Origin: a virus
DNA length: 64,000 bases
IMG/VR virus record: IMGVR_UViG_3300021364_000009
Coordinates: 32,572 to 96,571 of that record
Strand: one strand, 5' to 3'
Shown: piece by piece, positions 1-64,000 of the stretch
Position numbering within the stretch: position 1 is the stretch's first letter
How the letters are laid out: every line of letters begins with the position of its first letter
The notes under the pieces: generated by a model
Seen by the model: the letters and a program-made list of their open reading frames with translations, nothing else
What the model was told of the DNA's origin: nothing
The model's database searches: none
Program-made: the position numbers and the translations under genes

Positions 1-65
1 ATTCCAACTCCTTTAGTATGTTTATGACGCTCTTATTTTGTTATATGGTCTACAGGAGAAAACTA

Positions 66-413
66 ATGTCTAATTTTTGGATAAACAAAGAAGGTGTCAA
101 CACTCTGAAGGGGACACACACTAATCCTCTAAATAAGATATATCTTCCAGACTATCTTATTGCAGAATTTCTAGTCCAACACCCACATAGTCGAAAAGAC
201 TTTTTAAGTTTGTTTGATACTATGCTTCCAGAGGAGCAGTTTCGGCTCCAAGAAATACTCGATTCTTATCCCGGACTCTTCAAAGATCGAGAACACGACC
301 AAGAAATAGAAGACAACTTTCAGTCGAGAGCAAATAAGTCAAGAGTCAACACGATTTCAAAGATCAAACCAAAACAAGAGAAGGTTAAGAAAACTTTGAG
401 GGTAAATAGATAG
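66..413 (+). CDS. Hypothetical protein, basic C-terminus
   Basis: This 115-residue protein matches no family I recognise. The ATG at 66 was chosen because AGGAG lies about 8 bases before it; the in-frame ATG at 18 has no comparable ribosome-binding site. The first two thirds look globular, with a helical stretch around residues 30-65 (LIAEFLVQHPHSRKDFLSLF). The last 30 residues are very rich in Lys and Arg and probably disordered or nucleic-acid binding. It is the first complete gene of a short plus-strand series followed by a membrane protein, a GNAT-like protein and a topoisomerase. No function is proposed. Confidence 0.6.
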   Translation: MSNFWINKEGVNTLKGTHTNPLNKIYLPDYLIAEFLVQHPHSRKDFLSLFDTMLPEEQFRLQEILDSYPGLFKDREHDQEIEDNFQSRANKSRVNTISKIKPKQEKVKKTLRVNR

Positions 414-461
414 TTTATTTATGTGTTCGAGTTTTAAATCCTCAAATCTAGGAGCACTCTC

Positions 462-827
462 ATGAGCAATGAAAAACCTCAAGACCCAACACAGTTTGAT
501 AAACTACCTCTCAAGAGCAAGAAGTTTTTAGCGTACTTGCTCGCAGACCTTGGGTGGAAATTCCTTATGTTTTATGTGATCTGGGAATATCAGACTAAGA
601 TTGAGCATTATGCTTTCATGGTGCTTGTAACCATGATCGTTACGAGTGGCTTCATTCAGATTGGCTACATCTTAGGTCAAGCGGCACTCGACAAGTACAC
701 TCACGTTGCCGTTTCAGCTTTAGATAAAGATAAAAGCCCTAGTTCCCCAACCCCTTCTCCATCTCAGAAAAAGCAGAAGCCTTTAGGCGAATTAGAAGAC
801 GGTGAAGACTTTGACGGGACGCTATAA
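462..827 (+). CDS. Small membrane protein with two predicted transmembrane segments
   Basis: The protein has 121 residues. Two hydrophobic stretches, about residues 24-43 and 49-71, should cross the membrane as a hairpin. A Pro/Ser-rich linker (SPSSPTPSPS) and an acidic tail (ELEDGEDFDG) follow. The start at 462 is set by AGGAG at 450-454. The size and topology would fit a class II holin or another phage inner-membrane protein, but no endolysin is adjacent, so a holin call is only a possibility. The stop is two bases before the next start, so translation is probably coupled to the downstream GNAT-like gene. Confidence 0.6.
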   Translation: MSNEKPQDPTQFDKLPLKSKKFLAYLLADLGWKFLMFYVIWEYQTKIEHYAFMVLVTMIVTSGFIQIGYILGQAALDKYTHVAVSALDKDKSPSSPTPSPSQKKQKPLGELEDGEDFDGTL

Positions 828-829
828 TC

Positions 830-1342
830 ATGGGTGGTAGTTCCGCAGAGAGAGTGGCAAAGAAATACGCTTCTTCTATTAAGAATAAGAAGTTTTCTTT
901 ACCTATCTCATATGAAGAATATTATGAGAGAAGTAGCTTTGGTAGGCACTTATCTCTTCAGCTTCAATATGAGGGTTCTGATGTCGGAAATATCTCGGGC
1001 ATCTTAGTTGAGACAAAAGACTTATCTTCTTATCAATGCAAGTCTGATATTCAAGCACTAGCAGAGAGCCACTCAACTACCTCTACAATCAGAGGTGATG
1101 TTCGGATTCTTACTCTAAATGAGTCTGACTTGTCCGAGAGCTTTCGTGGTGTAGGTCTTGGGCTTCAAATGTACACTGAGTTTCTTCGTATTTTTTGGGA
1201 TAAGGTGAAGAAGCCTTTTATTTTTATTCCTGATGCTTGTGAAGTGGGGCGTACATCACAAGATGCTAGAAGAGTTTGGAACTCACTTGCGAGAAATAAA
1301 CCTTCTTCTAATCTTTGTATCGCAATATTAGAGAGACCTTAA
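830..1342 (+). CDS. GNAT-like N-acetyltransferase paralogue A
   Basis: The 170-residue protein carries a motif-A-like acetyl-CoA pyrophosphate loop, FRGVGLGLQMY, around residues 105-115, after a beta-strand-like segment (DVRILTLNESDL). This is the Q/R-x-x-G-x-G/A pattern of GNAT acetyltransferases. The C-terminal signature TSQDARRVWNSLAR is also present, slightly altered, in the protein at 5755-6309, so the two are paralogues. The substrate is unknown; a phage GNAT could act on a host protein or on small molecules. It starts two bases after the preceding stop and is followed 12 bases later by the topoisomerase gene. The acetyltransferase call rests on the loop motif and the paralogue, and remains moderate. 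Confidence 0.55.
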   Translation: MGGSSAERVAKKYASSIKNKKFSLPISYEEYYERSSFGRHLSLQLQYEGSDVGNISGILVETKDLSSYQCKSDIQALAESHSTTSTIRGDVRILTLNESDLSESFRGVGLGLQMYTEFLRIFWDKVKKPFIFIPDACEVGRTSQDARRVWNSLARNKPSSNLCIAILERP

Positions 1343-1354
1343 GGAGAAATAGTC

Positions 1355-2710
1355 ATGCCAAAATATGTGTTAAATGCAGTACAGCAAAAAGAACAAGCGA
1401 GGCATGTTTCTCAGGCACTACGCTCTTACACTAGATTAGCTAGAGAAGTTAAGAGTATAGCGACAACAGCTAAAGCAGATCGAAGTCCTGCAAGGAAATT
1501 TGTTCAGTTAGCTAAAGCAAGCTCTCAAGTGTCGTCATTTTTAAATGCTTTTGTGGGTCAGCCTACGGACTATAGTGTCGCATATAGTTTTCGAGAGAAG
1601 TGTATCTACGCCTTGAGAGATCATCTCTTAGGTGCAAAGACGGCGACAGAGGCGAAAGAAATAATAAAAAACAACGTAGAGAAAGCATACATTCAGATTA
1701 CTATTTCTAATGCACAGCAAAATCTACGGAGTCTGTTGCCTCCTGAAATCAAAGCGTTCTTGCCAGATAACATTGTGATCGAGACAGATGACGATGGCTC
1801 TATCCGTAACATGACGGATATTTTTGGTAATGAAAGAGATACGCTTCAGAATAAAGTGAACCTTGTTCGCAAGATTGTAGAGAAGTACAACACTATCGTG
1901 CAACAGGTTAAAAAAGACTTGAAGAGTTCAAACGAGAGAACAAAGTTCAAGGCTATTGTCACTTCTATTCTTATGGAAACAGGAATCCGTCCCGGACGTG
2001 AAGGTAACGCATCTAGTGTTGCAGGAGTTCAGGTAGAGACTTTTGGTGCAGTTACCCTCGCACCCGAACACATTACGTTTGTTAAGTCGAACTTTGCCGA
2101 ACTTCAGTTTATCGGAAAAAAAGGCACTTTAAATGTAGCTTCCCTAAGAGACAGTGTAGTGATTAAAGAACTGAAGTCCTACGCAAAGAAAGCACTGAAG
2201 GGTAAACTTAACCGAGTATTTGTAGATAGGAATGGTATCCCTTTATCTCATGTTGAGATAAACTACTATTTCCAAGAGTATTTTGGAGAGATCAGACCTT
2301 CAGACTTGAGGAAATACAAAGCTACTGAGCAGATGTTTGAAGCCTTGAAAGAGGAACAAAAGTCTTTGCAGGCCAAAATACTAGAGTTTGTGGAAGATGA
2401 GGTAGAAGACCTTAAACCTAGAGTTGTCCAAGAAATAGTAAACACGCTAAATGTGGCTACAGAAAGAGCAAGAAGTTCTTTGAGCCATCTTTCCGGCTCA
2501 GACACTATTAGTTATTATGTCAATCCTGATGTAGTCTTAACTTTTCTCTCTCAAGGTTTTGTGGAAGAAGACTTGAAAAGTGCAATCATAAGAAACCAAC
2601 GTGTGCTTTCTTTTGACGTTGATGTTTTTGTTGATCACGCCATGTCTAAGAGAGGCTCATCGAACGAGTCTTTGCTTTCTATTTATACAGACCTCTCAAA
2701 AATGTTTTAA
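1355..2710 (+). CDS. Type IB DNA topoisomerase (viral/bacterial type)
   Basis: The 451-residue protein shows the topoisomerase IB catalytic set in order. Arg212 lies in GIRPGREG. Lys255/256 lies in FIGKKGTL, preceded by the family-typical FGAVTLAPEHI. Arg319 lies in PSDLRKYKATEQM. His378 (LSH) is followed nine residues later by Tyr387 (ISYYVNP), the same His-Tyr spacing as in vaccinia topoisomerase. The enzyme would relax supercoils through a 3'-phosphotyrosyl intermediate, probably during phage replication or transcription. The N-terminal 150 residues are helical and the C-terminal tail extends about 60 residues past the tyrosine. The start is supported by AAGGAG about 9 bases upstream. Tyrosine recombinases share the fold, but the TL-x-x-x-H motif and the GKKG lysine fit topoisomerase better. 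Confidence 0.85.
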   Translation: MPKYVLNAVQQKEQARHVSQALRSYTRLAREVKSIATTAKADRSPARKFVQLAKASSQVSSFLNAFVGQPTDYSVAYSFREKCIYALRDHLLGAKTATEAKEIIKNNVEKAYIQITISNAQQNLRSLLPPEIKAFLPDNIVIETDDDGSIRNMTDIFGNERDTLQNKVNLVRKIVEKYNTIVQQVKKDLKSSNERTKFKAIVTSILMETGIRPGREGNASSVAGVQVETFGAVTLAPEHITFVKSNFAELQFIGKKGTLNVASLRDSVVIKELKSYAKKALKGKLNRVFVDRNGIPLSHVEINYYFQEYFGEIRPSDLRKYKATEQMFEALKEEQKSLQAKILEFVEDEVEDLKPRVVQEIVNTLNVATERARSSLSHLSGSDTISYYVNPDVVLTFLSQGFVEEDLKSAIIRNQRVLSFDVDVFVDHAMSKRGSSNESLLSIYTDLSKMF

Positions 2711-2756
2711 TGGTCGGTATTCTCCTTTATAGTGAAACACAACAAGGAGGTGTGCT

Positions 2757-2945
2757 TTGAGAGTTTCTTTTTTTTACTTGGTCTTAATTCTTACTTTTAT
2801 TTTTGCTTTGTCTTCTGAAGCTGTTTCTTTCGTCTCTGTGGGAGACGTACCTTCCGTAGAAGGCGAAGAAGGTGGGAATATGTTGGACTCAGATGTTCCG
2901 CAGAAATACGACGAAGAAGAATTTGAAGAAGACTATGGGTGCTAA
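2757..2945 (+). CDS. Small secreted or membrane-anchored acidic protein
   Basis: This 62-residue protein begins with a TTG codon. AAGGAGG six bases upstream gives the strongest ribosome-binding site nearby. Residues 2-22 are hydrophobic (FFYLVLILTFIFALSS) and end in a signal-peptidase-like ALSSEA. The rest is very acidic and ends in Cys. It could be exported or anchored in the inner membrane. CTCCTT at 2722-2727 can pair with AAGGAG at 2744-2749 across a 16-base loop, which may weakly mask the ribosome-binding site. Its function is unknown. Confidence 0.55.
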   Translation: MRVSFFYLVLILTFIFALSSEAVSFVSVGDVPSVEGEEGGNMLDSDVPQKYDEEEFEEDYGC

Positions 2946-2947
2946 AA

Positions 2948-3553
2948 ATGAAAGATAAGAATGATTTTGGTGGGGGAAATAAGAACTCTCTTTACATCCC
3001 AATGTCGGAGATTGAGCAAGAATTCCTACAACGTCTTGTAGAGTCCAAAAGTTTCAGATTGATCATACATGAGTGGGGCTATGTAGATGAGCCAAGAGTG
3101 ACGTTTGGAGATAAAAACCTCCATGTGTTCTTTAAGCTCACTTTCGATAAGCCTGAGACACCAATGCCTGTTCATTATTTCGATTTGGAGCTTCAAACAA
3201 GATCGGGGATTACTCTATCGAAGCAAAGAATGAGCACTGAGTACGGAGGACAGCCAATCTTAGTGGCACAAGGCTTATCTCTCGATATGGTTTGGGACAT
3301 TGCTATTAAGCATATTGACCCTAAACTCTTAAAGTCTTTAATGCCTAGTGTTACAGGGCTTACTTCACGTCTTCAAGACCGTGACAACCATGAGTTTACG
3401 GTCTTTGGGAACATGAGGCTGAACCGAGACCTTAAAGATAAAGCTCTTGCTCTGCATAAGGCAGAGATTAAGCTCAAAGAAACAGAGAAGATTATCCGAG
3501 AAGAAGCGAGGAAAAACCCTCGAAACATGTTTGAAGATTATCCGAAAAAGTGA
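2948..3553 (+). CDS. Hypothetical protein with C-terminal helix
   Basis: The 201-residue protein matches no family I recognise. The middle looks like a beta-rich fold (residues 40-110, with LIIHEWGYVDEP and HVFFKLTFDKPE). The last 40 residues form a charged helix (KAEIKLKETEKIIREEARK) that may be a coiled coil. The ATG at 2948 follows the stop of the preceding gene by two bases; an in-frame GTG at 2939 overlapping that gene is an alternative start. No strong ribosome-binding site is visible, so translation is probably coupled. Its 3' end overlaps the convergent gene at 3538-3807 by 16 bases. Confidence 0.6.
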   Translation: MKDKNDFGGGNKNSLYIPMSEIEQEFLQRLVESKSFRLIIHEWGYVDEPRVTFGDKNLHVFFKLTFDKPETPMPVHYFDLELQTRSGITLSKQRMSTEYGGQPILVAQGLSLDMVWDIAIKHIDPKLLKSLMPSVTGLTSRLQDRDNHEFTVFGNMRLNRDLKDKALALHKAEIKLKETEKIIREEARKNPRNMFEDYPKK

Positions 3554-3807
3554 TTCTTTTCTCGCTCTATTTTGTCTCTTATCACTCCCATAAGAGAATA
3601 GACTGCTTCAGACTTTCGCTTGTTTAAATAGAACTCAGGTATCCACCATCTGTCAAATCTGCGATTGCCTTCATGCAGTAACGTGGCGAGTGCATTTCTG
3701 TATTTCTCTTTTTCATTGTCGTCTTCAACATGGTCGATCATCTTTTTTGTAGTATGCAAGATGACGATAAAACGTGTTTTGTATTTGTGGTTAAAGAAGT
3801 CGAGCAT
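3538..3807 (-). CDS. Hypothetical protein downstream of ClpP-like protease
   Basis: This 89-residue basic protein starts at the ATG at 3807, two bases after the ClpP-like stop codon (TAAGAATG arrangement). The longer reading frame back to 3879 would overlap clpP and was not chosen. Visible features are aromatic stretches (RRFDRWWIPEFYLNKRK) and a charged helix (HVEDDNEKEKYRNALATLL). No family was recognised. Position and coupling suggest co-expression with the protease. It overlaps the convergent gene ending at 3553. Confidence 0.5.
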   Translation of the reverse strand: MLDFFNHKYKTRFIVILHTTKKMIDHVEDDNEKEKYRNALATLLHEGNRRFDRWWIPEFYLNKRKSEAVYSLMGVIRDKIEREKNHFFG

Positions 3808-3809
3808 TC

Positions 3810-4445
3810 TTAATTTCTCTCGTAATGTATGATCTCGTCTACGACACCATGCTGTAGACATTGTTCTGCATTTAGCCAAAGGTCTCTTTTTAAGAGTTTC
3901 TTTAGCTCTTTTTTCTTCATTTTAGTGTGCTTCAAATAAATGGACTCTATCATCTCCATAAGAGAGTCCATACTTTCTTTTTCGTCTTTTAAGTTTTCGT
4001 AAGTCCCCCAAACTCCAGTTGAAACTTGGTGCATAAGGAAGAAGGAGTGCTCAGTGATATATCTTTTAGCCCCTACTACAGAGAGCATTGTCCCAGCGGA
4101 AGCGACACTGCCTTCTACATATGTGATGACAGGAACTTGGCTATTCAGAATGTGGCTTGCACCTGCAAGACCCGCAAAAGCGTCTCCACCATAAGAGTTG
4201 ATATGGAGGTGGATTGGAGGGGCTGTACTCAAACCTAAGTTTTGAGATACTTGGATAATCTGATCGTTTAGGTTTTGGATAGCAATCCCTAGAAGCATAA
4301 CAGACTTGGGGTTTACAGACTCGTAGAAATAAATATGGTTCTCTACGGTAGTGACTGCCCCTTGAGGGCTATGGCTATCGTCCATATAAACGCTCTCTGT
4401 GTTGCTGTTTCTTACGACTCTTCGATTAAAGGGTGTATTGATCAT
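3810..4445 (-). CDS. clpP: ClpP-like serine protease (peptidase S14)
   Basis: The 211-residue protein has the ClpP fold signature and an intact catalytic triad. The oxyanion/strand motif is INSYGGDAFAGLA. Ser116 is in GSVASAGTML, His139 in FLMHQVSTGVWG and Asp188 in KRDLWLNAEQCL, followed by HGVVDEI as in host ClpP. ATG 4445 was chosen because it forms an ATGA overlap with the upstream stop and has GAGAG before it. Phage ClpP-like proteins can act as head-maturation proteases, but those sit beside portal or capsid genes, which are absent here. The alternative is a homologue that works with a host Clp/Lon-type ATPase. About 35 residues precede the core, so there may be a propeptide. Confidence 0.85.
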   Translation of the reverse strand: MINTPFNRRVVRNSNTESVYMDDSHSPQGAVTTVENHIYFYESVNPKSVMLLGIAIQNLNDQIIQVSQNLGLSTAPPIHLHINSYGGDAFAGLAGASHILNSQVPVITYVEGSVASAGTMLSVVGAKRYITEHSFFLMHQVSTGVWGTYENLKDEKESMDSLMEMIESIYLKHTKMKKKELKKLLKRDLWLNAEQCLQHGVVDEIIHYERN

Positions 4446-4828
4446 ATCACTCTCACAATGTGGTAATTGTCTCTCCAAGCAGAGATCAGTATATGGTTTA
4501 AATTAGATTCTTCCATAGAAAAACAATCAGGCATTTTCTTATGTTCGATCTGGCAGTATTTCTTGTGATAGGAGGCACAGCTTTTATAGCTAGAGCAAGT
4601 TTTATTTACAGGTGCTTTTTTTAAACATCCTTGCGGTTCTCTGACTTCTCGCATTAGAGGTGTCGCATCTCCATGTAAAGCACGATCCAATATATCTTCA
4701 GAAATACTTGGTATGAGGCTTTCCCACTCAGTCCCCTTGAGTTCAGCGTATTCGCCCCAAGAGTCTCCATCTACAGGCATTATTCTGGCTATTTTAGGGT
4801 TCTGCCAGATTTTGCTTTGGATAGACAT
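4442..4828 (-). CDS. Hypothetical Cys-rich protein
   Basis: The 128-residue protein is unrecognised. Residues about 75-110 hold six cysteines and several histidines (CSSYKSCASYHKKYCQIEHK), which suggests a metal-binding site. The ATG at 4828 is used here. An in-frame TTG at 4858 would overlap the preceding stop codon and is also possible, because neither start has a clear ribosome-binding site. Its stop overlaps the clpP start (ATGA), so the two are translationally coupled. The N-terminal half has a repeated tryptophan and acidic pattern (DSWGEYAELKGTEWESL) of unknown meaning. Confidence 0.5.
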   Translation of the reverse strand: MSIQSKIWQNPKIARIMPVDGDSWGEYAELKGTEWESLIPSISEDILDRALHGDATPLMREVREPQGCLKKAPVNKTCSSYKSCASYHKKYCQIEHKKMPDCFSMEESNLNHILISAWRDNYHIVRVI

Positions 4829-4854
4829 AAAGACTATCCCGTTTCTTTTATAGA

Positions 4855-5172
4855 TCAATGGTACACCCCTCTAGTGTTCTTTATTTCTTTGAGCACAATG
4901 TCTATTATCTCATCTGTCATAACTTCTTCTGAGCTGAAGAATTCTACTATTTCTTCAGAAGGAGAGCCGACTAAAGCTACCATTTCTTTAGTACCATCTT
5001 CGTCAGAGTGTACGACCACTTTTAAGTGTGGAAAGTAAAAATTCACACCCAACTTTGTCCCTATATTAATCCAAATGCTTATAAGCTCTTCTGGACTTTT
5101 AGCTTCCTCCATTAGAGTCTGCATAGTGCTATCGAATATGGCTTTTAGCTCTTCCTTAGAAAACAATGACAT
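4855..5172 (-). CDS. Hypothetical acidic protein
   Basis: This 105-residue protein is predicted to be mostly helical with a central beta segment (GVNFYFPHLKVVVHSDED). It is acidic, with Glu-rich stretches near residues 72-85. A clear AAGGAGAT lies about 5 bases before the ATG at 5172, so the start is secure. It is the second gene of the minus-strand set running from the primase zinc finger to the clpP downstream gene. No domain was recognised. Confidence 0.6.
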   Translation of the reverse strand: MSLFSKEELKAIFDSTMQTLMEEAKSPEELISIWINIGTKLGVNFYFPHLKVVVHSDEDGTKEMVALVGSPSEEIVEFFSSEEVMTDEIIDIVLKEIKNTRGVYH

Positions 5173-5182
5173 TGGTATCTCC

Positions 5183-5695
5183 TTATGTGAGTTTGCTATA
5201 TAACTTCTGCCATTGTTCCAAAGATTGAAGTTCTAGTGAACTTATGAAGTCATATGCTTCCCACATTCTTATTGCTTGAGATAACTCTATTTCTCTATTG
5301 TCGGTTTTGTTTTTCAACAGCGTATATACTCGCTTGGAGAGCACTTCTATTTCGGAAGGGTTTGTGTTTTTTTCAGAGTACACGTCCTTCTTTTTTTTGA
5401 AGACCCACTCACTAAGTCCGTATTTCTTCTCCAAAACGGAGCAAGAGTCATTGAAAGAGAGTCCTTCTTTTTCCACTACGGTAGAAATAGCATCTCTGCT
5501 TTTTCCACATGCAAAGCAAAACCAACTATTCGTTTGAGGATAGACTCTAGCTGAGGGTGCATTATCTGAACCGTCACCATGCAAGTCACATCGGAATTGT
5601 TGTTCTCCACCGTCTACATGGACATCGTAGCCGTACTCTTGTAGTACGGCTTCTATGTTTATTTGCTCTTTGATTCTTAAAGCACGTTTGTTCAA
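5183..5695 (-). CDS. CHC2-type primase zinc-finger protein lacking a Toprim domain
   Basis: The 170-residue protein has the CHC2 zinc ribbon of DnaG/T7-type primases. Cys36 and His39 lie in FRCDLHGDG, with Cys60 and Cys63 in SWFCFACGKSRDAI, followed by the typical IS-V-x-KEGLSF extension. Helical residues (100-170) follow, but no Toprim catalytic domain, so it is a primase fragment used as a separate subunit or a DNA-binding relic. In primases this ribbon recognises the priming site on single-stranded DNA. The start is a TTG with AAAGGAGG six bases upstream. It is transcribed away from the GNAT-like gene at 5755. A catalytic primase partner would be expected elsewhere in the genome. Confidence 0.8.
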   Translation of the reverse strand: MNKRALRIKEQINIEAVLQEYGYDVHVDGGEQQFRCDLHGDGSDNAPSARVYPQTNSWFCFACGKSRDAISTVVEKEGLSFNDSCSVLEKKYGLSEWVFKKKKDVYSEKNTNPSEIEVLSKRVYTLLKNKTDNREIELSQAIRMWEAYDFISSLELQSLEQWQKLYSKLT

Positions 5696-5754
5696 CTTGT
5701 ACCTCCTTTATATCTTCTTTATATGTTTTGATTATTAAAGTTAAAGGAGAAGCT

Positions 5755-6309
5755 ATGAGAAAGAAAATTGCGAACGATCTGCTTAAGCCCTTAGAGACAT
5801 ATGGCAAGTATGAAGGTGTTTTAGAGTATGACACATACACTCTTGGCGATGACTTGGGTGTCACCTTCTATGGTAATGGAGAACAGATCGGATATATTCG
5901 AGGACAGAAGCTTGACTATAAGAACTTCCAATCTTTGCAGAAAGTTAGAGATTGTTATCCCGATGTTGTGAACTTAGCAGAGATGGGTGGTAGTGATGTG
6001 TGTGACAGGAAAAAAGGAGTCTCCTGTCTTTTACCTAGAGTTTTCATGATTACAGACTCAGATTTAGATACGAACGACAATCAAGGAACCTCGCTAAGAG
6101 GCACAGGCATTGGTCGGATGATGTATGAAGCTATCTTCACAGAGTTTTATGAAGACCAAAAAAATAAGGATTTCATAGCTGTACCTATGAAATGTATTTT
6201 TGGTCGAAGCAGTACTTCTTCAGATGCTCAGAGAGTGTGGAACTCTCTTGCTAGGACATTAGAGTCTTCTAATGATCTTGTTCTTGTAGACAGACCTTTG
6301 ATCTTTTAG
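5755..6309 (+). CDS. GNAT-like N-acetyltransferase paralogue B
   Basis: The 184-residue paralogue of the protein at 830-1342 shares the acetyl-CoA loop (LRGTGIGRMMYEAI) and the C-terminal TSSDAQRVWNSLAR signature. Around residue 85 it carries an insert with two Cys (CDRKKGVSC) absent from the other copy. ATG 5755 was chosen because AAAGGAGA lies about 6 bases before it. The gene is alone on the plus strand between two minus-strand blocks, with a 59-base divergent region upstream. Its last codons overlap those of the convergent GIY-YIG gene. Acetyl transfer is inferred from the fold signature; the substrate is unknown. Confidence 0.55.
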   Translation: MRKKIANDLLKPLETYGKYEGVLEYDTYTLGDDLGVTFYGNGEQIGYIRGQKLDYKNFQSLQKVRDCYPDVVNLAEMGGSDVCDRKKGVSCLLPRVFMITDSDLDTNDNQGTSLRGTGIGRMMYEAIFTEFYEDQKNKDFIAVPMKCIFGRSSTSSDAQRVWNSLARTLESSNDLVLVDRPLIF

Positions 6310-6650
6310 TTTTTTTCCCACCAATCGTCAAAACCCCCAAATGGGATGAGGTCATATATTTCTACAGGAATACTACCCACACAGTCATAACTGAACCATT
6401 CTCCTGAACCTCTCCACTCTTTGAGTTCTTCGTGGAGTTCTTTCTCTCTCCACCCCAAACCCTCTAAAGATGCAACTATTCTCAGAGTATTGGGGTTTCC
6501 TGTCTGTAAGTTTTTGAGTCTTCTTTCAGGATGTTTAGACCTCCCTATCTTTATTTCTCCCGTGTTAGAAGATTGGATGAAATAAAGATAGTCGCCTTTC
6601 CTTTCGAGCTTCCTTGCTCTGTAGTTTTTCACTAGCTCTTCATATTTCAT
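6306..6650 (-). CDS. GIY-YIG / T5orf172 (Mug113-like) nuclease-domain protein
   Basis: The 114-residue protein consists almost entirely of a T5orf172/Mug113 domain, a branch of the GIY-YIG endonuclease superfamily. The signatures are DYLYFIQSSNTGEIKIGRS at residues 20-38, then RRLKNLQTGNP, and the distal ELHEELKEWRGSGEWF. Such small proteins may be free-standing nucleases or DNA-processing factors; the target is unknown. The ATG follows the stop of methyltransferase copy 1 by two bases (TAAGAATG), so it is probably the last gene of the methyltransferase and replication transcript. Confidence 0.8.
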   Translation of the reverse strand: MKYEELVKNYRARKLERKGDYLYFIQSSNTGEIKIGRSKHPERRLKNLQTGNPNTLRIVASLEGLGWREKELHEELKEWRGSGEWFSYDCVGSIPVEIYDLIPFGGFDDWWEKN

Positions 6651-6652
6651 TC

Positions 6653-7882
6653 TTAGACTCCAAAGAAATTCTCTTTAGCCCATTTAGGTTCAGGAGCTTC
6701 TCCTTTGCTCCAAACCCAAATAGGCTCACCATAAACAGAACCACCTACTTCTCCCATCCTATCGCCAGGTCTTTTGTTCATCCTATACCCGATAACACCT
6801 TCATACGTTGCTCCTATTGACTCCATATAACTCAACATAGGTTCACAGATAGAAGCATTTACATCGGTTCTTGAGTGTCCCTTATCTGCGATGTTGATTG
6901 CAATTCTCCCCCCTTGGACTAAGCTCTCCCAAGCTAGTTTTAAACTAGGTAGAAAAAACAGATCGAGCCATTCTTGGTTGGTTTTATATCGTTTCCAACT
7001 TTGTGTCTCTTCTTCAGAGTATTTCTCAATGTTGAAATAAGGGGGAGAGGTAAATACAAAGTCGAACTTACGATCTCCAAGATCAGCATCTTCAGCGGGA
7101 GAGCAAATAAACTCTGTTTTCTTTCCTGTGTTGCAGAATTCAGAAATAGAGTTGTAGTGTGGGTGGAGCTTTGAGTTAGGGTCAATACCTACATAGCTCT
7201 CTGCGTTGGAAGCGTGGAACCCAACGAGTCTGTCACCCCAACCTGCGGAGAAGTCGATCACATTTTTAGCGTCAAAGAAATCGTAAAGTGTTTTTGCACA
7301 TGAAGGTTTGAACTGAGACGCCATGTAGTTTCCTAATCTCAGACAATCTCTAAGTTGCTTATTTCCGACACCATTTTTCAAAGCGTCTTTCTCGGAAAGC
7401 GTCCAAAGAACTCTTAATACATATCGAGTCTTTGATTTGCATCCGTCTCTAGTCCATTCTCTCATCGGGCTTTTGTGCTCAAAATGAGCACACTTCATTC
7501 TTTCAATGTGTGTGTGCTGATCTGACACTTTTAAACCATGAGATGAAGATTGGAAGTAACACGGCTTATCTAAATATGTAGTGGGCACATCAGGGATGGT
7601 TCTTAGACAAACCCAATCTCCAATCTCTATTTCTTTGCTCTCTTGTTTCAGACTATTAAAGTCTTTGTTTAGCTTATTGTGTGTGTATTTTCTTTCGGGG
7701 AAAGGTAGGTTATTTTCTTCTATCAGACTAGAAAGATGTTCGATTATTTCCTTCTTCTCGAAGTTATGTTTTATTTCACTCCAAATATGAGGGGGGATTG
7801 AAATCTCGTCTTTTTCTATAAGACTGTAGTCTGAGAGCTTTTTTGTTGTTTCTTTTTCTGCACTTAAATCAAATAATTCCAT
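6653..7882 (-). CDS. DNA methyltransferase-like protein, copy 1 of 4 (TSPPY family)
   Basis: This 409-residue protein has an S-adenosylmethionine-binding motif I (DFSAGWGDRLVGF, about residue 215) followed by GIDPNSKLHP and the catalytic motif IV TSPPYFNIEKYS (about residue 280). TSPPY is the form typical of N4-cytosine and some N6-adenine DNA methyltransferases; amino-methylation of phage DNA is the likely reaction. Motif I comes before motif IV. The ~200-residue N-terminal part is shared by all four copies and could recognise DNA. The C-terminus ends in PIWVWSKGEAPEPKW and FFGV, repeated in every copy. It is the most divergent copy (KPGDRMGEVGGS insert). It follows copy 2 by two bases. Confidence 0.8.
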   Translation of the reverse strand: MELFDLSAEKETTKKLSDYSLIEKDEISIPPHIWSEIKHNFEKKEIIEHLSSLIEENNLPFPERKYTHNKLNKDFNSLKQESKEIEIGDWVCLRTIPDVPTTYLDKPCYFQSSSHGLKVSDQHTHIERMKCAHFEHKSPMREWTRDGCKSKTRYVLRVLWTLSEKDALKNGVGNKQLRDCLRLGNYMASQFKPSCAKTLYDFFDAKNVIDFSAGWGDRLVGFHASNAESYVGIDPNSKLHPHYNSISEFCNTGKKTEFICSPAEDADLGDRKFDFVFTSPPYFNIEKYSEEETQSWKRYKTNQEWLDLFFLPSLKLAWESLVQGGRIAINIADKGHSRTDVNASICEPMLSYMESIGATYEGVIGYRMNKRPGDRMGEVGGSVYGEPIWVWSKGEAPEPKWAKENFFGV

Positions 7883-7884
7883 TT

Positions 7885-9063
7885 TTAAACTCCGAAGAAA
7901 TTATCTTGTGACCATTTAGGTTCGGGGGCTTCTCCCTTACTCCATATCCAAATAGGTTCAGCAAAAGGCTTTTCTGTTTTCTGGCCGCCTCGTTGATAAA
8001 GTTCATATCCAATCGCACCTTCGTAGTGGGCGTTCAGTTTTTCCATGTGTTTGAGCATAGGCTCACATAAGTTTATGTTCTTTTTGTCATTGATATTAAC
8101 ACATACTCTCCCACCCTCAGATAAATGATTCCAACATTTCGTTAGAGTTGGAAGCAAGAACCCCTCTAACCATTTTTCAGGTGTTGCGTATCGCTTCCAA
8201 CTCTGTGTTTCTTCTTCAGAGTATTTCTCAATGTTGAAATAAGGTGGAGAGGTGAACACAAAGTCGAATACTCTATCTTCAAGATCAGCATCTTCAGCAG
8301 GAGAGCAGATAAACTCTGTTTTCTTTCCTGTGTTGCAGAATTCAGAAATAGCGTTGTAGTGTGGGTGGAGTTTAGTGTTTGGGTCTACTCCCACATAAGA
8401 AATAGCATTTGAGGCGTGGAAGCCAACGAGTCGATCTCCCCAACCTGCTGAGAAATCGAGTACATTTTTAGCGTCAAAGAAATCGTATAGCCATTTTGCA
8501 ACCACAGGTCTAAACTGTTGAGCCATATAAGAGTGGCTCATGATTGCTCTCCTTAAAGTTTGACTATTGATGCCACCTCTAGTGTAAGGTTCATCGCTCC
8601 TAAAACCAAAGAAGCCTCTGAGGAAGTTATTCTTTTTATCTGGATTTTGCCATTCATAGATAGGGGACTTACTCGAATGATACCCACAGTTCATTCTTAC
8701 TATTTGAGTGTATTGGTCTGAGATAGTTTTTCCCCTATTATTTCCTGAAAATAATAGGTGTTGGTCTAAGTATTTATTCTCTAAGCCTCTTACTTGTCTT
8801 GGATTTTCCCACTCTATTTCTTTCAGCTCTATTTCTGACTGTTTTAGTTTCAACCAGTCTTTTTTAACTTCGCTTAGTTCATACTCTCGTAGAGGAAAAG
8901 GTAGCTTCTTTATTTCTTCTGATAGGTGTGCTTTTATTTCTTCTTCAGAGAAATAATGGAGCAAGTTATCCCATTCTTTTGTAGAGATATAAAGACGGTT
9001 CTCTATTACGGTAGAGTACTCTTCTATCGGTTTTTTGGGTTCTCGTTCTAAATCAAACAGCAT
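7885..9063 (-). CDS. DNA methyltransferase-like protein, copy 2 of 4 (TSPPY family)
   Basis: The 392-residue paralogue has intact motif I (DFSAGWGDRLVGF), VDPNTKLHPHY and TSPPYFNIEKYS, so it should be catalytically competent. The N-terminal 190 residues differ from the other copies more than the core does, with SKSPIYEWQNPDKKNNFLRG as a recognisable common block. The conserved tail is EPIWIWSKGEAPEPKW. Its stop lies two bases before the copy 1 start, and its own start directly abuts the copy 3 stop (TAAATG). DNA stretches are identical to copy 1 (8211-8244) and to copy 4 (8117-8153), which points to exchange between copies. Confidence 0.8.
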   Translation of the reverse strand: MLFDLEREPKKPIEEYSTVIENRLYISTKEWDNLLHYFSEEEIKAHLSEEIKKLPFPLREYELSEVKKDWLKLKQSEIELKEIEWENPRQVRGLENKYLDQHLLFSGNNRGKTISDQYTQIVRMNCGYHSSKSPIYEWQNPDKKNNFLRGFFGFRSDEPYTRGGINSQTLRRAIMSHSYMAQQFRPVVAKWLYDFFDAKNVLDFSAGWGDRLVGFHASNAISYVGVDPNTKLHPHYNAISEFCNTGKKTEFICSPAEDADLEDRVFDFVFTSPPYFNIEKYSEEETQSWKRYATPEKWLEGFLLPTLTKCWNHLSEGGRVCVNINDKKNINLCEPMLKHMEKLNAHYEGAIGYELYQRGGQKTEKPFAEPIWIWSKGEAPEPKWSQDNFFGV

Positions 9064-10236
9064 TTAGACTCCAAAAAAGTTTTCTAATTTAAACTTAGGT
9101 TCGGGGGCTTCACCTTTACTCCATATCCAAATAGGTTCACAGAAAGTTCCGATTAAACCAATACCATTCCTCTTGTTGAGCTTGTAGCCAACTACACCCT
9201 CATAAGTAGCTCCCAACGACTCCATATGTTTCAACATAGGAGTACATATATCTTCACCTTTTTTATCTGCTATATTGATCGCTATTCGACCCCCTTCAAC
9301 GAGACAACCCCAAGACTTACTAAGCATGGGAAATAGAAAGCCCTCTAACCATTTATCTGTAGTAGGATAACGCTTCCAACTCTGAGTGTCTTCTTCACTA
9401 TATCTCTCTATGTCAAAGTAAGGTGGGGAAGTGAATACAAAGTCCACTTCAACCCCTGTAAGATCAGCATCTTCAGCGGGAGAGCAGATAAACTTAGTCT
9501 CTTTACCTGTATTACAGAAATTGCTGATCTCTTCGTAGGGTTGGTGTAGCTCAGAGTTAGGGTCTATCCCTATGTAGCTGATCGCATTAGAAGCGTGGAA
9601 GCCTACAAGTCGATCTCCCCAACCTGCTGAAGTATCTAACACTCTTTTCGCACCAAAGAAATCGTAGATAGTCTTAGCACATGAGGGCTTGAACTGACTC
9701 GCCATGTAGGTGTGCATTTTTAATGCTCGATAAAGAGTGCTTTGGTCTATGCCTTTAGAGGCTAACTCGCTCTTGAGTATGCCGAACAAACACCTTAGAA
9801 ATGAATTTTTTTTGTCGCAGTTCTCCCATTCAAATACAGGAGCTTTCCCTGAGTGGTAGCCACATTTCATACGCATAATCTGAGAGTGTTGGTTAGACAC
9901 TTTCAGACCATAATTACCACAGGTGAACACTACAGGCTCACCTCTATAGAGTAAGGGTGTTTCTTTACTTTGTCGGGGGGCTAACCATGACTCTTTTGCG
10001 TAGCTTATTTCTTCTGCCTTTAGTTTTGCCCAGTCAGACTTAACCTCTTGTTCTGTGTATTCTCTAACAGGGAAAGGCAAGCCTTTGATTGCTTCGGCTA
10101 GTTGAGGCTTTATTTCTTGTTTCGAGTAATGGTCTAGCATAGCCAACCATTGGCTAGGGGGGATTACTAGCTTGTCTCCTATTATTTTTATGTACTCTTG
10201 GAGAGGTTTCTTTTCAGTGGTGTAATCAAATAACAT
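9064..10236 (-). CDS. DNA methyltransferase-like protein, copy 3 of 4 (TSPPY family)
   Basis: The 390-residue paralogue has motif I DTSAGWGDRLVGF (Thr instead of Phe), GIDPNSELHQPY and TSPPYFDIERYS; all key positions are kept. Its core differs slightly from the others (FFGAKRVL, AEDADLTGVEVDF), so it is not simply a recent duplicate. The last 68 bases of coding sequence and flank (9068-9135) are identical to the matching part of copy 4. It is expected to methylate DNA with S-adenosylmethionine; sequence specificity is unknown and may differ between copies because the N-terminal halves differ. Confidence 0.8.
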   Translation of the reverse strand: MLFDYTTEKKPLQEYIKIIGDKLVIPPSQWLAMLDHYSKQEIKPQLAEAIKGLPFPVREYTEQEVKSDWAKLKAEEISYAKESWLAPRQSKETPLLYRGEPVVFTCGNYGLKVSNQHSQIMRMKCGYHSGKAPVFEWENCDKKNSFLRCLFGILKSELASKGIDQSTLYRALKMHTYMASQFKPSCAKTIYDFFGAKRVLDTSAGWGDRLVGFHASNAISYIGIDPNSELHQPYEEISNFCNTGKETKFICSPAEDADLTGVEVDFVFTSPPYFDIERYSEEDTQSWKRYPTTDKWLEGFLFPMLSKSWGCLVEGGRIAINIADKKGEDICTPMLKHMESLGATYEGVVGYKLNKRNGIGLIGTFCEPIWIWSKGEAPEPKFKLENFFGV

Positions 10237-10239
10237 CTC

Positions 10240-11436
10240 TTAAACTCCAAAAAAGTTTTCTAATTTAAACTTAGGTTCGGGGGCTTCACCTTTACTCCAT
10301 ATCCAAATAGGCTCACAAAACATAAGACTTGTGTCTCCCATGTTTTTTCCTGGTCTCGCACCCATCTCATATCCGATAACACCTTCATATGTAGCCCCTA
10401 GTGTTTCCATGTGTTTTAACATAGGCTCACATATTTCTTCTCTCTGACCCTGTGTATATGCGTCTGCAATGTTGACACAAATACGCCCACCTTCAGATAA
10501 ATGATTCCAACATTTCGTTAGAGTTGGAAATAAGAAACCCTCTAACCATTTTTCCATTTTGGGGTATCGCTTCCAACTTTGTGTCTCTTCTTTAGAATAT
10601 CTCTCCAAAGTGAAATAAGGTGGAGAGGTAAATACAAAGTCGAATACTCTATCTTCTAAATCAACGTCTTCTGCGGGAGAACAGATAAACTCTGTTTTCT
10701 TTCCTGTGTCACAGAATTCAGAAATAGCTTCATATTTTGGATGGAGTTTTGAGTTAGGATCAACACCCACATAGCTCTCTGCATTTGAGGCGTGGAAACC
10801 AACAAGGCGATCACCCCAACCTGCTGAGAAATCGAGCACATTTTTAGCGTCAAAGAAATCGTAGATTACTTTTGCAGACTGAGGTTTGAACTGAGAAGCG
10901 ATGTAGCTTCTCATAGCTAAAGCACTCTTCAATGCTTTTGGTGTGACATCCTTATTGAACATCACAGGATTAAGTAAGAATTTGAGGAAAGACTTCTTTT
11001 CACTTGTCCATGCAGACCACGGTGAGCGAAACCTCTCATGCCCTACTTCCATTCTCTCTTCTTGTGTGAAAAAATCAGAAACAGAAGCCCCTATTCTCAG
11101 AGCTTGTGGCACATATAAAGATAGCTCTTTATACTGAGTAGGTATTTCTTCAGAGATACGCTTGCACGACCAACTTCCTTCTTGGACAGAGGCGTCTTTG
11201 CTTTGAAGTAAACTAAACTCGTTTCTTATTTCTTCAAGGTTATATTCTCGGTATGGGAATTTGATTTTCCCTTCATCAATTAAAACGATCATTCTTTTCA
11301 TTATTTCTTCGTTGCTGTACGAAGAAATAATGTTTTGCCACAGACCTCTAGGTATGAATATTTTTTGGTCTATGCCAAATATTTCATTTTCATCTAAGAG
11401 GTTTGGTTTTTTTATTTCTAAGTCTTCAAATAGCAT
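10240..11436 (-). CDS. DNA methyltransferase-like protein, copy 4 of 4 (TSPPY family)
   Basis: This 398-residue protein is the promoter-proximal copy of the array, directly after the replicative helicase (stop and start abut as TAAATG). Motif I DFSAGWGDRLVGF, VDPNSKLHPKY and TSPPYFTLERYS are intact. The N-terminal region (residues 1-150) is the most distinct of the set, lacking the GYHSSK/GYHSGK block and using MEVGHERFRSPWSAW instead. It shares 68 identical bases with copy 3 and 37 with copy 2. Position suggests co-transcription with helicase, loader and SNF2 genes, so modification may be tied to replication. Confidence 0.8.
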   Translation of the reverse strand: MLFEDLEIKKPNLLDENEIFGIDQKIFIPRGLWQNIISSYSNEEIMKRMIVLIDEGKIKFPYREYNLEEIRNEFSLLQSKDASVQEGSWSCKRISEEIPTQYKELSLYVPQALRIGASVSDFFTQEERMEVGHERFRSPWSAWTSEKKSFLKFLLNPVMFNKDVTPKALKSALAMRSYIASQFKPQSAKVIYDFFDAKNVLDFSAGWGDRLVGFHASNAESYVGVDPNSKLHPKYEAISEFCDTGKKTEFICSPAEDVDLEDRVFDFVFTSPPYFTLERYSKEETQSWKRYPKMEKWLEGFLFPTLTKCWNHLSEGGRICVNIADAYTQGQREEICEPMLKHMETLGATYEGVIGYEMGARPGKNMGDTSLMFCEPIWIWSKGEAPEPKFKLENFFGV

Positions 11437-12951
11437 TTATCCGTCCAAAACATCAGCTAATGGGTCTTTTTTCTGCTCTCCCTTTTTCCCTTGATATGTG
11501 GGGATAGAGTGCATGGGGATATTGAGGATTCTACCAGAAGGCCAAGCAGGTTTAGCTTCAAAAGGCTCAAACCCTCCACCCTGTCTGACTTTCAGACATT
11601 GATATTTGATCGCTCCTTTTTCTCTCATGTCATCTCCGTACCAACAGGAAATAACAACGTCAGAAGAACGCTCTGCTTCGTTAGCATAAGAGAGGTGTGT
11701 AAGATTGTAAGAGCCTCCATTTTTCTCAGCGGCTCTAAATCCTTCACGGGAAATCTGAAATAAACAGAGAAGAGGGATGCCTTCACCTCTGTTAAAGGAG
11801 AGAGCTAGTTTCTTTAAGTCTCGTATGACCTCATTTAGTCTCTCTGTAGTACTAGCCACCCATCTTCTTGATGAAACTAAGAGAGCGTGATCTACAACCA
11901 AGACTTTTGCAGGTCTTCTTTGATGTAACACTTCAGCCTTAGTCTTAATATCTTCGACTGTAATGTCCATCGCATCGGGGTCTGCTATTTCAAATTGAAT
12001 AGACCCATACTCTCCACTCTCTACACCTTCTCTTAAGTCCTTAACGACATCCTTCAGCAAGTCGATTTCGTCTTCTGTGAGTGTGCCATTCTTAATAGAG
12101 TCAGGGTCAATCCCCACGTCAGGTGTTTGTTGTTTTTGGATACCTAACGCTATTCTCTTATCTCTAAACTTCTTGTGCATAGAGTGGAAAGCATAAATAG
12201 TCTCTCTGCACTGCTCATAGTGCATTTCTAGCTGAAAATAAATGCTGTTTAGACCTTGATAGACAGCTTGGTTGTATATCCAATTCATCGTAGTCTTGGA
12301 TTTCATGTGTGCGGTAAACCCTGCCACCATATAAAGCTCTTTTTTACGGAACCCTCCGATAGCATCGTCTATGCACTTCAGACCTGTCTTAGGGAGTACG
12401 CCAACATCTGTATCTACAGTTTTCTGATAATGCTCCCAAAAAGCGTCTTCGTCGTTGAGTACATCCCCACCTAACTTCGCCCCAAAGGTTGGGGTGAGTA
12501 GATCAGAAAGCTCTTTAGAGAGGAACTTTGTAGCATCTCTGACTCCTTTCAGAGTAAAAGTGTTCCGCCCTTCTTTTATTTCTAGTCCTTGTCTTGCAAT
12601 CGTTTTAGCAGAAGATATTGCCTCTGCTAATGCCATGTGTCGTGCGTCCTCTACACTCTTTTCAATCTCAAGAATAAAGTCGCCACGATATATGACAGGA
12701 GTGCTAGAAATCTGTCGGATGCGATCTGCTTCATCAAAGTCATTGTTAGAGTCAAAATATTGTATGACAACATCTTGCTCAGGCAGATGTCCGTGAGTAG
12801 ACGCAAAAGTCTTAATAAAGTCATAGATTTTTACGTCAGTGGGTTGGTCGAATTGAAAAATACTCTCTCGAAGAGAAATATAATTCTGAAACATCAAGTC
12901 GTCTTTGTCGCCAACTCTAGTGTCGGGGAGTATTGCTCTTAATATCTTCAT
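11437..12951 (-). CDS. DnaB-like replicative DNA helicase
   Basis: The 504-residue protein has a RecA-like helicase core in its C-terminal half. The P-loop is AGFTAHMKSKTTMNW (residues 210-224), followed by the DnaB-typical FQLEM (239-243). A Walker B-like VLVVDHALLV lies near residue 355, and LFQISREGFRAAEK near 410 corresponds to the motif-3/arginine-finger region. The N-terminal 180 residues resemble a DnaB N-domain plus linker. The glycine before the P-loop lysine is replaced by Met (HMKSK), although Lys and Ser are kept. It would unwind DNA at the phage fork. The start overlaps the loader stop as ATGA, supporting a functional pair with the upstream gene. Confidence 0.85.
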   Translation of the reverse strand: MKILRAILPDTRVGDKDDLMFQNYISLRESIFQFDQPTDVKIYDFIKTFASTHGHLPEQDVVIQYFDSNNDFDEADRIRQISSTPVIYRGDFILEIEKSVEDARHMALAEAISSAKTIARQGLEIKEGRNTFTLKGVRDATKFLSKELSDLLTPTFGAKLGGDVLNDEDAFWEHYQKTVDTDVGVLPKTGLKCIDDAIGGFRKKELYMVAGFTAHMKSKTTMNWIYNQAVYQGLNSIYFQLEMHYEQCRETIYAFHSMHKKFRDKRIALGIQKQQTPDVGIDPDSIKNGTLTEDEIDLLKDVVKDLREGVESGEYGSIQFEIADPDAMDITVEDIKTKAEVLHQRRPAKVLVVDHALLVSSRRWVASTTERLNEVIRDLKKLALSFNRGEGIPLLCLFQISREGFRAAEKNGGSYNLTHLSYANEAERSSDVVISCWYGDDMREKGAIKYQCLKVRQGGGFEPFEAKPAWPSGRILNIPMHSIPTYQGKKGEQKKDPLADVLDG

Positions 12952-13619
12952 AGCTTCATACTCCTACGTTTTGGTTGTGTGCTAGTTTCAGTCTTTCTTC
13001 CCATGAGATTTATTCTTTCCCAACCTTCAATAGACTCGTCTACTGCTCTCGACCAAGAAATATGTCCTTCTTGTAAAGGGCGGTTTGGCTCTTCTACAAT
13101 CCATGTAGGTTTAGAGAGATGCTCTCTAAGTTCTATTGTCTCTACGAGTACTTCAGGCATGGCACTATTTCTTGCCATTTTGACTCCAAGTCTCACGATT
13201 AAGAGTGAGGGAGACTCTGCTAAGTCTTCAAGAGATTGGACACGAATGTTTCTTTGGAAATCGGGGTCTATTATTTCTGACTGAGCTAGTTGAAGATTAC
13301 TGAGCCAAGCACTCATGAGCGTTGCATCTGAAACTACTTTAACAAACTCTTCGGGCTTTTTTCGGTGTGCAAGAGCACTCCTCAGATTGAGCATCAATGA
13401 GCTTTTGTCACCAACAATGACAACATTGTCCTCCATCTTTCCTTTTAAAGAAGATGCTTTTGTTAGCCTAGTATCCGTTAAGCCTTTCCAAGCTCTCTCC
13501 GCTTGGATATTTAAGGCTTTTTTTACAGCACAACTACAGGGTATTGCGTATGGCATACCCATGTAGCCATCGTCTTTTTGGAGATACCCTGCACCTCCAC
13601 ATTTTTTACACATAGACAT
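12948..13619 (-). CDS. Degenerate DnaC-like helicase loader with zinc finger (putative)
   Basis: The 223-residue protein starts with a four-Cys zinc motif (CKKCGGAGYL ... IPCSCAVKKAL, residues 4-36), a layout seen in DnaC/DnaI-type loaders. An AAA+-like core follows, with VVIVGDKSSLMLNLRSAL in the P-loop position, lacking the GK[ST] sequence, then PSLLIVRLGVKMARNSA in the Walker B/sensor position and HLSKPTWIVEEPNRPL resembling the R-x-x-KPTI-x-SN segment. It may therefore bind helicase without hydrolysing ATP. It is translationally coupled to the DnaB-like helicase. ATG 13619 (GGAGG 9 bases upstream) overlaps the SNF2 gene. The loader call is inferred from layout, zinc finger and neighbour; confidence is moderate. 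Confidence 0.5.
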   Translation of the reverse strand: MSMCKKCGGAGYLQKDDGYMGMPYAIPCSCAVKKALNIQAERAWKGLTDTRLTKASSLKGKMEDNVVIVGDKSSLMLNLRSALAHRKKPEEFVKVVSDATLMSAWLSNLQLAQSEIIDPDFQRNIRVQSLEDLAESPSLLIVRLGVKMARNSAMPEVLVETIELREHLSKPTWIVEEPNRPLQEGHISWSRAVDESIEGWERINLMGRKTETSTQPKRRSMKL

Positions 13620-15201
13620 TACGAGCGTCCTCCAATAGTCCGTCAAATAGTTCAGCAACTTCGCTTGTACCGACTTCTACTATATCGGAATCTTCGTCGT
13701 TTTTGAGTCTCTTGCCTAAAACACTCTCAATTAAGTTCATCTTATTTCTCAGAGTTTTCATTACTCTATCGTCAATCGTTTTAGGGGCTACCATATGGTA
13801 GGCAAACACCTTGTCGTGAATACTACCGATGCGGATCATCCTACCTACAATTTGAAGATAATCTCCCGCTGACCAAGGCGTGTCATAGAAGATAACCGCT
13901 TTAGCTAGTTGAAGATTGACGCCTTCAGCCGCCGCCATTGTAATAAGACAGACTTTAACTTCAGACTTTTCGTCTTGGAAAGATTTCTGAGAGGCAAGTC
14001 TTTCTTCACCGCTCTCGGCTCCTGTGATACGGCAAGTCTTGATCCCCTTGCCTTCTATTTCTGCTTCTAAAATATCGACCATCGCTCTAAAGCGAGAGAA
14101 AATAATTACTTTCTCACCCTCCAAGTCTGTAGAAATAGTCTCAATCAGAGCTTCGAGTTTCCCACTGTCTCCATCAAAGTCGAGTAAAGCAGGGTGATTT
14201 ACGATTTGTTGGCAGATCGTCACCGCTGTCAGCTTTGTCACTTCACGCTCAACTAACTCGCCAGTTTCGGGGTCTATACACTCTAAGAATCCTTCCAAGG
14301 CTTCTTTGTATTTAGTCTTTTGAGGCTTGGTTAAGTCACACTTGATTACTTTGGTGGTCAAAGGGGGTAGTTCTTTCGCTACTTCATGTTTAGGTCGCCC
14401 TAAGAAATAGGGGTCTATTATCTTTCTAAACTCCTCTATGTCTGATTTCCTATGTCCCACCACTACGGGGATTCTACGCCTACCTCCCGGAAGGATTTGA
14501 TCTCTTGTAATACAGAAATGTCGCATAAATGCGTTCTTTGTAGTGAACAGGCCGGGGACTGTGACTTTATATATTGCCCACGCTTCCATGAGCCTGTTCT
14601 TAATGATCGTGGCGGAAAGACTCCAAACTCGCTCTGCTGAACCTGCGAGATGCTTACAGACCTGATGGACTTGAGACTTATCATTCTTAAAGGCAGTAGC
14701 CTCGTCAAAGACCATTACATGACCTGTAATATTTCTGAGGGTATCAAAGTCCATACACGCAGTCCTGTACCCCATGACAATCGCTTTAGGTCCTGCGTTG
14801 TAACTTTGAAATTCTGCGTGTATTTTTTCTCTCTTCTTTTTTGTCCCTAAACACTTGAATATCTTCACTCCATTAGTGAAGCGATCAAACTCTGCTTCCC
14901 ACTGACCTACCGCAGACTTAGTAGTAAGAATGATCGCAGGAACATCGGGACGCTTATCCCAAAGATAAGAGAGAGTTGCTATTACTTGGAGCGTTTTTCC
15001 AAGTCCCGTGTCGTCACCTAGAACAAAACGAGGCATCGCTAATAAATGGAGAACCCCCTGAACTTGATATTGTCTCAGAGTTAGCGGAACACCTTGTTTT
15101 ATTTCTGACTTGAGTATCTTACTTGGAGGAGCTTTAAGGTCGCTTTTAGTCCTTACTTTCCTCAGTTTTTCAATCGTTTTGATCAGTTTTTCTTCATTCA
15201 T
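13606..15201 (-). CDS. SNF2-family DEAD/DEAH-box helicase
   Basis: The 531-residue protein has all core SNF2 signatures: Q-motif-like LRQYQVQGV (residues 42-50), Walker A DDTGLGKTLQV (63-73), VFDEATAFKN as the DEAH-box equivalent (164-173), LSATIIKNRL (motif III), FSRFRAMVDIL (motif IV) and QIVGRMIRIGS (motif VI). It would translocate on double-stranded DNA with ATP, and related phage proteins act in replication or recombination fork handling. The length is that of a minimal two-lobe enzyme without accessory domains. Its start codon lies at the base of a perfect 10-bp inverted repeat (15200-15231), so translation may be controlled by RNA structure. It overlaps the loader gene downstream. Confidence 0.9.
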   Translation of the reverse strand: MNEEKLIKTIEKLRKVRTKSDLKAPPSKILKSEIKQGVPLTLRQYQVQGVLHLLAMPRFVLGDDTGLGKTLQVIATLSYLWDKRPDVPAIILTTKSAVGQWEAEFDRFTNGVKIFKCLGTKKKREKIHAEFQSYNAGPKAIVMGYRTACMDFDTLRNITGHVMVFDEATAFKNDKSQVHQVCKHLAGSAERVWSLSATIIKNRLMEAWAIYKVTVPGLFTTKNAFMRHFCITRDQILPGGRRRIPVVVGHRKSDIEEFRKIIDPYFLGRPKHEVAKELPPLTTKVIKCDLTKPQKTKYKEALEGFLECIDPETGELVEREVTKLTAVTICQQIVNHPALLDFDGDSGKLEALIETISTDLEGEKVIIFSRFRAMVDILEAEIEGKGIKTCRITGAESGEERLASQKSFQDEKSEVKVCLITMAAAEGVNLQLAKAVIFYDTPWSAGDYLQIVGRMIRIGSIHDKVFAYHMVAPKTIDDRVMKTLRNKMNLIESVLGKRLKNDEDSDIVEVGTSEVAELFDGLLEDARNVYV

Positions 15202-15231
15202 ATGTCCTCCATTTCAGCATAGAGGACATAT
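15200..15231 (-). promoter_or_regulatory. Perfect inverted repeat masking the SNF2 ribosome-binding site
   Basis: Read on the minus strand, ATATGTCCTC (15231-15222) is followed by a 12-base loop and its exact complement GAGGACATAT (15209-15200). The second arm contains the GGAGGA ribosome-binding site and the first bases of the start codon at 15201. In mRNA the stem would hide the translation start. This is seen directly; the regulatory role is inferred. Confidence 0.55.
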
Positions 15232-15237
15232 ATAATA

Positions 15238-15711
15238 TTAAGGGAGGTTTTTGATGAAGATTTTGATCAGTTTCCTATAGGGTATACCGTTGGTGAGCTT
15301 TAGGTACTTGTGCTTTAAGAGATCGAAAGCCACGTTATCTAGTTCATTCTTGTCTTTTGTCTGCATATATAACTTTGCAGAAATAACGGGACTCCAATGA
15401 AGATAGACCCAGAGGGCCGCTCTTTTGTGGAGCCTGTTTATTTCTAGCTTTTGCTCTGTAGTTAATGTGCTCTCTAAGTCTCTTGAGTAAGATTTATCTT
15501 TGCTTTGATTGTGGTAGATAGTCCCAAGATGAAAAAACTCACTGCTAATTCTTAGGAGCCTTGAGGAGATGCCATAGCCATTCTTCCACCTTCGGATAGC
15601 GATTATCCTGACTAAAGGGTCTTTAGTGTCCGAAAGAGTGTTGAGTATTTCTAAGATAGCTAAATTACAAGAATGCTCTAGCAGTTTCACAATTTTTCTT
15701 GTGTTGCTCAT
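15238..15711 (-). CDS. Hypothetical helical basic protein
   Basis: The 157-residue protein is predicted to be almost wholly alpha-helical and basic (LLEHSCNLAILEILNTLSD, RIIAIRRWKNGYG, INRLHKRAALWVYLHWSP). No family was recognised. AAGGAT lies about 10 bases before the ATG at 15711. It is the first gene of the long minus-strand replication and modification block, 36 bases before the SNF2 helicase, so a replication-related or regulatory role is plausible but not shown by sequence. Confidence 0.55.
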   Translation of the reverse strand: MSNTRKIVKLLEHSCNLAILEILNTLSDTKDPLVRIIAIRRWKNGYGISSRLLRISSEFFHLGTIYHNQSKDKSYSRDLESTLTTEQKLEINRLHKRAALWVYLHWSPVISAKLYMQTKDKNELDNVAFDLLKHKYLKLTNGIPYRKLIKIFIKNLP

Positions 15712-15719
15712 AGTTTATT

Positions 15720-15736
15720 TATCCTTTTTCTATTCT
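15720..15736 (+). promoter_or_regulatory. Candidate phage promoter element
   Basis: TATCCTTTTTCTATTCT lies 52 bases before the HETIH gene. Similar T-rich elements ending in TATNCT occur before the genes at 20332, 33343 and 34187. TTTCTATTCTT is identical here and at 34111-34121. The promoter role is inferred only. Confidence 0.3.
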
Positions 15737-15788
15737 TAGTCCGTTACCTGCTACCTAGTACAACTATAAACTTACTATTGGAGTCCTT

Positions 15789-16163
15789 ATGTTTAGAGAC
15801 GTAAAACCTATCTTTGTAGAGAATTCAAAAGTCCCTGTCTTTCTCAGTCGGTTTGCACCGATAGAAATAAATGCGATCACTCTTTTCTTTCTCGTTTTCT
15901 CAAAGGGAGAAATATCTGAAGAAACAAGAAGACATGAGACGATCCATTTTCAGCAGTACTTAGAGACTTTTGTGGTGGGCTTCTTGTTGATTTATATTTT
16001 TGAATATCTTTACTCTGCACTTATCAAGAAGAAAGGTTTTAGTCGAGACTCATACCTAGCCATAAGATTTGAGCAAGAAGCGTGGACTCAAGATAAAGAT
16101 GTAGACTACTTAAAAACACGGAAGCGTTTTTCTTGGTTGAATTACCCTCTCGGTGGAGAATAA
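15789..16163 (+). CDS. Putative membrane-associated metallopeptidase-like protein (HETIH)
   Basis: This 124-residue protein contains an HExxH zinc-binding motif (RRHETIHFQQYLET; His49, Glu50, His53) followed directly by a transmembrane segment (residues 61-78, FVVGFLLIYIFEYLYSAL). A conserved-looking FEQEAWTQDKDVDYL follows, whose Glu95 or Glu97 could be the third zinc ligand. I recall similar small HExxH membrane proteins in Bacteroidota genomes, function unknown. Protease activity is not established. TTGGAG lies about 6 bases before the ATG. A 40-codon membrane-peptide gene follows after three bases. Confidence 0.55.
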   Translation: MFRDVKPIFVENSKVPVFLSRFAPIEINAITLFFLVFSKGEISEETRRHETIHFQQYLETFVVGFLLIYIFEYLYSALIKKKGFSRDSYLAIRFEQEAWTQDKDVDYLKTRKRFSWLNYPLGGE

Positions 16164-16166
16164 TCT

Positions 16167-16289
16167 TTGAGTAGATATTATATCTTCCTGAAAGCTTCTG
16201 AGTCTTCAGACTTTACCTCCTTTTACTTGTTGGGCGTTTTGGTCTTAGTCATGGTGGCTCTAATTCTTTTAAATTTAAGAACAAAGTAA
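16167..16289 (+). CDS. Short single-pass membrane peptide (TTG start)
   Basis: This 40-residue gene starts with TTG and has GGAG eight bases upstream, placed at the end of the preceding HETIH gene. The peptide has a polar N-terminus (SRYYIFLKASESSDF) and one hydrophobic segment (YLLGVLVLVMVALILLN), and ends RTK, consistent with a positive cytoplasmic end. It fills the gap between the HETIH gene and the Nudix gene and may act with the HETIH membrane protein. It is too short for family recognition; the ribosome-binding site and clean transmembrane segment are the evidence. Confidence 0.45.
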   Translation: MSRYYIFLKASESSDFTSFYLLGVLVLVMVALILLNLRTK

Positions 16290-16309
16290 GTATTCTTCTT
16301 ACCCCTTTA

Positions 16310-16660
16310 CTAAGCTAAGAAATATTTTAGAGAGCGGTAGTCCTTTGGGTGTATTTCTAAGTCAAAAACTTCAGAAATACTAACCCAAGCCCAATCTATA
16401 CTCTCTTCATTTATTTCAGGCGTAAACGGCTCTTCTAAAATCCCATAGAAGAGTGTGTATGTTTTAGTGTTGTGGTGGTCTACTATTTTCAGAGTTTCGG
16501 GCACGTTGACTATTTCTTCGTTCATCTCTCTTATGGCAGTTTGGAATCTGCTCTCTCCCTTTTCTGTAGAACCTCCAGCACAGTTCCACATATGGTCTTT
16601 AGATCGCTTTAGAAGAAGAACTCTATTTTTACATGTGATCATGACACCAGCACCCATCAT
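16310..16660 (-). CDS. Nudix hydrolase
   Basis: The 116-residue protein carries a complete Nudix box, GGSTEKGESRFQTAIREMNE plus E-I-V (G-x5-E-x7-REMNEE, residues 29-51), whose glutamates bind the catalytic metal. The class hydrolyses nucleoside diphosphates linked to other groups (damaged dNTPs, ADP-ribose, NAD, RNA caps); specificity cannot be read here. WNCAGGS before the box and WAWVSISEVFDLEIHP after it are usual for single-domain Nudix enzymes. AAAGGAG lies 6 bases before the first of two adjacent ATG codons. It stands alone on the minus strand between two plus-strand units. Confidence 0.9.
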   Translation of the reverse strand: MMGAGVMITCKNRVLLLKRSKDHMWNCAGGSTEKGESRFQTAIREMNEEIVNVPETLKIVDHHNTKTYTLFYGILEEPFTPEINEESIDWAWVSISEVFDLEIHPKDYRSLKYFLA

Positions 16661-16761
16661 CTTATACTCCTTTTATAGTTTATTGGGATAGAAACCCACA
16701 CAGATCAAAGGCATAAAAAATGTACGACAAAAAAGCAGATAACTTTTCGGGGAGAAATAAA

Positions 16762-17610
16762 ATGTTAGAGAATACATCTACTGAACTACTTAGAGATTTA
16801 GAAATAAGGGTCGCATCTTTAGAGAGAGAAGCCTTGTTTGGGTTCAACCTTAAAGATATGGGAGTTGGTATTGTCAAAGAAAAAATTACTGAGTTCCTAA
16901 GTAAGATTCCTTACTTCAGAGAAATCGAGAGATTCTTTAAGCAGATTTTCAAAGGCATCCGTGATTTTGGAGACGCTAAGAAGAGAGCTAAAGAGGTTTT
17001 AGATTTTGGCAAAAGAAATAAAGAAGCTAAGAAATATCTCGACTTGGTATATAAAGAAGAGTCTTCTCTAAAAGGTCGGCTAAAACTTATTCTTTCTCAT
17101 ATAAAAGACTCGGAAGCACGTTCTAGTTTTATGCGTTCTGCAGCAGATACACTAGGACAAATGTTTGGCTATATGCTCTTAGCTTGGGCAATCCTAGAGA
17201 TTCTTAGCAGTATTTGCGTCAAGTTGGGGATTGTGAATTATGTTCTAGGTTTCTTAGGTGCAGGTGCGATTATTTTTGTAGTCGCATTTATACTTCTTTT
17301 CATGGTCGATTGGAGAGGGGCTGAAAAAGAGATTTCAGAAATTGACGCTGAAAGAAAAAAGAGAGAAATCCCAGAGGGCTATGAAGACCTTTTTGATGAA
17401 TACGGTGATCTACTCCCCGGAATGACCTCCGAACTCCACAGAAGACAAGACGAAGATAGAATCAAAAGAGAGAGAAATAACCCTTTCTTTAGATCGGCAA
17501 CGAGTCAAACAGCTAATCTTAAAAAGAGGGCTAGTTTTATACTCGATTATTGTCTTTCCGAGGAGCAAAAGAGAGCGAACCGTGTAGCCTCAAGATACCT
17601 TCTATCTTAA
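16762..17610 (+). CDS. Membrane protein with flanking coiled coils
   Basis: The 282-residue protein has long charged helices (residues 1-125) followed by two transmembrane segments (about 134-155, MFGYMLLAWAILEILSSICV, and 162-183, LGFLGAGAIIFVVAFILLFM), then a charged C-terminal domain. It ends RVASRYLLS. ATG 16762 was chosen because GGGGAG lies 8 bases upstream; an in-frame ATG at 16720 (AAAGG upstream) is a possible alternative start. No family was recognised. It could be an internal head or tail protein entering the membrane during infection, or a membrane protein of the infected cell. It is the first gene of a three-gene plus-strand unit. Confidence 0.55.
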   Translation: MLENTSTELLRDLEIRVASLEREALFGFNLKDMGVGIVKEKITEFLSKIPYFREIERFFKQIFKGIRDFGDAKKRAKEVLDFGKRNKEAKKYLDLVYKEESSLKGRLKLILSHIKDSEARSSFMRSAADTLGQMFGYMLLAWAILEILSSICVKLGIVNYVLGFLGAGAIIFVVAFILLFMVDWRGAEKEISEIDAERKKREIPEGYEDLFDEYGDLLPGMTSELHRRQDEDRIKRERNNPFFRSATSQTANLKKRASFILDYCLSEEQKRANRVASRYLLS

Positions 17611-17656
17611 TTTTAACGCATCTATCGGTCTTTAATCTACTAGGAGAGATATTATT

Positions 17657-18889
17657 ATGGCTACTATTTCTAAACTAATACTCACGCACACAGGTCTTGG
17701 TCCACTTGACCCAAGAACTCAGACTAACCTTCAAGCAACAGATGGCTTTTCGGTCTATTTCACAGACGTTGTGGGCGATCTTGATAACTCTCAGAACACT
17801 CGCTCTCAAGCACAACCCACACAGCTTACTTATAGAGTAGGTGGGGATAATACAGTCACTCTTGAGATGACTGATCTTGTAGAGAAATCTTACAACACAG
17901 GAGCTATTTCTAAGCTCATCGCAAGTGGACACCTAACGGCTACTCTTGAGGGTGCTGTAAACTCGGTTGATGGTGAGTCTTTATTTGCCGTTGACCCTAG
18001 TGGTCGAGGACTAGATGACGCTGACCCTAACGATCAAGGAATAAGAATTAAGGGTAAAGAGGGTAATGGCTATGTTGATCTGTTCTATGACAACGGAAAT
18101 AACGCATTAAGAGTTATCAGCCACCCTCCGACCAATCTTGTAAATGACGCTGATGACGCTGATATGTACTTTATGACATCAGCAGGGTATGAAGTTGGAA
18201 ATGACAGAACAGGAGGTGGTGAGTTCATTGTCAATACTGGTAAGGGATTTGACTCCAATGTCGTAGATGAAGATGGGCTTAGTGGTGGAAACATTACTTT
18301 CTACACAGGTGATGGTGGTTTGTTTGGTGGAGGTGGGGGTGACTTCACAGTAGAGTTGGGTAGGGGGCACAAATCTAGTGGGGGTCGAATAGAGCTTAGG
18401 GCAGGGGACTCGGCTCTCGACTCAGATGGAGGCAACATCTTCTTAAATGCAGGTCGAGGTGATGGTAATGGCAACAGAGGTGGGGACATAGAGCTTGTCG
18501 TTGGGACAGGTGCTAATGGTGCAACAGCAGGTGATCTTATCATTGATCACTTAGGGAATGGTGTTCTTCACATGGACGGTGGTGTTGTTAAGAGTACAGG
18601 CTCTGACTTTGCCCCTAACTTCTATCAAGGCAAAGAAATCTTTAATGCCCCTGGAGGACAGACTACAAGTATCACAGTAACAGTTCCCGTTGCAGGTCTT
18701 GTTAATGGTGGTAGCTCAATCGTTGTAAGTCTTATGTTCGTAGGTGGTGTTGGTGGTCAGTTTACTGTTGCACAGACACCTTGGGTTTCAGAGATTGACG
18801 GTGCAAACAATCAATTCACAGTCTCACTCGACATCACAAATAATGGAAATGCTACCGACATTGCTATTGCATACAGTATCAAGGGATAA
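17657..18889 (+). CDS. Glycine-rich virion-like protein (fibre or decoration)
   Basis: The 410-residue protein has three parts. Residues 1-125 look like a globular attachment domain (residues 78-97 contain SYNTGAISKLIASGHLTATL). Residues about 175-290 are glycine-rich with short periodic strands (GGNITFYTGDGG, GGRIELRAGDS, GGNIFLNAGRG, GGDIELVVGTG), as in a beta-helix or trimeric fibre shaft. The C-terminus is beta-rich (SITVTVPVAGLVNGGSSIVV), like a fibre tip or carbohydrate-binding sandwich. It is likely a surface-exposed virion protein. AGGAGA lies about 10 bases before the ATG. The SNase gene follows after six bases. Confidence 0.6.
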   Translation: MATISKLILTHTGLGPLDPRTQTNLQATDGFSVYFTDVVGDLDNSQNTRSQAQPTQLTYRVGGDNTVTLEMTDLVEKSYNTGAISKLIASGHLTATLEGAVNSVDGESLFAVDPSGRGLDDADPNDQGIRIKGKEGNGYVDLFYDNGNNALRVISHPPTNLVNDADDADMYFMTSAGYEVGNDRTGGGEFIVNTGKGFDSNVVDEDGLSGGNITFYTGDGGLFGGGGGDFTVELGRGHKSSGGRIELRAGDSALDSDGGNIFLNAGRGDGNGNRGGDIELVVGTGANGATAGDLIIDHLGNGVLHMDGGVVKSTGSDFAPNFYQGKEIFNAPGGQTTSITVTVPVAGLVNGGSSIVVSLMFVGGVGGQFTVAQTPWVSEIDGANNQFTVSLDITNNGNATDIAIAYSIKG

Positions 18890-18895
18890 TGAAAC

Positions 18896-19267
18896 ATGAG
18901 TCTTAATTTATACCATTACAAAGCAGAGGTCATTTCTGTATATGACGGAGACACCATTACAGTTATGATCGACCAAGGCATGAAGCACTTTGCTCGTGTC
19001 AAGGTTCGCATGATTGGTATCAACACACCAGAGCTACGAACCAAAGACTTAGAAGAAAAAGCTAGGGGTTATGAAGCTAAGAATTACCTCAAATCTCGTA
19101 TCGAGGGTAAGACCGTTGTCATCAACACAGTTAAGAAGGGCAAGTTTGGTCGCTGGTTAGGTGTCATCTGGCTCTATGAGGAGGGCATGGAAGAACTAGG
19201 TGAGTCTCTCAATGATGAGATGATCCGAATGGGTCATGCAGTAGCTTACGATGGTGGTAAGAGATAA
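18896..19267 (+). CDS. Staphylococcal nuclease-like (SNase/thermonuclease) protein
   Basis: The 123-residue single-domain protein has the SNase signature: EVISVYDGDTITV (Asp17/Asp19 metal ligands), VRMIGINTPELR (Arg38, Thr44, Glu46) and KFGRWLGVIW (Arg86). Asn43 replaces one of the usual aspartates (ID[AT]PE in many homologues), which may reduce calcium binding. SNase enzymes cut DNA and RNA with calcium. Without a signal peptide it should be intracellular or packaged, for example degrading host DNA. It ends at a bidirectional terminator hairpin shared with the convergent gene. Confidence 0.85.
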   Translation: MSLNLYHYKAEVISVYDGDTITVMIDQGMKHFARVKVRMIGINTPELRTKDLEEKARGYEAKNYLKSRIEGKTVVINTVKKGKFGRWLGVIWLYEEGMEELGESLNDEMIRMGHAVAYDGGKR

Positions 19268-19288
19268 ACCTCTTACATAGAGAGGTTT
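19266..19288. terminator. Bidirectional terminator-like hairpin
   Basis: AAACCTCT (19266-19273) and AGAGGTTT (19281-19288) form a perfect 8-bp stem with a 7-base loop between two convergent genes, with short T-runs on the plus side. It overlaps both stop codons. It probably ends transcription from both sides. Confidence 0.6.
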
Positions 19289-20133
19289 TCTCTCAAAGCC
19301 TTTTTCATCTGTGCCTTGTGCTTACGGAGGTCTTTGAGAGGGATACCGAACAAATCTGCCCACTCGGAGTCTGAGTGTTTCTTAATGTTACACACCTTGT
19401 CTTGAATGAAGGCGTCTAACAGCTCTGACCAAATGGCGTATTTCTCGTCATCCCCCAAACAGGACTTCTTTACAATGTCCTCCATAGACTCAATGAGAGT
19501 CTTTAAATTTAACTCTTCTTCTGCTGTGGTCTGACAAGGATCATACAGCTCCTTCTCGAACACTCCTTCTTCTACTTCAACAGAAGCATAAGAATGTGGT
19601 GTGGGGGTTTGGTAGCTGTCTTCTCCTTTTTTAATGTCTCGTAGGGTCTTATTTCTCTTGTCAGTCCTACAGTCTGCGAGCTTTCCTAGTTTCTGACGCT
19701 GTTGAGTCATCCATTGGCTGAACATGGTGTGCTTGACGTAGTTGAACCTTCGCTCTTCACAGTACCCTCCTAGCTTATTCTTATAGGCGAGTTCTGTTAG
19801 GAAGCTGTGAGCGAGATCGAGAGCTTCTTCTTTGATCTGATATTTTGGCTTGTAGTCTAAACCGCTCACATATTTTTTACGGATGGCTTGACGTTGGAGT
19901 TTCTTTGCCCATGCGTAAAAAATGCGACAGTCGTCTTTGAACAAGAAGAGTCGTGTTTCATCCGATGATGGGGGGTGCTGTTCCTCTAATTCTTTGAAGA
20001 GCAGATCAAAGTCTTCTTCAGAAATAGAATCTGGATAGATACAATCCAAGTTGTCGAGTAGTTGGTCTAGTCCTTCAGTGCTTGAGGTGGGTTGAGATGG
20101 TGTGAGTATGTCACAAATCACATTGTCTTTCAT
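19273..20133 (-). CDS. Putative divergent sigma-like or HTH regulatory protein
   Basis: The 286-residue protein starts at ATG 20133 (CAGGAGT 6 bases upstream). The central helices (residues 65-125: RIFYAWAKKLQRQAIRKK, ALDLAHSFLTELA, FNYVKHTMFSQWM) and the C-terminal helix-turn-helix-like HSDSEWADLFGIPLKDLRKH (about 255-275) together resemble the region 2 plus region 4 layout of very divergent sigma-70 or T4 gp55-like factors. That resemblance is by eye and weak. It is transcribed away from the late virion block across a 198-base region, which fits a regulator of late genes. It could also be an unrelated DNA-binding protein. Confidence 0.4.
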   Translation of the reverse strand: MKDNVICDILTPSQPTSSTEGLDQLLDNLDCIYPDSISEEDFDLLFKELEEQHPPSSDETRLFLFKDDCRIFYAWAKKLQRQAIRKKYVSGLDYKPKYQIKEEALDLAHSFLTELAYKNKLGGYCEERRFNYVKHTMFSQWMTQQRQKLGKLADCRTDKRNKTLRDIKKGEDSYQTPTPHSYASVEVEEGVFEKELYDPCQTTAEEELNLKTLIESMEDIVKKSCLGDDEKYAIWSELLDAFIQDKVCNIKKHSDSEWADLFGIPLKDLRKHKAQMKKALRENLSM

Positions 20134-20155
20134 GAAGACTCCTGTTGTTGTTACG

Positions 20156-20167
20156 CCCGAAATCGGG
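20156..20167. promoter_or_regulatory. Short GC-rich dyad in the divergent region
   Basis: CCCGA and TCGGG flank two bases, 22 bases upstream of the possible sigma-like start codon. It is GC-rich in an AT-rich gap and could be an operator, though a dyad this short may arise by chance. Confidence 0.25.
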
Positions 20168-20265
20168 GTTTGAAGTTGAGAAGCTCTGTGTGACAGTATC
20201 GGTCTTCGAGAGCTGTGGTTACTTTTCTCACAAACACCCACCCTGTGCAAGTACTTTTTTTATTT

Positions 20266-20281
20266 TTTTATCTTTTATGCT
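20266..20281 (+). promoter_or_regulatory. Candidate late promoter element for the virion block
   Basis: TTTTATCTTTTATGCT lies 50 bases before the first late gene at 20332. It matches TTTAATCTTTTATACT upstream of 33343 at 14 of 16 positions. The 198-base gap holding it has no other gene; a further TATTCT lies at 20288. The promoter role is inferred. Confidence 0.4.
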
Positions 20282-20331
20282 GTGGGTATTCTAGTGAGGC
20301 AGACACTAACGAACATATTGGAGAAAAAAAC

Positions 20332-23300
20332 ATGAACACTGAGGCTATTTTACAACTTTGCGTGGATAGAGCTACGAATCTCTATCTCTTGCACATCATG
20401 GGCATCCGTCTTGAGGCTATTCAAGGAGCAAATAGACAGAGAATTGTGGAAACAGAAAGCTCTAAGCTCTTTGCCAAGCTTTGTGCAAGCATACACCACC
20501 AAGGTGAAGAAGGTTTTGTGTTAATGGACGATCTTTTCAGATTGTGTGTTTGTCCTACTTTCAACACTTATGAAGATGTCAAAGAATACAACGCACTAGC
20601 GTCTGACAAAGAAAAGAAAGAGCTTATTTCTTCACGAAATATTTTAGTGCGTAGAAATAAGCAGGTTAAGTTCCTAGAGCAGTTGCACCGTACTGTTCGA
20701 GGTTACTTTAATTCTTACTTCAATAAGGCGATTGGGACTTTAATAAAGCAAGACATCACTCAAATCCAAGGTGTCCCCTCAGACGAGTATTTCGTAGGTA
20801 AGATTTTAGAGTTGGTTTCTGTCGGCAAGAGAGATGAGATTTTAGAGATTAGTTATGCACAAGAGTTTCTCCGAGAGCTTCCTGAGCTTCAGGGTGCATT
20901 AAAAGCAGACCTTCTTAAGAAATTACGTTTTAAAGGTAGGTCTACGCTCTACGCAAAAACATATGTCTTCTACAACAATAGAAGAATGAGAGGGACTCAA
21001 TTCCAAGGCATCAAAGGTCTTAGAATGAGAATCCTCAAAGATGCCAAATACTTTAATAATCAGATTAAGATGTATGCACAGGCAGAGCTTTCTAAGTATG
21101 TAGATCGTAGCTTCATCGGTGAGAACATGGAGCGAGAGATCACGGATGCTAACGAAGACCAACAGCTTTATAAGAGCGTGTTGAAGAAAACAGACGGCAT
21201 TTTTGACTTGATTGAAGGCAGAGAAGAGTCTGTAGAGAGATACAAAGAGGTCAAGAGAAATAAAGCTGATCTTGCGAGGACAGACATCACTAGAGAGACT
21301 ACGCTTGAAGAGCGTAAAGAAATACTAGACGCTCGCTCAGACTTTATAGAAGCCGTTGTTTCTGCGGTAAAGCATAAAGACGTTGCGAAAACTGACTTGC
21401 AGTTTATTTCAAGACAGCTTTTGAGAGATACTGCTTCTTCTTTGGGTGGGATCACAGATAATGATCGAAGAGCATTTCAAGAGTATGTAGGTTTCCTCCA
21501 AGACAAAGACACCATGATGGACGTTGTTGGAGACGCAGATGAACTAGAAGAACTACAGGGCATCTTGGAGAACATCTTAGTTCAAAATCCAGACTCTACT
21601 CAGATTATTTCTGACTTCATCGGTGCTATTTCTAAAGTCAATAAAGCTACAAAGAAAGCGATGGCTGAGGTTGGGGAGCATCTTGAGATCATTAATAAGG
21701 TGATCGAGCAATCTTCGGATCAGTTTAGTCCTTCAGAGTTTGATAGCGTTAGAGAACTCTTGTATCAGAGAAGACTGAACAAAGGTGATCTTTCTACTCC
21801 AGAAATACTCGATTTGTCTGATTCTGATCGTAGGGCTTATCTTTCAGGTTTAGCGACAGGCTATGCCAACGATTTCGTTAAGAATGAGGAAGATGTAGAG
21901 CGGTTTGTTATGGGTCGTCTCGGTAACGTAGAGAAGTTAGACGAGTGGAGGAGGCTCTATAAGTCTTCAGACCCTTCGGAGAAAGCGAAAGCAGAAGAAA
22001 TGCTTTCAGATTTTAGGGGGAGACTAGAGGCTGATCTTCGACCTCAAAGAAGAAGAGGGAGACAGAACAAGTCACGCCAAGATGTTCGTCTCAGTGCCTC
22101 ACAGACTCTTCTTGCACCTACAAACTCTTGGGTTTCTTCAAGAGAGAAGGACAAGAGCAGTAAATTCCCATACGCTGAAGCGACTGTTCCTCCACTCGAT
22201 GTACTCAAAGATGCAATTTCAGAGGTTCGTACTGATTTGTCATCAAGAGAAGTTACAAAGTTAGCGAAGGAAGCCCTCAGTGAGAACGAGAGCGTGTTTT
22301 TGATTGGTGGTCTTATTTCTGACTCTGACGGTAAGAAAAAGATTAAGACCGCTCTCGACAGCATGAAGATCATAGATCGTGACTCTTGGTTTAAAAAGAG
22401 AGACGCACTCTTAAAGAAGATCAAGATGGACGCAGTGAAAGAAATGGCGTTGTTGCGTTCTATAGAGGAGTTGTTGAATACAGACGCTGAGAATATCTTA
22501 ACTACAGAAGGCGTGGCAACAGAGCAAGACTTCTCAGACATGAGAGTCCTTACTGTTGAGAGAAATATTGATGCTTACACAGGAAGCGTACCTAAGAGTG
22601 AGCTAGTGAAAGCAAAAGAAGAAGCGTTCCGCCAACGTGCGGTTGCGTATTCAGCTTCGGACTTTGACCGTGATCTTTTTGAGTACGACAATGATCCTAA
22701 GAACAACTACGAGTCTGCCAAGAAAGCTTGGAAAGACGAAGTTGAAGATAAGCTCAAAGACGCACTTAAAATCTTGAAGGCGATGGGCGTTCAAGTTGAC
22801 GGTGACGAGCTTGAGTTGATGGTAGACAACAAAGAAGTTCCACCTCAATCTGAAACTAGCTTAGACGATCAGAAATATGCGGTAGCTCAAAGAAAGCTGT
22901 CTGCAATTTATGTCGCTTTGCAGAACTTAGATATAGACAGCGGAACTGACCGACTCGTACAAGAGTACAAGAGTGCCGCTAGTGCTAGAAGGACATTTGT
23001 AGATGGTCTTAAAGCTAAGTACAAAGAGAGCAGTGCGGCAGAAGAAATAGAGCAAGAGCTTTCAGATAAAGAGATGGAGACTCGAAATGAGCTTTCTCAG
23101 GGAATACAGCAAGCTCTTGAGAATCTACTAGAGAGCCGAGACAAGAACGAGTTTACGGGTGCTCGAAAGCGTAAGATGCAAAGAGCACAGGCAATTCGTA
23201 GTAAAATATATGAAGACCTCAACGCAAAAGTCACCGAAGCGGAGCGTAACCTTGGCTTTAAGAATGTCAACGATGTTCTCAGAAGTGCTAAGGTTATGGA

Positions 23301-24180
23301 CATGTCTCTAGCTTCTTTGAACAGTTTGCTTGATCTTTCAGAGTGTCTGCCTACAGCACCAGACCCTAAAGCGAATAAGATACTGATGAAGATGTATTTT
23401 AAAGCAGTAGATCAGGGTCTAAGCATTTTTGCAGACTTTAGCACAGGCGTCTATCAGTCAAGTGACTTGAAGTTCCCCAATGATTTCTTAAACGCTCAAA
23501 TTGGTCTTGATCTTATCAAGAGCTTCAGAAGAGGTTTACGTTCTAAGTATAGTCCTAGAATGGCAGACCATATGGATTTCTTTGGTATAGATAACAAAGA
23601 CAATACTATGGTTATGCCCGACAATACTTTCGGTGTCGATGCACTCGACAATGTGCTTCGAGTGAATAAGAGTATTGATGGGAGCATTGGTTCTATTCCA
23701 GAGTCTTTCTTTACAGGTGCTTATGCTCCTATTTTGGAGATCGTTCAGTTCTCACAAGATCGAGTCAATGTCGCAATAAAAGGTGACAAAATGACTTACA
23801 CTAATGAGGACGGGGTAAAGCTAACCCACTCTATTTCTCAAATTCAGAACGACATGAAGGCTCTTATGGTAGAGCGACTTGCTTCAGACTTTGGTATTTC
23901 TTCGGCAGACGCCACTACGATTATTGATGGTTTCCAAAACGTGATCGAGAAAGAAGACCAAGGGATCAGAATTGCACGATCTCGTCTTATGCTAGAGTGG
24001 TTTAGATCAGCAGTCATGGACTTGGCTTATCTTTCCTCTGTTTGGGCTTTAGAGTCTATTACAGGCGATCTTGCAGACCCTGATATTTCTGATGAGTGCC
24101 TTGACTTCATGGATAGTCTTGCCACAGATGCAGATAAGCGAAAGACGGCAAAGAAAGTACAAAAAGCTCTCGGGAACTGA
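20332..24180 (+). CDS. Large alpha-helical protein of unknown function at the start of the late block
   Basis: The 1282-residue protein is predicted to be nearly all helical and highly charged, with long Glu/Lys/Arg stretches that suggest coiled coils (around residues 300-345 and 860-960). An Arg-rich patch (LRPQRRRGRQNKSRQ) lies near residue 580. No enzymatic motif was recognised. ATG 20332 was chosen because TTGGAG lies 8 bases upstream; the reading frame extends further back without a better start. It precedes the baseplate genes, so it may be a structural, internal or scaffold-like protein. The C-terminus ends in basic KRKTAKKVQKALGN. Confidence 0.6.
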   Translation: MNTEAILQLCVDRATNLYLLHIMGIRLEAIQGANRQRIVETESSKLFAKLCASIHHQGEEGFVLMDDLFRLCVCPTFNTYEDVKEYNALASDKEKKELISSRNILVRRNKQVKFLEQLHRTVRGYFNSYFNKAIGTLIKQDITQIQGVPSDEYFVGKILELVSVGKRDEILEISYAQEFLRELPELQGALKADLLKKLRFKGRSTLYAKTYVFYNNRRMRGTQFQGIKGLRMRILKDAKYFNNQIKMYAQAELSKYVDRSFIGENMEREITDANEDQQLYKSVLKKTDGIFDLIEGREESVERYKEVKRNKADLARTDITRETTLEERKEILDARSDFIEAVVSAVKHKDVAKTDLQFISRQLLRDTASSLGGITDNDRRAFQEYVGFLQDKDTMMDVVGDADELEELQGILENILVQNPDSTQIISDFIGAISKVNKATKKAMAEVGEHLEIINKVIEQSSDQFSPSEFDSVRELLYQRRLNKGDLSTPEILDLSDSDRRAYLSGLATGYANDFVKNEEDVERFVMGRLGNVEKLDEWRRLYKSSDPSEKAKAEEMLSDFRGRLEADLRPQRRRGRQNKSRQDVRLSASQTLLAPTNSWVSSREKDKSSKFPYAEATVPPLDVLKDAISEVRTDLSSREVTKLAKEALSENESVFLIGGLISDSDGKKKIKTALDSMKIIDRDSWFKKRDALLKKIKMDAVKEMALLRSIEELLNTDAENILTTEGVATEQDFSDMRVLTVERNIDAYTGSVPKSELVKAKEEAFRQRAVAYSASDFDRDLFEYDNDPKNNYESAKKAWKDEVEDKLKDALKILKAMGVQVDGDELELMVDNKEVPPQSETSLDDQKYAVAQRKLSAIYVALQNLDIDSGTDRLVQEYKSAASARRTFVDGLKAKYKESSAAEEIEQELSDKEMETRNELSQGIQQALENLLESRDKNEFTGARKRKMQRAQAIRSKIYEDLNAKVTEAERNLGFKNVNDVLRSAKVMDMSLASLNSLLDLSECLPTAPDPKANKILMKMYFKAVDQGLSIFADFSTGVYQSSDLKFPNDFLNAQIGLDLIKSFRRGLRSKYSPRMADHMDFFGIDNKDNTMVMPDNTFGVDALDNVLRVNKSIDGSIGSIPESFFTGAYAPILEIVQFSQDRVNVAIKGDKMTYTNEDGVKLTHSISQIQNDMKALMVERLASDFGISSADATTIIDGFQNVIEKEDQGIRIARSRLMLEWFRSAVMDLAYLSSVWALESITGDLADPDISDECLDFMDSLATDADKRKTAKKVQKALGN

Positions 24181-24200
24181 GTTTTTAATACTTAGTTTAT

Positions 24201-24245
24201 TCTCCTAGAATGTTGTGAGAGAAGATTTAACAACATTCTAGGAGA
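24201..24245 (+). promoter_or_regulatory. Perfect 16-bp inverted repeat masking the ribosome-binding site of the gp25-like gene
   Basis: TCTCCTAGAATGTTGT (24201-24216) and its exact complement ACAACATTCTAGGAGA (24230-24245) flank a 13-base loop. The second arm contains the only ribosome-binding site (GGAG, 24241-24244), 7 bases before ATG 24252. The RNA hairpin would be strong and would hide the site. Whether it acts as a translational switch, a processing site or a terminator is not known. Confidence 0.7.
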
Positions 24246-24251
24246 GTAAAC

Positions 24252-25295
24252 ATGAGCGAAGATGCTTTGTTAGCACACGCTTGTCCTCACCATATAAGGT
24301 ATGAGAGGGCAACGATTATGGGGGGTAGAGAAATAACCACCCAATCTCCTATTTCTTCCACTAATCTTCTCGTTTTAAGATTTAATGGGGAAGAAATACC
24401 CAAAGAAGGTTTAGTGCTGGCATCTGAGACTGTGTTCCCTTCTTCAGCTCCTTATCGTTTTACCTCAAGCACAAATACGCTCTTAGTCTTATCTGACGGC
24501 AAAGAAAGAAACATACAGTTCCCAACAAACCTCCTATTTACTCAGAAAGAGATAGTTTCCTTCTTAAATAAAGAGCTTCCCTTTCCCGTGTATGCCGAAC
24601 CTTACGAGTCTTCTGTAAAACTGACTAACCAAAAGAATAGTGAGAGCTTGTCTCTTAAAGGTACAGCTTTGGCAAAACTAGGGTATGCTTCTACTAAGGT
24701 TTTCGTAAGAAATAAGAAAAAGATTGGGGAGTGGGGTTTACAGAAGCGTTTTGGAGGTGGATATAAGATATTCTTCAAGAAAGAAGAACATTTTGACGGG
24801 ATTGTGGATATTTCTTACCTCACAGAAAAGAATTTTTGCAGAAGGTGTGCAACTACAGGAGTTGAGAACGACTTCAGATTTGATGAGAGAGGCGGGATAA
24901 AGACGATTTCAGACCATAACCTGCTTTATCAGTCTCTTTCTAAAGTTCTTCTTACAGAGATTACCTCAAACCCATACCATAATTGGTATGGCTCTAACGC
25001 TATGACTTTAATTGGTCGTAAAGTTAGTGCTTCTGTAGTTCAGTCCCTTCGTGCGTCTGTTCGTGATGCTCTTACTACTTTTAAGAATGTCCAAGATCAG
25101 CAAGCCTCTATCCAAGATATGTCTTTGAAAGAAAGATTGCGTAGGGTGGTAAGTATAGATGTTTCTACTATTGGAGAAGATGAAACCTCTTATTTGGTTT
25201 CTATTGTGGCAGAGAGTATGTCTAGTGAACAAGTAAGCATCAACCTTGTATTTGCTGTTCCTGGTTCGTTTTCATTAGATGGAGATTTGACATGA
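24252..25295 (+). CDS. Baseplate protein with C-terminal gp25/W-like domain
   Basis: The 347-residue protein has an N-terminal beta-rich part (residues 1-200) and a C-terminal domain (about 215-345) that resembles phage baseplate gp25/P2 W proteins: a leading helix (HNLLYQSLSKVLLTEITSNP), NWYGSNAMTLIGRKV, a helix pair, then a strand pair (VSIDVSTIGEDETSYLVSIV). In contractile tails gp25 links sheath and baseplate wedge. The following gene is Baseplate_J-like and overlaps by ATGA, the classic gp25-gp6/J gene order. A CRRC motif (FCRRCATTG) near residue 195 is unusual. The start is defined by a ribosome-binding site inside a perfect hairpin. Confidence 0.65.
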   Translation: MSEDALLAHACPHHIRYERATIMGGREITTQSPISSTNLLVLRFNGEEIPKEGLVLASETVFPSSAPYRFTSSTNTLLVLSDGKERNIQFPTNLLFTQKEIVSFLNKELPFPVYAEPYESSVKLTNQKNSESLSLKGTALAKLGYASTKVFVRNKKKIGEWGLQKRFGGGYKIFFKKEEHFDGIVDISYLTEKNFCRRCATTGVENDFRFDERGGIKTISDHNLLYQSLSKVLLTEITSNPYHNWYGSNAMTLIGRKVSASVVQSLRASVRDALTTFKNVQDQQASIQDMSLKERLRRVVSIDVSTIGEDETSYLVSIVAESMSSEQVSINLVFAVPGSFSLDGDLT

Positions 25296-28200
25296 TTAAG
25301 ATTATTAAGCCCGATGGGAATACCGTAGAAACACCTGTCCACTATAGTACAAGCCTACAAACAGTTTATATACGAGGTCTAGTGCCAGTAGAAGTTAATC
25401 GCATAGAAATAGAATATGCGAATACGAGGTTTTCTCCCGAAGACGTATATGTAAACAACGGACAATTTACTTTCCCTAATCCAAATGTATTCTCAGAAGG
25501 TATTGATCTTTCTACAGGTCAAAATAACTTTAAGATTAATGCTTTCAATAATAACATTTCGTATGGGATGTTAGAGCTGAATGTCATTTTCTCTTCTGAC
25601 GTAGTAGGCTTGGCAACTCCTCCAAGTGGGTTGAAAGTCAACCGCTCTAATAACTTCGTAGAAATATCTTTCGACCATATAGACGAGAGTGTTTCTTACT
25701 ATAATATCTATGCGAGTAGTGTTTCAGGTGGTGTTCTTAGTAACTATTTTAAAATAAACTTCGAGCCACTTAGTCCTAGCAAATATGGGAAGAGAGAAGA
25801 AATCTCTAGTCCGATCAAAGAAATCTCTTCAGACATGAGTGTTGAGCCTGTAGACCCTCTTTTCTTAGAATTGTCCGTACAACAAAAAGACGTTTCTGAC
25901 GTAACTCTCTCTAACAATGTTCTTGATGCGTTTGAAGTGCCTGAGACTGTGAGTCGAGTTCGTATTTCGTCTTCTTTTCAGAGTGTCGCTTTAAAGACCC
26001 GTGTTTCTTTTAATCACTTTAGAAATGCAGAGCCAACCTCTATCCCCCCTACCATACCTGTGGGTGTTCTTAGCTCTACTCCTTTAGATAAGCCTCTCTA
26101 CTATGTGGCGACTTCCGTTAAGGTTATCGGAGGTGTAGAAGTAGAGAGTGCTATTTCTAGTGAAGTTTCGGGGATGCCAATACAAGTGACAAACACCACA
26201 CTCTCCCTACCTGTTGTAGGGAGAGATCAAATGGCTACGGATATGATTCAGAGTATATTTCTAGCCCAACCTAACATTGCGGTGCAAGCAGGTTCGGTGG
26301 TCAGAGATGTGATCATAGACCCCTTCTTGTCAGAAATGGAGCGAGTTCGTTTCCTTTTAGATTTCTGTTATCGTTCTTCTTCTTTTTCGGGGTTGCTCAG
26401 TATTGACGACCCTCTAAATGAAGGGGCTTCTATTCCGGTAGAGGATAGTCAATATAAAACTGTCTTAACCCAAGCTCTTTTTACAACGGAAGACCAAGTT
26501 CAGTATTTCATAGACTCGGCATTTGAAAAACTTGCCTCTAATTTTGGAGTGAGCAGAAGTATAGGAAAACAAGCTTCTGGTGAAGTTGAGTTCTTTACTA
26601 CCACAACACCTACTTCTTCTATTTCTATACCGACAGGCACTGTGGTTTCTTCTTCCACTTCGGATTTCATCACCACCCTCTCTGTTGTGATGAACGTAGA
26701 TCAGCTAAGTCAGTATTACAACCCTACCACTAAGAAATACTCGATCACGGTTCCAGTCCAAGCTTTAGAAGCAGGTCTAAATGGTAATTTGACCTCTGAC
26801 CAAATAAATCAAGGAGCACCTTTTGGGCTGAAAGTGACGAACTCAGCCCCTACTTTTGGAGGGACAGAGACTGAGACCAACTCAGAGTTAGCTTCAAGAG
26901 CTTTAGCTACTTTATCCTCAGTCGATGTAGGTACGAAGGCCGGCTTAGAGCGTGTTTCAAGAAGTATTGCAGGAGTAGTTAACAGCTTTGTAGTGGACAG
27001 CGAAAGTCCTTTCATGCAAAGAGATGAGGGTCTTGGTGGGAAGGTAGACGTGTGGGTAAGAGGCGAGAGTTTAGCTACTGTTTCAGATATTTATGCTCCG
27101 AGCTACCAATCTCATTTTGAGAGCAGATTCATTCCTATTTCTACAGGCTATGTTTTCAGAAATATGGAAGCTACTGTAGAGTCTCCTATTTCTCAGATGA
27201 TAGACCGAGGAAATCTAGGCTTTGGGTTGAGAAACCTAAGTACCTCTACAGTATTTGATCTTACAAACGTGACGGTTTTAGACTACAGGACGATACAGCT
27301 CGACAACACCATCCCCCAACCAACCTACAATGTGGCAGACAACATTGTGGGAGATTGGAGATCGAACGTCTCAAGTAAAATCGTTTTAAAGAGACAACCG
27401 GTAAGAGAAATTAAAGCGATAAGCTACGCTGAAGGTACAGAAATCTCAGATTTTGTTTTTGTAGACAAAGAGGACGCTCTTAGATTGGGACGTTCTTCAA
27501 AGTCTTCTGACCATGTTTTGATCACGAATGACACCACAAGAAATAAGATTATTTCCATTACGGGAGAGGCACATACTGTAGTTGGGTTCTACCCTGAAAG
27601 GCTTGGAAATCTTGGAGTCGATCAGCTTTCTATAGTTGTGTCGGATGTTGCAGGGACGACAATATACAAAAGCCCGTTTTTGAACGACTCTCCTGACTAT
27701 ACTATTTCAAGAGACTCTAATGACATTACTTACATACAGAGAACTTCAGACAGTGCCATAAAAGACGGAGACGTGGTTCATGTTTCTTACGAGCACTTGG
27801 AGAATATTGTTGTTAGTTACGTTACAAATCTAGTCGTATCAAACGCACAAAACAGCATCGACAATAGTAAGAATATCTTTGCCGATATTGTAGTGAAAGA
27901 AGCTATCGGTTGTTTTGTTGATATAAAAGCTACCGTAGTTTTAGATCGTGGAGTTCGGTCTACGCTTGTAGATTCAGAAATACGCTATGCTCTGACTTCC
28001 TTCATCAATGAATCTTCTCTTGGGGGTTCAATAAGACATTCAGAAGTAGTCACCGTTTTGAATAGCGTAGATGGCGTAAATCATGTGGTGTTGCCTTTAA
28101 CTCAAATGTCCTTCGCACACGACACCTATATCCTAAGAGAGGGTATTTCTCTTGGGTCTAGTGGCTTCAATCGTGTGCCTTCTCTCTCGAATTCAAGAGT

Positions 28201-28564
28201 ATCTGTGTGGGCAATAGACTCAGAACTTTTAAATAAGACACAAGACTTAGGTGGGGCTAGAGGTCGAGTCTTTATCGAGAAAGAAGAAATGAGGATGTTG
28301 GACACTTTGGAGAGGGTGAACTCGCCTTCTTGGGAACATAAAACCTGTACCATCGTAAATGATGTTGGCTTAGGTATAGAGGGTATAAAGACCAACAACA
28401 GAATTTTGATTGCTTTAAATATAGGGGAGAGTCCTTCAGAGTATTCTTACTATGTAGACTACAATGTTGAAGGACAAATAGAGACAGTTTCGGAACTCAA
28501 GCTAAACAACTTCTCTTTCTTTAGAACAGGTGATCTGAATTTCACATATGAAGAGGTACAGTAA
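25292..28564 (+). CDS. Baseplate wedge protein, Baseplate_J family
   Basis: The 1090-residue protein holds the Baseplate_J core: AVQAGSVVRDVIIDPFLSEM (about residues 327-346), IPTGTVVSSSTSDF, a beta-rich linker with GLNGNLTSDQIN, TETETNSELASRALATL, and KAGLERVSRSIAGV (about 550). This matches the P2 J/T4 gp6 wedge arrangement. The N-terminal ~290 residues contain fibronectin-III-like repeats (PPSGLKVNRSNNFVEISF; YYVATSVKVIGGVEVESA), making it much longer than usual for J, possibly for surface interactions. It would form the baseplate ring with the upstream gp25-like protein. Both ends overlap neighbours (ATGA, TAATG). Confidence 0.85.
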   Translation: MIKIIKPDGNTVETPVHYSTSLQTVYIRGLVPVEVNRIEIEYANTRFSPEDVYVNNGQFTFPNPNVFSEGIDLSTGQNNFKINAFNNNISYGMLELNVIFSSDVVGLATPPSGLKVNRSNNFVEISFDHIDESVSYYNIYASSVSGGVLSNYFKINFEPLSPSKYGKREEISSPIKEISSDMSVEPVDPLFLELSVQQKDVSDVTLSNNVLDAFEVPETVSRVRISSSFQSVALKTRVSFNHFRNAEPTSIPPTIPVGVLSSTPLDKPLYYVATSVKVIGGVEVESAISSEVSGMPIQVTNTTLSLPVVGRDQMATDMIQSIFLAQPNIAVQAGSVVRDVIIDPFLSEMERVRFLLDFCYRSSSFSGLLSIDDPLNEGASIPVEDSQYKTVLTQALFTTEDQVQYFIDSAFEKLASNFGVSRSIGKQASGEVEFFTTTTPTSSISIPTGTVVSSSTSDFITTLSVVMNVDQLSQYYNPTTKKYSITVPVQALEAGLNGNLTSDQINQGAPFGLKVTNSAPTFGGTETETNSELASRALATLSSVDVGTKAGLERVSRSIAGVVNSFVVDSESPFMQRDEGLGGKVDVWVRGESLATVSDIYAPSYQSHFESRFIPISTGYVFRNMEATVESPISQMIDRGNLGFGLRNLSTSTVFDLTNVTVLDYRTIQLDNTIPQPTYNVADNIVGDWRSNVSSKIVLKRQPVREIKAISYAEGTEISDFVFVDKEDALRLGRSSKSSDHVLITNDTTRNKIISITGEAHTVVGFYPERLGNLGVDQLSIVVSDVAGTTIYKSPFLNDSPDYTISRDSNDITYIQRTSDSAIKDGDVVHVSYEHLENIVVSYVTNLVVSNAQNSIDNSKNIFADIVVKEAIGCFVDIKATVVLDRGVRSTLVDSEIRYALTSFINESSLGGSIRHSEVVTVLNSVDGVNHVVLPLTQMSFAHDTYILREGISLGSSGFNRVPSLSNSRVSVWAIDSELLNKTQDLGGARGRVFIEKEEMRMLDTLERVNSPSWEHKTCTIVNDVGLGIEGIKTNNRILIALNIGESPSEYSYYVDYNVEGQIETVSELKLNNFSFFRTGDLNFTYEEVQ

Positions 28565-31500
28565 TGAAGTTTATCCCTGATCTTCGAGAAGACAAAGACC
28601 CTCTAGGGTCGTCGTCTCAAAACAAAAAGAAATTTGTCGATTATATTTCAGAGCAAGTCACTCTAAACTTAGCTAATTCGACAGCTTCTAACTATAACTT
28701 CCAAAACTACGGCTCAAATCAGAGGATTATTTTTGAGTCTGTAGCGAAGATCATTGCAGAAATATTTGTAGACATTTCAGACTTTGAAGACGATATTTCT
28801 TTTTCTAACTTAAGATCGGAGTTTATAGCCAACAAGCTCCTAAGCTTGGTTTTTGAAGAAGAAAACATCCCAAACATAAAAGACACAGAGAATTTAAGAT
28901 ACCTCTGCCAAGAGGTAGTTCAAAGTCTTCTCTTGGGTTCTACCGAAGAAAGCATACTAAAAGCTTTAGAGAGCACTAAAGATGGTGACTTAATTGAGCT
29001 AAGGCAGATTAGTCAGCATGTTATTTCTATATATTCTTCGACCCTTAAATACACAAGCAACCCTTTAGATACGACAACCCCAATGCACCGACATGTAGTG
29101 TTCGCTAAGTCGAATGGTGTCGGGGCGACTTCTGCACCTATCGGTAAGAATTGGGGAGAAGAGCTTCACTACCACGAAGTTGTAGATGGGGTGGTTCAAC
29201 CTTATAACGGGCATACACATGATGTAGAGCTAGGTATTTCTTCCACTTCTCTTGAAGAACAAGAAAATCTGAGAAAGGTGTTGCGTACCACTAAGCCGGC
29301 TCACCTAAAGATCGGAGAAGTGTCTTCTGTTTTAGCTGAGAGAATTCAGCCTCCTTCAGGTTCGACCGTGAACTTTAAAAAAGAAGGTGGGGTTATTTCT
29401 GTAGTTAACCCTGAAAAGGAAGAAGACTTCATCTTCTCACTTGGAGGCTCTTACCAAGAAAATATGAGAAAGGTAAGGGTTGGTACATGGGAGAATGTAG
29501 TCTTCGGATACTATAAAGACCAAAAGATCAGAGTTTCTAATGCTCTTGTAAGTCCTCTCGACAACATCTCTGTAGGTGGAAAAATCAGAAAAGTGTCGGA
29601 GGTTGTGGAAGTCTCTGTTGCAGACGGAGAATATGTTGCAAACCTTCTAAGACACAACAAAACTTTAACTGTGAATGTGTTAAATGGGTTTATTTCTGTA
29701 GATGAAACAATAGGAAACAACGAAGTTTTTGTAATAGAAGGAGAGTGTTATTTTGCAGAGAAAAGGGCAAAAGGAGTTTCGTATCTTAAAGCTATAGAAA
29801 TAAGATTAGCTTCTTCTGTAGATGTCGGAGAAGGTCTAAATGAAGTTTCTTTCTTAGATTTAAGCTGGTATTCACCCACCACACTTAAATACCGAAAAGC
29901 TGTTATCCGAGTTAGAGAACACGGGGGTTTTTTCTACGCAGAGTTGAATGTGCCTCAAAGAAAAACATTTAGAGGGCTACCTGTTCTTAAAGAAGATTTT
30001 ATTATAGACCCACAATATGTTCTTTTAGAGTACTATCCTTATTTCTTGTCTATAGCAGGTCTCTCTAACAAGATTGTCTTGAAATTTGAGAACACCAACC
30101 TAACTGAAGGGCAAGAAATAGAAATACTATGTCCACTAGGTGAAGACGATCTTATCAACTTCACGGAACTCAACTCAGAACAATTCGTTTTAAATGCTTC
30201 GAGAAAAACAAGAAGGAGCGAGAAAGTACCTAGCCCGTCAAAGATCGCAACTCAGAGTAAATACAACTCTAGTTCTTCGCCTACAGTCGGGTTGTACCCA
30301 ACTCTTCCAACACAGCCGTTTAACTTTGAGACATTCAAAGCAGACTCTACTTCTTTAGGTACTTTTGGCTTAAACACATATGATCCGACAGACATTACAA
30401 ACTCACAGAAGAACCAACTTCTCGTAGGTTTGAACTCTAAGTATAATTCTTATACGCACTTCACATTAAACACATACAACAAAGTCTCCTCTAATGTTTC
30501 TGATATAAAAGACTATGCAAGAAAGACTTTAAGTGTTTTTGGAGGCGTTGTATCTTTCAACGCTCTAGGCTTCAGACCTGACTTTATCGTTTCGGTTTTA
30601 GATTCAGACTTGAGAGAGTATCAATATGAGATCACGCCTAGAGGGTTGAAGGTTTTTGGAGCGGAAGAAGGTCTTGAAGTTACAGTCACTTCGATTTCTA
30701 CCAATCCGTACAAGAAATCTACTTGGGCAAAAGGAAATGTCCTCAGCGAAGGACAAGCTCCTTTTGATTTCCCTGAGAAGAGTATTCGAGAAACTACGTC
30801 TTTCCCCGAAGACATCATGCGAAATCCACAAGGGAGAGTGCTAGACTCTTCAGATTTTGCGGAAGACAAACAAAGACTAGACTTATATCACAAAGAAATA
30901 ACATCTGAAGGGGTGGTGGCAGAGGAGATTTTCTACGAAGACGATCTGACTCGGTTAGAAATAAAAGGACACCCCTTTATTAGAAATATAAAAGCGATTA
31001 AGCCCACAGTTAAAGTAGTTCGTCCCTCTCTGATGACAAATACGTCTAACACTCTTATTGGGATACGAAGTGTTCTAAACAGACGTGAAGTGCTTGAAAG
31101 TGAAGGGCTAAGAATAAAACTGATCCCCAAGGAAGACATTGATCTTCTTTCACGTTTCTTTTTCGGTGTGTTCTTGGAAGATCAAGTCAATATCAATGAT
31201 GCCGACCAAGAAATACCTCTTATTTCTTTCAAAGACCATCAAGATGTCGGTGATGTGTTAAATATCAATGACGATGGTGTTTCTTTAGAGTTTAACCTTT
31301 CTCTCGAAGACGAAGTTCCTCTAATCCGAGACAACCCTTTAGTGATAGGTGGGGATTTCCTTTTAGAGGAAAACCTCGAAGATGGCGTATCCATCTCAGA
31401 TTTAGACCCTCTCGACACTGTGTATTTGCTAACGCCTTCCAACGAGGATGTATTGGACACGGTTTTAGTTTCTGATGAGCTTATCGACACTGAGTTTACC

Positions 31501-33297
31501 TTCACGATTTCTGAAAACCTCGAAGATGGTGTCTCAATCTCAGACATAGAGCCTCTTGGCACTGAGTATATATATACTCCTTCCGACGAGGATGTGTTAG
31601 ACATAGTATCCAACACAGATGAACCCGTTGAGACGGACTATAGATTCGCAACAGATGAAACCTTCACGGATACTGTAGTTATTTCTGATGTGATGAATGA
31701 GAGCGATTTGGTTTCTTACCAATTCAACCCCATCTCAGAAACAGACACTGTAGTTATTTCTGATGTGATGAATGAGAGCGATTTGGTTTCTTATCAATTC
31801 AATCCTGTCTCAGAAAACGATAATATTGATGTTTCAGATGAAGGTGTCAACACACAATTACAATTCTTACCTGTTCCAGACTCTGCCACAGATGACATTG
31901 TAAGTCTCCAAGATGACGCTGTTAATACACAACTTGGTTTCACATTAGATGTAGGGGACGAGATTTCGGATGTGACCTCAGTCACAGACCAAGAAATAGA
32001 TTTGGATTACGCACCAACTCTTATTCTTTCAGTCCAAGTGGACGAGAGGATGGCAGATTACGATTTTACTATCACGATATACAGGGTTCCTGAAGAACAA
32101 AACCTTAACGGACCATACTACAAACTTGATTACCCTGAAATTGTGGCTTCGGGACAAACTTCTTCTTCTAATCAAACCCCTTCTTTTGAGATACGAAATC
32201 CAACTTGGTCTTCCACTATTGGTAATGACTTTAAGCTCTCTTCTATAGGGGGAGATGAAGTTATAGAATCTGGAAGCGGTGCAAATGTTTATACCAATGC
32301 AGACGCTGTGTACGATAATCATGTGATAGATTTGTATGTAGGAAATGACTCTTCAAGCCCAATACTACTCAACGAAACCTATTACATGATTATTACTTCT
32401 CAAGGGGAGAATAAGACAGACTATAACTTTAATAACCTACCCATGAACTTCAGAGTTTCCATGCAGATGGTGTTTAAGTCGCCTAGCTCTTTCAACTTAG
32501 GTACGAGCGATACTCAAGACAACATGGGTGAGTTGAGAGGTAACTATGTAGAATTGTGGGAGTCTACGACAAACACCACTCAATTTATAATGAGTGGTGT
32601 TGGTACTAACCAATTTAATTTCCCTGAAGCAGAAACAAGAGTTTGGAAGTTTGAAACTACACCACATTACGACACAAGAATAAATGGAGTTGCAACTTCC
32701 TTACCTGTCTTTAACCCTTACAATAATGGTCCTGCAAGGCTACCTATGGTGGAAGTTACAAACTTAGCTAATGCTCCTATAGACCATACTCAGATTTTCC
32801 CGCTTATCCCCGCTTATGCAACAAATGGTGGAGGCTCCGCTACTTTGTTATATATGGCTCTATTTGTTAGTTGGGACTCTACCAGCAACGAGTCTATTTC
32901 TATAGAAGAAAGAATTGCAACATCGAGCACCACATACAATGTGTCCTCGTCGAGTAGCGAGCTATACCCCCATTCAGAAAACGGCTATCTTTCTAGCGAC
33001 TTCCCAGTCACAGCTTCTTCAGGAACCTATACAATAGCTCTTAAGAGTACTCTTTCTCCTTTCACAGATCACAACTACCCGTTAGAGTTTTGGATTCACA
33101 CCCATAAACACTACCACATTACAGTGTCAGACCCATCTAAGATTTCTATCCACTTAGAGACACGATGGCTTAATGATTCGTATACGACGTATACGTCGAG
33201 CAACCCACCCCCTGTAGTCAACTTCAACACGCTAACTAACAACACCAATTCTTTCCTATTCTATATCCGATCTGATGGTAAGATATACATTAAGTGA
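28564..33297 (+). CDS. Very large baseplate/tail protein with HxH cluster and acidic repeats
   Basis: The 1577-residue protein follows the Baseplate_J gene with a TAATG overlap. Residues 1-160 are helical, like a baseplate attachment domain. Three HxH pairs (His175/177, His202/204, His217/219: MHRHVVF, LHYHEVV, GHTHDVE) suggest metal binding, as in other phage baseplate and fibre proteins. Residues about 875-1150 are a series of acidic repeats of roughly 25 residues (DGVSISD, DTVVISDVMNESD, DNIDVSDE). The C-terminal 400 residues are beta-rich and Ser/Thr/Asn-rich (NETYYMIITSQGE; HTHKHYHITVSD), like a receptor-binding tip. The exact role, wedge or fibre, is inferred. Confidence 0.6.
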   Translation: MKFIPDLREDKDPLGSSSQNKKKFVDYISEQVTLNLANSTASNYNFQNYGSNQRIIFESVAKIIAEIFVDISDFEDDISFSNLRSEFIANKLLSLVFEEENIPNIKDTENLRYLCQEVVQSLLLGSTEESILKALESTKDGDLIELRQISQHVISIYSSTLKYTSNPLDTTTPMHRHVVFAKSNGVGATSAPIGKNWGEELHYHEVVDGVVQPYNGHTHDVELGISSTSLEEQENLRKVLRTTKPAHLKIGEVSSVLAERIQPPSGSTVNFKKEGGVISVVNPEKEEDFIFSLGGSYQENMRKVRVGTWENVVFGYYKDQKIRVSNALVSPLDNISVGGKIRKVSEVVEVSVADGEYVANLLRHNKTLTVNVLNGFISVDETIGNNEVFVIEGECYFAEKRAKGVSYLKAIEIRLASSVDVGEGLNEVSFLDLSWYSPTTLKYRKAVIRVREHGGFFYAELNVPQRKTFRGLPVLKEDFIIDPQYVLLEYYPYFLSIAGLSNKIVLKFENTNLTEGQEIEILCPLGEDDLINFTELNSEQFVLNASRKTRRSEKVPSPSKIATQSKYNSSSSPTVGLYPTLPTQPFNFETFKADSTSLGTFGLNTYDPTDITNSQKNQLLVGLNSKYNSYTHFTLNTYNKVSSNVSDIKDYARKTLSVFGGVVSFNALGFRPDFIVSVLDSDLREYQYEITPRGLKVFGAEEGLEVTVTSISTNPYKKSTWAKGNVLSEGQAPFDFPEKSIRETTSFPEDIMRNPQGRVLDSSDFAEDKQRLDLYHKEITSEGVVAEEIFYEDDLTRLEIKGHPFIRNIKAIKPTVKVVRPSLMTNTSNTLIGIRSVLNRREVLESEGLRIKLIPKEDIDLLSRFFFGVFLEDQVNINDADQEIPLISFKDHQDVGDVLNINDDGVSLEFNLSLEDEVPLIRDNPLVIGGDFLLEENLEDGVSISDLDPLDTVYLLTPSNEDVLDTVLVSDELIDTEFTFTISENLEDGVSISDIEPLGTEYIYTPSDEDVLDIVSNTDEPVETDYRFATDETFTDTVVISDVMNESDLVSYQFNPISETDTVVISDVMNESDLVSYQFNPVSENDNIDVSDEGVNTQLQFLPVPDSATDDIVSLQDDAVNTQLGFTLDVGDEISDVTSVTDQEIDLDYAPTLILSVQVDERMADYDFTITIYRVPEEQNLNGPYYKLDYPEIVASGQTSSSNQTPSFEIRNPTWSSTIGNDFKLSSIGGDEVIESGSGANVYTNADAVYDNHVIDLYVGNDSSSPILLNETYYMIITSQGENKTDYNFNNLPMNFRVSMQMVFKSPSSFNLGTSDTQDNMGELRGNYVELWESTTNTTQFIMSGVGTNQFNFPEAETRVWKFETTPHYDTRINGVATSLPVFNPYNNGPARLPMVEVTNLANAPIDHTQIFPLIPAYATNGGGSATLLYMALFVSWDSTSNESISIEERIATSSTTYNVSSSSSELYPHSENGYLSSDFPVTASSGTYTIALKSTLSPFTDHNYPLEFWIHTHKHYHITVSDPSKISIHLETRWLNDSYTTYTSSNPPPVVNFNTLTNNTNSFLFYIRSDGKIYIK
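31672..31821 (+). repeat. 75-bp tandem direct repeat inside the acidic region
   Basis: Two near-identical 75-base units begin ACTGTAGTTATTTCTGATGT at 31672 and 31747, encoding DTVVISDVMNESDLVSYQF twice. They belong to a longer set of diverged acidic repeats and look like a recent in-frame duplication. Confidence 0.85.
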
Positions 33298-33300
33298 TTT

Positions 33301-33316
33301 TTTAATCTTTTATACT
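33301..33316 (+). promoter_or_regulatory. Candidate promoter element upstream of 33343
   Basis: TTTAATCTTTTATACT lies 26 bases before ATG 33343, in a 45-base gap. It matches the element before 20332 at 14 of 16 positions. The function is inferred. Confidence 0.35.
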
Positions 33317-33342
33317 CATTTCATTCCCAAAAGGAGATTGTT

Positions 33343-34098
33343 ATGTTGAAAATCAAAGGCTATGTTAAATGTGTTCTCCGAAATAGAGAAGGAGAGATTG
33401 TTCAAATCGAAGAAGGTGAGAACTCGCTCACAGAGATGAGTAATAACATTCTTATGGACTGTCTCTCACCTATGGTTGGGACTAATCAAACCCCTTTTTC
33501 AGCTCCTGATAGAGGTGCTCTACGACCTACAACCGACAGTAGAAATTATACTGATGACTCTGCTTATCCCACAGGCTTTGACTATATGGGTCCTGTAGGC
33601 TCTTCGGGGCTGTCAAACATAAATCAGAGTAATCATATTAATATGATTGGTTGGATTGCAGTTGGGACAAACACAGGCACAGATGGACAAGGTGGAGCAC
33701 ACCCCAATGCTAACCAAGATGTGGCTGAACCTACATACCAATACACGATGGTTGATTCTTCATTTGACCCCCTTCAAGCAGGGGACGATGGTGCAAACGA
33801 TGCTAAGTATTGCAGGAAGATCGACTCTTTCGATTATACAGAGGCTAAGAAACTTAAGTTCACGACTACGTTCGGTACGGGTGAAGGTAACATTGAAATT
33901 TCAGAAATAGCTCTTTGGACAGCAGGTCAGAACATTGACGCAAATGGTTTTGTAGCTAACACAAACACAGCGTCAAGAAACTACCCACATTCTACAACAA
34001 ACATGAGAATGTTTGCTCGTAGAGTCTTAGCTAACACTATTTCTAAGACCAATGACGGTACTTTAGAGGTGTCTTACACAATTACCTTTGGGACTTAA
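33343..34098 (+). CDS. Tail fibre/virion protein, small
   Basis: The 251-residue protein is beta-rich and Asn/Thr-rich. Its C-terminal pattern (GNIEISEIALWTAGQ, then RMFARRVLANTISK and TLEVSYTITFGT) is a layout common in small phage tail or fibre-associated proteins and is shared in outline with the next gene (GLNEMGLVS ... SVLAITWRLTF). The N-terminus (KGYVKCVLRNREGEIVQIEE) resembles a strand-rich domain. AAAGGAG lies about 7 bases before the ATG. It is likely part of the tail or fibre apparatus; no specific homologue was recognised. Confidence 0.55.
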   Translation: MLKIKGYVKCVLRNREGEIVQIEEGENSLTEMSNNILMDCLSPMVGTNQTPFSAPDRGALRPTTDSRNYTDDSAYPTGFDYMGPVGSSGLSNINQSNHINMIGWIAVGTNTGTDGQGGAHPNANQDVAEPTYQYTMVDSSFDPLQAGDDGANDAKYCRKIDSFDYTEAKKLKFTTTFGTGEGNIEISEIALWTAGQNIDANGFVANTNTASRNYPHSTTNMRMFARRVLANTISKTNDGTLEVSYTITFGT

Positions 34099-34103
34099 AA
34101 TGT

Positions 34104-34120
34104 AATAGTCTTTCTATTCT
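34104..34120 (+). promoter_or_regulatory. Candidate promoter element upstream of 34187
   Basis: AATAGTCTTTCTATTCT lies 66 bases before ATG 34187. TTTCTATTCTT is identical to the element at 15727-15737. The function is inferred. Confidence 0.3.
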
Positions 34121-34134
34121 TTCTTGTTGTTGAT

Positions 34135-34167
34135 TTATGTGTTGGTAAAATAAACTCCAACACATAA
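34135..34167. repeat. Perfect 11-bp inverted repeat between virion genes
   Basis: TTATGTGTTGG (34135-34145) and CCAACACATAA (34157-34167) flank an 11-base loop, 19 bases before ATG 34187. No T-run follows, so a classic terminator is unlikely. It may be an mRNA processing or stability element, and it ends before the AAGGAGG ribosome-binding site. Confidence 0.5.
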
Positions 34168-34186
34168 CCCCGATAAGGAGGACTAG

Positions 34187-34798
34187 ATGAAAAATAAAGA
34201 CTTTATTTCTGCACCTGCTACAACAGGGCTAGGTTTTGGGTTTAACTTCAGAGAAACGGGTGTCTCTGTATTGGGGGAAGTGAAGGCTACGCTTTCATAT
34301 GCAGACGGCAGAGAAGAAATAGTCGTAGATAAAAAAAACATCTATACTCTTGATGGTGGTGTTTTAGCGGCGATGCTTTTTAAGGGTGAAGCAGGTGTGG
34401 GTGGTCTAAAGAAGTTAGCTGTAGGAAATGGAGCTAACGGAGACGCTAGTTCTCCCGATATTGCTACAGACAAACAAAGACGCTTGAATGTCGAAGTGGA
34501 AAGAAAAGACTTCTCCGCTGTAGTTTACCGAAAGCCAGATGGCTCTGTGTCCGACGTTCCGACCAATGTTATTGATTTTACTACAGTTTTCTCAGAGAAT
34601 GAGGCTAACAGCGGTTTGAATGAGATGGGTCTAGTATCTCCCTCTTCTCCTTCTGTGATTAATGACCAAGACCCTCAAGATCGAGACACAGAAAGAGACT
34701 TGAGAGCTTACGATATTCTCGTTAATTACTTGACGTTTCCAGTAATCAATAAGCCACAGGGTTCAGTGCTTGCGATAACTTGGCGTTTGACTTTTTAA
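34187..34798 (+). CDS. Tail fibre/virion protein, small
   Basis: The 203-residue protein is beta-rich. Its middle GGLKKLAVGNGANG and later DFTTVFSENEANSGLNEMGL recall small phage tail-fibre or baseplate-appended proteins, where a gain-of-feature strand is followed by an E-x-GL block. The same order (E-I/M-L, then a basic strand, then a C-terminal SVLAITWRLTF strand) occurs in the preceding protein, so the two may be distant paralogues. AAGGAGG lies about 7 bases before the ATG. The 1071-residue fibre-like gene follows after 12 bases. Confidence 0.5.
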   Translation: MKNKDFISAPATTGLGFGFNFRETGVSVLGEVKATLSYADGREEIVVDKKNIYTLDGGVLAAMLFKGEAGVGGLKKLAVGNGANGDASSPDIATDKQRRLNVEVERKDFSAVVYRKPDGSVSDVPTNVIDFTTVFSENEANSGLNEMGLVSPSSPSVINDQDPQDRDTERDLRAYDILVNYLTFPVINKPQGSVLAITWRLTF

Positions 34799-34810
34799 GG
34801 AGGTGTGTAA

Positions 34811-37800
34811 ATGTCTGTCAAATATTTACCCTCAACGACGAGAAGTTTGCCTGTTTTAGATCGTTCTTGGGACAGTGTTGTATTTCAAGATGGAAAGCCT
34901 GTTTTAGATAGCGAACTTAATCTTAGCCAAGACATATCTAAAGGTGTCAAATACAACACGACAGCTTCGGGGGTAGTGTCTGTCTACCCTAGAGAACCTT
35001 CAGAGTTTAATTTTGTTTTCGGTGAGACACCAAACACTTTCTCAATCAAGTCTTTTTCTGCGTATGTATCAGGAGAAGAAATCGTTGTAACAGGCTCCAA
35101 TTCTACTACCACTTCTAATGTGATTACTTTGCCTGCCCCTACAGTTAATGGATCACCGCCTGACTCTAAAAGAACAGACTTCGTATTTCTTGAGGTGTGG
35201 AAACAATTAGTTTCTCCTAGTTCTCCTGCAACTGCGATGTTAAGATTAATGTCTAATAGTGTAGGTGACATTTACTTCGATGGAACCTCAAATGTTGGTG
35301 GTGGGTTTGTAACTTTAGCTGTAGGTGTAGATTTTCAAATAGGAGCAACCATCCCCGAAACGGCAAGAAGTATTAGAGATGCGATCAATCAGCAAAGCAC
35401 GTCTAATACGCTTGGTCTGCCTATAGAAGCAGAGACAAACGGAACAGAGTTCATCTTCATAACTATTGGTGGAGGTGCTTCTTCTAATAATGTTGTCATC
35501 ACCACAGCTGGAGACGTTAATATAAAACCCCCCTCAGGAGGTACGAATGGGCAGGGTATGCCAAACCCTACAAGTCTGTACCCAAATGGCAACACCCAAG
35601 CAGACCCGACTCTTTATTTAGCTTCAGATATTCTCGATAGCTTCGTAGCGGAAGAAACTACGAAAAGAGTTCAGATACAATATCGCTTCAGAGTGTTTTC
35701 TTTGGACTATAACGGAGAAGGGCAGTCCCACCCCGATGGTATCAACCCAAAGACTCAGTTCTATGGGTTTGATAACATCAATGTCTTAGCTCAAGGGGGT
35801 AAGACAGCACCACAAGCTGGCTACTATTTCTCCAAGGCAAATGGGACAGACATTGTTAGAGCAGATGGGGAGACAAACTCTTATCCTTTTGTTGACTCTG
35901 GTCTATTTTACTGTGGAGATGGAACTGAAGAAAGCTCCACTGCTTTAGGTACTGTAGATGGTTATGTCTACGCTATTCCTATTTGTTATGTGTTCCGAAG
36001 AACTCAAGGTGCTTTTGATCCTGAGCACTATGCGAACAACGCTTTGTTGTCTACCCATACTGGTACTTCTAACAATGCTTTAATTTCAGACACGATTATT
36101 TCAGTTGGTGCAGGTATTTCAGATAGACCTGATGGTCAGTTTAGTGACCTTATTTATCCTCAAGATATTTTAGATTTGAGGACTACGGTATTCCCACATG
36201 GTTTTGACTATGCTTCAGAGTTAGTGAGGCAGTTTCAACTTCTTTTAGACAACAGGAACGAGACTTGGGCTATAGATTCCTCTGATTTCAGACCGCTCGC
36301 CAATGCAAGTGGGGGTATTTCTACAAAACCCATCGTGTGTGAAGAAATAGGGAGGTCTGTTGCGAATGGAGGCGTAGGAGATACGACTCAAAGAGGCACA
36401 TACATAAGAGACTTCGACCATATTTCTAGGAGATTTAGTAACACACCTTCTTTAGAGCGTGTTATTTTTGAGATTAAGTATGATGTGTCTCAAAATTACA
36501 GTGGAGTTCTATCTGTAACTAAGAACGGTTTAAATGGTTGGCATGATGGTGATGTTATTTCTTTCGATCTAACTTCGTTAGAAGCCAGCTCAAAGTTCAG
36601 ATATTGGGACGCACCTTCAAGACCTGGTTTGAGCTTTGCAGACTGTGCTCCTACAGGGACATATGTTATAGATGTTTTGGAGTGTTGGCACGACGATGGG
36701 AACAGTGCTTCAGAAATAGACACTAGCGTCCAAATAAAAAGAGTCTCAGGGTTAGGCACTGACAATATTTCTATTATTTTAGACAGAAATAACACTGCCA
36801 TAGACTTAGGGACTACAGGCACTCAGATTGTTGGAAATACGAATGACGGTGATCTAGGTTCAGATCGAAGCCTTTTTGTCACACTTCTTGTGGAGTACCC
36901 TGCTAAACAAGGGACTTCTGCGACACCTTTAGGTGAAGCAATCCAAGGAGATACAACAGTCTACCCTACAGGACCGGTATTAGAATATAGGAGAGACCAA
37001 AAGCAAATAGACGCATTTCATGTAGATCGTCCTCCTGAGATTTTCTATAGAGAAGGAAGTCGTGAGGTTGGAGTTGAGCTAGTGGGGGAGCTTATTACTT
37101 CAGAGTTTATTTCTGAAAGTATATTTGGAGTTCGTCTTCCTTGGAGAGTACACTTTTCAAATGGTTTTGAACCTACCGTGACTCGTCTCAGCGATAACTT
37201 TGTGATCCCCTTAGATTTAAACTCCTCTAAGTTTGGTTCTAGTGACACATACTTAAAGTTTTTGAACCCAATCGCACAAACTGCGTTAGTTGAGGTGGCT
37301 TCTTATCCTAGAATGCCTGTTTCTAACTACGGGGCTAGTGGTTATCAGATCGCTTGCTACTACCGCTCCGTTTCACCTCAGACCTGTGGGTCAAAAGCCA
37401 CACCTACCAATGCTGATCTTAGTTTAGAAATACAACCAATCATTATTTCAGATAAAGTATGGTCGATCACTAAAGGTGCATCTTCTACAGAAGATGCGTA
37501 CCCCTTTTTAGCTCCTTTTGAGCAGATCGGTGTAAATCCTGACTTGGTATTTTCAGAAGCGGATTTGCTTGGGAGCTGTTTTATTTCTTTAGAAGACTTC
37601 GATGTTAACACAGGACTCTTAAATCAGAATGCACTCGTCCCTATGGATCAAACAGACGTGTTTTTGTTTGAGGGCGTTCAAATGGATATGGGTAAGAGAG
37701 TGGTGTATCGGAGAGTACAATCAAACTCTTACATGCCGAGCACTTACGCTAGAAAGCTTGGCGATAATATTAGGCACAAGAATGCTACTTGTTTATTGGG

Positions 37801-38026
37801 GTTGGTGAAAGCATCTTCTAGTGGTCACTTCAATAGAGGAGAAGTAGTTCTAGTCGTTATTTCAAGAGTATCTGAGGCTCTTGATACAGGTATCTCTGAC
37901 CCTTCTCGTTCTAACTATGTCGCACTTTTAGACAGTGACGATGACACTGTGGCTTGTGTGTATAGAACGCAAGGAAGAGTATTAAATAAGCAAAGAAAAA
38001 TATCAACGATTGATGTGCAGTCGTAA
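34811..38026 (+). CDS. Large fibre-like virion protein with DSELNL-type N-terminal domain
   Basis: The 1071-residue protein shares its N-terminal ~450 residues with the protein at 55767-60938. Common landmarks are GKPVLDSELNL (residue 28 onward), RTDFVFLEVWKQLVSP, TTKRVQIQYRFRV, GTVDGYVYAIPICYVFRRTQG and PQDILDLRTTV. This is probably an attachment domain that fixes different distal regions to the same tail site. The DSELN motif resembles the DUF4815-type phage virion domain, a guarded comparison. The C-terminal half is beta-rich without a recognised enzyme motif. AAGGAGG lies about 6 bases before the ATG. The next gene begins 13 bases after the stop. Confidence 0.6.
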   Translation: MSVKYLPSTTRSLPVLDRSWDSVVFQDGKPVLDSELNLSQDISKGVKYNTTASGVVSVYPREPSEFNFVFGETPNTFSIKSFSAYVSGEEIVVTGSNSTTTSNVITLPAPTVNGSPPDSKRTDFVFLEVWKQLVSPSSPATAMLRLMSNSVGDIYFDGTSNVGGGFVTLAVGVDFQIGATIPETARSIRDAINQQSTSNTLGLPIEAETNGTEFIFITIGGGASSNNVVITTAGDVNIKPPSGGTNGQGMPNPTSLYPNGNTQADPTLYLASDILDSFVAEETTKRVQIQYRFRVFSLDYNGEGQSHPDGINPKTQFYGFDNINVLAQGGKTAPQAGYYFSKANGTDIVRADGETNSYPFVDSGLFYCGDGTEESSTALGTVDGYVYAIPICYVFRRTQGAFDPEHYANNALLSTHTGTSNNALISDTIISVGAGISDRPDGQFSDLIYPQDILDLRTTVFPHGFDYASELVRQFQLLLDNRNETWAIDSSDFRPLANASGGISTKPIVCEEIGRSVANGGVGDTTQRGTYIRDFDHISRRFSNTPSLERVIFEIKYDVSQNYSGVLSVTKNGLNGWHDGDVISFDLTSLEASSKFRYWDAPSRPGLSFADCAPTGTYVIDVLECWHDDGNSASEIDTSVQIKRVSGLGTDNISIILDRNNTAIDLGTTGTQIVGNTNDGDLGSDRSLFVTLLVEYPAKQGTSATPLGEAIQGDTTVYPTGPVLEYRRDQKQIDAFHVDRPPEIFYREGSREVGVELVGELITSEFISESIFGVRLPWRVHFSNGFEPTVTRLSDNFVIPLDLNSSKFGSSDTYLKFLNPIAQTALVEVASYPRMPVSNYGASGYQIACYYRSVSPQTCGSKATPTNADLSLEIQPIIISDKVWSITKGASSTEDAYPFLAPFEQIGVNPDLVFSEADLLGSCFISLEDFDVNTGLLNQNALVPMDQTDVFLFEGVQMDMGKRVVYRRVQSNSYMPSTYARKLGDNIRHKNATCLLGLVKASSSGHFNRGEVVLVVISRVSEALDTGISDPSRSNYVALLDSDDDTVACVYRTQGRVLNKQRKISTIDVQS

Positions 38027-38039
38027 GGAGTAGTCCAAG

Positions 38040-41000
38040 ATGCCTAGTAAGAATAATCCAAAATCGGTTATAAAAATAGGAGAAGGTAGTTCCGTCTGCC
38101 AAGATGGTTCTAAAGGTAATCTTTCTACTCAAGTCCAAATGGCTCAAGACGCCTATGATGCGGAGCAGATTTCTGCTGAAAACCCTTTTGAGACATATCT
38201 CGGAGATGAAGTACAGTCACACCTAGACGATCTAGCTTCACAAGTAAAAGTGAAGCCTCCATACCTTGGAGAAGGTGCTAAGAGTTATAGCTATGGTGGT
38301 AATACAAAAACTATCTCAGGGACTCCCGATTGGGGGGTTCTAAAGCAAGCCGACAACACAGTATGGGATAGAAACAGTACGGTAACGGTTGGCTTTCTTC
38401 CTTTAGATAGCACTTATTTTAGAAATACAAATGTTGAAACCTTATTATATTCTTACAATAAGCCCACGCCAAATGGTTCAGAAGGTGCTGACCCAAGTAC
38501 GGATTTGACCTTTAACTATGATCACACAAAGTTACTAGGGGGCGGAGAAGGTGCTTCTTTCCTAGCTTCAGCGAGAGAGCAAGTAAACGAGCCTTTCAGA
38601 CATTGTAGAGTAACTTATCAGGGGGCTTCTTCAACCACTTCCGAAGGTTTTACTATTTCAGGTTTCTTATTTCCTGCGGATAGGGGGACTGTCGCTCTTT
38701 TATATTGGGCTACAGGTGTGCCTAATTTCTCTTATACTACAGCCACTTCAGTTTCAGAAATATCTCAAAGGGTTATTTCTGCAATCAACTTAGGGGAAGG
38801 ACGACTAAACAAAGAAAGTTCGCCTTCGATCTTCAATGAAGGTACAGATCAGTTTGTTTTTCCTAGCAAGCTCACAGGTCAGTATGACTTAAGAGAAATG
38901 CAAACAGGGCTTATTAGAAATGATTTGGCAGATGCAGGTCTTCCTGTTTCTTTTACAGATTTTGTTGCAGACCCTAATTTAGGATCAGTGCGTCTGTTAA
39001 AAGAGCCGGGAGCTTGTTTCTTTGGTGTAGGACAGCCTACAGTAGACCCTAGAGGAAATATTCCTGTTCTTTTTGGTGCTTATTCTTGGGATGAGAAAGT
39101 AGCCTCTGATTGGGTAGAAAACGACACGAACTTTTTGGCGTATCGTCTACCTGCGTTACAAGATTACTCTCCTTCTGGCTTAAAAACTCCAAATGAGCAC
39201 CGAGAGCGTTTCTTTCAAGTAATACAACCTGCTTCTGTTTCTTCAGACTTTGATACAGCGGGTGACTATGTGACTTTCGGAGACGACTATTACACTTACC
39301 AAGTAGCCCGATACAGACATGTCGTTTCTTACGAAGAGTTAGACCTTACAGCAACCTCGAAAGGTTCTTTTGCTCTAGTGCATTTCAAAAAAGAGGATAC
39401 TTTTGAGAGACTTGTGCGAGATGGTATTTCTCCTTCAGAAGATGATCTTTATTCTGTCAGCTTTTTCAACCTTCTTGAAGGTGAAGACGTGGCTAATATC
39501 GTTTCAGACGGAGAAGACTATAATGAGTATGGGATTCCAGTACTCGCACCTAAGAATAAAGATGCCTCTTCTAACACAATTTTAAAACCTAACGTGTTCG
39601 TCAGAAGCAGAAGCAGTGCTGACAAGCTACAAGGCTCAACATCAAGAACACACATTACGCACAAGAATGAAGATGCTGATTCTAGTGCAGACTTGAGATT
39701 TAAAGTTGGAGATGCGTATTTCACCACTATTTCTGGTGTCAAATATATTCTGCCAACTAGAGACAAATCCAAGAAAAGCTCGGATGTTGTATTTCTTTCA
39801 GAGTCTTATAATAAGATACTGAACAAAGTTTCTTTGGTAGGAGACGTACACCTTTCTGATTTTTCTATCCCAAGGTATTTCTCTAGCAAAACAAGTGCTT
39901 CAAAGAAATATAACGAGCCTTCATCTCCGTTCGTTTTAAATTTTTCGGCATATTCTTCAGACTCTAACTTGTTTGTAGAAGAGCCTAGTCTCAAAGAAAT
40001 CTCTACAGGTAAACAGCTCGTCACTTTGGGGTGGGACGATATTAAGGCGGATATGAGTGCCTACAACCCCACGGTTGCAGGGACTTATTTTGATGTAAAT
40101 GTGATACCTCAAGGAGATACGGGTCTCTGTACTTTTACAACCCAAGGAAATATCTCTGTGATGTATAAGAGTCCTCTATACCATTATGATGGTTTGGGGT
40201 ATGCAGATGTCTTACAGCCCTCATATACCCCTAGTAATCTAAATGATGGACATCAGACCTCTAATTTCTTATATCACTCTTCAAGACTCGTCTCTTTAAT
40301 TCAAAACGCAAATACAAGTCTGTTTTATTTCCACTTCTCTTATCTTGCAGGAGCTAGAAATGCAGACCAAGCTTTTGCGATCTTCAGGTATGACCCTGAA
40401 GGTTTCAGAGTTTATATTAGTTTAGACCTGACAGACGACAGAATAGAACTCTGCTCGGGTGAAAACAAAATAGGAGGTGGGGGTGCTTTTCCTTCGTACC
40501 CTATATATCGGCCTAAAATAAATACAGAAGCACCTCAGAGAAACGCCTTTGGAAGCGAAGACGCAACTGCACTTTTAGTAGGTGGGGAGACGTATTATGT
40601 TGAAGCACAGTCTGGTTTCGCTGCTAATCTTTTCGACTATTCTGTAGTGGGAACCTCCTATGATGTAGATTACGCTACAGATGTAGCTACTAACTTCTCA
40701 GGAGCCTATGGGAACTCTGCTGAGTTTAATAACAGGTCAGCAGGGTATGGTATCAGTGCGATTCTTACTACAGAAAGCGGAAGTGCATCCATCGACCCCA
40801 ACATAATACTTGATACTAGGTCAAAACTGCATCATGGGTACGATTTACATGAAGTCTCTAAGGATGTAGACCCTAGTCTCCCTACTTATGGGAATTTTAC
40901 ACAGAACCAAAGAGGCATTATTTCTGCCATGTCTCTAGGCACATCTCCCGTACTTTCAAATATGTTGATTTTCCCCAATGACGTAGCTCCTCTGACGACT

Positions 41001-42077
41001 TTATTTACCCCAAGAAAAGACACACAAGAAAGATTTCTTGACGAATCTTACAGGTTGAGCGTCTTGTTTGAAGGTATTGAAGACCAACAAAATATTCAAG
41101 GTCCGGGACTTCCTCAAGGTTCAAGGGTGAACCTCTTAAGAGTAAGAGATGATGTGTTTGCTACATCAGTCCACGGAGGTGCAGGCTATTTAAGGAACTC
41201 ACACCATTGGGACTGGTGTGTATTCACAAATAATTCACCTTTCTATGATGGTAATGGGAATCTATATAACAAAGAAGGTGAAGCACAAGTATCGGGCTTA
41301 CCTTCTTTAGCTTTGGCTCCATTAAATGGAGGAGAATACGGGGTTCCCCGTAGAGGTTTATTAAGACTTCCAATACTTAATTACCAAGTAGATACTTATT
41401 TCCCCAACGAGACTTATGATCCAAGCTGGACTACTGGTGCTATGGGAGAAGTTGGATTGTATTACAGACAGCCAGACTACAATCACGGGGTAGGAGGCAC
41501 ATATTACAATAGGGAATTTTCTTACAGCAGAGCTTTTGACGTAGAGTTTAGTCGTAGTGGTACTGTTGAAAATATGAAAGGGACTTCTCGCTTTCAAATG
41601 AGAGTCCTTGGCTTAAGTTTTTCAGATTTCGCATTCAAATCAGACCGTGGAGTTTCAATCTATGTGAAAATTCCAGGCTTGACTGCATGGCTGGATGTTG
41701 GAAGGGCAAATAATCAGGGCGTAAGTAAACAGCATATTTCCAAAGATGGCTCAGGGTGTCTTATTTCTGAGAGAGAAGGTTTCACTGTTAAAGAGAATGT
41801 CTACTTTACTGATCTTACTTTGGAGTTAGGGCCTTTAGCCACCTTTGCAAAGAATTCTACGGGCGAGTGTCCTGTTCTTGTGAAAGTTTCTTTCAAGGGC
41901 TTGGGGATGGAAGGTTACGATAATAGTATGAAGTTGGATTTTGAACCTGGAGTTAACCCTCCTGCTATGTCTACAGAGTATTATCCTGTAGTTCTAAGGA
42001 GAGGTTTGGTAGGCTTAGAAATACTAAGAATGTCAAATGGTAAAAACTACGATGAGGATGAAGTAGTTTACGTTTGA
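38040..42077 (+). CDS. Very large tail fibre-like protein
   Basis: The 1345-residue protein is Ser/Asp/Asn/Tyr-rich and mostly beta, apart from a short helical N-terminus (VQMAQDAYDAEQISAENPFE, about residues 32-51). Segments such as FRHCRVTYQGASSTTSEG, HFSYLAGARNADQAFAIFRY and the C-terminal SRSGTVENMKGTSRFQMRVL look like carbohydrate- or receptor-binding beta domains, but none was recognised by name. It lies in the block of giant virion genes, starting 13 bases after the preceding stop with AAGGAG upstream. It is probably a distal tail fibre or appendage. Confidence 0.55.
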   Translation: MPSKNNPKSVIKIGEGSSVCQDGSKGNLSTQVQMAQDAYDAEQISAENPFETYLGDEVQSHLDDLASQVKVKPPYLGEGAKSYSYGGNTKTISGTPDWGVLKQADNTVWDRNSTVTVGFLPLDSTYFRNTNVETLLYSYNKPTPNGSEGADPSTDLTFNYDHTKLLGGGEGASFLASAREQVNEPFRHCRVTYQGASSTTSEGFTISGFLFPADRGTVALLYWATGVPNFSYTTATSVSEISQRVISAINLGEGRLNKESSPSIFNEGTDQFVFPSKLTGQYDLREMQTGLIRNDLADAGLPVSFTDFVADPNLGSVRLLKEPGACFFGVGQPTVDPRGNIPVLFGAYSWDEKVASDWVENDTNFLAYRLPALQDYSPSGLKTPNEHRERFFQVIQPASVSSDFDTAGDYVTFGDDYYTYQVARYRHVVSYEELDLTATSKGSFALVHFKKEDTFERLVRDGISPSEDDLYSVSFFNLLEGEDVANIVSDGEDYNEYGIPVLAPKNKDASSNTILKPNVFVRSRSSADKLQGSTSRTHITHKNEDADSSADLRFKVGDAYFTTISGVKYILPTRDKSKKSSDVVFLSESYNKILNKVSLVGDVHLSDFSIPRYFSSKTSASKKYNEPSSPFVLNFSAYSSDSNLFVEEPSLKEISTGKQLVTLGWDDIKADMSAYNPTVAGTYFDVNVIPQGDTGLCTFTTQGNISVMYKSPLYHYDGLGYADVLQPSYTPSNLNDGHQTSNFLYHSSRLVSLIQNANTSLFYFHFSYLAGARNADQAFAIFRYDPEGFRVYISLDLTDDRIELCSGENKIGGGGAFPSYPIYRPKINTEAPQRNAFGSEDATALLVGGETYYVEAQSGFAANLFDYSVVGTSYDVDYATDVATNFSGAYGNSAEFNNRSAGYGISAILTTESGSASIDPNIILDTRSKLHHGYDLHEVSKDVDPSLPTYGNFTQNQRGIISAMSLGTSPVLSNMLIFPNDVAPLTTLFTPRKDTQERFLDESYRLSVLFEGIEDQQNIQGPGLPQGSRVNLLRVRDDVFATSVHGGAGYLRNSHHWDWCVFTNNSPFYDGNGNLYNKEGEAQVSGLPSLALAPLNGGEYGVPRRGLLRLPILNYQVDTYFPNETYDPSWTTGAMGEVGLYYRQPDYNHGVGGTYYNREFSYSRAFDVEFSRSGTVENMKGTSRFQMRVLGLSFSDFAFKSDRGVSIYVKIPGLTAWLDVGRANNQGVSKQHISKDGSGCLISEREGFTVKENVYFTDLTLELGPLATFAKNSTGECPVLVKVSFKGLGMEGYDNSMKLDFEPGVNPPAMSTEYYPVVLRRGLVGLEILRMSNGKNYDEDEVVYV

Positions 42078-42087
42078 TTGTTCTTTA

Positions 42088-42116
42088 ATACTCTCAGAGT
42101 ATCACAACATTGTAGG
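42088..42116 (+). promoter_or_regulatory. Short hairpin plus ACAACATTGTAGG motif before the giant gene
   Basis: ATACTC-TCA-GAGTAT forms a tight 6-bp hairpin (42088-42102). ACAACATTGTAGG follows at 42104-42116 and matches ACAACATTCTAGG at 24230-24242 with one mismatch. TTTAATACT precedes both sites (42084 and 24184). This is a shared leader signal of unknown role; the hairpin is too short to be a confident terminator. Confidence 0.35.
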
Positions 42117-42145
42117 TGTAAAATATTTAAAGCGAGGTTCTAAAC

Positions 42146-45100
42146 ATGGCTTCTGATTTAGATCGTTTGAAGAAGGCTTCTCTAAACACACAGGCTACGA
42201 ATAACACGGAGTCAGAGCATTACTCAAGAAATAGGACGGTTCGTTCAGAAGAAATCAAATCCGGATTGTCTAGGTTTGAAGGTTCTTGGGCGAGCGATTT
42301 TTCTTTTGGAGTCAGCAATAAAAAAGACACACATCCTCTCCCTAGTATAAAGACAGGTCTAGGTCTGCAAGGTTATGGGGATATAGATTTTATCCCATAT
42401 GTGGAAAACACAAATAGAATAGGACTGGAGGGAGAAGCGACATTAGGCTCTCCTATTTCTTTTGAAGTGATAGGGCCTACTCTTAAGTCCCCTCTTGTGG
42501 ATTGGACTTGGCAGATCGCAAGATACTCAGATGGTGAGTATTTAATCCTTTGGGATGCAGGTAGTGGCACAATCCCTAGTCTCTATGGGATTAATGATAA
42601 TAGTAATCTAGCATACCCCTACTCTAACATCTCAGACGATGAAGGTCTTTATGTTATTCTCCGCAGTTTCGGTAGAGACCTTGATTATTTGGATGGTGAT
42701 CGTGAAAGAACCCCCTATCACATTTTTAAAGTAGCTGAAAATGGTGTATTGGACTATAGCGTAAAAATATCTAGCGACACTCCTATTTCTGACGTTTTAG
42801 ATTATTCGACGGATAACACAATAGCGGGGGTTACTTTTGTACGAAAAGTAGCTTCACGCATGTTCTGTGTCCCTTCAAGTAATCGCCAGACTTTCTTTGT
42901 CATGCCACCTGAAAAATCGCTTTCATTAGACATTGAGCCACCTTTCGAGGCGTGGCTTGATGGTTCTTTTGACGGTCTTGGCAAGTCAGGTAGTGTAGAA
43001 ACCTACGGAAATAGATCAAATCTTCCTGTACTAAGCCCCTTACAATATGAAGGTGTAGAAATATTTAATGGGATCATCCTTAATGTTTCAACTCCTGCTG
43101 TCTCTACTTTTAAGATTTATGTAGACGATGAATTTTCAAAAGGGTCAAATATTTTAGACGGAAAAACGGGACTAGAAACTCAGCAACTCTTAGGGACTCT
43201 ATTTAAAGTTGGTTATGTAATTAGAGTTGTATCTATTGAAGAGGAAGCTTCAAATCGTTATCTAGGTTACTTTGAAATTACAGATATTCAGTTGTCGGGT
43301 GGTTCAGCGTCGGGACGCTCTCCTCTCGAATTGACCTTGAAAGGTGTGACGACACAAAACCACATTTCAGGAAATATCAGTTGGGATATTGCTTCTGCGG
43401 ATTCACAATATGATATAAAATTTACAGTCCATGAGAGCGTTTCAGACTTACTTAGTAAGAGCAACCCACAGCCACACGAAATTGATTCTACAAGAATAAA
43501 GTCTCTTATTTCTCCACTACACTCAGATCGTTCTTCTAACGTAAGACCTACGATGATGAGAGCAAATGACTGTACTTGGGGAGAGGGTGAGATTTCTAAT
43601 CTTCTTGATCTTGGGTTTAAAGCCGTTATCTATAACCCCAAATTGCAAGGTTCCAATCTTGTTGCGGATTTCAACAGCCCTGTAGACTCAAACTTATACG
43701 AAATAGACTATGAAGGTGCTACAATCTATTTCCACGAAGAGGTTGTACAAGAAGATAAGTATTTAAACCATGCACAAAACCCAACAGGTAGTCCGGTCTT
43801 ATTTATTTCTTGTGTTCCCCTAAGTCAAAATGCTTCCTTCGGAAATAGATTTACAGCGAAAGAAGAGGGGATCGTAAAGGGTGCGTTTAAGACACCTACT
43901 ATTAAGAATATCCTAAGCGGAGACACAGCAACCTTTGGCAAAACGCTGTCAGAAATCCCAGATTTCCCTTCTTCGGTTTATTTACCAGGTATTTCTTTGG
44001 GTGAGATACCAAGTACAGGTGCAATCGAGTTCCGAAAAGATTTAAGTCAGTTTGGTACTGAAAATGTGGAGTATGTTACTGCTACCTACAACTTAGTAAC
44101 TTCACATCTTGAAGGAGTAGTTCTTAAAATATCTTCCACGACACAAATTGGAGATTCGATGGGGACTTATGGTCTTTCAAATCCCCTTCACATCGAGTTT
44201 GTAAGAAACCCCTCTGTTTCATTCAGAGAATCTATATATGCGGGATTAAGCCTCCGAACGGAAGAAGTTACTTTTGCACATGGTCTTATTTCTTTAGATG
44301 AGCGTGGGAATCAGACTCTTGAAGTAAGTGGCTTATCTACTGAAGAGTCTTCTATTCTCTATGATAGTTCAGAGAATAAATGGGAAATATCCGGAGACTA
44401 CAATGTAAATCTCTCTGTAACTAGAGGAGACCTTGTAGCTTCCAATGTCGTTGAGTTTGATAATTCCGATTTAACTATTGCTCCGTATTCTCAGTCTTTG
44501 AAGATTTCTTCTTCGACATCTTTTAATGAGCCGGGATGTAGTTTTACTTTTACGACTGAAGATGGTTTCGGAAACCACGAAGATTTGAGAGGTTATTATC
44601 TTAACACAGAAGCTGTAACCATAATCACAAAAGAAACCCTATCTATACCTCCAAACAATAGGATTGTTTTTGGTTTAGATTATATCCCTGATTGCCACAA
44701 CCCTTTTGCATCTGAATGGTACAAGTCCGAACTTCATGTAGAGGTAGTAGGTTCTGAAGAGGTTGGGGATTTCCTGAAGTCTGCACTTCCTTCAGAAAAA
44801 CAGCCTGCCATTTCTTACGACGCAAGTGATGTTAATGATGGACATGTTTCGATTACAGGCAGAAACGCCTGTATCTATCCTGCATATGCACTTGTAGAAA
44901 CAGCTCAGATTTATGAAATCTCGGCAGAGATTCATGCTCAATTAGGAGGCACTTATACCCTACCTGCATCAAGATATTTACTTTCCTTAGAGAGCACCGA
45001 GCCGGGCTTAGAAGATCGTTGGGTCAGCTTAGTTGTAAACAATGAAGCAATAAGCTTTGACACAGACGATTATGTGGACGTTGTGTCCATGCTTGAGTAT

Positions 45101-48100
45101 ATCGCAGAAAAGCTAAACAAAGACCTTTATTTTGGACACTCCGCACGACTCTTAGATCGTGCTGGTTTCTATGACAGCCAAGGTCAAGATTGGGATGGTA
45201 CAAATTATACGTCAAATGGTGGACTAGATGCCAGCATTAAAGGTACGGCAGGGGATCAGTATGGTGAGCGTCAGATTCTTTGGGTCTCTCCTTCAGATGT
45301 ACGTCACCCAAAGTTTTCAGAGTTTAGTCTTACAAACTATGCTTCACATACTTTAGCACTTATTTGTACGGGTAGAGGTGCAAGCAAGAGCTTAAATGGT
45401 ACACTTGATGAGATGAAAGAGCAGTCTATTCTCCAAGAGAATAGACTCATAAATGTCATTGCCTCTATCGGTGAGATAGATCAATCTTTCATGTGGTACA
45501 TCTTTAAAGATGGGCTTACCAAGTTCAACCGTATTGGCTACTACCATAGAGAAGAAACTCTTGCAGATAACACTACGGCTACAGGAAATCCCACAGTAAT
45601 GGGACAGACAGGAAACCTTGCTTTAGGTTTCCCTAGTGAAGGTATTCTTCCTTTAGGTAGGCTTCTTGGTGAATCTTTCAGAATAAAAGCACAAAACACC
45701 ACTTATGATGGTCGTTGTGATTTTGAGGTTGGTTTTGTAGATGACCCTACAGGCAGACCTGCCTACTACCCTATAAGAAGCAATCTTACACTATCTTATG
45801 ACAGCACATACCTAACATCAGGACTACCAGATAAAGCGTCAGAAAGTTCAGATTTTGCAATACAGAACAGCTGGCTCGACAATCAGAGCTTTGCTTTTGA
45901 AGGAAGCTCTTATGAAACTCCCGATTTCAGAAATTACGCTTGGGTGTCGAGAGATTATTTCTCTAAGCTGATTTATGATGGTGCTACTCCCTACAACCAA
46001 GACCCTTCTGTGGGCGGTTATGTCGAAATACATGCAACTTTCTCTGCGACTCCAAAAGAGAGAAGTTATTTTTACGGAAGTTATTTAGGTGACAATGATA
46101 ACAATCTTGGACATGAAGACTATGTTGCTAAGATTGACTCCTCTAAATTTATCACCCCTCTTATCGACAGAAGTGTTCTCCAAAAAGGAGACCTGTTCTA
46201 CATAGCAGGCTCTGACTCCCAACCTTCCCACCATAAAGCAACGATAATAAGTGTTGTAAATGAAAGTGTTTATTCAGAGAACACGAAGATTTCTTTAAGA
46301 GTTTTAATGCAAGCAGTGGGGAGTCAATTTGGAGGTTTCAGTCAGATCAAGCCTAGCTTCAGACCTTCTGTTTCTGAGATTGTCCTCGAAGATGGGAAAT
46401 TTAGACCAAACTATCTTAACTTCACATATAAATCCGCATCTCTTGTAGTTGGGAATAATGTCCTTTGGAATGAAGGGAACATTAAAAGTCTGCTGAACAC
46501 ACAGTCTGTCGCAGATTATGCCTCACCTAACAACACTGAGAGAAGTTCTTCAGCGGTAGATGGTGGGTTTGGTACATTTGGCTCTCAATCTGCCACTCTT
46601 ATATCTGGAGGTCGAGTAGGTTTATTTACAGGACTCCCTTTATCTCAGACAGGTATTTCTTTTGCCTCTATCACAGGAGGACACACTTCGGGTCAATATA
46701 TAGAAGTAGACCCTACCTACAGCAATTATGAGAAAAAAAGCTACAGAGTCTTCGAGACTTTCTTGGATCATGGTGTATTTCCTTTTGTAAGTCTTCCTTC
46801 AGGTTCAGGTTCAGACAATGTGGGTACGCTAGGTCATCTTTCTAGCGACAGCACAAAGAAATCGAATTACAAAGGTGCTGTGTTCGGAGGAACTGCGGGT
46901 CTTCGTGTTTCGGGGGACATACAACTCTATGTTAAGAATGCTCGTCCTTTTGGGACAGATAGATACACAGCGTTTATTGTACATTCAGACAATGCTCCTG
47001 CCACCACCACAGACTATTTAATCGGAAACAGTAGAGTAACTGAATCTATTAACGAATATTGGAAAGACTGGGAGCCTTCTACCACAGGCTCCATTGGCTA
47101 TTTCTCACAAAACGGAAGAAACAGTCAGCAAAGAGGTGCAGGAGCACATATGCCTGCTGGCGTAGGTCTGTTTGGCTACAACAACACTTTTGGTGGCGTC
47201 AATGGAGCTAATGCTTCTGTAAGAAGAACTGCTACAGTCTCTTTAGGACTTACAATCGCAGATTTGAAGGGTATTTCTGCAAGTTTAGGTCAAAACCTAG
47301 TTGATCAAATGGAAGACCAAGGAAAGTTAAACCCCTTTATTGGTGAAAACAATGATCGGTCTGCTTCCAAGACGGGTGAAACATTATTTGAAATAGGTCA
47401 GTCTTCAGTTTCAGACTTTAATACCATGACTCTACCTGCATTGAGAGGTAGTTATCTTTACTTGGAAAGTAAAGGTCTTGATCAGTCTGACGGCTATTAC
47501 AAGATCATAGACGTTCCTGTTATTTCTCCCATAGATGCTTCCTCTCAAGAATCTAAGTTCGGAAGTGAAAATACATTACACGGCTATATTTCTGACTATA
47601 ACTCAAAAGTCAGAAATAGTCTTTCAGCTATCGTGGCGAATGTTACTGTCAGAGTAGAATCTAACAGATACCTTTCAGAAATACCCAACGAATCAAACAA
47701 TAGTCGTATAACCCGTGTAGATCAGATCACTCCTCCACAGAATAAGATTAGAGATACTTACGACAACTTAACTAATTCTTATAAGTGGAGAATTTTACAC
47801 CACGCAGGTAACGCTGCTGGTACAAATTTTCAGCAGGTATACGTTTTTGACGTTGAGAATAGCGGAGGTTCACCAACTTCTTCTTCTTCAGACTTACAGG
47901 GTATAGAGATCAGCCCAAGAGCACTCGGCAAGCAATCTCTACCTGCTGAGTTAATTCCTCTAGCGACATCAGACAGTCCTTCTGACACCCCCACAGAGCT
48001 GACCACCCCCAATAATCTCTCACCTCTTTCTTATGACCCTAAAAACTTTACGATGCGACTCTTAGGTGTACATCGTAATATGGACATGAGAGGTAAGACA

Positions 48101-51100
48101 AGCTCAGTCGCATTTGTTTGTCTTGAAGATGAGGCTTCATACGACTTCTTCCAAGGTGATGCAGGAGGAGAAGAAATAAGGACTCAAACTCCTATCTCTG
48201 ATCTCGTTGAAGTAGTTGGAAACACACCTGCACGTCTTGTAGTTTATTCTTCAGAAAGATCAGACAGGCTTGACGAGTCTTACGCAATTACCACCAAAAG
48301 AAGATTTGAAAGTGGAGAGTCTGGTTTTGTTTCTCTAGGATACCCTGAGAGAATGGGTCTTGGCATTGTCCTTGATGGTGGATTGGGTGTCGTGAGTGGA
48401 AATGCAGTAAGAGTCCACCCACAAAAAGGAAGCACAGACTCACTAGGTGCTCTTTTACTTTATTCTTTCCCTTATGCAGACCCTAGAGATGATGTCAGAG
48501 ATGGGGACGCTGTTTCACTCCCCTCAAGATTTAATCGAACTGAATTCTATGGGGACGTGGTTGTCGCAGGATATAACTCAGATATAGTTATTGAAGACTC
48601 TCGTTCCGCTGAAGGTTCCTTTGCTAGAATAAATGAGAACGAAGCGTCTGCTTCTACTGTAAGAAACCAACAGTCTTTGACGATTAGTTATGCAAGCCTC
48701 TCTAATCAGATGAGAGTCACCCACCAAAATAAAAATGACTTCCTTACTGATGGGAGTTTCTCAGAGTATATAGATTTCTTCTTAGACTCAGAAATCGGAA
48801 ACTATTTCAGGAAATTAGATTTAGGAAATGGTAATTTTTATAATTACATAGAGTCTAACTTGTTTAGAAATATTCCAGCCCCTCCTCTTCCAAACGACAC
48901 TTTATTTCCTTGGACTAACGTGGGGGTTAGAGTTAAGAGTAGTGGCGGATTGGTTTACGAGAGAGCTTTCAGACCTCAAGACGCTACAGGTTCTGACGTT
49001 GTTGTTTCTCACAGTAAAGGAGCAAAGTCTGACCGTGGTATTAAGGGGCTAGAAATACCTGCATTTGGAGAGTGCTTGCTTCTTCCAAAAGGACCGCCAA
49101 CTCTAGGTGGTAGAGTCCTCGAAAACAGCGAGGGAGCTAAAATAAGAATAGGGAATACACCTACCGACTTACCGCTATACGAGTTCTATAATGGTCCGAC
49201 TAGGTTAAACTATGGGGGTACTCACGCTATTTCTATAGGAAATGTACTTCAAGAACATGGAGTTTATGGAAGACCTGGATTCCCCACCACAGAAAATGAG
49301 AAACAGCTTCTTTTTGCCCCTAAAGGAAATAATTCTCAGAGTGACCCAATCGAATACGATCCAGGAATCTTATCTCAAGCATACCACCATTCAAGATCAA
49401 ATGGTTCTGATGAGTGGGGTGGTCGTAAAGAAATCTTAACTCCAAAGAGCAATAAGCTTTATGGTTATCTTGCTCTCTTGAAATTCTCAGGTGGATCTTT
49501 TAACTTTACGAATGCTCCAAGTGGCAGACCTTATTATTTCGATCAGTATTTCTCTTTGTTTTATGTTTATCGAGGCAAAGTCGTATATATTGAGTTAGAT
49601 TTGATTGAGGATGCTTTTCAACCTCTTCCGATAGAGCGTAGAACAGGAGATAAACCTGAGTATCAATATGTAAATACAGGGAATAACACGCAGTCTTCTG
49701 TAATTGGGAGAGATGTGTATGGTTCGCATACAAGTGATGTTTCAAGAACAATAGAGCCAAACTTCTCTTTCTATGTTCCGGATGGTATCCAACACGTTTT
49801 TGTGGAAGTGAAAGGTCGAAATGACAATCCTCTTTCAGCTAATCAGAATACAGGGTGGAATATCTATTCCGCACACGGTCTATTACTTAGTACGAAGAGT
49901 AGTGTAACTCTTACATTACCCCCTGAAAATACATCTAATGCTCTAGTGTCGGGGGCTAATGCTCTCGACTATTGGGAATATATAAGCCCTCATAACCATA
50001 ACCTCGGCTCTCTCGCCACTTCTGTAGAACATAAATTCTTAGACTACTCTGGTCGTGCGTGGTTCTACGCCCCTAATGGTTCAATCTCCAATTTTGAAGA
50101 GATTTTACATTCGATTAATTGGACTGCGAACAATTTTGCCCCTGTATTATCTGGCAAAGCTGCTCTTAAATATTCGTATGTAAGAATATTAGGGAGCTAT
50201 ACACAACTGAACGATCTCTGTTATGGTACTAATACAGGTATTACTCCTTTTGCAGATAATAATGAGGTTTTCGACCGTGTGTTTGAAGTGCCTGATTCAG
50301 ATGTTAATAGTGAAGTGTATGAAGAAGGTTCAGAAAGAGTTAATTCAAACCTACAAGTGCGTCTTCTTGACGGCATGGTTTTAGAAGATGTGACGACAGG
50401 GACTTTTTACACAGTAGGAGAAATAGGAAGATACAGAGGTTGGCACTCTCATATGAAGCCAACTTCTCAAGTGGGTGACTATGTTCACTACGAGCATGGT
50501 ATGCACCTTCTTGATCAAACTCAACATACGCCTGAGATGGAAGAAATATACGGAAGCCCTTTAATTCGTAATGCTAATTTTGGGTCTATTATTTCTAGTA
50601 ACGGACATTCTTCTCCTGAGATTCTTACTGATCTTTCAAGTCACTTCAACTATGAGCGATCTATGTATGGGTATTTAAATGAAGACTCTTATCCTACTAC
50701 TCAAAGGAAGAATGGTTTTGGAGACATTGTAGACAATGGTTATGTTCGTAGACCTTTGTTAGGTCATAAGTTCAGAGTTGTACCTAATGTCGAGTTTGTT
50801 CCTGTTCTTGGTTATCGCTCGGTAAGAGGTGGTCTTTGTGTGCCATATGACCCAAGCACTAGTTACCAAGGATACATTAAGAATGCGGATGCAGTTCTTT
50901 TTGATGCGAACTATTCTTTCTTAAAAACAGATATAGGGAAGAAAATCTATATTTGTGGGACATATGAGTACGGCTATGTGGGTTGGTGGGTTGTCACAGA
51001 TGTGATCTCAAATTATGTTATCAATCCTACAATGACAGGTAGTTCTGAAACCTTTGAGGTTGCAGTTGTTAGAAAGATTAAGAGGTCTGGTGAATACCTA

Positions 51101-54100
51101 AGTAATCCTGATGTAGAGGATGATAAGATTTTACCTATGCGACCACAATCTCCAATCTTAGAGATGACTGTGGACGCTAACTCAAATGGAAAAAACATCC
51201 TTAGCGGAAATAACCAATACAATATAGACTCTCATCTTGGAGACTCCTTCATAACGGATTCATCTTATAACTCCCATGCAAGGAGCATCTATTTTGGAGA
51301 GTACTCAGGAGTCAGATATGACTCTGAACATCACACCAATATTTGGATGGCTCTCCAATACTTAGATGATGACAAAAATCTAAAATGGATGGGCTGGTGT
51401 CTTGACTCTAGTTCTTTGAGTTTATTTAATGACCTGAGTAAAGGCTTAGGTGTTTTTGGACTTGTAACGGCTTTAAGAGCCAACCCTGTCTACAATGGTA
51501 GAGTATTAGGTAAGTATTTCCACGACATAGGATTAAGTGCTTGGGCAGATAACTATGATGTTCAGTTCTTAAAGTGGGAGCCGAAAACTTCCTATTACGA
51601 CGGTTACTCTAAGTACACCATTCCGACGAATATCACCACCGCAGAAACAGGCTCTAGGGTTAATTGTGGTGTTTCTTGTACCATTGATACAAGTGTTTTG
51701 ACGAAAGACCAAATTGAGACTGTTCTTGGTCGAGGTACATTCTTAAATGTAGACCTTCTTTTCAATAATCAAGGTTATTTCGGAGATGATTTCTCAAGTG
51801 TGAATTTCCCCGACTTAGAAACCATAGATACTTTTGGTGCTCAGTTTGAGCAGAACTTTATTTTATATAAAGGGCTATATTACCGTAGAGGCGTCAACAC
51901 TAATGTGTGTGTTTCTCATTTAGACAAGAACAGTTATTTCCCTAACGTACTCACAGCACCGACTTCAAAGTACGTTGTGAGAAATAGTACGTCAGCAGAC
52001 TTTGCTACGGACATATATACTCTTAATGATGGGTCGAGGTCTTCAGACTCAGCTACTGGAGGTATAAGGTGGGTCTTCTCAAGTCCTCTCTTAGAAGAAA
52101 ATGTAGGTTCATATCTGCATCTTACAAAGCAAAGACCGTATCGCTTTGGAACCCCAACCTTCTCTCAGAAAAATGCGTTAAATTCTCACCGAAATCGTCA
52201 AACAGGTGCAACTGAGAGTACGCTTGTAAATCCTTTTGGTTGGACTTCAGGTTATCAGAACGAAGCAGACATTCTTAACGGAGAACAGCTTGATCTCTCT
52301 ACAGACATCTTCAGAATAAACAGATGTCCGACTACAGGAGATATACTCGTTGGGGGGGACTGTGAGTCCTATGCGGTGGAAGATATTCTTTGCAGAAGCC
52401 GAAAAGGGTTTACTAAGAAAGGGCTAGAAATATCTTATTCTCCCCTTTCTGTAGGAGGAAATTGGCCAGACTCAGTGACACAAAACCTGCCAGATACGGG
52501 TTCTTTGAACTATCCAATCATGTACGCTCTACAGCCTATTGCGAGAGAAAGAATTGTTACGATCAATCCGAGCAGTGCTAACTCTTCAATAGTCTTAGCG
52601 AGAGGTCAGCATGGTACTGCACCTATGGTAATCCCTGCGAACCCCTTAGCGATTGAGACAGATGGTGCTCTTTCTCTTACAGGTGTAGGTAGTTTCTCAA
52701 ACCCAAGCGGGGACTTCTCACTTAGTAATCATGACGGGGAATATTATGTATCAGACCCTTCAACTACGGGCATTTCTGTTTCTTTGTCAACTAATGGATT
52801 GAACGTAGACGAGTACGGTAAAGACTATCATTGGGGTGAGAAGATTCTTATGGATGTTTCTCGACCTTGGTTGTTGCTTGGTAGAGAAAACGCCATGCAA
52901 ACGCATGACCAATACTTTATTTCTCCTACAGTAGCGGAATCCACAGAAGGAAACCCACAAGACTTGCCTGTAAATGTTTTTGGTGAGTATAACAACAGTG
53001 CAGACCTTTACAAAATAGAACAAGGGAACGCTGAGGATGGGTCACAAGAGCTTTATACGATAAATAGCTATTTCCCTTCGAGTGCAATATATACTTGGTG
53101 TCCGGCTGGAGAGTGGTGGCAGATTCAGACGCCTCTTTATTCTTATGCTCAGTCTGATATTGACGGCTACGCCAAGAGGAAAACCCCTATTTCTCCAACC
53201 ACACCCCCACCTACTTTAAGAATTGATCTAACAGAAGCATTTACACAGTCTGTTTCAGCAGGTAGTGGTTTGAACACCCCTTACGCAGGGAAGGCTCCAA
53301 GAGGATCAAGGCTTAATAGAATTTGGGTGAATTTTGGGTTGGATGGTGACGCATCTCCTTTACCAGGATCACCATTTAACAAAGACCATGAAGAGTATAT
53401 AGAGAATACAGGAGGGACTAACTTAAATGACACAGTATTAGGAAATACTGAGGTCAAAAAAACCATTAAAACATTAAGTGATGGCGTTGGTGAATTGTCT
53501 GAATCTATGTTTAGGTCTCTTAACAAAAAAGCAACAAACCGATCTATTACTTTTAATCTTGTAGTCGAATTACCCGGTTCAGTTGCATCTTCTCAGGAAG
53601 ATTTTGAATTTGGATATACCTCACAATTAGATGTCGGGGTGAGATATAACCAAGACTGGAAAGATTTCATCGGAGAAGACTATGAGTTTAGTAGTATAGG
53701 TGGCTCTAACGGAAGTACATTTGGAGGCAGACTACCCACAGGGGCATACAGCCATTCAAACAATTCTGAAGATAAGAGGGTAAAGCATGATGATTACTCA
53801 AACCATATCCCAACAAATCAGTCTCAGTACTTCGGAGGTACAATCGTAGTTCCTCTCTATATAAATAGAGAAGCGGGGGACATGATGCCCAATATTATGG
53901 AGAGGTTTGTAAACGTAGGTCCTGCTCGATTTAAGGATGTAAACTCTTCCTCCCCTATTCCTTTCTCACTCAATCAGAATAAGCACCTCTACCATTCAGA
54001 CTGGTCTATAGGAGATTGGTACAGAGGACTCGGCACAACACCAATGGATACGAACGCATATCTTTACGATAAGAATGTGCATTATACGCAATTTTCTGAT

Positions 54101-55036
54101 AGTGAATTTTTGTATCCTTTTGGAGGTCAAGGTACGAGACTAGAGATGGAGATTAATTCTATAACTCCTGTGGTTTGGGGTTCTCAGAATTTCTATTCAA
54201 GCTCTAATGAAGATTTCTACACCCCTCGCACCCAGGGCGACATACTCGAATCGAATACTAAAACCAATAAGGGTATCACCAATTCCTCTTACATGACTTT
54301 CTCAGATATACGTTCAGCAGGTGTCCTAGCTTCTTCAATGCCTAGAAGCTCTAGGATGGGGGGTGGAGTAACCTCTTCCTTCACCTCGGGACTGATTCCA
54401 GACACTCGATTGTTTGATCCTTTTGCATCTTTTGTCCCCTCACCACTTGCAATACATGCACCGGCTACCACAGGTATTACGATTGCACATGGTGGTGCAT
54501 CGTCTTTAAATTCATCCTCTAACAGAATTGATAACTACTCCACTAACGGAGTAGATGGCATAACACCTGCGAACACAAAAACAAGCTCTTCTCACAACTC
54601 ATTTACAGTGGCTTTGACTCCTGTGGGAGATAGCTTCAAAGCTCCAACAGGATATATAAATATGCCATCTATTACAGGTGGGGAGAACAGATTCGCAGGT
54701 TATTTTTACAAAGATTTCGCCAATGTAGATCATTGGGATTTCGGAAGGTATGGGAGAACCTTAGAGACAAATACAGGTACAGAACCTAAAGACCGAAGAT
54801 TTAAGGTAGGTAATTGGCTAGATAATATTTTGAGAGCGTATGGAATTCCAGCCCAAAGTGGTTCAATGCTACCGCCAGGTGCGAGAGTATTCTTAGAAGC
54901 AACTGTGCCTTGGTCACATAAAAACACAGATACCAACAATGGAACTTGGATTTCTTCAGTAAAATGTTCATTTGAAGTAGAAACCGCAGATGGTACTGCG
55001 TGGACTCAAGACGTGAACACTATGGGAGAAGATTAA
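42146..55036 (+). CDS. Giant tail/fibre virion protein (4296 residues)
   Basis: This single uninterrupted reading frame of 12.9 kb is rich in Ser, Asn, Asp, Gly, Tyr and Thr, poor in Cys, and without a signal peptide or transmembrane segment. The N-terminal ~80 residues (LDRLKKASLNTQ; SHYSRNRT-like basic polar stretch) may be an attachment region. The rest is predicted beta-rich, interrupted by short helices such as NIWMALQYLDDDKNLKWMGW. No catalytic motif or long repeat was found by eye. By position it belongs to the tail or fibre apparatus. Its weak ribosome-binding site (GCGAGG) and the DNA signals at 42088-42116 are the only visible control. The next gene overlaps its stop by TAATG. Confidence 0.7.
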   Translation: MASDLDRLKKASLNTQATNNTESEHYSRNRTVRSEEIKSGLSRFEGSWASDFSFGVSNKKDTHPLPSIKTGLGLQGYGDIDFIPYVENTNRIGLEGEATLGSPISFEVIGPTLKSPLVDWTWQIARYSDGEYLILWDAGSGTIPSLYGINDNSNLAYPYSNISDDEGLYVILRSFGRDLDYLDGDRERTPYHIFKVAENGVLDYSVKISSDTPISDVLDYSTDNTIAGVTFVRKVASRMFCVPSSNRQTFFVMPPEKSLSLDIEPPFEAWLDGSFDGLGKSGSVETYGNRSNLPVLSPLQYEGVEIFNGIILNVSTPAVSTFKIYVDDEFSKGSNILDGKTGLETQQLLGTLFKVGYVIRVVSIEEEASNRYLGYFEITDIQLSGGSASGRSPLELTLKGVTTQNHISGNISWDIASADSQYDIKFTVHESVSDLLSKSNPQPHEIDSTRIKSLISPLHSDRSSNVRPTMMRANDCTWGEGEISNLLDLGFKAVIYNPKLQGSNLVADFNSPVDSNLYEIDYEGATIYFHEEVVQEDKYLNHAQNPTGSPVLFISCVPLSQNASFGNRFTAKEEGIVKGAFKTPTIKNILSGDTATFGKTLSEIPDFPSSVYLPGISLGEIPSTGAIEFRKDLSQFGTENVEYVTATYNLVTSHLEGVVLKISSTTQIGDSMGTYGLSNPLHIEFVRNPSVSFRESIYAGLSLRTEEVTFAHGLISLDERGNQTLEVSGLSTEESSILYDSSENKWEISGDYNVNLSVTRGDLVASNVVEFDNSDLTIAPYSQSLKISSSTSFNEPGCSFTFTTEDGFGNHEDLRGYYLNTEAVTIITKETLSIPPNNRIVFGLDYIPDCHNPFASEWYKSELHVEVVGSEEVGDFLKSALPSEKQPAISYDASDVNDGHVSITGRNACIYPAYALVETAQIYEISAEIHAQLGGTYTLPASRYLLSLESTEPGLEDRWVSLVVNNEAISFDTDDYVDVVSMLEYIAEKLNKDLYFGHSARLLDRAGFYDSQGQDWDGTNYTSNGGLDASIKGTAGDQYGERQILWVSPSDVRHPKFSEFSLTNYASHTLALICTGRGASKSLNGTLDEMKEQSILQENRLINVIASIGEIDQSFMWYIFKDGLTKFNRIGYYHREETLADNTTATGNPTVMGQTGNLALGFPSEGILPLGRLLGESFRIKAQNTTYDGRCDFEVGFVDDPTGRPAYYPIRSNLTLSYDSTYLTSGLPDKASESSDFAIQNSWLDNQSFAFEGSSYETPDFRNYAWVSRDYFSKLIYDGATPYNQDPSVGGYVEIHATFSATPKERSYFYGSYLGDNDNNLGHEDYVAKIDSSKFITPLIDRSVLQKGDLFYIAGSDSQPSHHKATIISVVNESVYSENTKISLRVLMQAVGSQFGGFSQIKPSFRPSVSEIVLEDGKFRPNYLNFTYKSASLVVGNNVLWNEGNIKSLLNTQSVADYASPNNTERSSSAVDGGFGTFGSQSATLISGGRVGLFTGLPLSQTGISFASITGGHTSGQYIEVDPTYSNYEKKSYRVFETFLDHGVFPFVSLPSGSGSDNVGTLGHLSSDSTKKSNYKGAVFGGTAGLRVSGDIQLYVKNARPFGTDRYTAFIVHSDNAPATTTDYLIGNSRVTESINEYWKDWEPSTTGSIGYFSQNGRNSQQRGAGAHMPAGVGLFGYNNTFGGVNGANASVRRTATVSLGLTIADLKGISASLGQNLVDQMEDQGKLNPFIGENNDRSASKTGETLFEIGQSSVSDFNTMTLPALRGSYLYLESKGLDQSDGYYKIIDVPVISPIDASSQESKFGSENTLHGYISDYNSKVRNSLSAIVANVTVRVESNRYLSEIPNESNNSRITRVDQITPPQNKIRDTYDNLTNSYKWRILHHAGNAAGTNFQQVYVFDVENSGGSPTSSSSDLQGIEISPRALGKQSLPAELIPLATSDSPSDTPTELTTPNNLSPLSYDPKNFTMRLLGVHRNMDMRGKTSSVAFVCLEDEASYDFFQGDAGGEEIRTQTPISDLVEVVGNTPARLVVYSSERSDRLDESYAITTKRRFESGESGFVSLGYPERMGLGIVLDGGLGVVSGNAVRVHPQKGSTDSLGALLLYSFPYADPRDDVRDGDAVSLPSRFNRTEFYGDVVVAGYNSDIVIEDSRSAEGSFARINENEASASTVRNQQSLTISYASLSNQMRVTHQNKNDFLTDGSFSEYIDFFLDSEIGNYFRKLDLGNGNFYNYIESNLFRNIPAPPLPNDTLFPWTNVGVRVKSSGGLVYERAFRPQDATGSDVVVSHSKGAKSDRGIKGLEIPAFGECLLLPKGPPTLGGRVLENSEGAKIRIGNTPTDLPLYEFYNGPTRLNYGGTHAISIGNVLQEHGVYGRPGFPTTENEKQLLFAPKGNNSQSDPIEYDPGILSQAYHHSRSNGSDEWGGRKEILTPKSNKLYGYLALLKFSGGSFNFTNAPSGRPYYFDQYFSLFYVYRGKVVYIELDLIEDAFQPLPIERRTGDKPEYQYVNTGNNTQSSVIGRDVYGSHTSDVSRTIEPNFSFYVPDGIQHVFVEVKGRNDNPLSANQNTGWNIYSAHGLLLSTKSSVTLTLPPENTSNALVSGANALDYWEYISPHNHNLGSLATSVEHKFLDYSGRAWFYAPNGSISNFEEILHSINWTANNFAPVLSGKAALKYSYVRILGSYTQLNDLCYGTNTGITPFADNNEVFDRVFEVPDSDVNSEVYEEGSERVNSNLQVRLLDGMVLEDVTTGTFYTVGEIGRYRGWHSHMKPTSQVGDYVHYEHGMHLLDQTQHTPEMEEIYGSPLIRNANFGSIISSNGHSSPEILTDLSSHFNYERSMYGYLNEDSYPTTQRKNGFGDIVDNGYVRRPLLGHKFRVVPNVEFVPVLGYRSVRGGLCVPYDPSTSYQGYIKNADAVLFDANYSFLKTDIGKKIYICGTYEYGYVGWWVVTDVISNYVINPTMTGSSETFEVAVVRKIKRSGEYLSNPDVEDDKILPMRPQSPILEMTVDANSNGKNILSGNNQYNIDSHLGDSFITDSSYNSHARSIYFGEYSGVRYDSEHHTNIWMALQYLDDDKNLKWMGWCLDSSSLSLFNDLSKGLGVFGLVTALRANPVYNGRVLGKYFHDIGLSAWADNYDVQFLKWEPKTSYYDGYSKYTIPTNITTAETGSRVNCGVSCTIDTSVLTKDQIETVLGRGTFLNVDLLFNNQGYFGDDFSSVNFPDLETIDTFGAQFEQNFILYKGLYYRRGVNTNVCVSHLDKNSYFPNVLTAPTSKYVVRNSTSADFATDIYTLNDGSRSSDSATGGIRWVFSSPLLEENVGSYLHLTKQRPYRFGTPTFSQKNALNSHRNRQTGATESTLVNPFGWTSGYQNEADILNGEQLDLSTDIFRINRCPTTGDILVGGDCESYAVEDILCRSRKGFTKKGLEISYSPLSVGGNWPDSVTQNLPDTGSLNYPIMYALQPIARERIVTINPSSANSSIVLARGQHGTAPMVIPANPLAIETDGALSLTGVGSFSNPSGDFSLSNHDGEYYVSDPSTTGISVSLSTNGLNVDEYGKDYHWGEKILMDVSRPWLLLGRENAMQTHDQYFISPTVAESTEGNPQDLPVNVFGEYNNSADLYKIEQGNAEDGSQELYTINSYFPSSAIYTWCPAGEWWQIQTPLYSYAQSDIDGYAKRKTPISPTTPPPTLRIDLTEAFTQSVSAGSGLNTPYAGKAPRGSRLNRIWVNFGLDGDASPLPGSPFNKDHEEYIENTGGTNLNDTVLGNTEVKKTIKTLSDGVGELSESMFRSLNKKATNRSITFNLVVELPGSVASSQEDFEFGYTSQLDVGVRYNQDWKDFIGEDYEFSSIGGSNGSTFGGRLPTGAYSHSNNSEDKRVKHDDYSNHIPTNQSQYFGGTIVVPLYINREAGDMMPNIMERFVNVGPARFKDVNSSSPIPFSLNQNKHLYHSDWSIGDWYRGLGTTPMDTNAYLYDKNVHYTQFSDSEFLYPFGGQGTRLEMEINSITPVVWGSQNFYSSSNEDFYTPRTQGDILESNTKTNKGITNSSYMTFSDIRSAGVLASSMPRSSRMGGGVTSSFTSGLIPDTRLFDPFASFVPSPLAIHAPATTGITIAHGGASSLNSSSNRIDNYSTNGVDGITPANTKTSSSHNSFTVALTPVGDSFKAPTGYINMPSITGGENRFAGYFYKDFANVDHWDFGRYGRTLETNTGTEPKDRRFKVGNWLDNILRAYGIPAQSGSMLPPGARVFLEATVPWSHKNTDTNNGTWISSVKCSFEVETADGTAWTQDVNTMGED

Positions 55037-55752
55037 TGATTATTTTTACTAGGTCTGACAATAAACCTGTTCAGACTACTCGACACTTAAACGAAAACAT
55101 TGAGATGAATGGGAAATACGTTGTGGATTTTCCCGACTGTATCAGAGTAGATAGGCTTGATGGGACGCCATTGGAAATAGTGTCGAGAGAGGTGGAGCCT
55201 CAGTTTTTAAAGCAGTATCCTTCCTACGACCACGTTATCTATAACCCTATCATTCACAACTATGCCTTTTTAGACAGTTCTCAGAATTTCCCATTCTCCA
55301 CAGGGCAGACAGCTTCAAGATATAAGATAGGGGAGACACCTAACTCTTTTGCAGTGTTACCCGTGAATACGAGCACCTCTTGGAAAGGTGTTGCAGTAAC
55401 TCAGAGTATAAACATTTCTGCACAGACCGACGACGGATTGGGAAGAGAAACCTTTCTTCTTTATTGGAGAGCGGTAAGAAAAATAGTAACACACGATCAG
55501 TCACCGCTTTCTCCCGAACCTTCTGTGAGTTTTCTTGGCAAAGAAAACAACCCTTCTCGAATGAAATATGTCGAAGCAGAAGAAGATTCTCAATACTCAG
55601 TTTATATTTCTAACAATGACGGCAACACATACGAATTAGCAAAGAGGCTTACTCCCGTAAGTTTTGAAGAAAGAGCAGAAAATATAAGAATCGCTTTTGT
55701 GAATCACTCTTCTGAAGACATCTTCTTTCTCTCGTATGCCCTTATGTTTTAA
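55036..55752 (+). CDS. Hypothetical virion-associated protein
   Basis: The 238-residue protein starts at ATG 55036, overlapping the giant gene's stop (TAATG), with GGGAGAAG 4 bases upstream. It is beta-rich (GKYVVDFPDCIRVDRLDG, RETFLLYWRAVRKI, QYSVYISNNDGNTYEL). Coupling to the giant gene suggests an assembly partner, such as a fibre cap, chaperone or small adaptor. No family was recognised. The DSELN-domain protein follows after 14 bases, with AAGGAG upstream. Confidence 0.55.
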   Translation: MIIFTRSDNKPVQTTRHLNENIEMNGKYVVDFPDCIRVDRLDGTPLEIVSREVEPQFLKQYPSYDHVIYNPIIHNYAFLDSSQNFPFSTGQTASRYKIGETPNSFAVLPVNTSTSWKGVAVTQSINISAQTDDGLGRETFLLYWRAVRKIVTHDQSPLSPEPSVSFLGKENNPSRMKYVEAEEDSQYSVYISNNDGNTYELAKRLTPVSFEERAENIRIAFVNHSSEDIFFLSYALMF

Positions 55753-55766
55753 GGAGAATATGTAAA

Positions 55767-58700
55767 ATGGCTGAGAACTACGGAAATAATGTATCTAATG
55801 TATTAGAGACTCTTAAATATAACTTCTCCAATGTAGTTTGGCAGGCAGGTAAGCCTCCACTCGATAGTGAATTGAACTTAGTTGGTCAGGTAAATTGGGA
55901 AAACCAAGCAGAGCATCTAAGAAATACGACACATAGTGGATTTCTTTTAGACCCTTTAAGAGCACAAGAAGACTTCTTCTTCTATGAAGAATCCTCGAAT
56001 TATTTTGAGATCAACAGAGGGTTAGACAACCCTCTTGTAGCTCTCGTAAATGGTTGGGTAGTTCCTGTTATTGGGTGTAACTCTTCAGACGGAGTTAAGA
56101 ATGTCATCACACTGCCACCCCCTCCGACTACAGAAGCAAGGACAGATGTAGTATTTCTTGAGGTTTGGAGAGCGGTTGTCTCTCCTAATGATAGTACAAA
56201 TAAGCCAGAAGAAAATGCTATTTATCCATATGGGAATGTTCAATATACACATTCTTCTTTAGCAGACGAAATGGTAGATGCAAACGTAGGTTTTGAGACA
56301 ACCAAGCGAGTGCAAGTACAATACAGACTCAGAGTTACAGAAGGAAATAACTCAATAGAAGAATACCTAGAAGGACTCGGAGCCTCTGATCTTTATGCAC
56401 AAGGGGCTTCTAATCTTCCTGTTATGGGGTACACCTTCTCTAATATGGGAGAAGAGCTTGGGGATGTAGGGTTGTGGAGAGCAGGTTCGGGAGATGCTCA
56501 GAGTAAAACAGATTTAGGGTCTGTAGACGGATATGTGTATTCCATACCTGTTTGTGCTGTCTTCCGTAGAAATAGTGGAGGATATACAGCGGTAGAGTTA
56601 AATAGTCTTCACCCTAGCCATAACGGTTCTGTTACAAGAACTCCAAGTGGGACAAAAGGCTTATTACAAAACATAACTCTTTTGAACACATTAGGTGCTT
56701 CTGACATTGGGAATATCCAAGTTCAGAATTTAATCGGCTCAGGTTTTGACGACGTACTTTTCTTTGAAGGCGGAGACACTCTCTTTGCAAAAATCGGAGA
56801 AGGGCTACAAGAAGAAATAGTAAAGCTAGACGGTATTTCTACCGCAAACTCGACTATTTCTATCGTGTCAAGAGGACATGGCGGTACACAAGCCAAGCCC
56901 CACCAAGCAGGCACTTCCGTTAAGAGATTTATAGAGCGTTCAGACAACTTATACGCAGATCAAGTACATCAAGATGATCTTCTTGATCTGCGTCATGCTG
57001 TAAATATAGGTAGTTGGGACTATACTCAACTCTTAAACAATGCTGTTTCTGATCTTCTTACTAACAATCTTAGAACGACAATGAAGCAAGCAGGTACAGG
57101 CAGTTTCTCCAAGGGTACAGTCATAGAAGAAGTTTCCGTTTTCTCTACAGACAACACCTTTACTTATTGTACTGTCCGAGACCAAGCAAATGCCGTCCGT
57201 ACTGTTTGGTCTGATGCCTCTGCTTTTCAGAGTGACATCACCTGTTTAATTGATCTATCAAACAGTAACCCCCTAGATGCACAGGGTCTTGACGTAAATA
57301 GAAAGCTCACTTGGACAATCGGTGCAGATTTTCAGCCTAGAGGTTTTTTTACAACAGGAAGAACAAACGGCACATGTTTATTCTTTAAGATCGGTGGAGA
57401 GAGTGGGACAGGTGGACTAAGATACGGAATTAACCAAAATCAGTCTACGGTTCGTTTTGTCTCTCCTAGAGAAATGGAAGGAAGATTTAATCCTTTTAAG
57501 ATTTTCTTCCCTGATTATAACAGACCTAATGCAGAGACTGAGGCTGGAGACCAAGGTCTTTATACCTCTCCAACAAAAGAAAGCGACTTTGAAGAACCCT
57601 TCATCGTTTTAGGTGGTTCTTTTCTCCCTAACACCACCTCTGCTGTGTTGGGTACTCAGATTTTCAATAGTACATTTAATGGGGAGAAAATTTGGGTTAT
57701 TAAAACCAACACTAATTATACAAACGTCAAAGACAACTTGGTGCTAAATGGGTCAACTACGTTAAGCCGACTTATTACAGATGAAGGTAAATATCCTTCG
57801 GGTTTTTATTCACAAGCTTATCTTGTAGCATACGGCGACGATGACCAAGAGACGAACAACGGGTGTTTTAAGATTATCGGAGCCTCTGATATTACGCCTA
57901 TCAATTCTTCTTTAGACGCACCGATGGCGGATGTGGATTTACCTTTCTGCTTATTTCTGAAGAGAGTAGGCTCTTCAAACGCAGACTTCGCAAACAGTAC
58001 TGCTACTCTTTCTTTAGAGATGAGAACTCAGAGATTAGACTCAAGAGACAACGATAGTTGTATTGTGTTTACTTCTGTTGAGGATGTTGACACCAACCAC
58101 AACTTCCCCGACAGTGCCGACAGAGAAGTGGATATGGTTCTGTCTACTTCTGTACTGTGGCCTCCTGCACATGGGGCTATGTCTCGAACTTTAGACTCTA
58201 TTTCTAGGGTGGGCATAAAAAATATTTCTCAGAGTTTTGTCCGAAACGCTCCAGCAGGTTTAGATCAGGACACCGCATTTAATTTTTATCCTGAGAACGA
58301 AATATATCTCCCAACGGAAAACCATATTTCTACATGGAGTCGTTTATCTTCTGAAGGAATGATTTCAGGTGAAGGTGGAAGTGCAAACTACGGTGGAAAT
58401 ATCGTTAATGGGGAAATAGATAAGGAAGCAGAAGCTTTCTATGACTTAGGTTCTAAGACTTTAGTTCTCAGACCTATCTCATATCAATCTATGAAGATTT
58501 ACCGACACGATCTGGCTACCGTGGATGCTACAGGCTCTGCGTATGCAGGTTGGTCTTCAAACCCCAATCCGCCACTCTTAGACAATAAGGTCTATTTAGT
58601 ACCCCATGAGGTCATGCCTAGATTTGGAAGGCAAGATATTCCTTACCATGTAAAAACAGGTGCTACAGACCTCTTCATGGAAGGTATTAACCACCTTTTC

Positions 58701-60938
58701 TCAGACACTAGAAATAATAACGCTAACAACGTGTTTAATATTATTGGTGGACAAGACAATGGTGGACAGTCTGTTATCAATCCAATCTTTTTCTCTACAA
58801 ACCATACATATGGAAACTTGGCAGATATTTCTACAGGAAATATCAACACTAAAGCATATGGTGCTGAGAAAGCAGAGATCGTCAATCTTCCCACTACAGA
58901 CTTTGGGACAGTTCTTAGAGGTGTGAAACTTCCACCATTCTTTGGTATTGCGAGAGTCTACGGAGTTTATGAGTTGAACGATCTAATCAGCTCTGCGACA
59001 AACTTTAATGGTTCGTGCTTTGAGTCTGACAGAGAAACTTTCAAGTCTACTATTTCTGCTAAAAACCTTCTTAGAAAAGACGCTGACTCATATACACTCT
59101 ATATTCAGAAGGGTGGTGGAGACGCACTAACAGGGGAAGAAGACTGTCATACATATATTCTAACAGAACATGCTATCGACATTTCTTTAATCCCTACATA
59201 CACGCCATCAAACAAGTTCTCAGACTTTAACTATGTTGTTGAATGTGTTGTGTTTGGTTTTGGACGTGGTTTCATCAACAAGAATAATTTTGTGCTCTCT
59301 CGTAGATATGCGGGGGATGGTTCAGATATTTCTGCCGACCCTTCGCACCTCAATCAAGTCCCAATGGTTGTACCTTCTGCGGTAGATCAGTCAGAAATAG
59401 TTTATGTAAGTGGTAGAAGAACAGTCTACCAAGGAGACCCCTTCTATACGATTGGCGGTTCAAATATTGAAATATCAGACTCTCCGTATAGAGAAGGACA
59501 AGTATTGTCCTCCAACTCTTACTACTTAAGCGAGCGTAGAGATCAATTAGATAGTGCAGGTGCTTCTGCGATAGATATTCCTAACCGCAGAACGTATGAG
59601 GTGCTTGCGTCTCTTGATTTCTACACCACCTTCGGTTCTGGCTCCATAGGTGGGTCACTCTACAAGAACACTGTTGTAGATGTAGGGTACTCAAGCAAGA
59701 TTGGTCAAATACCTTCTTCTAATGCAGAGAGTATCCCTCAGAATAACTCAGGGCTATTTACTCAGTCTAACGTAGAACTTAGCAAATCTAAATGCTCGCT
59801 TATTTTAAAGCAGAGCTACTTGGGGTTGTACTCTAATTTAGGCGAGCAACAGAAAAAACTAGTTATTCAAATGACCGAGAGTGGGGTCGTCTACGAGTTT
59901 AGTTTCAGTGCAGGAACAGAGAACACTTTAAATGATTATGTAGATGAGATAGTCGATTATTTCAAAAATCTGAGTGTCTCTGTGGAGAAAGTACAAGTTG
60001 TACGAAATGAAACTACTCCTAGTGATGAGGTGATCGCACTTATTTTCACAAGTAACTTAAACGGAGAAGAAGGTAACGCTTCTACTCTTGAAGTTTACAT
60101 AGCAGATGTTGCTGGAAATCGACTACTAGAAGGTTGGTATGCGACTCGTCTTTATAGTGGAAGAAATATTTCTACTTTTGGAGATGTCTCCACTCCACAA
60201 AAAGTAAATTTTGCGGGAGGTGCTTCTCTCCCTGCAAATGGTGGTGTGGGAAACAACGATATTTCTTTAGTGGGTATGACTTCAAGACTCCCTCTTGGAG
60301 TTCTTGTTTCTGATCATGATTTCTTGTGTGAAGACCCACTTAGAGATGGCTCTAAGTCTCTTCAGACTTTAAGCTCTAAGCTCACTTCCTTACCTTCTAC
60401 TGTGGGTGTTTCTCCAACAGGTGCTCCTTATACAAAAATAGTTGGGGCGACAGGAGAGCTTCTTCAAGCTGGGGATGGTGATGTCGAGAATTGGATTGCG
60501 TTCAATGTTTCAGACAATCCTACAGGCACAAGGAAATACAGAATACACAGAGGGGGTGGGGCAGTATTCGGAGCTTCTGGAAATGTCCCTGGAGCACCTT
60601 TAAGTTGGCTCAACGATTCCTTTGGAGAAGATTCCCGACCTATTCTTAAAGGTGGTATTCTTTCTTGTCGTGCTATGCTTGTCCGTAACTTTAAAGAGAC
60701 TGCGTTTTCAGGTTCGCCAAAAGATCGCACTTACGGTGACGAAGTACAAATGCTCATTGTTACTCAAGGTGTTTTCAAAAACGGCAAGGATGTAAGAATT
60801 GCAGGAGAAATCTCACCTAGTGGCTTTGGTGAGGGTTACGCTTCTTCCGACAGATATAGGATCAGTGGAAGACCTTTGGTTAAGGGTAATAGTCCAGACA
60901 TAAGTCCTGTAAGCCCTGCTGAATACAATAAAGGCTGA
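55767..60938 (+). CDS. Very large fibre-like virion protein with DSELNL-type N-terminal domain
   Basis: The 1723-residue protein is a paralogue of the 34811 protein over its N-terminal ~420 residues: GKPPLDSELNLVGQV, RTDVVFLEVWRAVVSP, TTKRVQVQYRLRV, GSVDGYVYSIPVCAVFRRNSG and QDDLLDLRHAV are all kept in order. The remaining 1300 residues are different, beta-rich and Asn/Gly/Ser-rich, fitting a long distal fibre or receptor-binding region. The two proteins may be alternative or co-assembled appendages on the same site. AAGGAGA lies about 9 bases before the ATG. Three bases separate its stop from the next gene's start. Confidence 0.6.
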   Translation: MAENYGNNVSNVLETLKYNFSNVVWQAGKPPLDSELNLVGQVNWENQAEHLRNTTHSGFLLDPLRAQEDFFFYEESSNYFEINRGLDNPLVALVNGWVVPVIGCNSSDGVKNVITLPPPPTTEARTDVVFLEVWRAVVSPNDSTNKPEENAIYPYGNVQYTHSSLADEMVDANVGFETTKRVQVQYRLRVTEGNNSIEEYLEGLGASDLYAQGASNLPVMGYTFSNMGEELGDVGLWRAGSGDAQSKTDLGSVDGYVYSIPVCAVFRRNSGGYTAVELNSLHPSHNGSVTRTPSGTKGLLQNITLLNTLGASDIGNIQVQNLIGSGFDDVLFFEGGDTLFAKIGEGLQEEIVKLDGISTANSTISIVSRGHGGTQAKPHQAGTSVKRFIERSDNLYADQVHQDDLLDLRHAVNIGSWDYTQLLNNAVSDLLTNNLRTTMKQAGTGSFSKGTVIEEVSVFSTDNTFTYCTVRDQANAVRTVWSDASAFQSDITCLIDLSNSNPLDAQGLDVNRKLTWTIGADFQPRGFFTTGRTNGTCLFFKIGGESGTGGLRYGINQNQSTVRFVSPREMEGRFNPFKIFFPDYNRPNAETEAGDQGLYTSPTKESDFEEPFIVLGGSFLPNTTSAVLGTQIFNSTFNGEKIWVIKTNTNYTNVKDNLVLNGSTTLSRLITDEGKYPSGFYSQAYLVAYGDDDQETNNGCFKIIGASDITPINSSLDAPMADVDLPFCLFLKRVGSSNADFANSTATLSLEMRTQRLDSRDNDSCIVFTSVEDVDTNHNFPDSADREVDMVLSTSVLWPPAHGAMSRTLDSISRVGIKNISQSFVRNAPAGLDQDTAFNFYPENEIYLPTENHISTWSRLSSEGMISGEGGSANYGGNIVNGEIDKEAEAFYDLGSKTLVLRPISYQSMKIYRHDLATVDATGSAYAGWSSNPNPPLLDNKVYLVPHEVMPRFGRQDIPYHVKTGATDLFMEGINHLFSDTRNNNANNVFNIIGGQDNGGQSVINPIFFSTNHTYGNLADISTGNINTKAYGAEKAEIVNLPTTDFGTVLRGVKLPPFFGIARVYGVYELNDLISSATNFNGSCFESDRETFKSTISAKNLLRKDADSYTLYIQKGGGDALTGEEDCHTYILTEHAIDISLIPTYTPSNKFSDFNYVVECVVFGFGRGFINKNNFVLSRRYAGDGSDISADPSHLNQVPMVVPSAVDQSEIVYVSGRRTVYQGDPFYTIGGSNIEISDSPYREGQVLSSNSYYLSERRDQLDSAGASAIDIPNRRTYEVLASLDFYTTFGSGSIGGSLYKNTVVDVGYSSKIGQIPSSNAESIPQNNSGLFTQSNVELSKSKCSLILKQSYLGLYSNLGEQQKKLVIQMTESGVVYEFSFSAGTENTLNDYVDEIVDYFKNLSVSVEKVQVVRNETTPSDEVIALIFTSNLNGEEGNASTLEVYIADVAGNRLLEGWYATRLYSGRNISTFGDVSTPQKVNFAGGASLPANGGVGNNDISLVGMTSRLPLGVLVSDHDFLCEDPLRDGSKSLQTLSSKLTSLPSTVGVSPTGAPYTKIVGATGELLQAGDGDVENWIAFNVSDNPTGTRKYRIHRGGGAVFGASGNVPGAPLSWLNDSFGEDSRPILKGGILSCRAMLVRNFKETAFSGSPKDRTYGDEVQMLIVTQGVFKNGKDVRIAGEISPSGFGEGYASSDRYRISGRPLVKGNSPDISPVSPAEYNKG

Positions 60939-60941
60939 TCT

Positions 60942-61244
60942 ATGACTTCAGAAGAAATAGAAGCTATCAAAAGTCTTTTCGATCTGCCTTTAGGTTCTTT
61001 TCCTAGAGGCGGGATAGCTTCTTCTCTGAAAGTAAAAGTGATTAGTATGCCTAATGCACTTACTTTAAGAAATAAATCAGGCAGTTCCTTTTCAATAACG
61101 AAAGAAAATCAGAACTACCTTGTTTGTATTGAAAGGTCAGGAGTGGTTGAGCGGTTTGAGACTTCAGATTTTGTAGAAGCCGTCAAACACCTCACTACTC
61201 CCATCCTTATAGAAGAAATAGTGTCTAAGTGTCAGAGTCTTTGA
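60942..61244 (+). CDS. Hypothetical small protein closing the late block
   Basis: The 100-residue protein has an N-terminal helix (TSEEIEAIKSLFD), a strand-rich centre (SLKVKVISMPNALTLRNKSG; NYLVCIERSGVVERF) and a C-terminal helix. No family was recognised. AAAGG lies about 7 bases before the ATG. Its end overlaps the convergent ribbon-helix-helix gene by 20 bases. By position it is the last gene of the late transcript. Confidence 0.55.
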   Translation: MTSEEIEAIKSLFDLPLGSFPRGGIASSLKVKVISMPNALTLRNKSGSSFSITKENQNYLVCIERSGVVERFETSDFVEAVKHLTTPILIEEIVSKCQSL

Positions 61245-61401
61245 TTGAAGGCATTTTCTTTATATCTTTGTAAGCAACCTTCCAAGCTCTTTGAATTAGC
61301 CAAGAGGCAGAGCGATCTAGTCGTTCTTTTTCATTTTTAAGCTGTTCTAGTATTTCTTTTGGAAGGTAGATGCTTACTTTGTTTTTCTTGTGGTCAGCCA
61401 T
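61225..61401 (-). CDS. Ribbon-helix-helix DNA-binding protein (TIGR04563-like)
   Basis: The 58-residue protein starts at ATG 61401, supported by AAGGAGA about 7 bases upstream; a longer frame to 61446 overlaps the zinc-finger gene. The strand VSIYLPKEI followed by two helices (LEQLKNEKERLDRS, ASWLIQRAWKVAYKDI) is the ribbon-helix-helix layout. The sequence closely recalls the small TIGR04563 family that I associate with Myxococcota. Such proteins bind operator DNA as dimers, so it is a likely repressor or transcription regulator. It is coupled to the zinc-finger gene by TAAGAATG. Confidence 0.65.
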   Translation of the reverse strand: MADHKKNKVSIYLPKEILEQLKNEKERLDRSASWLIQRAWKVAYKDIKKMPSIKDSDT

Positions 61402-61403
61402 TC

Positions 61404-61838
61404 TTATTTCTCCTTCATTGCTTTTTGTCTTTGTCGGTAAGCCCAACGATTATCTCTTTTCCTACAAATCTCTGAACAATGTCTTTCTTTGTTGGGGGCA
61501 ACAGGTAAATCACAATCTTTCCAAGCACATATCTTTATTAGGGCTTTCTCTTTTGCGATCTTTTCTTTTTGTCTTTGTCGGTAAGCCCATCGGTTATCTC
61601 TTTTCCTACAAACTTCAGAACAATGTCTTTCTTTGTTGGGGGCAACTCTGTTGATGCAGTCTTTCCAAGCACATATCTTTATTGGTGGCTTTCTTCCGGG
61701 GCATTTATAGTGGTAGCACTTCTCAGAAGTCATTCTGAATTCTACCGCAGAGCACATGAGGTATTTCCCACACCTCCACCTACGCTCTCCCTGACTGTCA
61801 GTATAATATCTAACAATACACTGATTATGGCTCGACAT
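61404..61838 (-). CDS. Tandem zinc-finger protein (two near-identical Cys4 repeats)
   Basis: The 144-residue protein contains two 39-residue repeats (residues 53-91 and 101-139) that differ at only a few positions. Each has C-x4-C ... H-C-x3-C (ICAWKDC ... RHCSEVCRKR) followed by a basic DNRWAYRQRQK helix, so each probably binds one zinc and contacts nucleic acid. The first 50 residues hold five more Cys (RWRCGKYLMC; EKCYHYKCPGR), possibly a further zinc site. The start overlaps the preceding stop by 14 bases. Function is unknown; a DNA- or RNA-binding regulator is likely. Confidence 0.65.
   Translation of the reverse strand: MSSHNQCIVRYYTDSQGERRWRCGKYLMCSAVEFRMTSEKCYHYKCPGRKPPIKICAWKDCINRVAPNKERHCSEVCRKRDNRWAYRQRQKEKIAKEKALIKICAWKDCDLPVAPNKERHCSEICRKRDNRWAYRQRQKAMKEK
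61422..61682. repeat. Tandem repeat encoding duplicated zinc fingers
   Basis: Units at 61566-61682 and 61422-61538 (117 bases each, period 144) encode near-identical zinc fingers. High DNA similarity suggests a recent internal duplication. Confidence 0.8.
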
Positions 61839-62490
61839 TTTCCTCTTCTCTCTTTAACGGTTCGAGTCCCATACTCAAAACAGACAAATCTGAAGTATAG
61901 TCTTCTCCTGCGAAGAACTTTTTCATTATCATGATTTCGTCTTTTTCTTGGTCGTACTCTATTTCTCTTAATACAAGATAAGCTGAACCCTCTTCTACGG
62001 GGTTTGGTGACGAAGAGATAATGCAACTAGCTAAAGGCTTAAAGCCTTCTTCATCTTCTTCAGGGCATAAGAGAAAGTTAAAACAGTTTAGTTGCATCTC
62101 TTCGATGCTAGGATCGTATATTTCTCGAACATAATCGCCTACGGTTGGGTTCTCAGACTTAGGTCTCCAAGAAATAGGGGGGCTTATTTTCAACCCTTCA
62201 TTCGATAGGTAAGCTCTCATACCTGAATTGAAGTTAAACCCTCTTCCTTGGCTTTCGATGAAGCTCTTTTTATTAGGTGTTTCTTCGTTTTCAAAGTAAG
62301 AGTTGATCCCTTCTGCAAAAGTTGCAAAGGACAAGTCCACGACTTGCTCAAGAGGTAAAGGATTAACTTTCACAGGAGAGTCCTTAGCTTGTCCTTTATA
62401 TTTATAGGCTTCCCTCTTTTTTTTATTCTTTGCATTTTTTCGTAAGTGTCTCTTTTGAACATCACGCTTTTTTGTGCTTTTCTTTGTCAT
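61825..62490 (-). CDS. Hypothetical protein with very basic N-terminus
   Basis: The 221-residue protein begins with a strongly basic stretch (TKKSTKKRDVQKRHLRKNAK), likely nucleic-acid binding, followed by a globular acidic and aromatic part (VDLSFATFAEGINSYF; MQLNCFNFLLCPEEDEEG; YLVLREIEYDQEKDEIMIM). ATG 62490 was chosen because AAGGA lies about 10 bases upstream; a longer frame to 62547 overlaps the Myb-repeat gene more deeply. No family was recognised. It lies between two putative DNA-binding proteins in a set of overlapping minus-strand genes. Confidence 0.55.
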   Translation of the reverse strand: MTKKSTKKRDVQKRHLRKNAKNKKKREAYKYKGQAKDSPVKVNPLPLEQVVDLSFATFAEGINSYFENEETPNKKSFIESQGRGFNFNSGMRAYLSNEGLKISPPISWRPKSENPTVGDYVREIYDPSIEEMQLNCFNFLLCPEEDEEGFKPLASCIISSSPNPVEEGSAYLVLREIEYDQEKDEIMIMKKFFAGEDYTSDLSVLSMGLEPLKREEENVEP

Positions 62491-63325
62491 TTTGGAACTG
62501 TCCTTTCTTTCCCTTACTAATACCGACCTTGCTGTATTTTTTAGCACAGGCTTGTTTTGTACGACCTAGAGTTTCTGCGATACTTAAGTATGTCGCACCT
62601 TTATTTCTTTGTTCGACAAGGTACTGTATATCTTCTTCGCTCCAAATATAGTTCACTTCGAGCATACAGCCTCTCATCTTTGTTCGTACTGACTCGATAC
62701 TTCGCCCGATTTCTTCAGACATTTGTCTTACTGTAAAGCCCTTTGAATGGAGTTCGTAGAGCTTGTCCGTCTGTTCTTGGCTCCAAGGGTTCTTCTCAAG
62801 AGTAAGCCCTAATCGTGTGGCTTTTTGCTTCACTGAAAGACGAGTGCGATTTAGCTTTTTAGCTATTTCTATAGAGGATTTAATTCCAGCATTGTTTTTT
62901 AAATACCGTATTTCTCTTTTAGTCCAAGCATTAGGTTTCTTTTTGTCCGTGATGTATCCACGAATATCTCGGACTTTTATGCCCATAGCTCTCAACTTAG
63001 AACTTAAACTCTTCTCAGACTTACCTATTTCTTCCGCTACGTCAGCTATCGTTCTTTTTAAGACTTGAGCTTTGACGTACTCTTCCCTCTCTTCTGTCCA
63101 AAAAGTATTTTTGGGTCTTTTCTTGAGAAGATTTCCATCTCTCTCTTTAGAGACGGATATGCCTAAGTCTCTGATCTTCGATCTGACAGAGCTTTCAGAT
63201 CGACCTAGCCTTTCAGCTAGGTCTTCTATTGTGAAGTATTTTACGCCATATCGAATTACGAGAGTGTCTTCATAAGTCCACTTCTTTTTGTGGTTCTCAG
63301 TCTTCGATTTCGTAGACATACTCAA
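62462..63325 (-). CDS. Protein with five tandem Myb/SANT-like helix-turn-helix repeats
   Basis: The 287-residue protein is built of five ~42-residue repeats at about residues 16-57, 76-118, 134-174, 181-222 and 228-269. Each opens with an aromatic W (KKWTYED, TFWTEER, NAWTKRE, NPWSQEQ, YIWSEED), then has a helix-turn-helix core (IEDLAERLGRSESSVRSKI and variants) and an LGI/MGI-type end. This is the Myb/SANT-like or GcrA-like DNA-binding pattern. The array should bind an extended DNA site. A basic tail (KGKKGQFQNDKEKHKKA) follows. The start is a TTG with GGGAG 6 bases upstream; ATG 63319 is an alternative. It overlaps the genes on both sides. Confidence 0.75.
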   Translation of the reverse strand: MSMSTKSKTENHKKKWTYEDTLVIRYGVKYFTIEDLAERLGRSESSVRSKIRDLGISVSKERDGNLLKKRPKNTFWTEEREEYVKAQVLKRTIADVAEEIGKSEKSLSSKLRAMGIKVRDIRGYITDKKKPNAWTKREIRYLKNNAGIKSSIEIAKKLNRTRLSVKQKATRLGLTLEKNPWSQEQTDKLYELHSKGFTVRQMSEEIGRSIESVRTKMRGCMLEVNYIWSEEDIQYLVEQRNKGATYLSIAETLGRTKQACAKKYSKVGISKGKKGQFQNDKEKHKKA

Positions 63326-63536
63326 ACTTTGCTCCCTCGATTAAAAAGCCGTATTCTTCTGTAAGTGCTTCAAGGATAGCTTCTTGATCTATGTCTTCTT
63401 CAGAGGCTCCTTCTTGGAGTACCATCTCTACTGTTTTTGGAAGTTCTTCTTCAGAGTAATCTTGAAACTCAAGCTCCTCATCATCCAAGTCCGTGTCCCA
63501 AGTGATACTTATTTTTAGAATTGTTTTTAGTGCCAA
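63297..63536 (-). CDS. Small acidic hypothetical protein
   Basis: The 79-residue protein is extremely acidic (LDDEELEFQDYSEEELPK; GASEEDIDQEAILEALTEEY) with a strand-like start (LKTILKISITWDTD) and end (AKFEYVYEIED). The start is a TTG with GGGAG 7 bases upstream, overlapping the UvdE-like stop by 10 bases. Its acidity could suit DNA mimicry, as in some phage anti-restriction or nuclease-inhibitor proteins, but nothing else supports that. Confidence 0.5.
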   Translation of the reverse strand: MALKTILKISITWDTDLDDEELEFQDYSEEELPKTVEMVLQEGASEEDIDQEAILEALTEEYGFLIEGAKFEYVYEIED

Positions 63537-64000
63537 TTTATTTCTCCCAAAAGTTGTCTCATTTTAAATAACCCTTGCTCTTTTTTCTTACACTCCAACA
63601 TAACGTCAAAGTTGTGCCCATAAGTGTTTATGGGTGTCCAATAAGAATCGGAATGAGCTTGTGGTTTTATTTTAGTGTCTTTCCCCTCTTCGGATCGACT
63701 TTGCGAGTAGTGTACTACAGGTAGTACATTATTCCAAGTAGACAATGCCATCTCTAGTGCTTCTTTTTCCGAAAGCCCACCATCACAAAACTTATGATGA
63801 TGGTAGTCGAAAACGATAGGGGCTGAAGTATTCTTATGGATAAGATCGTAAAGAAGAACGGTACTCCACATACTTTTCTTATCGTCGTTCTCAACTGTTA
63901 TCCTATTTCTACAAACAGGTGAGAGATTGAAGTAGTTTTCAACCCAACGCTGTGCAGTCCCCTCGAAGTCTCCTCCATATGAGCCTCCAACATGGATATT
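63527..64000 (-). CDS. uvsE: UV damage endonuclease (UvdE/UvsE), 3' part only
   Basis: The frame is open across the right window edge, so the N-terminal half is missing. The visible C-terminal ~157 residues match UV damage endonuclease: NIHVGGSYGGDFEGTAQRW, then TVENDDKKSMWSTVLLYDL (metal-binding Glu), VFDYHHHKFCDGG (His ligands), PVVHYSQSRS, AHSDSYWTPI and VMLECKKKEQGLFK (metal-binding Glu). The enzyme nicks DNA 5' to UV photoproducts using a TIM-barrel metal centre. In a phage it would repair UV-damaged genomes, fitting a sunlit habitat. The ATG at 63871 is internal; the true start is outside. The acidic gene overlaps its stop codon. Confidence 0.9.
   Translation of the reverse strand, partial: NIHVGGSYGGDFEGTAQRWVENYFNLSPVCRNRITVENDDKKSMWSTVLLYDLIHKNTSAPIVFDYHHHKFCDGGLSEKEALEMALSTWNNVLPVVHYSQSRSEEGKDTKIKPQAHSDSYWTPINTYGHNFDVMLECKKKEQGLFKMRQLLGEINWH

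Follow-up and report, generated by a model that had tools for sequence, protein, structure and literature searches.

The virus described here carries a single uninterrupted gene of 12.9 kb. In the window, by which we mean the whole 64,000-nt stretch that was analyzed (bases 32572-96571 of a record with a total length of 96,571 bases), one ATG-started frame runs through 4296 codons without a stop at 42146-55036 on the plus strand, as the preliminary description had stated, and the probability of a stop-free run of this length arising by chance is approximately 1e-119 at this base composition. A Shine-Dalgarno-like GAGG is located upstream of the ATG. The gene is kept at full length in the related records G001-G008, G016, and G018; in L005/G008 (IMGVR_UViG_3300035145_002852), the frame is intact and differs at 1 nt in 12,891 and at one residue. 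Since the whole frame is present in independent records, an assembly or frameshift artefact was ruled out. Relative to G003 (63% amino acid identity), codon positions 1, 2, and 3 take 28, 21, and 54% of the differences, respectively, and dN/dS is approximately 0.1-0.2, a range to be read with dS near saturation. The low Cys content reported earlier was confirmed (0.51%), and, judged solely from its composition (Ser 11, Gly 9, Thr 7, and Asn 7%), the protein, hereafter called the giant, would be rich in beta-structure. Its length had been considered exceptional even for large phages; it is unusual, but not unprecedented, because predicted proteins of huge phages, some of them tentatively annotated as structural, reach 7,694 aa (PMC7162821) and one relative of the giant itself has 5090 aa.

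Regarding the genomic setting, a gene for a gp25-like sheath initiator or baseplate wedge protein (24252-25295, +; phrog_43, 2e-6; PF10934, 5e-4) and one for a baseplate J or wedge protein (25292-28564, +; PF04865, 4.5e-17; phrog_6, 2e-23) are located upstream, and a hub-like protein is encoded in the left part of the record, which identifies this part of the genome as the baseplate and fiber region of a contractile tail. The baseplate genes are followed on the plus strand by a fast-evolving gene of 1577 aa (28564-33297), two small genes of 251 and 203 aa that both match phrog_5417 (33343-34798), and genes of 1071 aa (34811-38026) and 1345 aa (38040-42077). Downstream of the giant lie a 238-aa gene (55036-55752, +), the ATG of which shares one base with the stop of the giant and which nearly every related locus has, whether it carries a giant or not, and a 1723-aa gene (55767-60938, +), the N-terminus of which is paralogous with the 1071-aa protein; the neighbor sizes given earlier (1071, 1345, 1577, and 1723 residues) are thus correct. 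The order 1071-1345-giant-238-1723 is found in G000-G005, G007, and G008. Short acidic repeats are present in the 1577-aa protein, the gene of which contains a tandem repeat of 75 bases (31672-31816) and is the fastest-evolving member of the module; the least conserved proteins between the window and G003 are those of 1345 aa, the giant, and 1577 aa (54, 63, and 48% identity, respectively, versus 74-84%).

Relatives of the neighbors occur in other phages. The N-terminal region of the 1071/1723 family recurs in gp420 of phage G and in gp247 of Tunturi_5, which is annotated as a tail fiber. LR745208.1, a 485-kb uncultured phage, encodes relatives of the 1071-, 1345-, and 1723-aa proteins and has no detectable giant. 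A 3642-aa ORF near its fiber genes (L009/LR745208.1, 230286-241214, +) is possibly another giant appendage; by profile comparison, it is unrelated to the giant described here. Two genes of 1235 and 1224 aa (L052 and L053) match the 1345-aa family in the first approximately 66 residues only; therefore, the 1345-aa gene also seems to be modular, with its remainder exchanged. The giant does not occupy the place of a tape measure gene, which would sit between the tail tube or chaperone genes and the hub genes; judged by position, the tape measure protein is probably encoded by another gene, of 1186 aa (L002:9259-12819), which has no profile match itself.

Other features were observed elsewhere in the window. 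Four paralogous genes of 390-409 aa with 52-58% mutual identity lie head to tail at 6653-11436 on the minus strand and adjoin a DnaB-like helicase gene (11437-12951); they gave weak matches to the DNA methylase family PF01555, one of which was above the cut-off, and a tandem quartet of methylase-like genes looks unusual in a phage. At 61404-61838 (-), a 144-base tandem repeat doubles the Cys-rich motif CAWKDC...CSE.CRKRDNRWAYR in a small gene.

Homology searches did not assign the giant to any known family. The absence of recognizable domains noted in the preliminary description was borne out, with the whole protein showing no match in Pfam, PHROG, or the PDB, and profiles of its parts also gave no significant match in the PDB, such that no homology to a known fiber or enzyme family was found by these means. 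A tblastn search with two overlapping parts of approximately 3000 residues against 50,697 phage records returned nothing, and a set of bacterial and archaeal genomes yielded no relative of the C-terminus. AlphaFold models of residues 3240-4296 and 1420-2440 had a pLDDT of 28, which is too low for use. No internal repeats were found by TRF, self-BLAST, or tiled profile-profile comparisons. A candidate beta motif picked by eye, 'G..iyi.G...GyykItdV', at residues ~350, 1765, and 2925 ranked high among 608 non-overlapping segment pairs, but its score of 17.1 was below the 17.4 of the best control, and the motif is therefore unproven. Among comparisons with the neighboring proteins, the best hhalign probability was 29% (giant 2433-2516 with 757-833 of the 1345-aa protein), and neither hhalign nor BLAST revealed significant similarity to the N-terminal region (~450 residues) of the 1071/1723 family.

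Giants of the same type, the window's included, are encoded by 12 distinct lineages. Nine of them were compared end to end and are co-linear, with lengths of 3412-5090 aa; among IMG/VR contigs, the lengths are 4227 (G003), 4249 (G001), 4225 (G002), 4204 (G004=G005), 5090 (G007), 3468 (G006), 3412 (G016), and 4345 aa (G018), and additional giants have 2959 (L116), 3797 (L121), and at least 3462 aa (L148) between stops. In G006 (IMGVR_UViG_3300046167_000825, 289 kb), the gene spans 280899-289014 and 1-2291 in frame, and this contig therefore probably represents a circular genome that was opened within the giant; the giant is unlinked there from the 1071-1345-238-1723 genes. Islands of 45-64% identity are distributed along the whole chain. 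The conserved blocks are residues 2001-2400, 2801-3000, 3301-3500 (52046-52645, +; 56-58% mean pairwise identity among the nine giants), and, foremost, the last ~97 residues, which end in DGTAWTQDVNTMGED (54743-55033, +; 64%), while many invariant polar residues are found in blocks 2000-2350 and 3300-3500. Variability is highest in an internal stretch, residues ~2440-2730 (49463-50335, +), which G006 lacks and of which other giants have a shorter version. This conservation from end to end over several lineages indicates that the giant has been selected as a single chain and is not an assembly accident.

The N-terminal part of the giant is shared with other genes. A scan with the 1723-aa family identified 32 loci, in many of which genes of 1.0-2.2 kaa occupy the slot of the giant between the 1345-aa gene and the 238/1723-aa genes; these genes match giant residues ~4-760 in their first part, with E values from 1e-97 to 1e-113, but not beyond it. 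Sixteen of these N-terminal modules were alignable over their whole length, with 29-40% identity between groups, whereas the distal parts had no detectable similarity. When the N-terminal module itself was used, 66 loci were recovered on contigs of up to 619 kb, comprising 53 distinct genes, the most distant of which have ~25-30% identity in this module. Their distal parts were classified as type A (~3500 residues; the giants, 12 of 53), type B (~690 aa and shortened in one; 6), type C (0.8-1.2 kaa; 19), and type D (~250-300 aa; 9), and the remaining 7 were unclassified or cut. Thus, the alignments show that residues ~1-725 (42146-44320, +) form a module shared across a large family, with a putative role in virion attachment, and that the part following it is exchangeable and of four unrelated kinds. 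In the window, the A-type part, which is found in giants only and has no known domain, consists of ~3570 residues (44321-55033, +).

Parallel beta-helices, a fold typical of tailspikes, were detected above the Pfam curated cut-off in two C-type parts (PF13229 in L060 and PF05048, NosD-type, in L147); none was found in the distal part of the giant, which resembled neither these beta-helix parts nor any of the other types. The D-type sequences look like jelly-roll lectins by eye only and gave no match in Pfam or the PDB. Giants are placed on several branches of the N-module tree, and no A-type C-terminus was found elsewhere in the 250-266-kb records that carry short forms. No N-module was seen in LR745208.1 (485 kb) or G011 (288 kb), both of which have the 1071-, 1345-, and 1723-aa genes; that baseplate can therefore do without it. 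Based on these sequence comparisons, related huge phages seem to exchange entire arms for host contact while keeping the same mount.

A trace of recent exchange may also be present in the window. An 18.1-kb block (37267-55358) that spans the 1345-aa and giant genes differs from G008 at only 2 positions, whereas both of its flanks show ~2.5% differences; a second block at ~58,000-60,000 has no differences from G008. This pattern fits a putative recent recombination event that carried the 1345-aa gene and the giant together, or else a mosaic or an assembly chimera, as both records are metagenome assemblies.

Considering the locus and the family together, we regard it as probable that the giant is a very long tail appendage, a fiber or spike, attached to the baseplate of a contractile-tailed huge phage. 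An N-module with an exchangeable arm corresponds to the architecture of tail fibers and spikes, namely, a common anchor with an arm that can be exchanged. The N-module would dock the giant on the baseplate or on a neighboring fiber protein of the 1345, 1071, or 1723 family, and the distal part of ~3500 residues would project outward as a long multi-domain arm contacting the host surface. The last ~100 residues may serve as an element for assembly, oligomerization, or folding rather than as a hypervariable receptor tip, and their conservation argues against a simple variable tip. Receptor diversity would instead reside in variable stretches (e.g., ~2440-2730 and 3000-3300) and in the replacement of whole arms, and host contact may be altered by the block exchange of the 1345-giant pair. 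Several observations stand against this reading: conservation peaks at the C-terminus, whereas a classic fiber has a variable C-terminal tip; the giant has no recognized domain and does not resemble the other distal types; it is unlinked from the other fiber genes in G006; and some huge phages with the neighboring genes show no N-module.

The same conservation, along the whole length and at its maximum at the C-terminus (islands of 45-64%), may be expected of a structural, non-adhesive part of the virion, such as a giant baseplate brace, whisker, collar, or tail-wrapping filament, with a mechanical role and a C-terminus that is anchored in a further protein of the virion; in phage G, the tail sheath is surrounded by a coiled outer structure (PMC13282480). 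We consider this explanation unlikely because, in other phages, beta-helix parts follow the N-module at the corresponding locus, a sign of surface contact, and because the giant is among the less conserved genes of its module. A main task in the degradation of host surface polymers, as a multi-domain enzyme or depolymerase arm, would agree with the beta-helix parts in sister genes and with the invariant polar residues of blocks 2000-2350 and 3300-3500; with no enzyme family matched in Pfam, PHROG, or the PDB, we give it little credence. The alternation of conserved and variable blocks could also reflect a polyprotein, the long product of which would be divided into several virion proteins as the particle assembles, and self-cleavage is known to remove a C-terminal chaperone from some tail fibers (PMC10253068). 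In the giant, Pfam revealed neither a protease nor a chaperone domain of the self-cleaving kind, including Peptidase_S74, the domain of fibers with a self-cleaving C-terminal chaperone, despite the strongly conserved last ~100 residues, and all four distal types are single reading frames; this makes a polyprotein the least plausible of the three, by a small margin below the enzyme.

The baseplate-attached appendage is therefore the reading that we prefer, and the suggestion of an elaborate tail or surface appendage made in the preliminary description is partly supported as an interpretation by the baseplate and fiber locus, the shared N-module with exchangeable arms, and the beta-helix sister parts. 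The accompanying proposal of a new fiber class may apply to the distal part of ~3500 residues, which has no match; the gene as a whole is part of a wider modular family, in which some members have only 1.0-2.2 kaa. We tentatively suggest, at somewhat less than even confidence, that the A arm is such a class, in which a single polypeptide with no detectable repeats or known domains performs the task of the multi-protein long fibers of other phages on a widespread, undescribed mount that exchanges at least four unrelated arms. Sequence reveals almost nothing about which hosts uncultured huge phages infect; with a shared mount of ~725 residues, the type of arm can be recognized on a contig, followed from phage to phage, and connected with hosts. 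The giant arm is also a conserved phage protein of great length, without a known fold.

A common anchor with an exchangeable specificity part is an established design of phage receptor-binding proteins, found in smaller phages (PMC8262889) and in spike clusters (PMC10253068), and this design and the existence of very large proteins in huge phages are already known. What is new, as far as can be read from sequences, is the modularity, a predicted mount of ~725 residues with four unrelated arms in huge phages; no description of this attachment-module family or of the ~3500-residue arm was found in a limited search of the open-access literature. The large huge-phage proteins reported previously (PMC7162821) are of the same size class and from the same kind of phage as the giant, and are reported there by length only. 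Gp420 of Bacillus phage G and gp247 of Tunturiibacter phage Tunturi_5, a 'tail fiber protein', share 25-30% identity with the N-terminal region of the 1723/1071 family and are thus kin to the neighbors of the giant, not to the giant itself, and neither genome shows a giant or the N-module. The curly tail fibers of Bacillus phages 0305phi8-36 and vB_BpuM_BpSp (PMC2147016, PMC4870245) are likewise elaborate extra tail appendages, the genes of which lie close to those for the baseplate or head in large contractile phages; they are set beside the giant by their published descriptions only, as the tblastn search with the giant found nothing among phage records. Close parallels are the receptor-binding proteins or tailspikes of Klebsiella phages (PMC8262889) and the spikes of CBA120 and RaK2 (PMC10253068), which similarly combine a common N-module with an exchangeable C-part, a beta-helix in some members, and the exchange of modules between phages. 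Unlike these spikes, the giant family has an attachment module of ~725 residues with no sequence match in Pfam or the PDB, and the A arm extends over ~3500 residues with no recognizable domain and ends in a C-terminus that is conserved, not variable.
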